Source: Romanomermis culicivorax (taxonomy: Eukaryota; Nematoda; Enoplea; Mermithida; Mermithidae). From it: DNA of 64,000 nucleotides. The stretch's first letter is position 1. The number at the start of each line of letters is the position of its first letter. The position numbers and the translations under genes are program-made. The notes below the pieces were generated by a model. That model was not told where the DNA came from and ran no database searches. It was given only the letters and a program-made list of their open reading frames with translations. Location of the stretch: assembly GCA_963922205.1 (NCBI GenBank), contig CAWUHX010000280.1, positions 186,001-250,000 of the forward strand. Reading direction: 5' to 3'. Below, piece after piece: positions 1 through 64,000 of the stretch.

Positions 1-590
1 AAATACTGTACATTTGGCTGATAATGTCATTCTGTAATTCCATGGGTAAATTGAGCACTTGGCTGATGTGGCATTTAATGTCGTCAATTAAATGTCGCCA
101 GCAGAAAATGTGAGTTAAGTTGGGTACCATTCTTTCAAAGTCTAATTCATGGTTGGTAATGAAAACAACTTGTGTTCTTCCTGTAGTAACGGCTTGAGGT
201 AGCCATTGAAATACCCACTTTATGAACATTGAATGGGTTTCCAGAAATTCTTGTTCCTGCAATAAAACAGCTACCGGTATAATGTTTTCATCCAGGAGGC
301 ATCGGTGGCACATTACAAGGGCAGAAGCGTAAAAATCGCCCAGTTGAAACGTAATATCATATAGTAAGTCAATGGTTCGTTGGGGTATTCTATTATGCTT
401 TCTTCTACAACTGTGTTAATCTCCTTGAACATGCATTTAACAGCCAAATCTTTCAAACTTGTGCCCAATTTGTGGATGAATTGGTTTGAGCTTTCATGCA
501 TGAATCGAAATAAGTTGAATATTGCATCTTGGGTGGGATGCAACTTTTGCTGTATTTCTCACCATCGAAAGTTTTCCACCTGAAAAAAAA
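1..590 (-). pseudogene. MULE-like transposase remnant
   Basis: The minus strand reads as a protein fragment running off the left edge. A segment reading YDITFQLGDFYAS is followed by a stretch on pathogen-like order typical of MULE-type DDE transposases: an RH/CH-containing segment (CHRCLLDENIIPVAVLL), then WLPQAVTT, VVFITNHELDF and FCWRHLIDDIKCHI. The first acidic position (YD) is kept, but the expected second acidic residue in a TDEE-like motif reads TNHE, so the active site is probably lost. A frameshift lies near 360-370: the upstream 313-543 reading continues in the wrong frame. AG-type splice or frame breaks are likely upstream too. No terminal inverted repeat is visible because the element is cut by the window edge. 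Family assignment rests on motif order from memory; a different DDE family is possible. Confidence 0.5.
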
Positions 591-2336
591 TTGCTAAATG
601 AATAAACAATTAATTTTTTGAGTATTATGTTCAAAAAGTATGAATAAAGCCGTAAAATAGTAAAAGAGAACTTAAAAGTTATGTTTAGACCTTAAAGTTT
701 TTGTTTACAAAATCAAATATCAAAAGTAGCCATACTTGTCTGGTGTTTCATGGTTTCAAAACAGCTTCCAACCCTGCTGGAACATCTTGCTTAGCATTCA
801 GCAACGAGGTATACGTCTCTTTCAGCCCTGTGCGATTGCTCGAAACAGCCAGTATTTTATCTCGCATTATCCACGCATTTTGTATAAATGGCTTGTCCAA
901 AGTTGAATTTCTATGAGCTCATGGTTGGGCATATTTTTCATCACCAATGTTTTCCAGTCGAGGTATCTGTTGCGAGATTATCTGCGATGGAAGATGTGAC
1001 TCGGGTGTTTTCTTCCAATTCAGATACTTTGTCGTATGCCATGAGGTATCTGTTTTAGCAACTACTCGTTATTTTTTCTGAAATTGATATTGATAAGTGC
1101 AAGGTATCCATCAAAAAAAGGGACTGAAAACAGAAATATTGAATGCGGTTAAAAAAACCATTTACAAATAGCTGTTTTTTTTCACTGTAAGGGAACAATA
1201 AGAACAAGATCAACAAATCTCCTTGAATAAGGGTTTTTGCTTTTCTGGTTTGGGTTTTTTGAATTTTTTGGTAAAATAAGAAGAATAAGAACAGTCTTTC
1301 TTAAGTTGGAAAATTAGACATTTCTGGGTGGGTTATTGGTTTTTTTTTGTTCATCTGCTTTTCCTTTGTACTTAATTTGGATAAACAACTATGAAATTGA
1401 AATAAAACCATCTTTAACCACAAAAACCCATTATGAAGTGTAAAAACACTAAAAAGCCAAAATACACAATTTTGAAATATGTTATTTCCCACCAAGACAC
1501 ACAATAAAAAAACTTACTACTTCTCGAATTCTACTAATGTGGGTGCTCTAAATATTTCGTTCAACAAAATGGTGGGTAAATTTAGCCAGTGCCTGTTTAA
1601 GCGAAGCGAAATATACAATTTGTGTGCATTCGGGTAAATCTATACAAAGTAATTGAAGCGCAGCCCCTAAATAAAATTGTTTGGAATTCAAATGTTACAG
1701 TAACCATTTCTTGTATAAGCAATTTTATTTGAGTAACAACACTACCTTGCGCGCATGTATATGTACAGGTTAAGATGCAATGTATATATGGAATGTGACA
1801 TACAAAATTCAAGTTTTGTTCATGAGAAGTTGGTGAATAAAAAAGCTGTTTGAACAGTGATGTTGGTTCCGTTTCTGCAAATAAACCCACTGGAATATGA
1901 AGTTTACTGTATGTACCTAAATTCTTCATCCCTTATTCACATACTTTTTTTACTCTTTCAACAACTGTCTTATCGCCCCCAAATCTAAGGTTTGTTTGTT
2001 TTTTAGGTCTGCTCGACGTGGAATTGAACTGAATATTGGAAAGCGTGAGTTTTAGCAGTGTTCAATCGCCCGTCAATGTAAATAATTGTGATTTAGACCA
2101 AAAATTTCGCCTAAAAGAGAATTTTTTATTGGAATACAGATACCTTAGGTAATTATGATACTGTTATGTAACAATTGGTTTACAACTAATTGTCATTTAT
2201 GCTTTTATTCAAGTAACCTTCCCCTAGTTTCTTGAATTGAAAGTTTGATGGCTATGAAAACAAGTGAACCAGGACCACTTCAAGTAAATTTACTCATTTA
2301 CATCATTTATTCTGTTTCAAATGTCTGATATTATTA
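591..2336. other. AT-rich stretch, no gene recognised
   Basis: I see no supported gene. An open minus-strand segment of about 55 codons at roughly 758-925 has no recognised motif; it could be an exon belonging to the transposase remnant on its left. Confidence 0.4.
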
Positions 2337-3960
2337 TGAGTTGAGACTTCTGATGAGGATGATGAACAGACTTCTGATGACGATGATGAGGATTTATTCA
2401 AATTTCAGACACCTCCACCTCTAACAGAGGAATCAAAGGATGTTCGACGAATGGCCCCAGAAACAACACAATATGACCTCAATGGCACCAAGTATTCATT
2501 CGATTATCCCGCAAGTTGTGCGACTCAAGGATTTAAAACAATAGAAGAACTCAAAAACATTAAATGCGAAGCAGCCGCGTAAGATATTCACAAATTCAAA
2601 GACTAACTTTGAAGTCTCCCCTGAAACAGAAAAGTTACCAACAATGACCAAAAACCATTTGCTCTTGTTTTTTGCTTTAAAAATAATTAATTGGGTGTGT
2701 GTTGGGTGTGTATGTAAGCTTAATAATTTACTTTCAGGTACAATATGCGGAATGAGTACATCAAAACAATGAAGTACTGTCTCCATCTCCAAACCACAGA
2801 AAACAACAACATGCTCTGTGAGAGCAGTAAAAATCTTAGTTGCATGGATTTTGTCATTGATCCATCGAATTTTATAACAGGAATGCTAAAATTTGAAGGA
2901 ATGCTGCCAAAATGTAAGCATTCAGCACTCTATTTGGGCTGTAGTTTTCGATAGTTTTTATTACTACTTTAGTCCTTCGTCATAACCATAAAATTGAACT
3001 AAGGTTGTTGGAAAAAGATGAAACTACTGACAACTGTATCAAAACTGATGCCTACTGCGAAGTGGTGCTTTTGAACATGACAGATACCGCAGTAAATAGA
3101 TTGATTTTCCATTTGCGCAATCTCCAAGGATTCACCAAACCCAAAGACAATGTGCAAATGTGGTACGGAGGGAGAGACGAAACAGAAATAGAGACAAACA
3201 ATGATGATGATAATGATGATGCAGATTACAATGAAATTTCGGTCATTGCCCTAGAACATTTCTTCCGAAAAATGTGGTTGATCTGGTAACACAAAGACAA
3301 CATTTTCTGGAAAGGTGATGAGATGGTGTTGCTTAGGTATTGTGAAATAAATAAGCAAGTTCTCATTAAAACTAAGAATTCATACTATAGTCATTGTGGC
3401 TACATTTAGAATATCAAATGTATTTGAACACAATCAAGCATCTATCAAAGGTAGATTCGAACAGTGCAATGTGGCTGTTGAGGAGAAAACAAGTCAAAAC
3501 TGGAACTACATACATTCATCAGCAGTCTGGGATGCCCATTCGAGCATTAAACGAAACTTCGTCCAAATAAGTGAACCCATTCGTGATTTGTTGATACGGG
3601 GCAGATTCCGGCATATGGATACCTCATACATAGACCAGTTTGAGGATAGACCTGACCTGTTGTCTCTATGCTCTCTCAACCCTTCCCAAATGCAGGCCAT
3701 TCGTTTATCAGAAAAGAACTACATTTCCATTATTCAAGTAAGATATTATCAAAATTAAAAGGTTTTTAAACAACGTACAGCAGAAATATGTTTTCATTGA
3801 TCAGGGTCCACCAGGGACACGAAAAACGTCAAGCACCGTGGAAAGTTTTCAAGTATAAAAGAATAATAGGTAATGTACATGCAAATCAATAATGTTGCTT
3901 TGCTTGAGGGCCAAGAATCTGATATTGTAATATCATTGGTTGCGGGACAGCGTCAACCTA
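2337..3960 (+). pseudogene. Upf1-type SF1 helicase remnant, N-terminal exons
   Basis: Five exons can be read with consistent phases: about 2340-2578, 2738-2913, 2973-about 3313, 3391-3737 and from 3805. Introns use GT-AG (GTAAGA at 2579, GTAAGC at 2914, GTAAGA at 3738) and the codons split at 2578/2738 and 2913/2973 join in frame. The first exon is acidic (D/E-rich). Exon 4 ends with LNPSQMQAIRLSEKN then ISIIQ, followed across the intron by GPPGTRKTSST, the Walker A region of Upf1/Mov10/ZNFX1-like superfamily 1 helicases (expected GPPGTGKT). The G-to-R change in the P-loop should block nucleotide binding. A motif V-like segment (LLEGQESDIVIISLV) follows at about 3900-3945, so motifs Ia-IV are missing. 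A frame break also lies near 3270-3290. The family's normal role is ATP-driven unwinding of RNA or DNA; this copy is dead or severely reduced. Confidence 0.65.
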
Positions 3961-5170
3961 TAATATACTTGGCCCCCAAATTTCATGTCCCCCCCTAGAG
4001 CCTAAATGGTAAGAGCTAGAACCTTCGGGTTTTTTGCATAATATCGAGCATAGGGGCAAACTATGGGGTGCCTTTTGTCATTTCGCCTCTATCTGCAAGT
4101 GGTGCTCGGTGGGGCCCCAAAAACAGGTAAAAAACGCACTTTTTAAGGTCCCCCAGTTCCACCATGCCCAGCAATCGGTGTGCCATACCCAACCTCCATA
4201 CTTCGGCCTAAGCATCTTGGGGGTGTAATCTCAAATGCGAATTTTTCTTTTTTTGAAATATGGCCTCAATTCAATTATATGGTTGTCCAAAGTCCCGGAA
4301 AACGCCAAATTCCCCAATTTTGTTATATAATACTTATGAGTTCAAAAAAATAATTTTTTGCAGCATAATGCACTACCAATTTTTTGCAGTTTCAAATATA
4401 CCTGTAGCCTTATTGGGACTTTTGAGCTGCAAGAGTTTCCGACTATTGGGAATTTGATGGACACAGTCACTTTACACAAAAAATTATCCCAGGTGTAAAC
4501 AAGCATATTTTCGTGATTTTTCAGTGGAGGGAGTTTTCGACTTCGGGGAATTCAATAGACATCCTCACTTTACACAACAAAATTATCCACAGTGTAAACA
4601 AGCGTACTGCCGTAATTTTCATGTGGAGGGGATTTTCGACCACGAGGAATTCAATGAATGTGATCACTTTACACAAAAACTTATCCTGGTTGTAAACAAA
4701 CGTATTTTCATGATTTCCCCGTGGGCGGGGTTTTTGATCACCGAGAATTTGATGAATGCGATCATCTTACAAAAACAACTATCGTGGGTGTAAACAATCG
4801 TATTTTCGTGATTTTTATGGAAGGGGTTTTCGACTGCGGGGAATTAAATGGATGTGTCACTTTACACAAAAAGATCATTCCAGATTTAACCAAGCCTGTT
4901 TTCCTGAGTTTTTTTGTGGGAGGGGTTTTCGACCACTGGGAATTTAATTAAAGTGATCACTTTACACACTAATTCATATTGAGTGTAAACAAATGTATTT
5001 CTGCGATTTTTTAGGGAAGTTGTTTCTGACCATGGGAAATTCAATGAACAGAGTCAGTTTACACGAAAAAAGTCATTTGTGCAAACAAAAGCATTTCTGT
5101 GATTTTTTGGGTTGAAGGATTCTAAAACATTAGGAATTCAATAGATATGGTTTTCTTTCAGTATCTTTAC
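3951..5170. repeat. Interspersed repeat with hairpin tandem units, copy 1
   Basis: This block interrupts the helicase remnant just after motif V. Its first half (about 3951-4440) matches 40760-41260 closely in the same orientation, including the ACTTGGCCCCCAA and GCAATCGGTGTGCCATA segments. Its second half is a tandem array of about seven diverged units, roughly 97 bp apart (near 4468, 4565, 4665, 4760, 4856, 4954, 5052). Each unit carries TTTACAC, a spacer of about 15-20 nt, and GTGTAAA, so every unit can form a short hairpin, followed by a GGGGTTTTCGAC-like block and GGAATTCAATG. The overlapping small reading frames here follow the repeat period and are not genes. Confidence 0.8.
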
Positions 5171-5343
5171 AACGTTTTTTAAGTACTATGCAGTTTACAC
5201 ACCCTTTCCTTCTGCCAGAGGTGAGAATTTGTTGCTTGAAGTTTTTTTTATTGTTTTTTGGAGTGCAGATGACCAAATTCAAAACTTCAATGTGCTTCTA
5301 TGAAAGTTTTCGTGCATGGTTGAGGCCCACTAAAAAGAGGTGA

Positions 5344-6991
5344 ACTAGTTTATTGGAAAATGCCTGGATGGGGCAGAAAAAAGAAGAATATACTTGCTTT
5401 GACAGTTGCCATCATAAAAAAAGAAGTGGACTAGATTTTAGAGAACTTGGGTCAAAGTTGGAAAAAATTCACTTCCTTTATATTGGATTTTCATTCTTTC
5501 TCAAAAAAATTGTCTATGTCTGTGAAAAAGTATATTCTGCAGCTGAGTGCATCAACACACTTTCCAACCAATGTGCATCTCTGAAATTTTTAGGAGGGTA
5601 CAGGCGTGGACCTTGGTGTTTTAGCGTTTTGTGAGACAAAAAATTCAAAAAAAGTTGACCAAAAAATTTTTTGCAGTTTCAAAGTTTTCCAGTTTCAAAA
5701 CCCTTGTGGAAGTTTATACCCCTATGTCCCCCCTCACACATATTTGCTTCTAACTGTGTTAAACATTTTTACTGAATTTGGTGTCAACAAAAGGAATCAA
5801 CTGAGGGAAAGTGGCACATAAAATCCCATTCAGCTTCTTTAGAAAAAAGATATACAGCACAAAGTCTTCTAGGAACTAAATCGATTGTGCAAGATACCTT
5901 TCATTCACTCATTTTATATAACATATCATATAGAATTCACTTACTAAGTTCTACTGATTACAAGCTACAAACAAATTTATTCTATTCTATTCAACTATTG
6001 AACAAAATAGCATCATTCACAGTTTTTGGATTTAAACTGAAATTTGCAGAAAGAGCGCTTTTGCGGGATTTCAAATGGAAAGCAATTTCACCCATCTTTG
6101 TCGCTCCAATCAGAGCCGGGGAGAACCGGATATGGGATTTGGCGCACACCCCTAATATATGCATGGCCGAATCCCATTTACAGATCGGTGCCCAATGACT
6201 GTAACCAAATCCCTGTTGCACTAAAGGGGTCTGAGCTCAAGCTCAAGGTAATCTTGAACAAAAAAGCCACTCGGTTTGATCTCAAGTTTGGTATAATTTG
6301 AATGTCATCGGGATCATAACGAGCTCAATGTCAAGATTATCCCCAGCTCAAGCTGTCAGGTTGCACTAAAATTTTCGCATAATTTTCTTATCTCCAAAGC
6401 AAATAATTATAAAAATTTCTGCAATTCCCAAACCTGAACTTAAACCTCAGTTTTAGTTAATCCTGAAGTGAGTATGATTTGTGCATTGGAAGAAAATAAT
6501 TTGGACATTGGGAATAGCTTAAACTCAGGATCATCAATTTAATTCCGATGTTGAGATTATCCTCATGTTGGGTTAGTGCAACGAACCTCAGGTTCCTTTA
6601 TAGTTCTGAAAATGACTATAATATGCCCCCTCACTATTTTTCAGCTAGTGTGAAAGGCAGGAGTTTTGAATTGGTTGGGAGTTAGAATCCCATCCGTCTA
6701 CCATTTCTTTACACTTGAAGTCAGGTGCATATAATTTTCATATAGAAAAATTTTACTGTAGTTGATGCCAGTTGAAGGACAAAATGCATGATGCTGCAGA
6801 ATATACTTTTTCACAGACATAGACATTTTTTTGAGAAAGAATGAAAATCCAATATAAAGGAAGTGAATTTTTTCCAACATTGACCCAAGTTCTCAAAAAT
6901 CTAGTCCACTTCTTTTTCTATGATGGCAACTGTCAAAGCAAGTATATTCTCCTTTTTTCTGCCCCATCGGGGCATTATCTAATAAACTAGT
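5344..6991. mobile_element. DNA element with 200-bp terminal inverted repeats
   Basis: The left arm (5344-5543) and right arm (6793-6991) are reverse complements over about 200 bp with only scattered differences. Both ends begin ACTAGTTTATT, and near each tip is a GCCCC/GGGGC mini-hairpin, intact only on the right. The interior of about 1.25 kb has no recognised transposase; the small open frames at 5887-6301 are unconvincing. The structure fits a non-autonomous foldback-type or long-TIR DNA transposon. No clear target duplication is visible, perhaps because it sits next to another repeat inside the helicase remnant. Confidence 0.75.
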
Positions 6992-7014
6992 ACAATATTG
7001 TTCAATCAAATCCT

Positions 7015-7170
7015 TACTTCTCCATCAGATTCATCAAAAATTATAAGCAATTGAACATTGCCATCAGCCGGGCTCAATGCCTTTTATTCATCATAGGAAA
7101 TGCTACAATATTCCCTTCATTGAAAGAGGGCCATACCTTTGTAAGCAAAGAACTGGACAATAATCCCTGA
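7015..7170 (+). pseudogene. SF1 helicase remnant, motif VI exon
   Basis: The segment FIKNYKQLNIAISRAQ then LLFIIGNATIF matches helicase motif VI of Upf1-like proteins (consensus GFL-x-D-x-RRLNVALTRAK followed by a hydrophobic strand and IGN). It is followed by a short tail ending in TGA at 7170. It is on the same strand as, and downstream of, the motif V segment near 3940, so it is most simply the continuation of the same gene after about 3 kb of inserted repeats. Two residues of the RRLNVAxTRA signature are substituted (KQLNIAISRA), within the range seen in real family members. Confidence 0.65.
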
Positions 7171-8411
7171 CAAGAGAAATGGCCCAAATTAGTTGAGTGG
7201 TAATTTTACACTCGTTTTAAAGTCGTTTTAAATTTGGTACTGTTTGAGGATAGTTAGTACTTCAATTATTGGTGTATTGCCAATCAGTGCACAGTGAACG
7301 TAAATGGTATGTATTAACAATTACCTCACAAAGGGTTGTGGCCTTGCATCGAAGCTATTGAATCTAAAGAAAAACAATTGATTGTGCAAAGTGAGAAACT
7401 TAATAAACATAATGTAAACATTCTATTAACACCATACTGACAATTTACTTTTTTAGAAATTATGGCCTCAGCAAAAGCCATCACAATCAGCATTCACGAA
7501 CACCTTATCACTGAATATCATATTGTTTGCCTTCCAACATTTGTCAAGGAAAAATGCACCATTTACATTACCCCCCCCCCCACAACTTATGTTGCTGGTT
7601 GGGGCGAAATTTTTGTTTCTAAAGTTCATCAATGCAAACACCAACTAATGCACGAATTTTTTCACCAAAAAGTACAAAAGTTCGATAACTTGCGTCGAGG
7701 TAAAGATTGGATCTGATTGTGTGAACATGCACATTTTGTTACCTTTATGTTATAGAAACTTTTTGGATGCCAATGTCGCAACAGGGAGCAAATCTTGCAA
7801 AATATAGAAATTGTCCATATTCGAAGACAAAGTCCATATTCCAAGCTACCTCACTTTATGGACAATTTGCACTATCCCAATCCCGAATATGCCGAAAAAT
7901 TTTGACTTAAAGGTATACGTAACATAAAAGTATACATAAAAATATACCTCCAGTTTAGCCTTTTTGATAACCTGATACATGTTTACCTTTTTGTCAATTT
8001 TCAGTCCTCGATCCTCATCCTGTGCTAATTCATATGCACATGTACCACAATGTTTTTCAACTTTTGGTTGGGCCTTTGTTAAAACCACCTTACACCTTGT
8101 ACGAAGTTTACCTCAAAAACAACATCACATTTATAAGTGAGGATGTGAAAAGGGCATAAATGTTTGAACTTGACGACAACCCGCAAATACAACCCGCGAT
8201 AGGACTGGAGTTTGAAAAATGTGTAGGGATACCTCGTGCATGCATTACATCATTTGTTAACCGATTGGGCCTCCTAGAAAAAGAACAAGGATGTCAGGAA
8301 AGAAGCTATTGGTGCGACAGCAAGGTCACGCCATTAGTGATGTTAATTTTTTATAAATGTGTTTACAGTTTTTTACTGTCAGTATTCTGTCAGTTTCTGC
8401 AATCCTGCTGA
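7171..8411 (+). other. Possible downstream exons, not recognised
   Basis: Open stretches follow acceptor-like sites (TTTTTTAG before 7457 and TTTTCAG near 8003). One, at 7462-7716, is 84 codons starting with ATG and includes a run of prolines and several histidines. Another runs from about 8005 to 8157 and a third from 8160 to 8411. None contains a motif I recognise. They could be 3' exons of the helicase-like gene or chance frames. Confidence 0.25.
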
Positions 8412-8869
8412 TGAATTGAGAGTTTTGATCAAAAGTTGAGAACAATATTTGCTTCCCAAAAAACAGGAATTATTCAAGAGTTGATTAAAAGTTCTACTGA
8501 CAGAGTATGATCAATATTCATAAGTTGTTGGGGCATCCTATTCATTTGAAATTACAGACATTTTTATGAACTCTTTGTTTCAATAGAATCGTTAGAGAAT
8601 GAATAGGATCTTAATTCTTTGGTTTTGTACATGTTTGCAGTTTTGTTTTGTACATATTCATTGTTTTGTTTTGTACGTATTTTGTATCAATAAAAAAAGG
8701 CGGCAGACACCAACATCCTACAGAAATCATGCTAGCGAATTCGGCTTCCTCATCCAAATTTGCATCACTTACTTAAAAATAAGAGAGATGAACAATAGAT
8801 TTGCCGAGTTGATTTTTTTGGTGAATAATTTTAACATTTGCAAAGACATATGAAATACAAAATAGAACA
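8412..8869. other. No gene recognised
   Basis: AT-rich sequence with a TTTTGTTTTGTACAT-type short repetition near 8620-8690. I see no supported gene or RNA. Confidence 0.3.
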
Positions 8870-11800
8870 TACTAAAAGATTCGAAATTCATCAGTATTTT
8901 TCAATGTTTTAACAAAAATTTCCTTGTCTTCCTGTACATGGGATGTTTCAACAGTTTTCTCTACTTTATATACATGTGGCCGATAGAAATCGTTAGGTTT
9001 GAAATAACTAAACAGGCTTATTGAGGATTTAACGACTTTTCTATCCAAAAATGACCTTAAGGTGTCTGCCAACCTGGAGGTAGTTCAAACCTTTTGCAGT
9101 TTGACAAATCTCCAAATGCACTTAATCAATTTTAAAAATTTAGTTTTTTTTAAAATTTCAAAATTTCCAAAATGGATTAATTAACAAACAACTAAAAAAC
9201 AATATCAACAAATACTAAAAATAACTTTCAAAAATTACAAAAATAGAACAGGCTAAACTTTGTTCCCAAAGATTTAATGACTGTTCTATCCTACTGCTAG
9301 GAAAGGCCAAGATGTATATATTTTCAACTTTCCTGTTGAAACATCAAAGTTAGCTGTTAACAAGCTATTTTAAAATTGAACAAAATTCGAGTCAGGAGTT
9401 TAATTGATATGCGCAGATTATATCGGCCCATTATATCCACCGATTAGGGACAGAAAAACACTAGTCGGTGGATATAAAAGGCAGATATGACAATTGAGGC
9501 AGTGGAATAATTAAAATATGAATTGTAACTCCTTTTTTGGTTATTTTGGTTATGTTATAGTTTCTCTTTTAACAGCCGGAATGTTTAATATCAATTAAAT
9601 ATCAATTTAATAATAATAACAGTTTTAAAAATTAAATTTAGTTTCAAATGTAGTACACAGAACTTTTTTTATAATGCATTTATTCTATTTGATCCCATAG
9701 TTGTGATGTTTCAACAGTTTTCTCTACTTTATATACATGTGGCCGATAGAACTCGTTAGGTTTGAAACAACTAAACAGGATTATCGACGATTTAACGACT
9801 TTTCTATCCAAAAATGACCTCAAATGGTCTACCAACCTGGAGGTTGTTCAAACCTTCTGCAGTTTGACATAATGCAAAAAGTACATTCATTCCATTTTGA
9901 ACATTAAAAACAACATTTTTGAATAAAATGGATTTATTAAGAGCCAACAGTTGAAACTTTTTTATATCCCAGTGAAAAAAATAATGAAAAAACTAAAAAT
10001 AAATTAGGAAAAATTACAAAAATAGGACTGGCTAAACTTTGTTCTCAAAGTTTTAACAACTGTCCTATCATGTATGTACAGGAAATGAACACCTATATAT
10101 TTTCAACTTTCTTTTTGAGACATTAAAGTTACGGGTTAACAAGCTATTTTAACATTCAACAAAATTCGATACTTTTTGCATTCAACAAAATTCGATACTT
10201 TCTGCATATACCCAATTTAATATTTTGCACGAAAAAATTTCCCAATTGATAAAAAATTAAAATTAATTATTAATTTAACAATTAAAGATATTACAGTACG
10301 ACATTCCAAAATTTGACATAATCCCAAGACATAAGTTTGACTGATATCGGCCGATTATATCTGCCAATTAGGGATGCAAAACCCTAATCCGCAAATAGAA
10401 AGGGCGGATATGACTATTGAAGTATAAATTATAACTCAGTTTTTAGTATTTAGCAGCTATGAGCTCCTATAAAAGCCCAAATGGGTCATATCAATCAAAT
10501 AATAGTGGAAGTTTAAATTTTTAATTTAATTAGCAGGCTGGATGTTTGGATGTAAATGCTTTTATTCTATGTTATCCAATAGGTATGATATTTCAGTGCT
10601 TCTGTCATGTTCATATACATGTGAGACACACAGACTCATTAGGAATTCAACTAATAAAACAGGAACAGTGATTTAATGTCTGTTCTATTACTTGGTCGAT
10701 AACGAGATTATCAAACCGATTTATCTGACCTGGCAGTTGTTCAATTCTTTTAAAGTTTAGGCTAACTTTTTTAATATGAATGCCATTGTACCATTTCATC
10801 CCGTAGATATAATGTTTCAACAGTTTTCTCATGTTTATATACATGTGCTTAATATGGCCTCATTAGGATTTGAACGAACCAAAGAGTTATTTAATATCAA
10901 TGACTTAACAACTGTTCTATCAGTTTATTTTGTCGATTACGGCAATATTGAATTGCTTTATCTATCCTTGCACTTGTTCAATCCTTTTGCTGTTTAGGTT
11001 AAATTTTTTAATGGTTTCCATCGGATCCCATAGATGTGATGTTTCAACACTTTTCTCATCTTTACATGTTGCTGATATGGTTCATTAGGATTTGTACATA
11101 CAAAACAGGATTATAGACGATTTAACGACTGTTCTATCACTTTGTCAATTATAATATCATTAATATGATATACCTAACCAGGCAGTAGTTCATCCAACCT
11201 GGCAGTAGTTCAATCCTTTTGCAGTTTAGGTATAATTTTGTGATAGACATGCTTTTATTCTGTGTTAACCCGTACATACAATGTTTCAACACTTCTCTCT
11301 TTTTATATACATGTGACAGATATAAAATCAATAGAATTTGAATAGACCAAATGGGAATATAAAATCATAGACTTAACTACTGTTCTATCAATTTGCCAAT
11401 TTCAGCTATTGCCAATTATGGCAATCACGATAATGTTTCATGGTGGTTATTCAATACTTCTACTGGTTTTCCTAATTTTTTTATACACAAACATTTACAA
11501 TGTGTCATACTGTACAAATGACATTTCGGGACTTTTGTCTTGTCTTGAAATTAAAAACCAATAAACTCCACTAATCATTAAAATTTACAATTTGATAATA
11601 GATAATGGTAAACCATTTCATAATAACTGTGAAAATTCTTAAAATACATCCAGCAACTGCTGGGTAAACATATACAGTTATTTGCATTAAAACCGGTTCA
11701 TGATCCACATCCATACACTAAATGCAATAAAACCAGGTTTTGTTTGCTCAAATAAGAAATATATACCCATAAAGAAATTTTTTAATACACATTCTAATAC

Positions 11801-13040
11801 ACATTTTCTTTCTGCCATGCCATAGATATGATGTTTCAATGCTTTTCTCTTCTTTATGTACACATGCACAATAGACTTCATCATGAATTGAACCAACCGA
11901 ATAGAAATCCCATAACTAAACAAGAATGCAACATCAAAGGCTTAACTACTTTTCTATTTGATGTTCAACATCGGACCGATGTTATCTGGTATTATTGAAT
12001 TCAGGGTTGTTGTTCAATCGTTTTACAGTTTAGGTGAAACTTTTTATTAAACTTGCTTTTATTCTGTGTTAACCTGTACAGACGATGTTTCAACACCTTT
12101 GTTTTGTTTATATACTGTGAAAAATTAAAATAAATAGGATTTGAGCACACCAAACAGGAGAATAACATCAACGATTTAACAGCTGTTCTATCATCTGCCT
12201 ATTTTGGCATTTGCCACTTATAAAATCTTGAAAAAATTTATCTGACCTAGCGGTTGTTCAACAATTTTACACTTTGCACTAAATTTTTTTTCAAGACATT
12301 TCATGACTTTTGCAAAGTCAATATAAGTTTATGTTTGCTCAAATAAGAGTAATAAATTTTTAGTTTTTAGATTACAGTCAACTATATTTTTGAATAAGAA
12401 GTGCATTTATTCTTTTTCTTGCAGTAGATATGATGTTACACATGTTTTTGCACCTTTATATACATGTGGCCGAAATTGCCACATTAGTATTTGAAAGTAC
12501 AAAACAGGATTGTTGTCGATTTAATGACTGTTCTATCCAAAAATGAAATTGAATTGTTTTCCTAACCATTCCTGCATTGAAACCTGGAGGTTGTTCAAAC
12601 GTTTTGCAGTTTAACAAACATCGAAATGCATTTATTGCATTTTAGACGTTTTTCAATAGACACGCTTCTATTCTGTGTTAACCTGTACATTTGATGTTTC
12701 AACACTTCCCTCTTGTTTATTTACATGTGAGGGAAAAAGCCTCATTAGGATATGAACAAACCAAGGAGGACAAAGAGGAATATAAAGTCATCGATTTAAT
12801 GACTGTTCTACCATATATTGACGAACACAAACCCAAATCAACCTCATGGTTGTTCATTCCTTTTACACCTTTCACTAACTTCATTTTTATGCCAGCATTT
12901 ATTCTATGTTCTCCCCAAGACATGGTGTTTAATTGCTTTACTCATGGTTCTGGTTTCAATTTCGGAAATGGTATCCCTGCTATAAAGATTAATATCATGA
13001 TTTCCAGGAGTATTCAAGCTGGCTTTACCTGTAAATAATA
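8870..13040. repeat. Degenerate tandem array, about 12 units
   Basis: Roughly a dozen diverged copies of one unit lie head to tail, with starts marked by GATGTTTCAAC-like blocks near 8939, 9705, 10588, 10810, 11037, 11279, 11829, 12084, 12431, 12692 and 12922. The closest-spaced units are about 225-260 bp apart; others carry inserted sequence. The conserved order within a unit is ATGTTTCAACA, TTTATATACATGTG, CATTAGGATTTGAAC, AAACAGGATTAT, GATTTAACGACTGTTCTATC, CCTGG-AGTTGTTCAA, TTTTGCAGTTTAGG and TTTATTCTGTGTTAACC. Two units contain a palindromic insert; the one at 9427-9478 has ATATCCACCGA and TCGGTGGATAT arms. Short open frames in the array are by-products of the repeat. No coding function is supported. 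Confidence 0.75.
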
Positions 13041-13731
13041 CTAGCAGAATAGTACACAACAACAATAGATGAAATTTAGACATATTGCATTCAGCAAAAA
13101 AACTTCAGTATTAGATTTTTGTAGAACTTCAGTTTGCATAATGACATAACCATGGACACAAATATGATCCTTTAAAGCTTTTTATGCATAAAAATCATCT
13201 TCATCTGAGAAGGAAACTAGGACAAGAAAATTAATTTAGTTTCATAGTTGTAAATTTTTTTTCAAACTCCCTGGATTCAACATACAGTTTGATATATTGA
13301 ATGGTATGGCAGTAATCACTAGAAAAAATATCTAGAAGCATAATTGCAGATCAGCCTTTGGAACTTTGCTCCCTTGTCTGGAGTTTCCAAACATATTGCA
13401 TAGGCGAGGTCTTATAGCAAAAGCCACATGTTCTGCCTGTTGATAGAATATTAGCAGGAAAACCAACTCTGATCAAAATGGGAAGGAACACTTCACTAAA
13501 GTTCTTATTGTTTAGTCTGGAATTATTAATGCACTCATTCCACTTACCATTGAAGTTTGAGAACATTTTAATATATGTCAAAATAAATTGAGTTGAAAAA
13601 ACCATGTCAATTTATGGTCATGTGTTATTCATCTTTTTTCTTTTTAAAATACAGCCACGTTTAGTATCGCATCGCTTATATGTGAACTCTGCCCACAGAT
13701 GTGAATAGTCGATTGATGTGTGTATAGAATG

Positions 13732-13852
13732 CACACAAATGCAAATGCAAATGCAAATGCATGCAAATGTAAATGCACACAAATGCAAATGAAAATGCAC
13801 ACAAATGCAAATGCAAAGGGAAATGCATGCAAATGCAAATGTATGCAAAAAC
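13732..13852. repeat. ATGCAAAT-rich microsatellite, copy A
   Basis: Irregular tandem of AAATGC hexamers interrupted by CACAC and ATGC, giving many overlapping ATGCAAAT octamers. The alternating Cys/His/Phe-rich frames on the minus strand are translations of the repeat, not a zinc-finger gene. Confidence 0.85.
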
Positions 13853-13907
13853 AAGTAAGGGTCTTTGCATTCAACTCCAACAGGCATTTTCCTAGCAAAA
13901 GTTTTCA

Positions 13908-14471
13908 ATGATGTGTGATAACAAATACGTAATACAATGGGCAAAAATTAAAATGTTAGAATTTTTTTATGATATTCTTCAGGTGTACTTTGATCAGACC
14001 ATGTATCATTGCATGGAAACTGATACGGATAGCATTTATTTAGCCTTATCATGTGCAAACTTATTAGATGCAGTTAAGCCTGACCTGAAGGAGAAATACT
14101 TAAAAGATGTTTACCCACTTTGGTTTGTAACAAAAAATGATGACAAAAGAACCCCAGGATTACTAAAGGTTGAGTGGCAGGGCACAGCTATGTGTTGTCT
14201 GGCCGCAAAAACGTATATGGGCATTGGGGAAAGTGAAAAAAATAAGGTCTGTTGCAAAGGATTGATGAAAAAACTTAATAACCCAACTTTCGACCAATAT
14301 TTGACTGTCCTTGAAACGAAGCATCCCCATAAGGGGGAAAATATTGGCTTCAGGATGCAGAAGGATCATAAAATGTGGACGTATGTCCAGAAGAAGCAAG
14401 GACTACCCTACTTGTACATTAAACGTAAAGTGTTAGATGACAGAATAACAACAGTTCCACTGGACTTATGA
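13908..14471 (+). pseudogene. DNA polymerase B C-terminal fragment, Polinton/Maverick-like
   Basis: An open frame of about 187 codons ends with TGA at 14471. It contains the polymerase motif C core YHCMETDTDSIYLAL (the YxDTDS-type metal-binding aspartates are intact), then PGLLKVEWQG, KTYMGIG, KGLMKK and IGFRMQKDHKMWTYVQ, ending in KRKVLDDRITTVPLDL. That order matches the C-terminal third of protein-primed family B DNA polymerases from Polinton/Maverick elements and related invertebrate elements. The exonuclease domain and motifs A and B are absent upstream, where the ATGCAAAT repeat begins, so this is a truncated copy. The homologous place in copy B lacks it (junction near 50215). Codon-level integrity over 180 residues suggests a fairly recent arrival or recent truncation. 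Confidence 0.7.
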
Positions 14472-15550
14472 CTATAATATTTTATTCATTTTTCCTTTTT
14501 TTCGTTTTATTTGTTTTTTTATTATATTATAGCATTTATTCATCTTTTTATTTTGCTTCTACAATGTAGAAGTCATTATTTTTTTTATTTTTCTTTTTAT
14601 ATTTATTTATCATTTTTATGTGTTTGTATTTCTCCATTTTTATGTGTTTGTATTTGTCTTGCTTCTGCTAAGCAGGAGTAGTGCTTCTACAGGGTACTAG
14701 GTGCTTGGTGAGGAGCCAATGACGGCCTAGGGTCAGGTAGAAGCCAGCAGTGCAATGGCGCTAGGTGCATGGTGAGAAAGCCAATGACGGCCTAGAGTTG
14801 GGCACTGCGAGTCATACAAATGTATGGCGGGTATATCCTGTAAAAAGGGGTATACTTGGCGTCACATATGTACCCGCCTCCACGTGGCTGATGCTGGGAC
14901 TGACCCCAAAAAGGTCAGTGCTAAGGGGTACATAACAACTACTATAACATACATTCACACACAACAATGTAAAAACATTAACATTGAACATATAAGTAGC
15001 AGAATGAACTTTGAGCTATGTAGAAGCCATATGAATAAAAAAAAAACGGCTTAAGTAGTGGTTGAACAAATAAATGGCAAACAAAAAAATAAGCTAGTCT
15101 TTAGACTACGTGTTTATGGTGATCAAAAAAGAAAAGCATAGAAATGATGCTAATGTGCATCGTGGTTTGTTTTTTACATGTATTTCGGCTAAGGATCTAG
15201 AAAAATTTTTGAGGACGGGATGAATTTTAAAAAAAAAGTTGTTTATTGGTTGCTACATGGAAAAAGTGGTGCACTACGTGTACTTTTCTAGACCAAGTAT
15301 GATGACGTACTTGGTCCAATTGAATAAAAAAACCAATTGTAAATAAAGAAAAAATTAGCCAACTGATGATGTCATACTTTGGGTTGAAACAATAAAAAGT
15401 TTCAGCTAGATTAGATTATGACGCAATGCGTGGACCAACATTTTCAGTGCTTTGGTCCACGAGTATTTCCCTGTGTATTATCGGCCTATCTTTAACACGT
15501 CTTGGTCCAAAAAATACCCCTAAGGGGGGGGGGGTCGCTTTACTACTACT
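14472..15550. other. Sequence behind the PolB fragment
   Basis: T-rich tract (14480-14650), then a near-duplicate pair (about 14694-14730 and 14758-14796) sharing CTAGGTGC, TGGTGAG and GCCAATGACGGCCTAG, then AT-rich sequence with a G-run at 15528. All of it is missing from copy B, so it probably belongs to the same inserted or deleted block as the polymerase fragment. No gene recognised. Confidence 0.5.
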
Positions 15551-16409
15551 CGTCTCTAAATTTTGGCCGAAAATACTATCAGGGATCTGAAACATAAATG
15601 AAAAGATTAAACAGCAGCAATTGCGGAAACTCTCCTTAGTGGTTTTGTATCCCCATGGAAAAAACAAAAATTTTCATTACTTTGGAATTTTCCCAATGTT
15701 ATGTTATCCATACAATTTTACACCAACTTTGTTTTACAATGTTCAATACTGAAGAATTTTCTGTGCTAGAGTATGATCATTGATATGACTCATGAGTAAT
15801 GAGATTATCAGCATTCTTTCCATATACTTTTGAATTTTTCAGACATTGCCATCAGTGCCTCGAGGCTCGCTGCCATTAATCCCAAAGATGGCATACTGTA
15901 GTTCACCTAATAATAAAGTATCTTTTCTGCTGCAAATAAGTCCATTAAATAACTGCAGTTTCAGTTACATCATTGTTTAACTTGATTTTCAGCAAAGTCA
16001 TTTTGTAGAGGATGCAAAGAAAGTATAAAGAATAGGCATATAATTTAATTTTAAATGAATTTTAATGGATTTCATCCATCAAAAATGCAGAATTCAGAAA
16101 AAAAATTGGTGTCTACTTAGCAGGAGATGTTATGCAATATAAAACTACATTGGTTTTTTATAAGTAGCAAAAACTCAGAAAATTCAACTTCATAATATAA
16201 GCATACAGAATGATATAGCACGGATGTTTACAACAACATAGACTGTCAAATACTATCAATGGATCATTCAACAATGTGATTTTCAATTGAAAATGATTGA
16301 TTCTAATAGATACCTGCAAAAAGTGTTCCAATAACACACGAATTTCAATCAAAAAAAATCCCAAATGAATTATATGTACTAGATTACTCAATTGGTGTCC
16401 TTGATAAAT

Positions 16410-16959
16410 TGTTGTAGTGTGTTTCCGCGGATTTTATTCACTTTTGTCAAACCACGCATGAGGCCCGCAGGTAGCAAATGGAGTGAGCAACGTGGACCAT
16501 CAACAGTCGTCTTACTGTAGTGCACGTCGGTACGCATGAGCTGGCTTTCTTTTTGTCTATTATTATTCGTGTATGTTTTTCTTATTGAACGTGTGCCCCG
16601 CTGGCCACTTTATATTTACTCGCCGCCTCCCCGCACGCACATATTTATTTGCTTTTCTTCCCAGTGCGGGGGAGTGATTCCTCTGTATTTTCTAGCCCCG
16701 TCTCGCTTGTAAGTAAGTGCTTTTTGATATTGTAAGATAAAACTAGAAAAGGTCTTTCCTTTCCGCTTTATATTTAATTAGGGAGATGATTAAGGAAACA
16801 TCTTTTCCTTAATTGGTGGGGTAATTAGTGTTGGGTTTAAGTACAATTAATTAAGTTAATCGGGTAAGTGTGGGCGTGGGGAAACGTACATTAAGGACGA
16901 ATCCTGGGATCCCAATCCTGCCTGAGACTCAAGGCCCCGACTTATTCCAAAATACAACA
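16410..16959 (+). mobile_element. Solo LTR, Ty3/gypsy-type (copy A only)
   Basis: 550 bp starting TGTTGTAGTGTG and ending AATACAACA, flanked by the 4-bp target duplication AAAT (16406-16409 and 16960-16963). The same place in copy B (near 51602) is empty, which fixes the ends. It is in the family of the 5' LTR of the minus-strand element at 47093-47647, sharing CGTCTTACTGTAG, GGGAGA-GATTAAGGAA, AATCGGGTAAG and ACATTAAGGACGAA blocks. Confidence 0.9.
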
Positions 16960-17689
16960 AAATGATGTTTTTTGGGCGAGCAATACTAGTGTTTTTCTGC
17001 TAGACAATCCACTCACACTAGTGGGCGCTTCTGTACACTAACGCCATCCCTACAAACATAATGACCTAACTCTTAGGGATGTTTCCAGCTAAAAATTTCA
17101 CAGTAAGAACTCTATGTAAACGATTTTGATGATAATACTAATTTGTGTCACTTTTTTATTTGAAAGCATTTTATAAAAACAGACTGTAGTTCATGTTGTG
17201 CACTTATTTCGTTAGCTTAAAGAAGGATAATGGTTCGAGCCCCCACCATATGCCTTTTTTCTATTTCACTTCCACATCGTGTGACCAAATAATTCTTTTG
17301 ATATGCAGCATCCAAACCAAAAATCCACTTTGGAAAATCTAGCTGATCAGTATGTGACTGTGGTCTGCTGAAACGACCTGATAGGCCAATTTTAATGCTT
17401 TGGCTTTGGAATGTGATTGTGGAAAGCAGTGATATTGGATTTTGCTTCACTCAATAGATGTAATTGTATAAGTTGCTTATGGACAAGCTGCAGATGCACA
17501 TTTGGGCAAAAGTAAAATGTTCGTGACAACAAATCCACCTCAAAGATTTATCTTCAATGTTCAAGAGATGTTCTTTAGCATACAACAATTGTTCAATTGA
17601 CTGAATATCAGACAGTTTTTCCATATATGTTTGATATGGTATTTTGTGTAAAAATCTGATCACTCTGTCTGCATAAAAATCCGAGAATT

Positions 17690-20600
17690 CTTTATCCGAA
17701 TCACATCGAGTTGATCAGGAAGTATAAAAAGAAGCAGATCAATGGTGCTTTTGATTGAAATTCGATGCAGAGCAGTTGCTGGATACCGTTTGCAGTGATC
17801 TGATGTATGAAAATTTTTGATTTAGATCGGATCAAGTTGATTAGGAAGTAAGAAATTAATATGTCAGCAGTTGTTTTTGCTGAAATTCGATACAGAGCAA
17901 TTGCTGGGTATTGTTTTTAGTGTGATCTGATGTCTGCAATTTTTTGATCTAGATCGGATCAAGTTGATCAGGAAGTATGAAAATTAGTAGATCAATGGTT
18001 GTTTTAGATGAAATTTGATGCAGAGAAGTTGCTGGACATGGTTTTCAGTGTGATCTGATGTCTGCAACTTTTTGATCTAGATCGAATAAAGTTGATCTGG
18101 AAGTACAAAAAGCAGCAGATCAATGGTTGTTTTTGATGAAATTCAATGCAGATCAGTGGCTGGGTATTATTTTCAGTGGGATCTGATGTCTGCAAATTTT
18201 TGATCCAGATCGAATAAAGTTGATCCGGAAATATAAAAAGCAGCAGATCAATAATTGTTTTCGATGAAATTCAATGCAGATCAGTTGCTGGGTATTATTT
18301 TCAGTGGGATCTGATGTCTGAAAATTTTTGATCCAGATCGAATAAAGTTGACCCGGAAGTATAAAAAGCAGCAGATCAAGTGTTGTTTTTGATCAAATTC
18401 AATGCAGATCGGTTGCTGGGTATTATTTTCAGTGGGATCTGATGTCTGCAAATTTTTGATCCAGATCGAATAAAGTTGATCCGGAAATATAAAAAGCAGC
18501 AGATCAATAATTGTTTTCGATGAAATTCAATGCAGATCAGTTGCTGGGCATTATTTTCAGTGGGATCTGATGTCTGCAAATTTTTGATCCAGATCGAATA
18601 AAGTTGACCCGGAAGTATAAAAAGCAGCAGATCAATGGTTGTTTTTGATCAAATTCAATGCAGATCAGTTGCTGGGTATTATTTTCAGTGGGATTTGATG
18701 TCTGCAAATTTTTGATCCAGATCGGATCAAGTTGATCAGGAAGTATGAAAATCAGCAGATCAATGGTTGTTTTAGATGAAATTCAATGCAGATCAGTTGC
18801 TGGGTATTATTTTCAGTGGGATCTGATGTCTGCAAATTTTTGATCCAGATCGAATAAAGTTGACCCGGAAGTATAAAAAGCAGCAGATCAATGGTTGTTT
18901 TTGATCAAATTCAATGCAGATCGGTTGCTGGGTATTATTTTCAGTGGGATCTGATGTCTGCAAATTTTTGATCCAGATCGAATAAAGTTGATCCATAAAT
19001 ATAAAAAGCAGCAGATCAATGGTTGTTTTCGATGAAATTTAATGCAGATCAGTTGCTGGGTATTATTTTCAGTGGGATCTGATGTCTGCAAATTTTTGAT
19101 CCAGATTGAATAAAGTTGACCCGGAAGTATAAAAAGCAGCAGATCAATGGTTGTTTTTGATCAAATTCAATGCAGATCAGTTGCTGGGTATTATTTTCAG
19201 TGGGATCTGATGTCTGCAAATTTTTGGTCCAGATCGGATCAAGTTGATCAGGAAGTATGAAAATTAGTAGATCAATGGTTGTTTTAGATGAAATTTGATG
19301 CAGAGAAGTTGCTGGACATGGTTTTCAGTGTGATCTGATGTCTGCAACTTTTTGATCTAGATCGAATAAAGTTGATCTGGAAGTACAAAAAGCAGCAGAT
19401 CAATGGTTGTTTTTGATGAAATTCAATGCAGATCAGTGGCTGGGTATTATTTTCAGTGGGATCTGATGTCTGCAAATTTTTGATCCAGATCGAATAAAGT
19501 TGATCCGGAAATATAAAAAGCAGCAGATCAATAATTGTTTTCGATGAAATTCAATGCAGATCAGTTGCTGGGTATTATTTTCAGTGGGATCTGATGTCTG
19601 AAAATTTTTGATCCAGATCGAATAAAGTTGACCCGGAAGTATAAAAAGCAGCAGATCAAGTGTTGTTTTTGATCAAATTCAATGCAGATCGGTTGCTGGG
19701 TATTATTTTCAGTGGGATCTGATGTCTGCAAATTTTTGATCCAGATCGAATAAAGTTGATCCGGAAATATAAAAAGCAGCAGATCAATAATTGTTTTCGA
19801 TGAAATTCAATGCAGATCAGTTGCTGGGCATTATTTTCAGTGGGATCTGATGTCTGCAAATTTTTGATCCAGATCGAATAAAGTTGACCCGGAAGTATAA
19901 AAAGCAGCAGATCAATGGTTGTTTTTGATCAAATTCAATGCAGATCAGTTGCTGGGTATTATTTTCAGTGGGATTTGATGTCTGCAAATTTTTGATCCAG
20001 ATCGGATCAAGTTGATCAGGAAGTATGAAAATCAGCAGATCAATGGTTGTTTTAGATGAAATTCAATGCAGATCAGTTGCTGGGTATTATTTTCAGTGGG
20101 ATCTGATGTCTGCAAATTTTTGATCCAGATCGAATAAAGTTGACCCGGAAGTATAAAAAGCAGCAGATCAATGGTTGTTTTTGATCAAATTCAATGCAGA
20201 TCGGTTGCTGGGTATTATTTTCAGTGGGATCTGATGTCTGCAAATTTTTGATCCAGATCGAATAAAGTTGATCCATAAATATAAAAAGCAGCAGATCAAT
20301 GGTTGTTTTCGATGAAATTTAATGCAGATCAGTTGCTGGGTATTATTTTCAGTGGGATCTGATGTCTGCAAATTTTTGATCCAGATTGAATAAAGTTGAC
20401 CCGGAAGTATAAAAAGCAGCAGATCAATGGTTGTTTTTGATCAAATTCAATGCAGATCAGTTGCTGGGTATTATTTTCAGTGGGATCTGATGTCTGCAAA
20501 TTTTTGGTCCAGATCGGATCAAGTTGATCAGGAAGTATGAAAATCAGCAGATCAATGGTTGTTTTAGATGAAATTTGATGCAGAGGAGTTGCTGGACATG

Positions 20601-21065
20601 GTTTTCAGTGTGATCTGATGTCTGCAACTTTTTGATCTAGATCGAATAAAGTTGATCTGGAAGTACAAAAAGCAGCAGATCAATGGTTGATTTTGATGAA
20701 GATCAATGCAGATCAGTTGCTGGGTATTATTTTCAGTGGGATCTGATGTCTGCAAATTTTTGATCCAGATCGAATAAAGTTGATCCGGAAGTATAAAAAG
20801 CAGCAGATCAATGATTGTTCATGATGAAATTCAATGCAGATCAGTTGCTGGGTATTATTTTCAGTGTGATCTGACGTCTGCAAATTTTTGATCTAGATCG
20901 AATAAAGTTGATCAGGAAGTATAAAAACTAACACATCAATAGTTGTTTTTGATGAAATTTGATTGATTCAGAGCAGTTGATGGTTATTGTTTGCAGTGTG
21001 ATCTGATGTCTGTAAATTTTTGATCTAGATCGAATAAAGTTGATCAGGGAGTATAAAAATTAGCA
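17690..21065. repeat. 128-bp satellite with 1,280-bp higher-order repeat
   Basis: About 26 head-to-tail monomers with a 128-bp period; each has GATCTGATGTCTGCAAATTT, GATCCAGATCGAATAAAG, AGCAGATCAATGG and CAGATCAGTTGCTGGG segments. Between about 17956 and 20515 a block of ten monomers (1,280 bp) is present twice, apparently almost without differences, and a diverged third copy starts near 20520. Minus-strand frames of 60-67 codons repeat with the array and are not genes. The array abuts the reverse transcriptase fragment at 21066. Copy B has only four to five monomers (52220-52775). Confidence 0.92.
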
Positions 21066-21835
21066 GGAAACGTGTGATTCTTTTCGACTTTAGACTTAAA
21101 AGCGGGGTTTTGGCAAGTCCCTCTAGACATCGCTTCACCCGATAAAATGACTTTCATCAGCTGACAAGGCTTTTTCCAATTCAAAGTTTTGCCTTTCGGT
21201 TTGAAAAACGCTCCCACCCAATTACAGAAACTGATGGAACAGATTCTACATCCATAAATCTGGAGAATCTGTCTCGTCTACCTCAATGATATAATAGTCT
21301 TTTTGCAACCATATAACAATCATCTAGAGCATATTACATTGATTTTTCAAGCTCTCTGTGATGTTATTCTAATGTTGTGACTCGATAAATGCAAATTCAT
21401 ACCAAAACGGGTAAAATTTTTCGGCCATCTGTTGAGCAAAAGGATATGAAATACAAAATAAAAGAAGAACATCTAGCAGCTTTTGATCAGATGAAAACAG
21501 CCTTAACTTTCACACCTTTTTTGCGACATCCCATCCATGATAAAAAAAAATCAAAATTCATTATTCAGACTGATGCTAGCAGGACTGCTATTGGTGCAAT
21601 TTTGTATCAGGAAAATGAAAACGATCAGTGGGTAATCACATACAACAGTAGAGCCTTGTCCGATGTTGAAACTTGTTACAGTATGACTGAAAACAGGTGT
21701 CTCACTATTGTAGAAGCTTTTCGCTGGTATAGACACTATGTCTATGGTCAAAAGGTAATGGTCAGAACTGATTATGAACCTCTGCAATGGATTAAAGAAG
21801 AAAGACATCGAAATTCACGGCCTCAGAACATTGCT

Positions 21836-22394
21836 TGTTGTAGTGTGTTTCCGCCGATTTTGCTATATTTTGTTGTTTTTGTCGTTTCACGCATGAGGCC
21901 CGCAAGTGCCAAGTGGAGCGAGCAATGCGGACCATCAACAGCCGTCTTACTGTAGTGCATGTCGGTATGCATGTGTTGGCTCTCTCTCTCTCTCTGATGG
22001 TATGTAAAAAATTGTTTTTATATCATACGTTCAGCCTTGGTTTTTATATCGTACTCGCTGCCTCCCCGCACACTGATTTTCATTGTCTTTTCTCGGTAGT
22101 GCGTGGGAGTGAATCTTTGTGCTCTCGCCCAGCCCGGTTTTGTTAGTAAGTCTTTTTATTGCGTAAAGGTAAAATTTTAAGAAAGGTTTCCTTTCTTGCG
22201 TTTATTTCAATTTGGGAGACAAGTTAAGGAAGCATCTTTCCTTAATTTGTAGGGTAATTAGTGTCGGATTTAAGTACATTTACTCAACCTAATCGGGTAA
22301 GCATGGGCGTGGGAAATACATACATTAAGGACGAACCCTGGGATCCCACTCCTGCCTGACTCATCAAGCACTGACCTAGCATCAAAATACAACA
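21836..22394 (+). mobile_element. Solo LTR nested in gypsy RNase H (shared with copy B)
   Basis: 559 bp, TGTTGTAG...ATACAACA, with target duplication TGCT (21832-21835 and 22395-22398). Skipping it restores a continuous RNase H-to-linker reading frame. The same insertion with the same target duplication occurs in copy B (53544-54100), so it predates the segmental duplication. Confidence 0.93.
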
Positions 22395-23301
22395 TGCTAT
22401 AATACTTCAAGACTACAACTATCGCGTTAAATATAGAAAATGGAAAGAAGACACTTGTGCTGACTTTCTGTCACGAAACGAAACTCGTTCTAAACCGAAA
22501 TTGATGTCTAAAGAAGAAGCGGTAGACGAAATATTTAGACCGACATTTTGTGAACAGAAGAAAATCGTTGAGGTCCTGATGACTAGATTGATGACTCGAA
22601 AAGAAGAAGAAAATGGCAAACTTCCTTCTCAGGACAACCTGCCTACAGTCGAAAATGATTTCCAACAACCGGAAAAACCTGCTCGAAACGTCCAAAGAAA
22701 TTCGTGAAGCACAGAAGAATGATCCATATATTCTGAAACTTCTAAAAATTCTGAAGAAAAATTTTCTCTGCATTCCATACCAAAAATGAAATACTGTACA
22801 AAACTTCAACACAAGCTAATACAGCTTCGGCAATAGCAGTTCAGACTACTCTAATTGAAAGCAGTTTGTATCAATTTCATGGTGCGAAAATTTTGAGTCA
22901 TCAGGGTCATTCCCACTATTGCGATAATCTGACAACATTTCTGGTGGCTGAAAATAGAAGAATCGATCGTTAAATGGATAAAAACGTGTAAAGTTTGTCA
23001 ACAAACAACTTCTCAGTTGCTAAAACCACCTCTTCTTTTGCCGATTCAGCCGAAATATCCATTTCAAATTGTCACGACCAACATTGTAAATATTTCTCCT
23101 CTCCATGAGAAAAGGTCGTACTTCATAGTTTCTCAAGACTATTTCACCAAATGGGTAAGCACTCATTTGATCCTGGATCAGAAAGCAGCCAAACATCATC
23201 AGAAGTTTCGTAAATAATGCAATTTTGGTTTGTTGAGAGTGGCCCAAGCAGCCACCTCAACTACGAATTGTTGCAAAAAAAAAGAGAGCGCCTTTCTTGC
23301 T

Positions 23302-23374
23302 GCTTGGTTGGCGCAGTTGGTTAGAGCGTGCGGACGGTAGCCACAAGGTCCTGGGTTCAAGTCCCAGACCAAGC
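23302..23374 (+). tRNA. tRNA-like sequence (Thr-GGT-like) in LTR1 of the TRIM
   Basis: A 73-nt cloverleaf: acceptor stem GCTTGGT/ACCAAGC (7 of 7 pairs), D arm GCGC/GAGC (one mismatch), anticodon arm TGCGG/CCACA (one C-A mismatch) with loop ACGGTAG, T arm CTGGG/CCCAG with loop TTCAAGT. The A box (TGGCGCAGTTGG) and B box (GGTTCAAGTCC) match pol III consensus, and TTTT lies six bases downstream (23380-23383). The anticodon position would read GGT, but position 33 is C instead of T, so it is probably not a working translation tRNA. It is LTR-embedded, not a free tRNA gene. Confidence 0.6.
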
Positions 23375-23530
23375 TCAACTTTTACTGAAGCCCCGAGTAG
23401 CGGGAAAAGGTTGCCTCAACACTGATGGCCCTTGACGGTCCGTCAAACTCGACGGTGGAGGGATGTTGAGAGTGGCCAAAGCAGCCACCTCAACTACGGA
23501 TTGTTGCATAAAGAGAACACCTTTCCTGTT

Positions 23531-23603
23531 GCTGGGTTGGCTCAGTTGATTAGAGCATGCGGACGGTAGCTGCAAGGTCCTGGGTTCAAGTCCCAGACGG
23601 AGC
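23531..23603 (+). tRNA. tRNA-like sequence in LTR2 of the TRIM, degenerate
   Basis: Partner of the LTR1 sequence. The acceptor stem GCTGGGT/ACGGAGC pairs at five of seven positions, the D stem GCTC/GAGC is perfect, the anticodon stem TGCGG/CTGCA pairs fully (one G-T), and the T arm is intact. B box GGTTCAAGTCC and terminator TTTT (23609-23612) are kept. Mismatches in one LTR are paired in the other, so the ancestor was likely a full cloverleaf. Confidence 0.5.
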
Positions 23604-24259
23604 CTAACTTTTACTGAAGCCCCGAGTAGCAGGAAAAGGTTGCCTCAACAGGTTCACAGAAACTCAAAATACCTGCTATCAGACAAGGGTGCAGGTTTCA
23701 CCTCGAATTTGATGAAATATATCAGGAATCTCTTGAAAGTCAGAAAAATCAACACTACTGCATATTACCCACAATGTAACAGCATGGTCGAAGGATTTAA
23801 TCAAACGTTGATTTCACAATGAAAGAAATTCACGGCCAATGATCCCGATAACTTGGAAAGATATTTGCCTTTTGCCACATTTATAATGCTCTACCTCACA
23901 CAGCTACTCACTTTTCTCCCTTTCATGTTTTGCCAGGGTACAAACTCAGAATCACTATTGATTTCGATTGCACAAAAAAATCTAACGTTTCTGCTGAACT
24001 ACAATGCCTATCAACATATCCTCACTCAGGCACAACTAATGTTGTAAAGTAAAAATTTGGAAAATTTGAAAAATGCTGCAAAATCGAATAAACGTTTTAC
24101 AGAAAAGAAAAAAAAAGAATATTAACAATCTAGTGCTGCTAATTAACAGTGAAAAATGGACAAGAATCGATAAAGACTTCATTGGACATTTCGTAGTTAT
24201 GCAAAACTCCAACATTTAGGGAAACGTTATTACAATAAATATTAAACTTCATTTATACA

Positions 24260-25520
24260 CTTTGGAAAACTTTGAAATTTCGAAAATTCTTATATTTTAA
24301 TACATAATTTTGAGAATTTTAGAATTTCACAAAATCTTTGAAAAACTCAGGATTCGAAATTTTGAAACATTTGGACATTTCATTTAATTTTGGAAAAAAT
24401 CTATGAAAATTTAAAATTGAAAAAAAAAATTTAAACTGTAGAAAAATTGGATGTTTTAAACAATATTCGGAAAAACTCATTTTAAAATATTTTAAGTTTT
24501 TGGAATGTAGGATAATTTTCAAAATTTTTGAAGGGAAAATTTTGCATTCAAAAGATCGAACTCTTCAATAAATTTGGAATTTTAAAAAACTTATTAACTC
24601 TGCAGTATATTAGACAACGAAACTCGGATTTCGAAAAGTTAAAAATTTCGAAAAAAAATTTTCATTCCAAGAATTCAAAAATTAAAATTTCAAAAATTTG
24701 AAAAATCTAAAATTCGAAAAATTTGATCAATTGGAAAAATTTGAAACATAAAAAATTTGAACAACTTCAGATTTGAAAAGTTTGAGATTTGAAAAATCTA
24801 AAAATCGAAAAATTTGATCAATTGGAAAAATTTAAAACATAAAAAATTTGAACAACTTCAGATTTGAAAAGTTTGAGATTTGAAAATTTTAAAATTCAAA
24901 AAATTTAAGATTTGAAAATTTCAAAATTTGAAAAATTTGAAATATTTTAAATTTGAAAATTTTGAAATTTCAAAAATTTAAAGTTTGGAAAATTTGAAAT
25001 TTCGAAAATATAAAATTTCCAGAGTTTGAAAATTTAGAATTTTGACACATTTGAAGAATTAAAAATTTCAAAAATTTGAAAATTTGAGAATTTCGGAAAA
25101 TTTAAAATTTTAAATTCATAACATTAAAAATTTGAAAATTGAAAAAGTTGAATAAATTAAAACTTTAAAAATTTCAAAAATGTAAAACTTCAAAAATTCG
25201 AAAAATATAAAATCTCAAAAATTTAAAAAATTTTAAAAATTTGAGATTTGAAAATTTTAAAATTTAAAAAATTTAAGATTTGAAAATTTTAAAATTTGAC
25301 AAATTTCAAAAATTAAAAATTTCAATAATTTGAAAATGAGAAAATTTCGAAGAATTTAAAGTTTTAAATTCAGAAGATGAAAAATTTAAAATTGAAAAAG
25401 TTGAATAAATTAAAACTCCAAAAATTTCAAACTTCAGAAATTTGAAAATTGAAAAATTTCAAAAGTTTAAAATTTCAAAAGTTTCAAAAATTTAAAATTT
25501 CAAGAATCTGGCAAAATTTT
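24260..25520. repeat. AAATTTGAAA-type low-complexity tract, copy A
   Basis: About 1.25 kb made almost wholly of short permutations of AAAATTTGAAA, AAAATTTCAAA and TTTAAAATTT. It begins right after the integrase remnant and matches 56600-57870 in copy B with scattered differences. No reading frame of interest. Confidence 0.85.
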
Positions 25521-26988
25521 TTTTTATAAAGTTACAAATTTTGCCATGCTTTTCAAGGGGGAAACATTCGATATGGTAAATTTTGAGAATTCAGAAACTT
25601 GGTATGCTGGTAAAGCAATAAGACAATAATAAAAGATGCGCACTGCTCTCTGCCGAATCCAAACTACAGTAATTACATTTGAATGGTCCACAAAGGCTGG
25701 TTCAATGCACACTCACAGGCAACTTCTAACAGTTGCAAAATTATTAAGCACCACAACACACGATTAATATAAATAGCACTCATGAACAATTTATCCGCTG
25801 TTGTTGAAACCAATTAATAAAAAAATACATTTCATAGAACAGAAAGCATGCCAAAAAATAAGTCCAAATATCCACAGACTCAAAGTAGTAATGCAAAATT
25901 TCCAACAATTAAATGGTAAACAAAAACAGTGCAATAGAAACAAAAAGCCGGACTACTTTTTGAGACCTTTTTTGTGATAAGAGTATCATGGAATTTAAAT
26001 TTTTTTGCGTTTTTAGACCTACAATTGAAATAACATAAGATAATAGATAACATAACCGTAACAAATTGATGTAAAAACTAGTGGCATCCAGAAAATGACA
26101 ATTGATGTGGTTAGCGCGATTTTGAACATATTGACCAGCATCTGAGAACAAAAATATCAAATTATCAAAAAAAAAGTCTAAAAAATGTTTTTAACATTGC
26201 AAACGTTAACACGCAATATTTACTGTGATATTCACTTGCTGGAATTCAATCAATTATTTAATATTACACGAGCGGCATTTGGCTACACTGGAAAGTTGAT
26301 TGATGAGGGAGAAATTCAAAGAACTAAATATTTGGCATAGTTAATATTTTTTACGAATTAGGAGACTACTATAAAACAAGTTTACTTTACTCTCTTCATT
26401 TAACATGAGTCTATGGCTCTGATTTCATTACAATGAAAATAGAAAATAGAATAGCAAATAGAAACTTACTCAAAGATATAACATACACATACTCAATATA
26501 TTCAAGTGTCAAATTTTTTCTATGATCAGACAAAATAAATTTGTACAACAAATAAGAGTGCTCACTGTAAGCAGATACCAAAGGTGCATACAAAGTTTTA
26601 AAAAAATTTCACGGGTTTTTTTCAGTCAAAAACAAAAGTAAACTTTTCTCCTGCACATCAGTCCAAGCTTTGTTCTGCACCTGTGAATATCTTCCATTGT
26701 TATTGCTTTTTGGACAATGAGCTTCTAAATTGAAGTTAACTTGACAAAAGTTAAATTCTATCAGTAAATGATAAAACATGCTTATTCTCTAAATTTTGAG
26801 CGAAATTGCATTTTTAGCTGCAAATTTTAAAAAAATTCCAAATTAGGTGCAAACAGGTCTCAGAATCCCAAAAAGCTGCAGGAAAGTGCAATCAGCATGC
26901 ATACAGTAATACCAGGAGGACTTCATTTTGTCATTTTAATGCTTCTTGAGCATCCTCAATTTAAAAAAATGTTAGATTCAGCACCTGA

Positions 26989-27837
26989 AAATCGGGTATC
27001 TACCCACGATCTACTATGCACTGGATGGAGCTCAATTGTGAAGCTTTGGTGGTCCTGCTTACTGCAGTATTTTTTTGTACATTTGGAAATGTAACAAATT
27101 GCATTGGTTTACTGGGTGCAAATTTTCACTTAGCTGTAATGCATCAATTTTGCCTGATTTACTGAGACGGCTTTTTCTTAAAAAATTAGCTTCAACACAT
27201 TCCATTATTATAACATAGGTTTTTTTGCAAACTGATTTTTTTTTGAGTGGCAGTTTGATAGATTGAAGTTTGCTCAGCTTTAGACTAGGATGAATCTACA
27301 GATAGATGTAATTGGGGGGAGAATACAATAAGAACTACCCTAGAAATTGTTGCCTATATGGGTAGCCATTAGATGATCCCACTACAGGATTTGTATGTCA
27401 TATGGCTAGCCGTATAGTTGTCCTAATCACAATATTGGAAGGTGTCAACTTTGCGAACAAATACTCATTTTTGAGTAGAAAATGCTCTAAAATGTAACTT
27501 TTTGGAATCTTTGCAGTTTTTGCAAAAAATAAACAACAATTTTTTCTACAATTTCCCTTACACTTTTAGTTGAAAAATCAATTTTTTTCCTCCTGGGTGC
27601 TTTACCCCTAAAATTGCGGACAATCAAGCACTCATTGTTCCTTGGTTTATTACACTGTCCAGCACACTGCTATTGTTTACTTACCTGTTGGGCACAATTA
27701 AAGACAATGTGTATGGTAATGTCCATGAAACCCATGACAATGACTATCGACATGGAAGTAGTAGGGCTAAATGGTTGCACAAACTATGGCTTGACATGCA
27801 CGACCTTTTCCAATGCAGAAGCACAGCCTAGGTAGAC
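26989..27837 (+). pseudogene. Tetraspanin-like membrane protein exons, copy A
   Basis: Two segments in a shared context. The first (open from 26989, ATG at 27025, stop 27163-27165) has a hydrophobic helix LVVLLTAVFFCTFGN then CIGLLGANFHLAVMHQF, resembling tetraspanin TM2 with its G-x-L-G-A cytosolic turn. The second (about 27590-27832) has the helix IVPWFITLSSTLLLFTYLL then DNVYGNV and WLHKLWLDMHDLFQC, which resembles TM3 running into the large extracellular loop. The ATG in front of the second segment in copy B is ATT here. The duplication ends inside this second segment (27822), so the copy-A 3' end is foreign sequence reading to a TAG. Tetraspanin identity is a guess from pattern; it could be another small membrane protein. 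Confidence 0.35.
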
Positions 27838-28460
27838 TGTACTGCTGTTTGAATGTGATATGTGACGTCTGCAAGTGAGACAAAGCTGTCCCCAAGCAGG
27901 ATGCATCTGATCGCAGGTGATCAGCAGCCGTCTGGTGTAAGATGCAGCCATCACAAGAGAGAAACAGCTGTCAGCAAGTGAGTTAATACTACACATAGAG
28001 AGGCAAAATAATCGTGGAGGGAGATGCAGTTACCTGCAGGCGAGAGGCAAGACATCCCTCAACAAGTGAGATGCTCGCAGATTGAACACAGCTGTCCGCA
28101 GGTAGAATGCAGCCAAACACAAACATTTAGCAGGAATCTGCTAGTGAAACTCAGCTGTCGACATGTAAAAGACAGCTATCTGCAAGTGAGATCAGAAAAC
28201 AAAATCTAGAATCTAGATGCAGGCATATGCAAGTAAAACAAAGTTGTTTGAGATGAGATACAGCTGTCTGTAAGCAAGTGCAGTTGTCCATGTGAGATGC
28301 GGCCATCTGCAAGCAGGACCCAGTTTTCTGCTCGAAAAATGCAGGTTAGACACAGCAAGATGCAGCCATGCAGAAGTGAGACGCGCCCATCTGGAGAAGA
28401 TGCAGAAATCCGCGCCCTAGATGCACCCATACACAAGTGGAACATGGCCAACGTTGATTA
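27838..28460. repeat. Degenerate minisatellite, about 27-30-bp unit
   Basis: Loosely repeated units containing AGCTGTCTGCAAGTGAGA and GATGCAGCCATC variants. The frames on both strands are repeat-driven. It starts immediately after the end of duplication copy A. Confidence 0.7.
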
Positions 28461-28479
28461 TGTATTTTAAATAAAGTTT

Positions 28480-29065
28480 TGAGCCAAAATGACCGCTGGT
28501 CATCCAATCGACTCTAGATGGAATGATTACATCAGGGAATCATTCTTGCAGTGATTTCCATGATTTTCAATGGAATGGTTAGCAGCATGACCAGTGGTCA
28601 CTCAGGTTATTTCACTGGATGAGAATTTTTATCGTAAAAAAATGTTTTTGTGTTTATTTGCAACATTTGTGATTAAATGGTCATTTGAATGACCAGTGGT
28701 CGGTCTGATAATCATTCATAAAATGAAACCGCCGGCAAGCAATTTGGAAGACTTTGGACTCAAAAGTCACATGAATTGACTGTGGTCACTCAGATCATTC
28801 AGATAATTACATCTTTGCAACTCTCCTATCATAATAGACTCTTTGTGCTGTATCCATGACTACAACTGTATCGGGTACCAGTGCATATGAGAGAGTGTTG
28901 CTTTGACCCAGTAGTCTTCTGCATCAATCACTGGACTGTGGACAGCATCAGATAATCTCCAAAATCTCATGAAGGCTAATTGAATGACTTTTGACTAAAA
29001 GGTCGTATGAGTGATGATTGGTCACTTGCCTGGCTATTTTTATCTTTTGATTGACCAAGGTCATT
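28480..29065. repeat. Diverged repeat with palindromic GACCAGTGGTC cores
   Basis: Several blocks 70-140 bp apart carry TGACCRSTGGTCA-type palindromes (near 28489, 28598, 28701) followed by ATCATTC, with weaker versions near 28780 and 29025. No gene is recognised here. Confidence 0.55.
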
Positions 29066-29499
29066 TACTCTGTGGGGCCTTAGCTCAAGAAAAGGTGATT
29101 TGTGACCATCATCCTCTCCATATAATGGTCTGACAATGAATGAATTCGAGAAAGCAGTCATATCAAGAAAAGAGCACATACTTAACCACAATAGACCTAC
29201 TCATCTTCATTTCTTGCATTCTGGATGACATAATATTGACAAAAGAAATTTTCGGTGACCATAAATTCGCTACATAGTGTTGGGAATTGATTGTAACTTT
29301 TTTGGGAAACACAAATCATCTGAGAACTTTAAGCATATCCTACACTTCTAGTGCCACTTTTCACCTAGATTTTTGGAGCTAGTGGTTGAATCCAGTTGAT
29401 ATCCAGTGCTGACATTCACCCAATCAGATCAGACTTGCATCCTCATTATACGGTAACTGGAGCTGAATTTACCCAAAAATTTATAAATCATGGCTTATC
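29066..29499. other. No gene recognised
   Basis: Unstructured AT-rich sequence between the palindrome repeat and the G-run element; nothing supported. Confidence 0.3.
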
Positions 29500-29947
29500 C
29501 ATGCATGTAACGGAGCTCCGAGATCTTGGGGGGGGGGGGGTCGAAGCACTTTTTTGGGGCCGGGGGTCAGTAATTTCCAAAATTTTAGGGGGAGGGGTCC
29601 CTGAAGGAAAAAAATTCGATTTTTTCCATGAAAAATGTCCGAAAAACGGTTTAAAAAGTAGTAATTTTTGTCTAAAAAATGATAAAATATGTACTTATGG
29701 CGCGAAGCGCCGAGAAAATTGACGTTTTTGACCATTTTTTGTATGAAAATTGAGATTTTTCATCAAAAAAATGACATTTTTCAGTATTTTTCCGACTAAA
29801 ACTATGGGGGTCCCTAGGGCTACCATATGGCTAGCCATAGGATTGAAGAATCCTGGGGGGGGGGTCGCCCAATGGCTAGTTATATGGTCGATGATTTCTG
29901 GGGGCGGGGGTTCCCATAGCACTCCCCCCCCCCAAATTACATGTATG
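29500..29947 (+). mobile_element. G-run short TIR element, copy 1
   Basis: About 448 bp with short inverted ends (CATGCATGTAA / TTACATGTATG). It shares its whole length with 39324-39758 and, reversed, with 35698-36137. Features common to the copies: several G-runs (up to 12 G), the perfect hairpin GGCGC-GAA-GCGCC near 29700, GACGTTTTTGACC, and the palindromic CATATGGCTAGCCATA block. Non-autonomous MITE-like repeat; no transposase seen. Confidence 0.75.
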
Positions 29948-30392
29948 GGCTTATCTGACCTGGCTTTCATGGAGTAGGAGTCGCTTGTATTCAGACTGAG
30001 GTTTTGCCTAACTAACATACGAAATTAAAGGCCGTCTCATTTTAGGGACACAACATTTTGCATTTATGTGCTTATATATGAGTTCAAAATGCTCCATTGG
30101 TCTTCAATTTTTCATGAACACGCATACGTAAATGCAACTAGATTACTGTAGGTAGGAAATCTGATGTCAATCAACAAGAGATTGTTCTAGAAACTGGGAA
30201 ATATTTCTGATTGGCCAACAGAGCTAAAATAATGCTGCTCAGATGCCAAAACTCTAATTATTTAAATATTATAATTTGAGGAGAAAATTATCTAATACGT
30301 GATTTCTCAATTATCATAAAAACCAGCTCACACCTCGATATTCTTATCTAAAAACACGCAATTTGTCAGTATTGCATAATTTATCTCTTGTC
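29948..30392. other. Upstream region of the 7TM gene
   Basis: AT-rich sequence with no repeat recognised. It would contain the promoter or a 5' non-coding exon of the receptor gene, but I cannot identify a TATA box or initiator with confidence. Confidence 0.3.
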
Positions 30393-33300
30393 ATGCAGAA
30401 CCAAGTTGATAGTCGATTACCATGCATTTATTTCTGTTATCTATTCCTTCATTTACTCTTATGGGGCATTAGCATTTGTGGCATTCTTGGCCACTCATTT
30501 CGACTTCGGAAGCTCTTCTTAGCCAGAGCAGACCATCGCCCAGCGAAAAACTTTTTCTTAGCTTTAATGCTAATTTCCAGTTTGCTACTTTGCTTCATCA
30601 ATACACTTGATATATTTGTGGTCATCTTCCAAAATGAGTTCTCCGTCCAGTGGCTTTCCATGCTGGAGAGTTTGTCCATCTTTTTGGTCATGTACTCCCA
30701 AGTTTTAACAGCATTCTACAAAGTCGTTCATATCAAATCATACCATGTTGAACCCCTAGGCTTAACTTCTTCAATGTCAATGGTCTTCATCATGGGTTTC
30801 ATTGCTGCGATGATACACATCATTTTTGTTTGTGTTGAAAAAGTAAGTATGAATAATTACAGTAAGATGACAGCCATACTGAAAAGAAAATCAAGACCTT
30901 GGAGGAAAGATTCAAAATTGTCCAAGTTCTCTGAGAAATTTATTTCTACGAGCACAATTTTTGCTGGTGAAAAAAGCGAGCCAAAGGGTTCTTGCCTAAA
31001 ATGATGTTCGGAAAATACATACCATATAATCATTTGCCTCCCAGAATCTACCTGGCCACTAGAGATGGAATGGATCCAGGATTTCCAATGTTCTGGATAC
31101 TGAACCAGGTCCAGGGATTCAGTTCCGGATCAGGGGCCTCCATTCGATTCCGGGTCTGGGTAATTGGAAATGAGCATCACAGTTCCAGATTAGAGTAATC
31201 AGCTCCACTAGAAATTTATCTATATCTGGGTACACATGAATAATATCTGCTGTGTAGTCAGCTGCACAAGTTCAGGGTTGTAGATTACTGTAACAAATCG
31301 CATCATGAAATTTTCAATGGTGAACGAATTAAACTTATATAATGCAATGTTGTGGATATTAATGAGAAACGTAATCCTCATTCAAGTCTAATCTATATCA
31401 TCTTTTTTGTGAAAAACCGTACTCTATGATTCCCAGAGTATTGCTAATACAATTTGATATAATAATTTAGAGTTAATTATAACAACAATGCCTTCAAATA
31501 CTATTTTGGAATATTCTGAAAGGTAAGATGATGATAATGCTGTTTGCAAGGCATGCAGAGAAAATGCTGGTAAAAATTGCAATTTCAGCTTCAAAAGGAA
31601 ACATTGGAACTTTAAACAAGAATTTAAAAGCAATTTACCCAAAATTGATGGTGAAATGAAAATAAAAATGCATGCCCACAAAACTGATGCAGGTGAAAAA
31701 GCTTCAACAATTAGTTATCTTACGCGGATTAATTTGCTGCTCACTTTTTGGTAGTTTCAGTGACCAGTGTTGCTTCAGGGCGGATGTTCAGTGGTGCTGT
31801 CATTGTTTACTCAAGAAAAAGAAAGTGATTATCTAGTGATAATAATGAAAAATCTTCGCTTTAGAGATACAATTCACCAGAAATTGTTTTTAAATATTAA
31901 CACTCTTACTATCAGTCCAATAAAATAAATGTTCAGATCCTTACCTTATAACGTGACCTTAGGGTCAACATATACTTTTAGTCTGAGAGTACATTTCCAC
32001 CTAATTAGTATCAGTAATGTTTAAATTGCATGTGGGATTATCCAGATGGGGATATAGATAGTACAAATGGGTTGTTTTTCATCCTATTTCAGGTAATCGG
32101 AAAAGCTTCCTCTGGATCCAGATTCAGATCCTGGAAAATTCCAGGTAAAATCCAGGAAAATTCCAGTAAAAAAAGAAAGTCATGCTCCAGACATACTAAA
32201 ATCTGCCTTCCTTTTGAAAAGGTGATCTTGAAACTTTGAACTATATAAAATCCGTGCCTGATGCTCAGACCTAAAAACACCACTGAATTAAACAACTTAG
32301 ACGAATTAGATCCTGGTTTTATTCATAGAAACCATCCATATTAACAGGACAAAATGATTAGCTTGAGGCCTCTCGCAGAAGATTCACTAAAAATTAACAT
32401 ATAGCCCATCAAAGGCATAACCGAACTTAGCTATAGAATTCAAAGTTCTGTGAACATTACAGATGATGGATACTGACCCAAAAAACAAGCACTTTTCAGG
32501 AGTCTTGTGCATCTTTGTAGTCATGTCATGCTTCTAGAAATGAAACCGAAAGTCAAACACAGTTTTCCATCTCTGACAGCTTTTCCTGAATAAATCACCA
32601 CACAAATCTATGAACTCAGAACAAGCTCACTCAACATTCTATGGCAATTCCTATATCAACGAAAGATAAAAGTTAAGTTGCGAACAGTGAGACATCTATG
32701 AAACTGAATTAGCTTCCCATACGACAAAAAAGGCATAGAAAATTCTAAATCCAAATATGCAAATTAAGTAAATTGCAAATATGATATCATTATACTTTTT
32801 CCCAGCAAAACAAGGTAAACACTCTTCTAGAAATTGGGAAAATTGGTTGATTAGGATTTTTTCAGGCTAGTGAAGCTCTGATTGGTGCGTCAATAAATAG
32901 ATAACAGCAAACAAAATTTAATAGAAATCCCCAAAAAAATATGTGAGCATTATAATTCGACTGAATTTACTTCATTATTGCGTAATAGCTGATCATAAAA
33001 AATGAGCTCGATTCCACAAACTCACTTAATGAAGCCTTGTCTTTGTCATTGAACGTTCCAGTGTTAAGGTAATGGAACTCCTAAACAGTGAAAAAACATG
33101 GATGCCAAGGTCCTGCATTTTGTCAATTTTTTGGCCCAACCGAACCAAACTTTGGTCAACTTCTGACTCAGCCCGAATACAAAGCCACAGGAATCAAACC
33201 ATACCTAGTCCTAAACCCAAGTCATTATTTGAAATGAGAGCCAACCCAAATGAAAACTTCCTCAAACATTTTTAAAACAAAAACAGCATTTTTATTTCAA

Positions 33301-36300
33301 ACAGTAGAAGCAACAACATGGAATGCATTAAAATCAACTATTACAGGGTGAGCCGAAAAAAGCCGACCGGTACCGAATACAATAGCTTTCAAACGGGAGC
33401 GGATTTTGTAATGCGGTGTCCTGCCCTCGATAGATAAAACATCAGGCATAAATAGTGCAAAGTTTCAGCCAGATTGCTCGAATATTGACTGACTAGAATT
33501 GAAAACACTAAATGTCGGTTTTTCTGCAAATAAATTTGAAAAATTGACAAAAATAGACAAAATCAACGTGTTTTACAACAGAAAAGTGCAATAAATCCAA
33601 TCATGAGAACCATAAAAAATCTGGAAACTACAAGAGAACCGTTTTATCGGGTCCTATATTCTATTCCAATCTTTCCGGTCTGGTCCAATTCCAATCTTTT
33701 CGGTCTGGTCAATGACAGAATTAGTTTTTGTTTTGATATTGGTTTTTTTCCAATTTCAAAACAAAAGCCTTTGATTTTGGCGATATTTTGCCCCATATTG
33801 GAACAAGAAGTTAATGACTTTGAATTATGTGTAATTTATAAATCTGGATGTTTTTTAAAGTCATATTGGGCGTGAAACAAAACTTTTCTCACAATAGGAT
33901 AACTTTTACTTTGATTTCACAACTTTTACTTTTTGAAAACTGACAACTTTTACTAAATTTCCGTTTAAACAGTAACCATAAATGCTAGAAAAATAAAATT
34001 TGGCCTTGATAGCAGAGATAAACAGGGCATTCTAATGCAGCAATTGGCATTGAGAAACCTTCACTTGTTCGAAAGTTATGTGAGTCAGCAGCGGTCGCCT
34101 TTTTTGGCTCACCCTTGTGGATCAACAATATATTCTGAACAGTTTCTGGAGTGAAGTTTGATCTTAAATCAATGATACTTCATCCTGGACTACTAAAAAT
34201 GGATTCACTAGCCACATTTATCACAGGAATGACCAAAGGTGCTATTCTTGGATACTTTTCTGATTTAGATTCCTATCAACGCCACTACTGAACATGGACT
34301 TTATCCGTCCAGTAGACTGGTTTTCATCTGACTCTGGGAAAACAGTAATTTTTTTTAAATTTTTGTGGATACACTTACAAATTTTTCCTAAAGCTGGAAA
34401 AGTACTTGATGGCCAAATTATGTATCCACCTTGTATGAGAGGCACTCTTTGGGTCTTTTTTACCACCTGGTGGAGGCCACATTCCATAGGTTGGCGACTG
34501 CCTGACAAGTGGGAATTGTTCTACTACCTATCTCAAATTGCATGCCTAACCAAGCTGAATAGACCCCAGCAAGGCAGTATTCCAATGGCTTCTCGACGTC
34601 AGAGCTCAAATGATGTCGACATGACAAGACGAGTTACAGTTTCCAAGACACCTGAAAAAAATTGAAAATATCACTTTGCCAAACACAGGACAAGCAATCA
34701 TCCCTTGAGGATATATTTCTGTCATCTGGTTTATAAAGTGAGCTTTATTTCACATAATATCCCTTGAAATAATCTAGATGGCGCCTGTTGGAGCCCTGAC
34801 AGAGCGGACCTCTTAGGATGCCAGAGGACAATCCATGTCCACTGGCAGAAGTGAGCTTGGACAGACCCTCAATTGTATGACGCCCATCTGATGTCTGCGA
34901 TCTAGTAACGCCTTGGTCTACAGTCCTTTGTATATTTACTGTAACCATCAAGGAATATGTCAAATAAAACTAAAACAACAATAATGTTAAAGGAAAGATG
35001 CAAAATGGACTCAATCATGGGAGAAAGCTTTATTTTTGTGGACCTCTGCATCATGAAACTCCAAAAATGTTATAAAAACAAGAACTATTTCAGAATCATT
35101 TTTTTCTTTCTTCGGTGTTCTATTATTGCTATGCAAGTTTGTCTGCGCCTGCCAGACCCCTATCATTAATATGCATGTCCACTTCCCGACAGTGAAAGAA
35201 GCATCAGCAGCATGTTCAACAAATACAATATAGATGTCATGTCTAAATTTGCTTTTGGGAACCCATGATCCTGTGAATACATGGAAAAGTTGCAGGATTA
35301 CAAAATATAATGTTGGCTTTTGTTGCGTTCATCACCATCATCCAACTACACCCAAGAACTTTGACCCGTAGACCCAACTACACCTAAACTAATCACGATG
35401 TTCAGCTAACCAAAAACAGAACTTTGATTTGGGTTGAACTGGATCGAATTTGGGTTCGGTCCTGAATGGAGGAGCTGAATGGATACTGCTTATCTTCCAA
35501 CTAAATTGTTCATTTGCCAATGTGGGTCAAATATATTTATGGCATCTACTCACTACTTATCTGGCTCAACATCCAACCTTCTCTTTTTGAATTTGGCTCA
35601 CTTGACACTTTATCATAGTATAACTTCTGAAGCATAGAAAGTGCAGAAAAGGTCACAGCATCAAATAAACTATGCTTTGATTGTGGTCATAAGTTTGTAC
35701 ATGTATCTGGGGGGAAAGTGCTATAGGAATCCCACCAGTAGTTGTCAGCCATATGGCTACTGGGTGACCGCCCTGGATTTTCCAATCCTAAGGCTAGCCA
35801 TATGGTTGTCATAGGGGTTCCTATATAGGAAAATATAGGAAAAATATAGGAAAAATACTGGAAAATAGGAAAAATCCTATAGGAAAAATACTGGAAAATG
35901 TCAATTTTCTGAACAAAACAGTGAAACATGCCGATTTTCTTGGCCAATTCATTTCCTTCAGTTTTTGTTGACAACAAATACTATTTTTTGAACAGTTTTT
36001 CTGGCTTTTTTTCAGATATCGAATCAACTTTATTTCTTCCAGAGACGTTTAACCTCAAAATTTTGAGAATCAGTGACCCTCGGTCTCAAAAAAGTCGCCC
36101 AATTATCCTCAGACCTCAGGCACCCATTACCTGCATGAAATAGAGTCTCTACTTTCAACTCTAATTATGCAGAAGTTTATTATAAATGAGGTAAGCTCCA
36201 AAGTATGAGCATTGTCTTTTTTCCAAATGAGGCTCAGTGTGCACAAAGATGCAAACAAAAAGAAACCTGCCCATATAGACACCGCTCTTCTCAAGTTGCT

Positions 36301-37120
36301 ACAGTCAGGTGGAAAAATTAAGATGAAAATTTTGGCCAGTGACGCAGTCATCATCCATGTTCTGATTTTCATGGATTATCTAACTCTCCTAAGCTCATAT
36401 GAAAATGAATAGACTATAAGTGACATGTGTTGGCTTGCTCTGCTGGAACATGAAAATACACTTTAAGTTTTTTCGAAAACGTTACCATTGTTTTAAAATT
36501 TGCAAACCTGTAATCAGTTTTTCATATAACCACAAATTTAAAAAACAACAAAAAGCAAAACAGTCTGCAAATTGGATCACATAGAGCTTGGTTGAACATT
36601 AGTGTAGGAGACATGCAAGTTTGTGGTTACATACAACATAAGCTATATCCAGTGACTGCTTTCAAACTTTGAATACTCAGAACTATTTCTAGAAACTGGC
36701 ACATTACCTATGAAATCCTTCAAGATCAGCCATAGGAAATGAAAGACATCCCTGAGATCTTTCCTTGAATAATTTTCTTTTTAGACACCCATCAATGTCT
36801 TCATCACTGCGCTAATCACATCAATTGTCAATTTCTGGTTGCCGTTATGTTTCACATCAATCTTTTATGGCGTCATCGTCAACAGGATCTGCAGATCAAT
36901 CAAATTTCTACAGAATGTAGAAAACAGCAAATTCCACAATACTATGATGAAAAGTCTCAAAAAAGCTCTCAAGAATATAGTTTCGCTTTATGTTTCTGTT
37001 GCACTGTTCTGGTTGCCATTTAATTGTTTGAAATTTTGGTATAGTGCCACAAGTTTGTGGATGTATTGTGCTCATTTGTTTGGTATGCTTTCTGTTCTTT
37101 GGGATGTATATTTTTACTGA
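30393..37120 (+). CDS. 7TM receptor-like gene, two visible exons
   Basis: Exon 1 (30393-30842) encodes 150 residues from ATG: TM1 about 11-35 (LFLHLLLWGISICGILG), TM2 about 50-75 (FFLALMLISSLLLCFINTL), TM3 about 85-110 (MLESLSIFLVMYSQVLTAFY) and TM4 about 125-147. It ends in phase 0 at GTAAGT. The last exon (36785-37120) opens after TTTTCTTTTTAG in phase 0 and encodes TM5 (ITSIVNFWLPLCFTSIFYG), a basic third loop, TM6 (VSLYVSVALFWLPFN) and TM7 (AHLFGMLSVLWDVYFY), then TGA. The order and the FWLPF of TM6 fit a rhodopsin-like GPCR, but there is no DRY after TM3 (FYKVVH) and the NPxxY site reads WDVYF. The second extracellular loop would be very short if these exons join directly, so an exon may be missed in the 5.9-kb repeat-filled intron. 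With only these exons the product is 261 residues, short for the family. Confidence 0.6.
31000..33340. other. Intron sequence of the 7TM gene, first part
   Basis: Contains TCCAGG/TCTGG-rich segments near 31070-31170 and 32100-32165 that look like fragments of one repeat. An open plus-strand stretch near 31487-31750 with CKAC and KRKHWNFK resembles a BED-type zinc finger of hAT transposases, with low confidence. Otherwise nothing is supported. Confidence 0.3.
33344..34118. mobile_element. TIR element (ACAGGGTGAGCC ends)
   Basis: About 775 bp. The left end ACAGGGTGAGCCGAAAAA-AGCCGACC and the reverse complement of the right end ACAAGGGTGAGCCAAAAAAGG match over about 25 bp. The interior holds one unrecognised 90-codon frame (33603-33875) and no transposase. 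CAGGGTG-type ends occur in Tc1/mariner-like MITEs, but a TA duplication is not clear on both sides. It lies in the receptor intron. Confidence 0.65.
34294..34665 (+). CDS. Unrecognised 123-codon open frame
   Basis: ATG to TGA with tryptophan-rich central part (FFTTWWRPHSIGWRLPDKW) and a polar C-terminal end. I recognise no family. It lies inside the long receptor intron between repeats, on the same strand, so it could be a missed exon or, more likely, part of a decayed mobile element or chance. Confidence 0.2.
   Translation: MDFIRPVDWFSSDSGKTVIFFKFLWIHLQIFPKAGKVLDGQIMYPPCMRGTLWVFFTTWWRPHSIGWRLPDKWELFYYLSQIACLTKLNRPQQGSIPMASRRQSSNDVDMTRRVTVSKTPEKN
34666..35697. other. Intron sequence, no gene recognised
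   Basis: Nothing supported. A GAACTGGATCGAATTTGGGTTCGG segment near 35435-35460 loosely mirrors 33130-33160 and may be the other half of a dispersed repeat. Confidence 0.3.
35698..36137 (-). mobile_element. G-run short TIR element, copy 3 (reversed, decayed)
   Basis: Reverse-orientation relative of 29500-29947: starts TACATGTATCTGGGGGG, contains GCCATATGGCTA and CTAGCCATATGG, an internal tandem of TATAGGAAAAA (35821-35890), and ends near CATTACCTGCATG. Most G/C-runs have decayed. Confidence 0.6.
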
Positions 37121-38756
37121 TTATTATCACAAGAACAGTAAATAAGTTGTTTGCAAATTTCACTATAATTCATTAGGTGGTAAAAGTTTCTGTAAAAACA
37201 ACAAAAACTTTCAATGAAAAATGCTCAGAATGAGTCAGACCTTAAGTAGTTAACCCGGGTCATACAGATTCTTCTTACAGCCATGTAGTTCTGCAATAAA
37301 AACAACCAGTCTTATAGTCAGTGAAGTGCACATGCACTGAAAAAAAAATGTAGGATTAAGGCAACTTTGTTGAGTGAAAATAGTTGTCTCAACATTTTTA
37401 CGTTGAAAGAATTCAACTTTGTTGCATTAATCCTACGCAAATATTGCATGTCTAGAACGTAACAAAGTTAAGTAGCTATTTGTGCAAAAGTTGCCTAGGA
37501 TTTACTCAAATTCTGCTATTGTGATGATTTTGCAAAAGTTACGTAGGTTCAACATAACTTATTTTTATTCTTAAAATCAAAAAATCAATAACAACCAAAC
37601 ATTTAGGAGATGACATCAATAAAATTTTTAAAGACATACATTATAAAACATGAGATAATAAAACAGTTATAATTAATCACCAGTAGAATTTTAATCAAAG
37701 AGTTTACGCACCTGGATATTTTCGAGTTATGATTGTCTGACCAACCTGCTTGAACAATGGCATGATGGCAGAATTCCAACATATAAGGCACACAAAATTG
37801 AAGATTCAAAATATAGTGGTACACAAAAACATACATAATGGCTTCTTCAAATGTGGGTAAATTGTCTTGTACTATTTCATTTTCGGCAAGAATAAAAAAT
37901 CATGGTTTATCCCTGTTTATCACTGCAATTGTCACACCATTCATTGGATCCGACGTCCGCAATGCAGCAGTTGATGCACCATCCTGAAATTTTGATGATA
38001 ATTATTAGTTGTTATCAGGCAATGAATAGGATGTTATACCTCGAATATTCTGCTGAATTGAAATATTTTCTAGCCCAATAAAATCGAAATTGACATTTAA
38101 GCTTTGCCACAACTGAAGCTAGTTGGATTTTCAGAATCCAACAAATTAAAATATTGCTGAAAAACAGGAATAAAGGTTGTAGGTGTAACATGTTGGTTTA
38201 CTAATAATGGGGTGTCCTCACTTCCAAGGATGAGCTATTCTCATTATGACTACCACTAAATTTCTCAAATCGTTTAATTATCCTGGTGCTAATTGCATCA
38301 AGTCTTTGATACCACTGGAACTCAATGTTAACTGTCATTAGCAAGTGGAATTCGTCTAATGCCTGAAACATACATCAAGAGATTATTTGAAGGAAATTGA
38401 GTGACAAATTTTGTTTAATGCAAGCATAATTACAAGTAAGCCAATGAAATATATCTGGAAAAATGCTAGGGGAGCTAAATTTAAAAAATTCCCATGAAAT
38501 TTTTTTAAATTGAGGGTTTCGGACAAAACTTGACTTTTATGTCATCAGTGTTATTTTTGAATCATAATGTGCTTCATAGATTTCTAACAGTCCATCTAAT
38601 GTTTATAGTGGCCACTGCAATATTACAGTAATGAAAATTGATCATCTAGATTTTTGTTGCAACTAGAATATTTCAAATTATCATTTCCAGGAGACTAGTA
38701 GCTTCAAACCTCAAAATCTCAAACTGCATGATGATGTTGAGGATAACGAATAGGCA
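37121..38756. other. Downstream of the 7TM gene; one small hairpin repeat
   Basis: Contains an inverted repeat TGTAGGATTAAGGCAACTTT (37349-37374) against 37412-37437 with a 37-bp loop, and a third partial copy near 37490, which looks like a tiny MITE. The rest is AT-rich with no supported gene. Confidence 0.45.
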
Positions 38757-40165
38757 TTGATCTTTTTCAAGTTGGGTTTGTCGCTGGGCCTGAATTGGGC
38801 CTGCAATTTCCGGCCCGCCCTGAGTCGAAAATTTTTTTCAGAAGCCCGAACATGGCCCGGTCCGAAATTGGGCTTTAACCTTGAAGCCCTGTCTGGTCCG
38901 ATTAAAAAAAAGAAGGCCCAAAGCTCGACTCGAATGTGCGATTTTAGAATTTTGTGTAAATGCTATTTCATTAGGTATATTCTAAATTTAATTTTAATTT
39001 TCGATTTTTTTTCAATTTTTAATCTATTAAATTTAATTTTAATTTTAATTTTTGATTTCAATTTTTGGATCAAATGGTATTGAAAGTAAACTTTGTTGAA
39101 TTGAATATTAAAAGATTATTGAATATTGAAATCGAAATTGAAAGATTATTGAATATTGAAATCGAAATTGAAAGATTATTGAATATTGAAATCGAAATTG
39201 AAAGATTATTGAATATTGAAAGAAATTGAAATTGAAAGTAAAGAATATTGAAATTGAAAGTAAAGAATATAATGTTGCCTGAAATGAAAACTATAAATAA
39301 TTTAAGTGTTGAAAAACCATTCAGTACATACAGAGCCCCGAGGTCTGGGAGGCGGAGGGTGTGGGCCACTTTTTTTAAGCCGGGGGTCAGTAATTCCCAA
39401 AACTTTGGGGGTGGGGGTCTCTGAAGGAAAAAAAATCGCTTTTTTCACGAAAAAAGTTCGAAAAACAGTTCAAAAATAGTAATTTTTGTCTAAAAAATGA
39501 TAAAAAATGTATTTGTGGCGCGAAGCGCTGAGAAAGTTGGCGTTTTTGACCATTTTTTGTTCAAAAATTGACATTTTGCATCAAAAAATTGTCATTTTTC
39601 CGACTAAAAGTATGGGGGTCCATGGGCTACCCTATGGCTAGCCATAGGATTGGCAAATTCTGGGGGGGGGGCGGTCGCCCAATGGCTAGCCATATGGTCG
39701 ACGATTTCTCGGGGGGGGGGGGGGATTCCCATAGAACTTCCCCCCAATTACATGTATGATTCAAAAACACAAAATGGTGGAAATAGTTATTCCAAGTTCG
39801 AGAAAGTGGACAAAGAGCGAAAAAACAGAAGCAGAGAAGAAGGAGCATGACTAAAGAGCATAGTTGGTCGGGCTGAGCTTTGGCTACTTTGTCCATGATT
39901 TTTTGATTTTGAAAAAAACGAAAATTCTAAAATCTCTTGGAAACACTGAGAAAAATTAGGTGTCACAAAGAAAATTTATTTGATACTGTAATCACAACGA
40001 ACATAATAAAAAACTCTATCAAAATTTTATGGGCTTTCCCGAGCTTTTTCGGACTTTTGAAAAACAGGTTGTCCCAGGGCCCAGCCCGAGAATTTTTTCT
40101 GACAGCTCGAACCCGTCCTGAAGCCCATATTTTGGGCCAGGGCGAGCTTTCGGCTTAAATTCAGG
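38757..40165. repeat. GGCCC-rich repeat fragments and a 30-bp minisatellite
   Basis: 38770-38930 and 40030-40165 carry related GGGCCTGAAT, GCCCGAA and TTGGGC segments, apparently in inverted orientation to each other, flanking the G-run element at 39324-39758. Between them, 39105-39230 is a minisatellite of four 30-bp units built on GATTATTGAATATTGAAATC. No gene recognised. Confidence 0.55.
39324..39758 (+). mobile_element. G-run short TIR element, copy 2
   Basis: Colinear with 29500-29947, including GGGGGTCAGTAATT, CTGAAGGAAAAAAA, the GGCGCGAAGCGC hairpin, GTTTTTGACCATTTTTTGT, CTATGGCTAGCCATAGG and long G-runs near 39661 and 39710. Ends CCAATTACATGTATG. Confidence 0.78.
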
Positions 40166-40189
40166 CACAGGCTTGTACTTCTACTTCCA

Positions 40190-40690
40190 CCTTGTGTGAG
40201 TTTCTACTAATGATTATTCCCAAGTGAGCGATTCCCATATGAGCGATTTCCAACTGAGCAAATCCCCAAGTGAGAGAATTCCCAATTGAGCCATTCTCAA
40301 GTGAGTGATTCCCAAGTGAGCGATTCCTAAGTGAGCGAATTCCCAAATGACCAAATTCCCAATTGCGTGAATCTGATGTTGCCGGTTTCCAATTGAGCGG
40401 ATCCCCAAGTGAGCGAATTCCCAATTGAGCGATTCTAAAGTGAGTGATTCCCAAGTGAGCGATTCCTGAGTGAGCGAATTCCCAATTGCGCGAATCCGAT
40501 GTAGCTGGTTTCCCAAGTGAGCGATTCCCACATGAGCGATTTTCAATTGAGCAAATTCGCTCACTTTGAGAAATTCGCTCAATTGGGAATTTGGGAATCA
40601 CACTCATCGGAATCACTCGATTGGGAATTCGGTCACTTGGGAATCCGCTAACTTATGAATCCCTCAGTTGTGAATCACTGACTTGGGAAT
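40190..40690. repeat. 15-bp-period CANNTG array with inverted tail
   Basis: About 22 units of the form CAANTGAGCGATTCC follow one another at 15-16 bp spacing from 40220 to 40560, then the motif reverses (AAATTCGCTCA, TTCGCTCAATTGGGAA) until about 40690. Two units are replaced by GAATCYGATGT(T/A)GCYGG at 40372 and 40494, giving a longer period of about 122 bp. The minus-strand frames of 120-150 codons simply translate the repeat (SLTWESL-type pentapeptides) and are not genes. Confidence 0.85.
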
Positions 40691-40759
40691 GCACACTTGA
40701 TTACTTGCTCTGTAATCAAGTAGCCACCTGATTTCTTTTGCCTCAAATATCATAGGTGG

Positions 40760-42322
40760 CGCGATAGCATCAACCTATAGTATACTTGGCCCCCAAGTTT
40801 CATGCCCCCCCTCTAGAGCAAAAACGGTAACAGCTAGAACCTTGAGGTTCTTTCCATAATTTCGGGCATAGGGGCAAACTATGGGGTGCCTTTTGTCATT
40901 TCGCCTCTATCTGCAAGTGGTGCTCGGTGGAGCCTCAAAAACATGAAAAAAACGCACTTTTTAAGGCCCCCCAGTTCCACCATGCCCAGCAATCGGTGTG
41001 CCATATCCAACCTCCATACTTCGGCCTAAGCATCTTGGGGGTGTAATCTCAAATGCGAATTTTTTTTGTTTGAAATATGGCCTGAATTCAATTATATGGT
41101 GGTCCAAAGTCGCAGGAAACTCCAAATTCCCCAATTTTGTTATATAATACTTATGGCTTCCGAAAAATAATTTTTTGGGGCATAATGCACTACTAGTTTT
41201 TTGCACTTTCAATTGAACTGGTAGCCTTTTTGGGATTTTTGGGCTCTGAGGGTTTTCGACCATTGGGAACTTGATAGACACAGTCACTTTACACAAAAAA
41301 TTATCCTGGGTATAAACGAGCGTATTTTCGTAATTTTTTGATCAAAGAGGTTTTGTTGTAGTGTATTTCCGCCGATTTGTAGAATATTCACGTTTTTTGT
41401 CGGATTTCGAAAGATGCGCGTGGGTACAAAGTGGAGCGAGCAATGCCGACCATCAAGAGACGTCTTACTGTAGCACAAATCGGCACGTGTGCATTGGGCT
41501 CTCTTTTTTCATCATTAGTGTTGTTATTTCATTGTGCCTCCCAGTGCGTCCAGCATTTTGTGGATTTTTCCCAGTGCAAGGAAGTTTATTATTTCTCGCC
41601 CGCTTGAAATTTGTATGACTAAGTTCATTTTTGTATCAGATAAAATCGGAGAAAACTCTCCTCTATTTTTCATACCTAATTGGGAGACAGAATAAGGAAC
41701 TTAGCTTTCTAGGTCTGTGGGTTAATTATTGTCGGGTTAAAGTACTCTTATTAAATAATTAATCGGGTAAGCATGAGTGTTGGAAATATGTCCATTAAGG
41801 ACAAATTCTGGAATCCCATTCCTGCCTTCTGTCAAAACCACGACCATATAAAAATGCAACAGTTTTCGTCCATGGGGAATTCAATAGATGCTGTCACTTT
41901 ACAAAAAGAATTATCCTGGCTGTAAACAATCATATTTCTGTAATTTTTTGGTAGGAAGGGTTTTCAGCCGCAGAGAATTGATGAATGTGATCATTTCACA
42001 TTAAAAAAAAACTGTCCTAGCTGTAAAGAGACGTGTTTTCGTAATTTTTGGATGCAAGGGTTTTTTGGCTGCGGAGAATTCAATGGAGGCGTCACTTTAC
42101 ACAAAAAATATCTCCGATGTAACCAAGCTTATTTTTGTGATATTTTGTGCTATGGGTTTTTGCATCATGGGGAATTAAATGAATGTGATCACTTTACACA
42201 CAAAATTATATTGAGTGTAAACAAATGTATTTCTGCATTTTTTGAGGGAAGACGTTTCTGACCATGGGGAATTCAATGGATCGAGTCAGTTTACACGAAA
42301 TATAGTCATTTGTGTTGAAAGA
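40760..42322. repeat. Interspersed repeat with hairpin tandem units, copy 2
   Basis: Same family and strand as 3951-5170. The conserved leader runs to about 41260, followed by TTTACAC/GTGTAAA units near 41284, 41895, 41990, 42090, 42190 and 42284. A solo LTR (41354-41861) sits between the first and second units. Homology stops near 42318. Confidence 0.8.
41354..41861 (+). mobile_element. Solo LTR, Ty3/gypsy-type
   Basis: 508 bp, TGTTGTAGTGTA...ATGCAACA, with target duplication GTTT (41350-41353 and 41862-41865), inserted into the hairpin repeat. It shares the CGTCTTACTGTAG, GGGAGACAG-ATAAGGAA, AATCGGGTAAGCATG and CATTAAGGAC blocks with the other LTRs here. Confidence 0.9.
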
Positions 42323-43189
42323 TAGGGGATAAGACATTAGAGTAAATCGGATTACTGTATATAATTTTATTGGTGATATATTTTCTCGAGTATATCTGGT
42401 TTTTTTGTCTGGTTGATGGCCTGTACATTTTTCCCAAGTACTTTGTTTTGAACATTCTCGTACCAAAAATTCATTGGTAACCCAATTAAGAATTGATGCA
42501 TAATAATTCTGCACATCTGCACCTGGTCCTATAACCCACTCGAGTCACATGAAGATGCACATTCCCAAGACATACAGTATCCCCCCAGAGGCCTAAAACA
42601 CCTGCTAGTGTAGAAAATGCAAAAACTCCAACCCAGACGAAAGGTTCAGGTAGAACACATAGAAAACAGTAAAACACAGGAAAAACTAAAAAACATGTAG
42701 GTGTGGCTAAGCATATGTTAAACTAAAGCCTGTAGGCGTGAAAGTTGAGCATGAATTAAAGTACAAAGGCATGGTAATAAAAACATACAGTAAAGGATAG
42801 CATGTAAAGCAAAGCAACCATTGGTTAAGAAAGCAAAACAGAAGCGGACCTCCCATGGCCTGAAGGCGTGGTCTAAAGAAGCAGTATAGGAGAAAGAACA
42901 CAGTGAAATCCGTAGAGTTGTTTGGTATTTGTTTTAATAGCCACATGTGAAAGCTTAGTTAGAGTATTCATATTACCACTGATGCCAATTGTAAGCAGTC
43001 CGTGGTATTGTATTTTGGTTCTTTCATCAAAATTGTAGTCAAATTTTCGACATTACATTCATGCCAAGGGTGTGATGGTGCTTATCACAGTGAGCGACCA
43101 CTGACCTGACTGGTCACTTGATCCTTGAATATTGCACAGCTTATCACAGACTTGCTTCTATGAATAATTCCTGATTTATTCAAACATTT
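42323..43189. other. No gene recognised
   Basis: Sequence between the hairpin repeat and the broken end of the minus-strand integrase. A 102-codon minus frame at 42206-42514 overlaps the repeat and has no recognised motif. No 3' LTR of the minus-strand element is visible here. Confidence 0.4.
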
Positions 43190-43751
43190 GACCATTCGGC
43201 TGCACTGGGGATGATACGCCGTTGTTTTGACTCTTCGTATTTTGAGTAGGTCGCAAATATCCTGCATGAGCTTTGACGTGAAGCATCCACCTTGATTGTA
43301 AAGAAGAAGTGGGCTACCATGTGTGAGGACGACATTGTTCACGAAGCATTCAGCGAAGGTAGACGCCTTTTGATCGGGTATAGGATGTACGGAGACCCAT
43401 TTCGTAAAGTAATCCTGAAAAACAATAACGTATGGACGTTTCTCACCTAGCGGTGATATGTTGACAATATCGGTTGCCAGGATCTCCAAGGGGTGCTTGG
43501 GCTGGATCGGCAACAGTGGTGGAGGCGGGGATGTGTGGGGGGGTTGTCAATTGACAAATCTTGCTGGACTTGATCCAGTCGCGGACGTTCTCTTCCATGT
43601 GGGGCCACCAAAAATAAGCTTTGATGGCTGCTAGTGTGCAGCTTGATCCTTGGTGATTCAAAATTTTTGCACCGTCGAATTGGTGTAACGTCTGATCAAC
43701 CATGGATGCCGGGATGACCAATTGTTTGATATCTTTGATTTGTTGATACAA
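43190..43751 (-). pseudogene. Ty3/gypsy integrase remnant
   Basis: Minus-strand continuation of the element whose 5' LTR is at 47093-47647. The H2C2-type zinc region is visible ([13 protein letters not shown] then [14 protein letters not shown] and ICQL), followed after a frameshift near 43480 by the catalytic core: [16 protein letters not shown] keeps the first aspartate, [11 protein letters not shown] has N where the second aspartate belongs, and MVKCLN has K in place of the catalytic glutamate. Homology stops near 43190, before the C-terminal domain. It cannot be catalytically active. Confidence 0.85.
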
Positions 43752-43799
43752 AAGTCTGTCTTCTGTGAAGAAAATTGACGGGCCCTTTGCGGCATTGTG

Positions 43800-45085
43800 A
43801 ATTTGGAGAGAGATGAGGATCGCGGTGATGGCTGGATCAGCAGCCTGTGCTCGTGATACTTTGTCCTAGGAGGCGATTGTTATGGCTTCGACTGGAGGCG
43901 GCGCATAATTGGCCACCAATGGTATGGAATCGGAGAGTGTGGGTTGATTGATGGTCTATTTGGTCATAGCCCGAGTGATGGTGTTGACATCCCTGTTGAT
44001 TTTCTTGGGTGGCGAGACCGCTGCTGGGAGCATATCCGATACTGTTAAGTTCGGGTCCGATAATGCACCATCAGGGGGAAAATTTTTTGCGAAAATTTCG
44101 GTGGATAGATCTTCAGTGCTCGGGATTGGTTGTTTCTCGCATTCATCTTTTCTGGACAAGAAATCGGCACAAGCATTGTCTTTGCCTTTGAGGTATTCAA
44201 CTTTGTAGTCATAATCTTGAAGGTTTATTGCAAAACGTTGGAGGTGTTAATTTTGGTGCTCTTCATCTTTGAGCCATTAGAGGGGCTTGTGGTCAGTGCG
44301 AACAATAACTTTTTGGCTGTAAACATAATGGCGGTACATCCTGAAGCCATAGACAATGGTGAGGCACTCAGGCCCTGTTGTACTGTATCGGGTTTCGGCA
44401 TTGGTGAGTATGCGGCTGTTGTAGGCGATGACCCATTGATCGTTTCCGTTTTCCTGGTACAAAATTGCTCCAATGGCAGTCGTACTGGCGTGGGTTTGGA
44501 TGACAAATTGAGCTTTACTGTCTTACACCCGATAGCAAAGGAAGGGCAATGACGTGAGAGCTTTCTTGATACCTTCAAACGCAGCATGGTGTTCGTCCAT
44601 GGGGATATATTGAGCATCTTTCTGTAGGAGTCTGTACAAAGGACTGGACAAGGTTGCCAATTCTTGGATTACGATGTTTGCCAAATCTTGGATTACGATG
44701 TAATTTCCCTTGAAGTTTAAGATCGTGTGGATATCAGGGTGGGCGAGAAAATCAGTGCCAATGATACATTGATCATTTCTGTCATCCTCGAGGTTTACCC
44801 ACTTGATCATGTGTTCACCAAACACAGATTGCATCGTAACAACTACCGGATCATGGGCATTGACAATGGCGCCATCGGCTACTTTGATTTTACCACAGAT
44901 CGGGAGTTGGAGCAATTGTGTGTCGAAAGCACATTTGACTAACCCTGAAGACAATACGGAGCATTGGGCACCAGTGTCGATGAGCGCATGTGCCTTGACG
45001 GCGCCAAGTTTGATGGGAATTTGGAAAGCTGGGGTGGAAGCCTATTTGCAGATGAAAGTCTTTGATGACGGCGTGAGATTGTCAA
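43800..45085 (-). pseudogene. Protease fused in frame to RNase H (no reverse transcriptase)
   Basis: An aspartic protease starts with ALIDTGAQCSVLSS (44960-45000) and continues to IGTDFLAHPDI and ILNFKGNYIVIQ. The frame then passes straight into the start of the RNase H region (LSSPLYRLLQKDAQ, HHAAFEGIKKAL), so the whole reverse transcriptase, normally over 200 residues, is missing. The junction is a perfect-length 24-bp tandem duplication (44654-44677 and 44678-44701, one mismatch; IVIQDLAN/IVIQELAT). A stop follows at about 44523. RNase H resumes in the same frame with QTHASTTAIGAI (catalytic D of TDAS is H), then QWVIAYNSR and VRTDHKPL, ending with a CADFLSRKDE linker. Confidence 0.85.
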
Positions 45086-46818
45086 TCTAGCAAATGGAGG
45101 AACGGATGTAACAAGGATCTTGGAAGGCATGGCCGATTGCGATTCCAACAAATGATCCTGGGGCTCACGATCCGTGCAGCGGACGCTATTTCTTCAGAAG
45201 GAATGACCATGTTGGCCATGGAAATTGATTGATTGAGCACGCGCGGATCGAGAGTGGTCGCGGACACAGTAGCGGATGATGGCAAAGCCAGTAGGGCCAG
45301 CTGGAGTTCCAAGGACTGAGAACTGGCATATGAGGAATCTGTGGGCATTGTAACGTATGGGGCTGGCACGGCATTATAGTGAATGTGTTGTTCCCATGGC
45401 GCCAGAAAATGTTGATTCGGGTAGATGGCATAGATGTTCTGAACAAAATCATTTGGGCGGTTTACTGGATTACCTTCATAAAAATAATTCCTTGTGCCAC
45501 GGGAGTAATTTGAACTTCTCTGGGGCGGTGCTCTGTGGCGTGGTCTCCAATCGCCTTGGCCAGGGATATTGTTAGAATTGATCCGAAAATTGGTTTGCGG
45601 CGGTTGAGTGGCGTGGTCTAGAGGATTGTAATCTTGCCGATTGGTTTGTTGAGCATTTTGTCCCTTGAGCCAGATGCAATCTTCGGTATTGTGGGTGCGG
45701 GACTTATGAGCATCACACCAAAGGCCTGTCAATTGCGGGATGTGGAGGCCGTTGCAACTTGCTGATGGGTCAAAGCAGTTGGCGTAAGTCTGTCGGGGTT
45801 GGGATTGGTGACGAGGGCTTTGTGGCTGGGTATTGGATGAAAATTCTTCGGGACGTTGCCATGACTTTCGTTCTTCATGGTCGCGGTCGTATTGTTGGAT
45901 CAATTGCTCCAGTAGCATTTCTGTGCGCAGTTGGGACTGCGGTGGTTGTTCTAGCAGTTGCGGTAGAAAAGAGACGAATTTATTGGGTGGCGGCGCTGAA
46001 TTTAGCGGGTGGCGATCAGTTGAAAGTGTGCGGTCGCAATAGCAGTCCTGTGATTGGTCCGTGCTGGGGGGACGGTCAAAATGGCACTTAAACGGCTGCG
46101 GGGACCTTGGTGGCTGCGTTTCGGGGTCGGTGTGGTTGAGCAGTATAGGCCGTTCCCCAGTTCAGATTTCAGCTTTAGTTGCATTGAGGACCCTACGAGC
46201 TTTGGCAACAGCATTAACCAATTGTTGAACATTTGTAAAACTTTTCGCTTGCTCTCAGATTGTTAATTGGTAGAAAACAGGCATTTTTGTCAAAAATGTG
46301 TCAATTACTTGTTTGTGCCGAAAAGTTTAATCCTCATCTTGATGTACCAATTGCACATAAGTCATTACCTTACTCAAAAATGCAGTGGGTTCCTCTCAGA
46401 CTTCAGGGGTGATTGACGCGAGCTCAGGATTGAGAGTCATTTGGTTGCAATCTGGTGCTAATTGGGACATGAGGAAATTTTTTGCATCTTCATAGCCTGT
46501 CATATCTTGAATCATGTCACTCGGCGTATTGCGGGTAAGTTGGCAGAGTGCACTCATCTTGATGTGGTTGGAGGCGTCATATCCGAACTCGTTTTCTAAG
46601 CGAATGAAAATGCGTAGGAGGGGTTTGTTTGTCTGGGCTCCGTTGATAGTTAGTGGGTGCATATTGTCGACAATGGTTTTGATTCGACTATCTTCTTTGT
46701 GGTGAGACGTGCATGGCAATTTGTACCCCAGTTGCGGGTGATCATAATAGTCCTTGGGCGGGTAGTCCGAGAAACCAAATGGATTGGCCGTCGGCTTACC
46801 GTGGGTACCGCTGATCAT
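45082..46818 (-). pseudogene. Ty3/gypsy gag remnant
   Basis: First ATG at 46818; the first frame runs 140 codons (to 46396) with a capsid-like segment (IDTF-type helices follow in the next frame, around 46380-46200). The last frame (45918-45082, 278 codons) is Q/N/P-rich and contains a zinc knuckle-like motif [15 protein letters not shown] (C-x2-H-x4-H-x4-C), typical of the nucleocapsid part of many Ty3/gypsy elements. At least two frame changes separate these pieces. The protease frame overlaps the 3' end. Confidence 0.75.
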
Positions 46819-47092
46819 TGCCTAATATTTGTCAGTCGCAGCAGTAGCATCCGGTCAAAACTCAAGTCGCCGCGTGTGGCCGTGGCAGCGTTAGGCAAGC
46901 TTGATCAGGATGGGAGGTGTGTGAGATCCGGCGGTGTGTGGCTTACTTTTGGCATCTTTTCCTGGAGGGTATAATAACCTTTTTTATAACCTTGGGCACA
47001 ACTATGGCGTGGTCGAATTTTGAAACTTGGAGTCGTATTTGGATGCAGTGCAACGGGGGGGAAAGGAAGCATACAATCCAAACTGTCACCAG

Positions 47093-47647
47093 TGTTGTAT
47101 TCTGGAATATGTTGGGGCCTTGGGCTTTGAGTTCAGGCAGGAGTGGGATCCCAGGGTTCGTCCTTAATGTATGTATTTCCCACGCCCATGCTCACCCCAT
47201 TTACTCAATTAATAGTACTTAAACCCGACAAGAATAACCCTACCAATTATGGAAAAGATACTTCCTTAATCATCTCCCCAAACTAAATAAATACCAGAAA
47301 GAAAGTGGAGACCTTTCTACATTTTTTATCTTATGCAATCGAAAAACACTTACTTACAAATGAGAGGGAGCGAGAATACAAACGATTCACTCCCACACAC
47401 TGGAAACAAAAACAAACAAAGACCTGCGTGCGGGGAGGTGGGGAGTAAGGAGAAAATAACTAATGGGGCACACGTTATAAAACATACAAGAAGAATGCAC
47501 ATTGAGAGAGCCAGTGCATGCGTATGGACGTGGGCTACAGTAAGACGACTGTTGATGGTCCGCGTCGCTCACTGCACTTGGCACTTGTGGGCCTCATGCA
47601 CAAATTGACAAAATATGACAAAATCGGTGGAAACACACTACAAGACA
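47093..47647 (-). mobile_element. 5' LTR of the minus-strand Ty3/gypsy element
   Basis: On the minus strand it starts TGTCTTGTAGTGTG (a two-base variant of the family start TGTTGTAGTGTG) at 47647 and ends AATACAACA at 47093. Directly inside it, minus-strand CTGGTGACAGTTTGG (47078-47092) is a plausible primer-binding site beginning one base after the LTR. The matching 3' LTR is absent, so no target duplication can be compared. Confidence 0.85.
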
Positions 47648-49227
47648 AAAATTATGATACTCAAATTCACAACTGCAGAGTCTTCCACAATGTTTTATAT
47701 TGGTTATGTGGATGACTGTAGCTTGCTGATAACTTTGTCAAATGAGACACAATTTGCCATCTGAAACTGTGAGGAACAATTCCAGCAGTACTTTAGTTCA
47801 CTTAACTTTGCTGATTTTGTTAGTGAATATCCTACGGGATACAAACATCAACAATATCAATAGCAATCAACATGTGCATTAACAATCCTTTTCAAGAACG
47901 AACTTTTCTAGATAATCTCTTCACATTAGCTAAGCTGCAAGTGGTCAATTGTGCATCATTTGGAAAAATATTTGAGATTCTATTAATCTATGTGAGTAGA
48001 GCTGGGATTAGGATATATATTCTACATTCTAATTACTCGTGCTTCAGCTTATTATAATTAATCATGAGAGAATGTACAACATTCCACTTGTAAAATCGAT
48101 ATTTAAGCAAATCTACATTTTCTGAACCTGGCTATTTTGTTGAGCCCTGATCAAAATGGCCCACTTTGGCCGGTTGAGCTGCTCCAGCGCCATTATGAAA
48201 CTTTGAGTATTAAAAAAAATAATGATAATAATAATAACAAAGAAGATGCTAACGATAATAATATGTCCAGCTCAACTGGACATATTTTAACAGATGTACA
48301 ACATTCCAACCAAAGTATTGCTGTTTCATCAATCTATGGTTACCAAACCTATCCTTTCTTGTGGAGCTCAAAATGGATCACACCCAACTGGACATACGCC
48401 AGAGATTGGGCAGCTTGAAAGTATCCCCATAGGGTGATGGAGCTTCTAATGAACATCATCACAATACTCACATTTATATTTTGAATATCTTAGTTTTTTT
48501 TGATATTTTTAAGTAGTCGATATTTTTTGTAAGTACATGTTCCATTTTATACCACATTCATGCAAACTTCAGCGTGAATAGGACTAAACAGTCAAAACCT
48601 GACAGTAACCTTACTTGCATGCAGAAGGTAGTCAAAGAGTTTTTATATCAGCTTTTTATCAGCCTTTGATACATATATTGCGGTTGAATACATAGTTCAG
48701 TTTACTTTCCGGGGTCTGCAACAGGTAAACAATATCTTCAGAATGTATATTTTTGGGATCGATGATTTCTTCCACACGTATGAAGCCTGCGCTGTTATTC
48801 TTTGACTGCAAAATGCAAGAATTTTTATTAACTGATGACTGCTTACGGAATTCCGTCCCTAGCAATATAAATGGCACATGAATTCCATCATCTGCCATAA
48901 CGTTTAAGTCTTCTTCCATCAAGGATGAAATATTTGATTAAAATGACAGGTTGGCTGTTCGGGTACAATTTTGAATATTGGGAGTTTTTGATCTTGTTGT
49001 TCAATGAAATGTATGGTGATGGCTTGTTGTGACGCTTTATTGAAAGCATGACTGAATTTTTCTTGTGCTCTAAAGTTTTCATGTAGAATTTGAAGGCTAG
49101 TTCATCAGTTGTATTATTTCCCAACGGGCAAATGTCATTTGTGTATTCATTGTAGGATTGGCGTTTGCACAATAAAGCTTTCTTTGGGTCTCTATATATA
49201 GCCAAATAATAGAAAAATCTTTCGTCT
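47648..49227. other. Unrecognised open frames, no supported gene
   Basis: Plus-strand 48137-48418 (93 codons) includes an N/D-rich run (48210-48265) and SNQSIAVSSIYGYQTYPFLWSSKW, not recognised. Minus-strand 48659-48922 and 48888-49205 overlap and could be one frameshifted frame (DDGIHVPFILLGTEF; NSQPVILIKYFIL); also not recognised. These may be decayed mobile-element genes. Confidence 0.3.
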
Positions 49228-50007
49228 GGTTCCTATTTCGGAAATGGTATCCCTGCTATAAAGACTAATATCATGATTTCGAGGAGTATTCATGTTGGCT
49301 TTACCTGTAAATAGAACTAGCAGGATAGTATACAACAACAATAGATGAAATTTAGACATATTGCATTCAGCAAAAAAACTTCAGTATTCGATTTTTGTAG
49401 AACTTCAGTTTGCATAATGACATAACCATGGACACAAATATGATCCTTTAAAGCTTTTTATGCATAAAAATCATCTTGATCTGAGAAGGAAACTAGGACA
49501 AGAAAATTAATTTAGTTTCATAGTTGTGAGTTCTTTTTTCAAACTCCCTGGATTCAACATACAGTTTGATATATTGAATGGTATAGCAGTAATCACAAGA
49601 AAAAATATCCAGAAGCATAATTGTAGATCAGCCTTTGGAACTTTGCTCCCTTGTCTGAAGTTTCCAAACATATTGCATAGGCAAGGTCATATAGCAAAAG
49701 CCACATGATCTGCCTGTAGATAGAATATTAGCATGAAAACCAACTCTGATCAAAATGGGAAAGAACACTTCACTAAAGTTCATATTCTTTAGTCTGGAAT
49801 TCTTAGTGCACTCATTCCACTTACCTTTGAAGTTTGAGAACATTTTAATATATGTCAAAATAAATTGAGTTGAAAAAATCATGTCAATTTATGGTCATGT
49901 GTTATTCATCTTTTTTCTTTTTAAAATGCAGCCAAGTTTAGTATCGCATCGCTCATATGTGAACTCTGCCACAGATGTGAATAGTCGATTGGTGCCTGTA
50001 TAGAATG

Positions 50008-50103
50008 CACACAAATGCAAATGCAAATGGAAATGCATGCAAATGTAAATGCACACAAATGCAAATGCAAATGCATGCAAAGGCAAATGCATGTGAATGT
50101 ATG
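50008..50103. repeat. ATGCAAAT-rich microsatellite, copy B
   Basis: Shorter relative of 13732-13852: ACAAATGCAAATGC units with ATGCATGC interruptions. Confidence 0.8.
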
Positions 50104-51046
50104 CAAAAACAAATAGGGGTCTTTGCATTCAACTCCAACAGGCATTTTAACCTGCTGGAGCATCGTATCTGTGTTCCCCTAGCAAAAGTTTTCAATGATG
50201 TGTGATGACAAATACATGTTCAACTCGTCTCTAAATTTGGGCCGAAAATACTATCAGAGATCTGAAACATAAATGAAAAGATTAAACAGCAGTAATTGCG
50301 GAAACTCACCTTAGTGGTTTTGTATCCCCGTGAAAAAAACAAAAATTTTCTTTACTTCGGAATTTTCCCAATGTTATGTTATCCATACAATTGTACACCA
50401 ACTTTGTTTTACAATGTTCAATACTGAAGAAGTTTCTGTGCTAGAGTATGATCATCGATATGACTCATGAGTAATGAGATTATCAGCATTCTTTACATAA
50501 ATACTTTGAATTTTTCAGACATTGCCATCAGTGCCTTGAAACTCGCTGCCATTAATCCCAAAGATGGCATACTGTAGTTCACCTAACAATAAAGTATCTG
50601 TTCTGCTGCAAATAAGTCCAATAAATAACTGGAGTTTCAGTTACATCATAGTTTAACTTGATTTTCAGCAAAGTCATTTTGTAGAAGATGTAAAGAAAGT
50701 ATAAAGAATAGGCATATAATTTAATTTTAAATGAATTTTAATGGATTTCGTCCATCAAAAATGCAGAATTCAGAAGAAAATTGGTGTCTACTTAGCAGGA
50801 GACGTTATGCAAAATAGAACTACATTGGTTTTTTATAAGAAGCAAAAACTCAAAAAATTCCACTTCGTAATAGAAGCATACAAAATGATATAGCACAGAT
50901 GTTCACAACAACATAAACTGTCTAATAGTATCAATGGATCATTCAACAATGTGATTTTCAATTGAGGATGATTGATTCTAATACATACCTGAAAGAAGTG
51001 TTCAAATAACACACGAATTTCAATCAAATAAAATGCGAAATGAATT

Positions 51047-51568
51047 TGTTGTAGTGTGTTTCCGCCGATTTTGCTACACACTCCTCATTTTTTGTCGATT
51101 CGCACATAAGGCCTGCAAGTACCAAGTGGAGTGAGCAACGTGGACCATCGACAGTCGTCTTACTGTAGGGCATGTCGGTACGGGTGCATTTGGTTGCTCT
51201 CCTGTGCATGATTATTGTTTCTTATATACTTACCACTAGTTATTTTTATGCGTACTCGCCCCCTCCCAGCGCGCCCAACCTTTTCTTAGTGTGTTTCTCG
51301 TAGTGCGTGGGAGTGATTGTTATCTCGCCCCCTTTCCTTTGTATAGAAAGTGTCTATTTTGTGTGAGGTAAAATCAGAGAGAATTCTCCTTTTATTCTTC
51401 CTTATTTAAATTGGGAGACAGGTTAAGGAATTGAGTCGTCCTTAATCTGTTGGGTAATTAGTGTCGGGTTTAGGTACATTTAGTAAGTTAATCGGGTAAG
51501 CATGGGTGTTGGAAATACGTGCATTAAGGACGAACCTTGGAATCCCACTCCTGCATGATTCATCAACA
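51047..51568 (+). mobile_element. Solo LTR, Ty3/gypsy-type (copy B only)
   Basis: 522 bp, TGTTGTAGTGTG...ATCAACA, target duplication AATT (51043-51046 and 51569-51572). The empty site is in copy A near 16366. Confidence 0.9.
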
Positions 51569-52219
51569 AATTCACTAGATTACTCAATTGGTGTCCTTGA
51601 TAAAAGATATTTATTTGGCGACCAATACTAGTGCTTTTCTGCTAGACAATCCACTCATACTAGTGGGCACTTGTTCTGCACACTCAGGCCAACCCTACTA
51701 AACAATGTCAAAGTATAGACACATCCCAACTAACCTAGTTCATGTTGTGCATCTATTTTGTTAGCTCAAACAAGGATAATGGTTCGAGCCCCTACCATAC
51801 CCTGTTTTTTTTTCATTTCACTTTCACATCATTTCACCAACTAATTCTTTTGATACGCAGCATCCAAACCAAAAATCTAGTTTGGAAAATTTAGCTGATC
51901 AGTATTTGACTATGGTCTGCTGAAACGCCGTCTGAAGGCATGTGATGCTGATGCAGATAGGCCAATTTTGATGCTTTGGCTTTGGAATTTGGGCAAAAGT
52001 CAAATGCTCCTAACAACAAATGCACCTCAAAGATTTTTCTTCAATGTTCAAGAGATGTTCTTTAGCATACAACAATTGTTTAATTAATTGAAATTGTTGA
52101 TCATATGTTCGAAATAAAACTTGAATATCAGACAGTTTTTTCCATATATGTTTGATATGGTATTTTGTGTAAAAATCTGATCACTCTGTCTGCATAAAAA
52201 TCCGAGAATTTTTTATCCC

Positions 52220-52775
52220 AATCACATAGAGTTGATCAGGAAGTATACAAAGAAGCAGATCAATGGTGCTTTTGATTGAAATTCGATGCAGAGCAGTTGC
52301 TGGGTATTGTTTGCAGTGTGATCTGTTGTATGAAAATTTTTGATCTAGATGGTATCAAGTTGATCAGGAAATATGAAAATTAGCAGATCAATGGCGGTTT
52401 TTGATGAAATTCGATGCAGAGCAATTGTTAGACATGGTTTTCAGTGTGATTTGATGTCTGCAAATTTTTGATCCAGATCGAATAAAGTTGATCCAGAAGT
52501 ATAAAAAGCAGCAGATCAATGATTGTTTTTGATGAAATTCAATGCAGATCAGTTGCTGGCTATTATTTTCAGTGTGATCTGACGTCTGCAAATTTTTGAT
52601 CTAGATCGAATAAAGTTGATCAGGAAGTATGAAAACTAACACATCAATAGTTGTTTTTGATGAAATTTGATCGATTCAGAGCAGTTGCTGGTTATTGTTT
52701 GGAGTGTGATCTGATGTCTGTGAATTTTTGATCTAGATCGAATAAAGTTGATCAGGGAGTATAAAAATTAGCAGG
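52220..52775. repeat. 128-bp satellite, short array
   Basis: Four to five monomers of the satellite expanded in copy A (17690-21065), directly left of the reverse transcriptase remnant. It has no higher-order repeat. Confidence 0.9.
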
Positions 52776-53543
52776 AAACGTGTGATCCTTTTGGACTTTA
52801 GACTTAAAAGCAGGGTATTGGCAAATCCCTCTAGACATCGCTTCACCCCATAAAATGACTTTCGTCAGCCAACAAGGCTTGTTCCAATTCAAAGTTTTGC
52901 CTTTCGGTTTGAAAAACGCTCCCACCCAATTACAGAGACTGATGGAACAGATTCTACATCCATACATATGGAAAATCTGTCTCGTCTACATCAATCATAT
53001 AATAGTCTTTTTGCAAACGTATAACAATCATCTAGAGCATATTTAATTGATTTTTTAAGCTCTCTGTGATGTTAATCTAATGTTGCGACTCGATAAATGC
53101 AAATTCGTACCAAAACAGGTAAAATTTTTCGGCCATCTGTTGAGCAAATGGATATGAAATACAAAATAAAAGAAGACCATCTAGCAGCTTTTGATCAGAT
53201 GAAAACAGCCTTAACTTCTACACCTTTTTTGCGATATCCCATCTATGATGAAAAAAAATCAAAGTTCTTTATTCAGACCGATGCTAGCAGGACAGCTATT
53301 GGTGCAATTTTGTATAAGGGAAATGAAAACGATCAGTGAGTAATCACAGACAACAGTAGAGTCTTGTCTGATGTTGAAACTTGTTACAGTATGACTGAAA
53401 ACAAATGTCTCACTATTGTAGAAGCTTTTCGCTGGTATAGACACTATGTCTATGTTCAAAAGGTAATGGTCAGATCTGATTATAAACCTCTGCAATCGAT
53501 TAAAGAAGAAAAACATCGAAATTCACGACCTCAGAACATTGCT

Positions 53544-54100
53544 TGTTGTAGTGTGTTTCCACCCATTTTGCTATATTTTGTCGTTTTTGTCGTTTCACGC
53601 ATGAGGCCGCCAAGTACCAAGTGGAGCGAGCAATGCGGACCATCGACAGCCGTCTTACTGTAGGGCATGGTGGTATGCGTGCGTTGGCTCTCTCTCTCTC
53701 CGATGGTATGTAAAAAATTGTTTTTATATCGTATGTTCAGCCTTGGTTTTTATATCATACTCGCTGCCTCCCCGCACGCCTATTTTCATTGTCTTTTCTC
53801 CGTAGTGCATGGGAGTGAATTTTTGTGCTCTCGCCCAGCCCCATTTTGTTAGTAAGTCTTTTTATTGCATAAAGGTAAAATTTTAAGAAAGGTTTCCTTT
53901 CTTGCGTTCATTTTAACTTGGGAGACAAGTTAAGGAAGCATCTTTCCTTAATTTGTAGGGTAATTAGTGTCAGGTTTAAGTACATTTACTTAACCTAATC
54001 GGGTAAGCATGGGCGTGGGAAATACAGACATTAAGGACGAACCCTGGGATCCCACTCCTGCCTGACTCATCAAGCACCGACCTAGCATCAAAATACAACA
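53544..54100 (+). mobile_element. Solo LTR nested in gypsy RNase H (shared with copy A)
   Basis: 557 bp with target duplication TGCT (53540-53543 and 54101-54104), orthologous in position to 21836-22394. Confidence 0.93.
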
Positions 54101-54811
54101 TGCTATAATACTTCAAGACTACAACTATCGCGTTAAATATATAAAACGAAAAGAAGACACTTGTGCTGACTTTCTGTCACAAAACAAAACTCGTTCTAAA
54201 CCGAAATTGATGTCTAAAGAAGAAGTGGCAGACGAAACATTTAGACCGACATTTTGCGAACAGAAGAAAATCGTTGCGGTCCTGACTAGATTGATGACTC
54301 GACAAGAAGAAGAAAATGGCAAACTTCCTTCTCGTGACAAACTGCCTACAGTCGAAAATGATTTCAAACAACCTGAAAAACCTGCTAGAAACGTCCGAAA
54401 AAAAGCCTGAAGCACAGAAGAATGATCCGTATATTGTGAAACTTCTAAAAATTCTAGAAGAGAAATTTTCTCTGTATTCCATACCAAAAATAAAATACTG
54501 TACCAAACGTCAAAACAAGCTAATACAGCTTCGGCGATAGCAGTTCAGACTACTCTAATTGAGAGCAGTTTGTATCAATTTCATGGTGCAAAAATTTTGA
54601 GTCATCAGGCTCATTCGCACTACTGCGATGATCTGACAACATTTCTGGTGGCTGAAAATAGAAGAATCGATCATAAAATGGACAAAAACGTGTAAAGTTT
54701 GTCAACAAACAACTTCTCAGTTGCTAAAACCACCTCCACTTTTGCCAATTCAGCCGAAATATCCGTTTGAAATCATCGCGACCGACAATGTAAATATTTC
54801 TCCTCTCCATG

Positions 54812-55257
54812 TGCAATGGTTCTCGCACACTGGGTGGTAGCTTCTCTACCACGGGCTGCACAGCCCTACATCGCATGTTACGACTGCAGCAGTGCCCGTC
54901 ACAAAAATCCAGGTCTGGGCCCATGACTTGGTTCAGCAACACCAAATCTACGGGTTCAGAGGAAAATGCTCGAAGGTTGTGCATCGTCACATTCTCCTCG
55001 TAGGGAAGCGTGACGCCCTCATCACAACATACCTCCCCCTGCTGAGGCATGCAAGGGGCCCCCTGGTATGGTCACCATGTAACGGTTCTTGCACACTGGG
55101 TGGTAGCTTCTCTACCACCAACTGCACAGCCCTGCATTGCCTGTTATGACTGCAGCAGTGCCTGTCACAAAAATCCTGGTCTGGGCCCATGACTTGGCTG
55201 AGCAACATCAAGTCTACGGGTTCGTAGGAAAATGCGCAAAGGTTGGGCATCATCACA
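54812..55257 (-). mobile_element. TRIM with hairpin-rich 180-bp LTRs
   Basis: 446 bp flanked by target duplication CATG (54808-54811 and 55258-55261); the empty site is in copy A near 23106. Two 180-bp direct repeats (54812-54991 and 55078-55257), each with TG...CA ends and about 13% different by eye, flank an 86-bp interior (54992-55077). On the minus strand the interior opens with TGGTGACCATACCAGG, a good primer-binding site directly after the 5' LTR, and ends GAGGAGAA directly before the 3' LTR, a good polypurine tract. The LTRs have strong local hairpins such as GTGGTAG-CTTCT-CTACCAC, GGGCT-GCAC-AGCCC, GACTTG...CAAGTC and CTACG-GGTT-CGTAG. There is no coding capacity and base composition is much GC-richer than its surroundings. 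Confidence 0.85.
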
Positions 55258-55317
55258 CATGAGAAACGGTCGTAGTTCATAGTTTCTCAAGACTATTTCA
55301 CTCACCAAATGGGTAAG

Positions 55318-55916
55318 TGTTGTAGTGTGTTTCCACTGATTTTTCTGGATTTTGTAATAGTTTTGTCAATTTCGTAAAAATGCACGCAAGTACAACACAT
55401 CCAACCATGCCCAACCTGGCCCAGCGCGACAGCTACTGTAGAAGACGGTTTTTGTGAATTAGTTAGTGTGTATTATTGATTCTTCTCATGCTTATCGTCC
55501 ATTATATTATAATTATACATTTTCGTCTGTACTTTACTCAACTCGTTTTTATATTGGTAAGACATCATGTTTTTTGGAAGGGGCGATTTTTAGGTAAGCT
55601 TTATGAATAAATGTTTAGTTAGAAAAGCGTTTTATTTGTGTCCAAAAGTGTGTCACCTTGTCTGACTAGTTTTAGTCAGGCATTTCTTGGAAAGCTAGTA
55701 TTCTGTTCTTGACTTCTCGCCCCTGTGTGAGGAGTCATTCCGAGGTTTAGGGCAGGGGCAGGGAAGCACTGGCATTAAGGTCGATCCCTGGCTATCTCTC
55801 CTGCATAACAATTTCCCTTGCCGATTTTACACCCCTTCCTCCGACCTGAGGGATCAAGGAGGCAAAAAATCGGTCAGAGACGCCCCGAAACGCCCATCTT
55901 ATTTTCAAATACAACA
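55318..55916 (+). mobile_element. Solo LTR, diverged family (copy B only)
   Basis: 599 bp, TGTTGTAGTGTG...AATACAACA, target duplication TAAG (55314-55317 and 55917-55920), empty in copy A near 23155. It shares only the tips with the other LTRs; the interior differs, so it is a separate subfamily. Confidence 0.9.
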
Positions 55917-56619
55917 TAAGCACTCATTTGATCCTGGATCAGAAAGCAGCCACCATCATCAGAAGTTTCATAAATAATGTAATTGTGGTTCACAGAAGCC
56001 CAAAATACCTGCTATCGGACAACGATGCAGGTTTCACCTCGAATTTGATGAAATATGTCAGGAATCTCTTGAAGGTCAGAAATATCAACACTACTGCATA
56101 TCACCCACAATGTAACAGCATGGTCCAAGGATTTAATCAAACGTTGATTTCACAATGAAAGAAATTCACGGCCAATGATCCCGATAACTTGGAAAGATAT
56201 TTGCCTTTTGCCACATTTATAATGCTCTACCTCACACAGCTACTCACTTTTCTCCCTTTCATGTTTTGCCAGGGTACAAACTCAGAATCACTATTTATTT
56301 CGATTGCACAAAAAATCTAACGTTTCTGCTGAACTACAATGCCTATCAACATATCTTCACTCAGGCACAACTAATGTTGTATAGTAAAGTTTTGGAAAAT
56401 TTGAAAAACGCTGCAAAATCGAATAAACATTTTACAGAAAATCAAAAGAAAAAAAATAATCTTAACAATCTAGTGCTGCTAATTAACAGTAAAAAATGGA
56501 CAAGAATCGATAGAGACTTTGTTGGACCCTTTCTAGTGGTCGAAAACTCCGACATTCAGCAAAACGTTATTACAATAAATATTAAACTTCATTTACACAC
56601 TTTGAAATTTTGAAAATTC

Positions 56620-57870
56620 TAAAATTTTAGGAGATAATTTTGAGAATTTTAGAATTTCACAAAATCTTTGAAAAACTCAGAATTCGAAATTTTGAAATAC
56701 TTGGACATTTCATATAATTTTGGAAAAAATTTATGAAAATTTGAAATTGAAAAAAAAAATTTTAAACTGTAGAAAAATTGGATGTTTTAAACAATATTCG
56801 GAAAAACTAATTTTAAAATATTTTAAGTTTTTGGAATGTAGGATAATTTTCAAAATTTTTGAAAGGAAAATTTTGCATTCAAAAGATCAAACTCTTTAAT
56901 AAATTCGGAATTTTAAAAAACTTATGAACTCCGCAGTATTTTAGACAACGAAACTCGGATTTCGAAAAGTTAAAAATTTCGAAAAAAAGTTTTAATTCCA
57001 AGAATTTAAAAATTAAAATTTGAAAAATTTGAAAAATCTAAAATTCGAAAAATTTGATCAATTGGAAAAATTTGAAACATAAAAAATTTGAGCAACTTCA
57101 GATTTGAAAAGTTTGAGATTTGAAAAATCTAAAATTCGAAAAATTTGATCAATTGGAAAAATTTAAAACATAAAAAATTTGAACAACTTCAGATTTGAAA
57201 AGTTTGAGATTTGAAAATTTTAAAATTCAAAAAATTTAAGATTCGAAAACTTAAGATTTGAAAATTTCAAAATTTGAAAAATTTGAAATATTTGAAATTT
57301 GGAAATTTTGAAATTTCAAAAATTTAAAGTTTGGAAAATTTTAAATTTCGAAAATGTAAAATTTCCAGAATTTGAAAATTTGGAAATTTGACACATTTGA
57401 AGAATTAAAAATTTCAAAAATTTGAAAATTTGAGATTTTCGAAAAATTTAAAATTTTAAATTCAAACATTAAATATTTGAAAATTGAAAAAGTTGAATAA
57501 ATTAAAACTTTAAAAATTTCAAAAATTTAAAACTTCAAAAATTTGAAAAATATAAAATCTCAAAAATTTAAAAAATTTTAAAAATTTGAGATTTGAAAAT
57601 TTTAAAATTTAAAAAATTTAAGATTTGAAAATTTTAAAATTTGACAAATTTTAAAAATTCAAAATTTCAATAATTTGAAAATGAGAAAATTTCGAAGAAT
57701 TTAAAGTTTTAAATTCAGAACATGAAAAATTTAAAATTGAAAAGGTTGAATAAATTAAAACTCCAAAAATTTCAAACTTCAGAAATTTGAAAGTTGAAAA
57801 ATTTCAAAAGTTTAAAATTTCAAAAGTTTCAAAAATTTAAAATTTCAAGAATCTGACAAAAAATTTTTTT
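56620..57870. repeat. AAATTTGAAA-type low-complexity tract, copy B
   Basis: Partner of 24260-25520, with the same succession of short A/T/G words and small indels. Confidence 0.85.
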
Positions 57871-58587
57871 TATAAAGTTACAAATTTTGCCATGCTTTTG
57901 AAGGGGGAAACGTTTGATATGGAAAATTTTGAGAATTCAGAAGCTTGGTACGCTGGTAAAGCAATAAGACAATAATAAAAGATGCGCACTGCTCTCTGCC
58001 GAATCCAAACTACAGCAATTACATGTGAATGGTCCACTAAGGCTCGCACTCAGGCAACTTCCAACAGTTGCAAAATTATTATGCACTACAACACACGATT
58101 GATATAAATAGCACTCATGAACAATTTATCCGCTGTTGTTGAAACCAATTAATAAAAAAATACATTTCATAGAACAGAAAGCATGCCAAAAAAATAAGTC
58201 CAAATATCCACAGACTCAAAGTAGTAATGCAAAATTTCCAACAATTAAATGGTAAACAAAAACAGTGCAATAGAAACAAAAAGCCGGACTACTTTTTGAG
58301 AGCTTTTTTGTGATATGATTATCGTGGAATTCAAACTTTTTTTGCGTTTTTTAGACCTAAAATTGAAATAACATAAGATAATAGATAACATAACCGTAAC
58401 AAATTGATGTGAAAACTAGCGGCATCCAGAAAACGACAATTTTTGATGTGGTTAGTGCGATTTTGAACATATTGACCAGCATCTGAAAACAAAATTATCA
58501 AATTATCAAAAAAAAGTCTAAAAAATGTTTTTAACATTGCAAACGTTAACACGCAATATTTACTAGACCATGGTGTGATATTCACTT

Positions 58588-59439
58588 TGTCAGAGGGTCA
58601 ATTCCTCTGACCTTTGGTCCTCTAATTACCTCACTTTTATTTTCTAAAGTTTCTTTGTTGTTAAAGTGTTTCCATTTATTCTTAGGTAAACAAACCGATA
58701 AAACGGTTTGTGTCACATACATTTTTGGTCCAAAATAAATAAATGGTGGGCGTGAAAGTTTTGCATGCAACTAGCAAGTTGATGTTAGGCGCGTTGCAGT
58801 ATGTTTTTTCATTCTGATAATTCATTTTTATTATCGCCTGGTCGTTTTTTATTGCGTCTTCGGAGAAGCGTCTCCATTCTGCATATTGTGCTCGTCCCAT
58901 CCGAAGGATTGGACGTTTGTGTAAAGACCCACGGTGACTCAGGAAGAGACGAGGGCGCATTCGCCGTTTTGTTTATTGTGTGTTTTGGAATTCGCGTCGC
59001 GGATCAATCTTGAGGATTTACGTGGCCTGAGGAGGTTTTCAACGTTCAGTTTTGATCAAGGAAATCTGTGAGTTGTTGTTCTGGAGTCAGGTAGATTGTT
59101 CTCGTCTTTGGATAAGTTTCAGCATAGGCTGTGGACTAAGATATCCTGAAGTCCCTGTGGCTCTCTGCACAGGGACGAATAGAAGGATCAGCAAAGCAGG
59201 GAGGAGACCGGCGTTTGTGTTCACATACTTTGGCACTTTGCATATTCGTTTCTTGCTTACTTTCACTATTGTATTTACTACACCTTCGTTTATTCAAAAT
59301 AAATATCTTCATTCACCAAGTCTCAGGTATCTGCAGTAGGATTGTGATTAGTACCGGGTTAGCATCAGGGGCCGTACCAGTTTGGATCTCCCAAGAACCG
59401 CAGGTAGGCAGCCGAGGGTATACGACGGCCCATACGACA
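58588..59439 (+). mobile_element. Solo LTR of another family (copy B only)
   Basis: 852 bp, TGTCAGAGGGTC...ATACGACA, target duplication ACTT (58584-58587 and 59440-59443); copy A is empty near 26242. The left end forms a hairpin GTCAGAGG-GTCAATT-CCTCTGAC. An AATAAA lies at about 59298, a likely polyadenylation signal. It is less AT-rich than its surroundings. Confidence 0.85.
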
Positions 59440-60232
59440 ACTTGCTGGAATTCAATCAATCATTTAATATTACAGGAGCGGCATTTGGCTACACTGGAAA
59501 GTTGATGGATGAAGGAGAAATCCAAAGAACTAAATATTTGGCATAGGTAATATTTTTTACAAATCAGGAGACTAATATAAAACAAGTTTACTTTACTCTC
59601 TTCATTTAACATTAGTCTATGGCCCTGATTTCATTACAATGAAAATAGAAAATAGAATAGCATGTCTATTCTAATAGAAACTTACTCAAAGATATAATAT
59701 GCACATACTCAATGTTTTCAAGTGTCAAATTGTTTCTATGATCAGACAAAATTAATTTGTACAACAAATAAGAGAGCTCACTGTAAGCAGATACCAAAGA
59801 TGCATACAAAGTTTTAAACAAATTTCACGGGTTTTTTTTCAGTCGAAAACAAAAGTAAACTTTTCTCCTCAGTCCAAGCTTTGTTCTGCCCCTGTGTATA
59901 TCTTCCATTGTTATTGCTTTTTAGACAATGGGCTTCTAAATTGCAGTTAACTTGACAAAAGTTAAATTCTATCAGTAAATGATAAAACATGCTTATTCTG
60001 GAAATTTTGAGCGAAATTGCATTTTCAGCTGCAAATTTTTAAAAAATTCTAAATTAGGTGCAAACAGGTCTCAGAATCCCAAAAAACTGCAGGAAAGTGC
60101 GATGAGCATGCATACAGTAAAACCAGGAGGACTTCATTTTGTCATTTTAATGCTTCTTGAGCATCCTCAATTTGAAAAAATGTTAGATTTAGCACCTGAA
60201 AATCTGGTATCTACCGATCATCTACTATGCAC

Positions 60233-61076
60233 TGGATGGAGCTCAATTGTGAAGCTTTGGTGGTCCTGCTTACTGCAGTATTTTTTTGTACATTTGGAAA
60301 TGTAACAAATTGCATTGGTTTACTGGGTGCAAATTTTCACTTAGCTGTAATGCATCAATTTTGCCTGATTTACTGAGACGGCTTTTTCTTAAAAAATTAG
60401 CTTCAACACATTCCATTATTATAACATAGGTTTTTTGGCAAACTGATTTTTTTTGAGTGGCAGTTTGATAGATTGAAGTTTGCTCAGCTTTAGACTAGGA
60501 TGAATCTACAGATAGATGTAATTGGGGGGAGAATACAATAAGAACTATCCAAGAAATTGTTGCCTATATGGGTAGCCATTGGATGATTCCACTACGGGAT
60601 TTGTATGTCATATGGCTAGCCGTATAGTTGTCCTAATCACAATATTGGAAGGTGTCAACTTTGCGAACAAATACTCATTTTTGAGTAGAAAATGCTCTAA
60701 AAAGTAACTTTTTTGTGATCTTTGCAGTTTTTGCAAAAAATAAACAACAATTTTTTCTACAATTTCTCTTACACTTTTAGTTGAAAAATCAATTTTTTTC
60801 CTCCTGGGTGCTTTACCCCTAAAATGGCGGGCAATCAAGCACTCATTATTCCTTGGTTTATTACACTGTTTAGCACACTGTTATTGTTTACTTACCTGTT
60901 GGGCACAATTAAAGACAATGTGTATGGTAATGTCCATAAAACCCATGACAATGACTATCGACATGGAAGTAGTAGGGCTAAATGGTTGCACCAACTCTGG
61001 CTTGACATGCAGGACCTTTTCCAATGCCCTGAAAATTTGCAAATATGTCACAAAAAAGATGCACAGACTCTTTCAT
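60233..61076 (+). pseudogene. Tetraspanin-like membrane protein exons, copy B
   Basis: The first segment (ATG 60236 to TGA 60374-60376) is identical by eye to copy A over its 141 bp (46 residues) and includes CIGLLGANFHLAVMHQF. The second (ATG 60824, TGA 61076-61078) encodes 84 residues with a helix IIPWFITLFSTLLLFTYLL then WLHQLWLDMQDLFQCPENLQIC, resembling tetraspanin TM3 and the start of the large extracellular loop. Homology to copy A ends at 61027. No TM1 or TM4 was found, so the gene is partial or has exons I cannot see. Confidence 0.35.
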
Positions 61077-61170
61077 GAGGATATACACTTGACTAGAAAG
61101 TCAAATTTGAACAGGACCACAAGTGCATGTTGGTATGACGGAGTACCTTAGTGAAAAATATCATAGAAGC

Positions 61171-61365
61171 TCAGAAGATATTCTTTGCATGGCGAGGGTC
61201 TCCGCCATCATCTGCGAAAAGCTGACACAGTCGAAATAAGTGACTGAAAATTCCCCAAATGCTAATGATCCACAACAACAAATGCGGACATATATTTGAG
61301 AAATGAACAGCTTTTAGTTTGCCAACCACTTGGTTCTGCATAACATTAGTTTTATTAAGCAACAC
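61171..61365 (-). pseudogene. Fragment of the 7TM receptor first exon
   Basis: The minus strand encodes VMQNQVVGKL then LLLWIISIWGIFSHLFRLCQLF and RHAKNIF, aligning residue by residue with the TM1 region of the receptor exon at 30393 (VMQNQVDSRL; LLLWGISICGILGHSFRLRKLF; RPAKNFF). It stops with TGA where TM2 should start. It is a truncated paralogue in reverse orientation, about 140 bp beyond the end of duplication copy B. Confidence 0.75.
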
Positions 61366-61762
61366 TTAAAAGTTCAAGATGCATCCTGTATATACCTATT
61401 TTTTAGAAGGGAATATCCTGGTTCCAGCTGACCTTTTCAATATTAGCAAGGAGGCACGTAGTAAAATTTCTGTTGAAATTATTGCCTTTATATAATTATA
61501 GTTTTGTGATTGTGTTTTCTTACTAATGCTCTGAACTTCTTAGATCCTGAAAGATTTTCTGTTACATGGATGAATAACCATGAAACTATATTTTTCCCAC
61601 TTTCTGCAAAAATTGGCGTCATGTAGATTGAATGAAATGCATCAATGTAATGTATTGCATAAGTAACTGCATTCCGTGTCCGGAGCAAAAGTGGGTATAC
61701 ACAAAAGTTTGAACTTTTTTTAATAGTACAGTTTTTTCCTGAAGTTGGCTTAAGGAAAGGGG

Positions 61763-62815
61763 TGTAGCCAATTGCGCCCTTTTCATATGCACTTTTACCA
61801 ATTGGGCCGATCCAAATGCGCCACATGTCATATGCGCCATTGTCATATGCGCTATTAGCAAATGTGCGGTGTGTTAAATGCGCCATTTGCAAATGGGCAT
61901 GGTTCATTTGGGCCATAATTCTAATTGGACACTGAAAACATAGTATCAAATGAGAAATGTAGTTATTCTTGAAGGACACACAAACTAGGCAAAAACAACA
62001 TTGTAAATTATTATACAGTCATACAGGACCACACGGATAGTCACATAGCCAGAGTTAAAAATTACCAAAGTGCAATTCTGTCACATTTGGAACTCTAGAA
62101 TTTTTTACACTCAATCTACAGTATGATCAGGGTCGAATTAATGCTATGGATTTTATGACCAATTTAGCTTATAATTTGGCTGATCAGTTGGCGTATTAAA
62201 TACTGTAACTCTATGCTATTGTGTCTTGCTTATTTTGACTTTGGAACTCAAGTGGTAAGATTTGGAGTAAATGTTTAGTTTTGCTGCTTCTGAACAAATT
62301 TGAAGTATGAAGGTAATGGGTACAGGATTATCTGATCATAGAATCATGATCAAATCAAAGAATTAAGATCAGATCAAAGAATTAAGATCAGATCAAAGAA
62401 TTAAGATCAGATCATAGAATCATGATCAGATCATGAAATCATGATCATATCATAGAACTATTTGCAGTAGCTAAACTGAGATATAGATTAACTATGTAAG
62501 TCTGAGAAAAATAAACATACAGCAAAAATTTTCGGATCGGAAAAATTTTGTAAAAAAATGCTTCCTAAACAATTTCTGGAGACAATAGTCATCTTTGTCA
62601 CTTTTTTTATTACCGGTGCATCCATTGCCTTTCTATGATGAATTAAAATACAAAGGTGGCGCGGCGCATTTGCAAAAAGCGCAATTGCAGTTGGCGCAAT
62701 ATACACATGGCGCAAATGCATAGGGCGCATATAAAAATGGGGCACTTGAAAATCGGTGCAATTGGCTAGGGCGCAAATGGGAAAGCGCAATTGAAACTGG
62801 TGCATATGGCTACAA
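61763..62815. mobile_element. Foldback element made of 15-bp CANNTGCGCC motifs
   Basis: The left arm (about 61763-61920) is ten units of CAWWTGCGCC plus five variable bases at 14-17-bp spacing. The right arm (about 62655-62815) has the same motif on the opposite strand (GGCGCAWWTG). The ends read GTAGCCAATTGCGCC and, reversed, GTAGCCATATGCACC. The centre contains a minisatellite of AAGAATTAAGATCAGATC units (62335-62455). No transposase is seen; the frames across the arms are repeat-driven. Confidence 0.75.
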
Positions 62816-64000
62816 ACCTCAGGAAATTTGGCAATAAACTATTACTATCCAAGCTAAAATCCATTGCGAGCTACATGCACAACGTTTCTGCACTTCCACT
62901 CGAAGTTCCTTACATGTAAATTCCTCGACACAGCTGTGCAAAGCTTTTTGAAAAAAACTTTAACAACATGATTTTTTCTTGATGTAACAAATGTTGTGAT
63001 GTACTTTTTTAATTTTAAGCACTTTACAATCATCGTTCCATCCAACTCAGCTTGGAAAATCTTCGATTTTACAACTTAGTTTACTCTCCAACAATTTGTT
63101 GACATTTCCATTCCGTTTCTCGACATAAAATAAGTAAGAGTCCATTTGTTAAGGTCTAATCATCTTGGAATTAAATATTGCTAGATATTTTTTGGTTTTG
63201 AAGTCTTGATATTTTTGGATGCGATCATCAACACGAGCTCCCAATAAGCTGCTTTCACTCAAAAAGAGTAAAATGTGTTCATTTGAACTTTTTTTTGTTG
63301 ATTGTCAAATGGCATGTTCCAACTAGTTAAATGAAAACTCATCTGCGCGCTTGTATGCACGTGGTATGTGTCATTTTTCCTACATCAAAAAATGAACACG
63401 TGCTGAGCATGAAAAATATATTTAATCGCCTTATTTTTTATGCTTTTAATTTGAAAAAAGTCCTTATGGAGATGAAACTCACTAATTTGTAGAAAGAAGC
63501 ATTAGGCAAAAAGGTGTAGGAAAATAATGTGTACTAGAAAACATATAATCTTGATGAAGAAAATAATTGTTCCTTTGAAATCCTGAAGGTAGATTGTGTA
63601 CGAAATTTTATTCAAAAAATTATAGATCTCCAAACACTCTTGAAGAGAATCAAGCAAGCAACAATTTTTTTTTTAAATCTCAAGCATAGGATTATCGCTT
63701 GTTATTACACCTGAATTAATTCGCCTACATTTTGCGTAAAATTTTCCTAGAAATTAGCAAAATTTTTGCTGAATTTTTTTTCCAAGTTATAAAATCACGT
63801 TTACCAACAGTGTTTATTCAGCATGGGATTATCATTAAAATAACATGAAAAATGGAGCTTTAAAGTATTTCATGGATACTGAATGAAAATTAGCAAATGT
63901 CAAAGATGAGCGTTCTGAAACATGGCATGGTATTATGAACACATAAAAGAATTGAAATTGTAGAACAAAGAAACAAAGGACAAAGATTCAAATGCAAATT
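62816..64000. other. No gene recognised
   Basis: AT-rich sequence to the window end. The 63-codon minus frame at 62854-63045 has no recognised motif. Confidence 0.3.

Follow-up and report, generated by a model that had tools for sequence, protein, structure and literature searches.

Positions 23231-23650 of the 64-kb window (the whole stretch of DNA analyzed here) very probably hold one full-length Helenus-type TRIM (TRIMp3), a gene-less, non-autonomous LTR retrotransposon with an internal pol III promoter of tRNA origin in its LTRs; the assignment likens the element, by its anatomy, to a published description. The element is 420 bp long and non-coding, lies inside a degenerate Gypsy-like integrase region, and consists of LTR1 (191 bp, 23231-23421, plus strand, TGTTGAG...CTCAACA), an internal region of only 42 bp (23422-23463, plus strand), and LTR2 (187 bp, 23464-23650, plus strand), with coordinates and lengths just as a first-pass annotation of this DNA had given them. 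A polypurine tract, GGTGGAGGGA (23454-23463, plus strand), abuts the start of LTR2. The first-pass annotation had placed this tract correctly and had called it a purine tract; 9 of its 10 bases are purines and one is a T. Open frames of 89 and 90 codons, counted from stop to stop, run across the element by chance, and there is no sign of a gene. We favor the Helenus-type reading because the unit has a target-site duplication and a matching empty site, because its LTRs have TG...CA boundaries, and because tRNA matches occur only in these two LTRs out of 64 kb; because each LTR has an intact B box, the strict A box and B box pair is unique, and pol II signals are missing; and because the published class shares this anatomy, including 4-bp target-site duplications (TSDs) in animals.

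The tRNA-like units are the most distinctive part of the element. When ARAGORN was run on all 64 kb, it called only two tRNA-like genes, one per LTR and both with a Thr(GGU) anticodon, at 23302-23375 in LTR1 and 23531-23604 in LTR2 (both on the plus strand). Rfam likewise matched both to RF00005, at 44.6 bits (E 3.1e-6) and 38.6 bits (E 1.4e-4) against a cut-off of 29 bits, with E values for the whole window, and these were its sole matches above cut-off. Each cloverleaf is 74 nt long, one more than first reported, and forms 19 of its 21 stem pairs, as counted by eye on the Rfam alignments. The pairs that fail in LTR1, one in the D stem and one in the anticodon stem, are both formed in LTR2, and the two that fail in LTR2, both in the acceptor stem, are formed in LTR1. 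All four failing pairs are therefore different and each is formed in the other copy, which bears out the earlier proposal that the two descend from an intact ancestor. An A box, a B box and a TTTT had also been claimed for the cloverleaf of each LTR. The cloverleaves and the B box, GGTTCAAGTCC, hold up, the latter unbroken in LTR1 (23354) and LTR2 (23583); a strict A box is complete only in LTR1 (23309), and that of LTR2 is altered at one position of its GG. LTR1 has the window's only strict A box and B box pair, and none of 20 Markov-resampled windows contains one. The two TTTT runs, at 23380-23383 in LTR1 and 23609-23612 in LTR2 (plus strand), follow their cloverleaves after four intervening bases rather than at the six-base distance given before. 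Resampled sequence of the element's own composition contains a mean of 2.07 T4 runs, and since two such runs are expected by chance, they are no evidence on their own.

As stem pairs are broken in each copy, and as animals normally use an AGU anticodon, not GGU, for the threonine codons in question, the cloverleaf is most probably a promoter relic rather than a working tRNA. Such elements can raise tRNA gene counts in genome annotation, as ARAGORN and Rfam both call these LTRs tRNA genes. Two other structured RNAs were considered and rejected: an H/ACA snoRNA, for which LTR1 scores 19.2 bits where the cut-off is 60 (E 0.69), and a hammerhead ribozyme of the kind found in a retrozyme, as the whole-window Rfam scan gives only the two tRNAs.

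TRIMs with tRNA-derived sequence in their LTRs were named Helenus by Kojima in 2024 (PMC10886601). According to the excerpted text of that paper, they occur in fungi, in one plant and across six animal phyla, and TRIMp3 is the group name that unites them with Cassandra and Ajax; the animal families have 4-bp TSDs and are probably mobilized by Gypsy elements, a link drawn from similarity of the primer-binding site (PBS). Among bivalve Helenus families, seven reportedly have the capacity to encode tRNA-Thr, and tRNA-Ile is among the primers used (PMC10886601); bivalve TRIMs are also treated in PMC6934838. The first-pass annotation had described a Cassandra-like TRIM with a tRNA-like pol III unit in its LTRs and had known of no described animal element of this kind. 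The structure fits the anatomy reported here, but the novelty does not stand, given that Helenus, with its six animal phyla, was already in print (PMC10886601). The element is genuine and well preserved, and it is one more case of an already described class. It has four features of Helenus: direct TG...CA LTRs in a short unit that has no coding capacity, tRNA-derived sequence in both LTRs, a 4-bp TSD, and a polypurine tract abutting the 3' LTR. Even the short internal region that the main text of the same paper cites as an example, 85 bp in Selaginella, exceeds the 42 bp found here (PMC10886601). Among the matches listed in a literature search, none reported Helenus or TRIMp3 beyond PMC10886601.

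Other TRIMs share part of this anatomy. Cassandra likewise carries a pol III promoter in each LTR, but it is a plant element and its promoter derives from 5S rRNA, whereas that of the present element derives from a tRNA (PMC10886601). Ajax, from nemerteans, likewise belongs to the animal TRIMs and has LTRs with a small-RNA promoter, but this promoter is 5S-derived and the TSDs are 5 bp, in contrast to the tRNA-derived promoter and 4-bp TSD seen here (PMC10886601). The ta-TRIMs of taeniid tapeworms are also animal TRIMs, with 4-bp TSDs in 52 of 57 Echinococcus multilocularis cases, and share their PBS with lennie, a candidate autonomous helper; they differ in that a tRNA comes in only as primer (Leu) at the 12 of 18 places excerpted, that the text as a whole uses the term 'polymerase III' 0 times, and that the TSDs of Taenia are 5 bp (PMC4558846). 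Its TSD, its empty site and the complementary damage of its two cloverleaves make the present element easy to read as a TRIM whose LTRs contain a pol III-type promoter. An animal host is suggested by the first-pass annotation and by the 4-bp TSD, the usual length in animal Helenus. If it is true that the host phylum is unlisted, the known range of Helenus would be widened.

The tRNA-like segment might have a different meaning. In the main rival explanation, the element is a TRIM transcribed by pol II, and the segment is a passenger left by an old SINE insertion into the LTR. A SINE insertion is indeed the origin that Kojima proposes for such LTRs, the same paper states that experiments have yet to validate pol III function in Helenus and Ajax (PMC10886601), and the A box of LTR2 is altered. 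However, TATA, AATAAA and ATTAAA are all absent from the element, which therefore shows no sign of the ordinary pol II signals of an LTR; the B box has stayed intact in both LTRs; and the published families conserve the sequence around boxes A and B (PMC10886601). We consider a pol II-transcribed TRIM very improbable.

The insertion site bears on whether the unit is an LTR element at all. GGTT stands on the left (23227-23230) and on the right (23651-23654) of the element, and the same flanks, with GGTT once and without an insert, are found at 55987-55990 in a duplicated copy of the surrounding region, as the first-pass annotation had observed for both the TSD and the empty site. The duplicated GGTT around the element, set beside the single one at the unfilled paralogous site, establishes that the whole 420-bp unit is one insertion. 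The duplicated block that supplies the empty site is in direct orientation and interrupted (12949-27816 against 49225-61027), with BLASTN segments that are 81-95% identical. To the left of the empty site, the match extends over only about 75 bp (55917-55990) and the remaining left flank lies about 1.1 kb away (53937-54820), so this block copy has an interruption of its own.

Could the apparent LTR pair instead be a dimer of tRNA-derived SINEs, or two neighboring SINE insertions? Each unit does have a tRNA head and a B box, and the two differ by 9.6%, but neither LTR1 nor LTR2 ends in an A-rich or simple-repeat tail; both have TG...CA ends and are closed by CTCAACA. A single 4-bp TSD surrounds the whole, with a clean empty site, rather than the variable TSDs of LINE-type insertion, and the purine tract stands exactly at the start of the second unit. 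We regard a SINE origin as very improbable. Local tandem duplication of a tRNA pseudogene, with no mobile element involved, has next to no probability: Tandem Repeats Finder does report 1.8 copies of a 229-bp unit, but a single insertion of 420 bp is needed to explain the TSD together with the empty site of the paralogous block, and this contradicts it.

The divergence of the LTRs fits the Helenus-type reading less comfortably. LTR1 and LTR2 differ at 18 of 187 aligned bases (9.6%) and by one 4-base gap. If, as the empty site implies, the insertion postdates the duplication of the block, the LTRs should have diverged no more than the block copies. When compared with four adjoining block segments, which differ at 238 of 5092 bases (4.7%), the LTRs are more divergent (P 0.005). 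The P value is 0.013 without CpG sites (13/169 for the LTRs against 178/4869), and becomes 0.018, or 0.029 without CpG sites, when a low-complexity stretch is removed. Addition of 21080-22230 to the four segments gives 315/6241 and P 0.011; a smaller flank set gives 120/1942 and P 0.085 (82/1802 and P 0.087 without CpG sites); and the nearest 423 bases of flank, a segment picked after seeing the data, give 15/423 and P 0.003. With all eight segments (595/8831), P is 0.14, or 0.23 without CpG sites, and significance is lost mainly because 15548-17058 differs by 15.5%. This outlying segment belongs to a region with further matches at other places in the window, and the other seven segments differ by 3.9-6.7%. 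The excess over block divergence depends on the choice of segments, and would be odd for LTRs that were identical at insertion.

Several processes may account for such an excess: template switching may have made the LTRs unequal at birth, the GC-richer element may have mutated faster, gene conversion may have acted between the block copies, or chance alone may be at work. A more specific version of the first, which we hold to be unlikely, is that the element represents a Helenus lineage of an unlisted animal phylum, with a near-minimal internal region (a PBS, a polypurine tract and little else) and with LTRs made unequal at insertion by a template switch between two non-identical pol III transcripts. 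Together with the single copy, the weak PBS match, the damaged A box of LTR2 and the chance-level TTTT runs, the excess in LTR divergence counts against the Helenus-type reading.

If the Helenus-type reading is correct, the arrangement of the promoter boxes suggests how the element would be transcribed and copied. Pol III would start just upstream of the LTR1 cloverleaf, read through the first TTTT, and stop at the putative terminator in LTR2, to give a transcript of about 320 nt with a tRNA-like segment at both ends that would serve as R. U3 would then span some 65-70 bp from the start of the LTR, and the last 38 bp would be U5. The model would require pol III to pass over a TTTT terminator in LTR1 and yet to stop at the one in LTR2. 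A Gypsy element could provide reverse transcriptase and integrase in trans; the first strand would be primed at 23423 by a host tRNA, with tRNA-Ile as the best guess, and the second strand at the purine tract. In the proposed transcript, this tract would be directly followed by a hairpin at the start of the LTR. The first-pass annotation had made no mention of this hairpin. In LTR1, it takes up the first 32 nt (23231-23262, plus strand), with a predicted energy of -16.4 kcal/mol and a z score of -5.44, and none of 200 shuffled sequences was equally stable. The structure of the internal region is unremarkable against shuffles (z -0.88).

The candidate PBS (23423-23438, plus strand) is weak. Its nearest complement is the 3' end of tRNA-Ile(AAU), with 8 of the first 9 positions matched, in a comparison set of 27 human tRNAs. 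When any tRNA of the set was allowed, the score of the anchored 9-mer was reached by 77 of 5000 shuffles, and that of the local alignment by 478 of 5000; we offer tRNA-Ile as a suggestion only for the primer. Self-priming by the tRNA-like 3' end of the LTR itself was rejected, with local scores of 5 to 6 against 9 for tRNA-Ile. A search for a PBS shared with the Gypsy pieces of the window gave one other near match (43595-43610, in an open frame with an integrase zinc-binding match), where 1.26 are expected by chance, and is uninformative. The same is true of the pattern formed by the purine tract and the start of the LTR, which has 7 matches in the window at three mismatches or fewer where 3.1 are expected, and matches exactly only at the element itself.

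Within the 64-kb window, BLASTN found no second copy of the element. Four scans of viral contigs, three with DNA patterns and one with an integrase fragment, and two scans of genome contigs yielded no convincing relatives; two of the DNA-pattern scans of viral contigs and one genome-contig scan had 0 matches. The integrase-fragment scan of the viral contigs gave two pattern matches, and no relative is encoded at either. Seven loci fetched by pattern from viral and genome contigs aligned to the element by BLASTN over at most 24 bases, in or around the fetching pattern, and were taken as chance; the best of them (L006) aligned over 24 bases at 95.8% identity, with an E value of 3.9e-5 within this tiny seven-locus set.

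Degenerate Gypsy-type pol pieces are found in the window at 21389-21955, 22933-23214, 43085-46161 (minus strand) and 52786-53336, and the TRIM lies within one integrase-like region. Those at 22933-23214 and 52786-53336 were judged by eye from open frames, outside the Pfam scan. Pfam matches on the Gypsy-type pieces are to RNase H, integrase core and integrase zinc-binding domains, with a retropepsin-like match below the Pfam cut-off. The Pfam scan covered 10 of the 24 open frames of at least 120 aa in the window, and four had matches, all to retrotransposon domains and one of them below cut-off. Two further open frames are without a Pfam match at E 0.01: one of 191 aa (13896-14471) has a DTDS motif that we take to resemble that of family B DNA polymerases, and the other, of 233 aa (30303-31004), is hydrophobic and by eye looks like a piece of a multi-pass membrane protein. 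Finally, each copy of the duplicated block contains a tandem array of a 128-bp unit, with 26.2 copies at 17709-21066 and 4.3 at 52226-52774 according to Tandem Repeats Finder.
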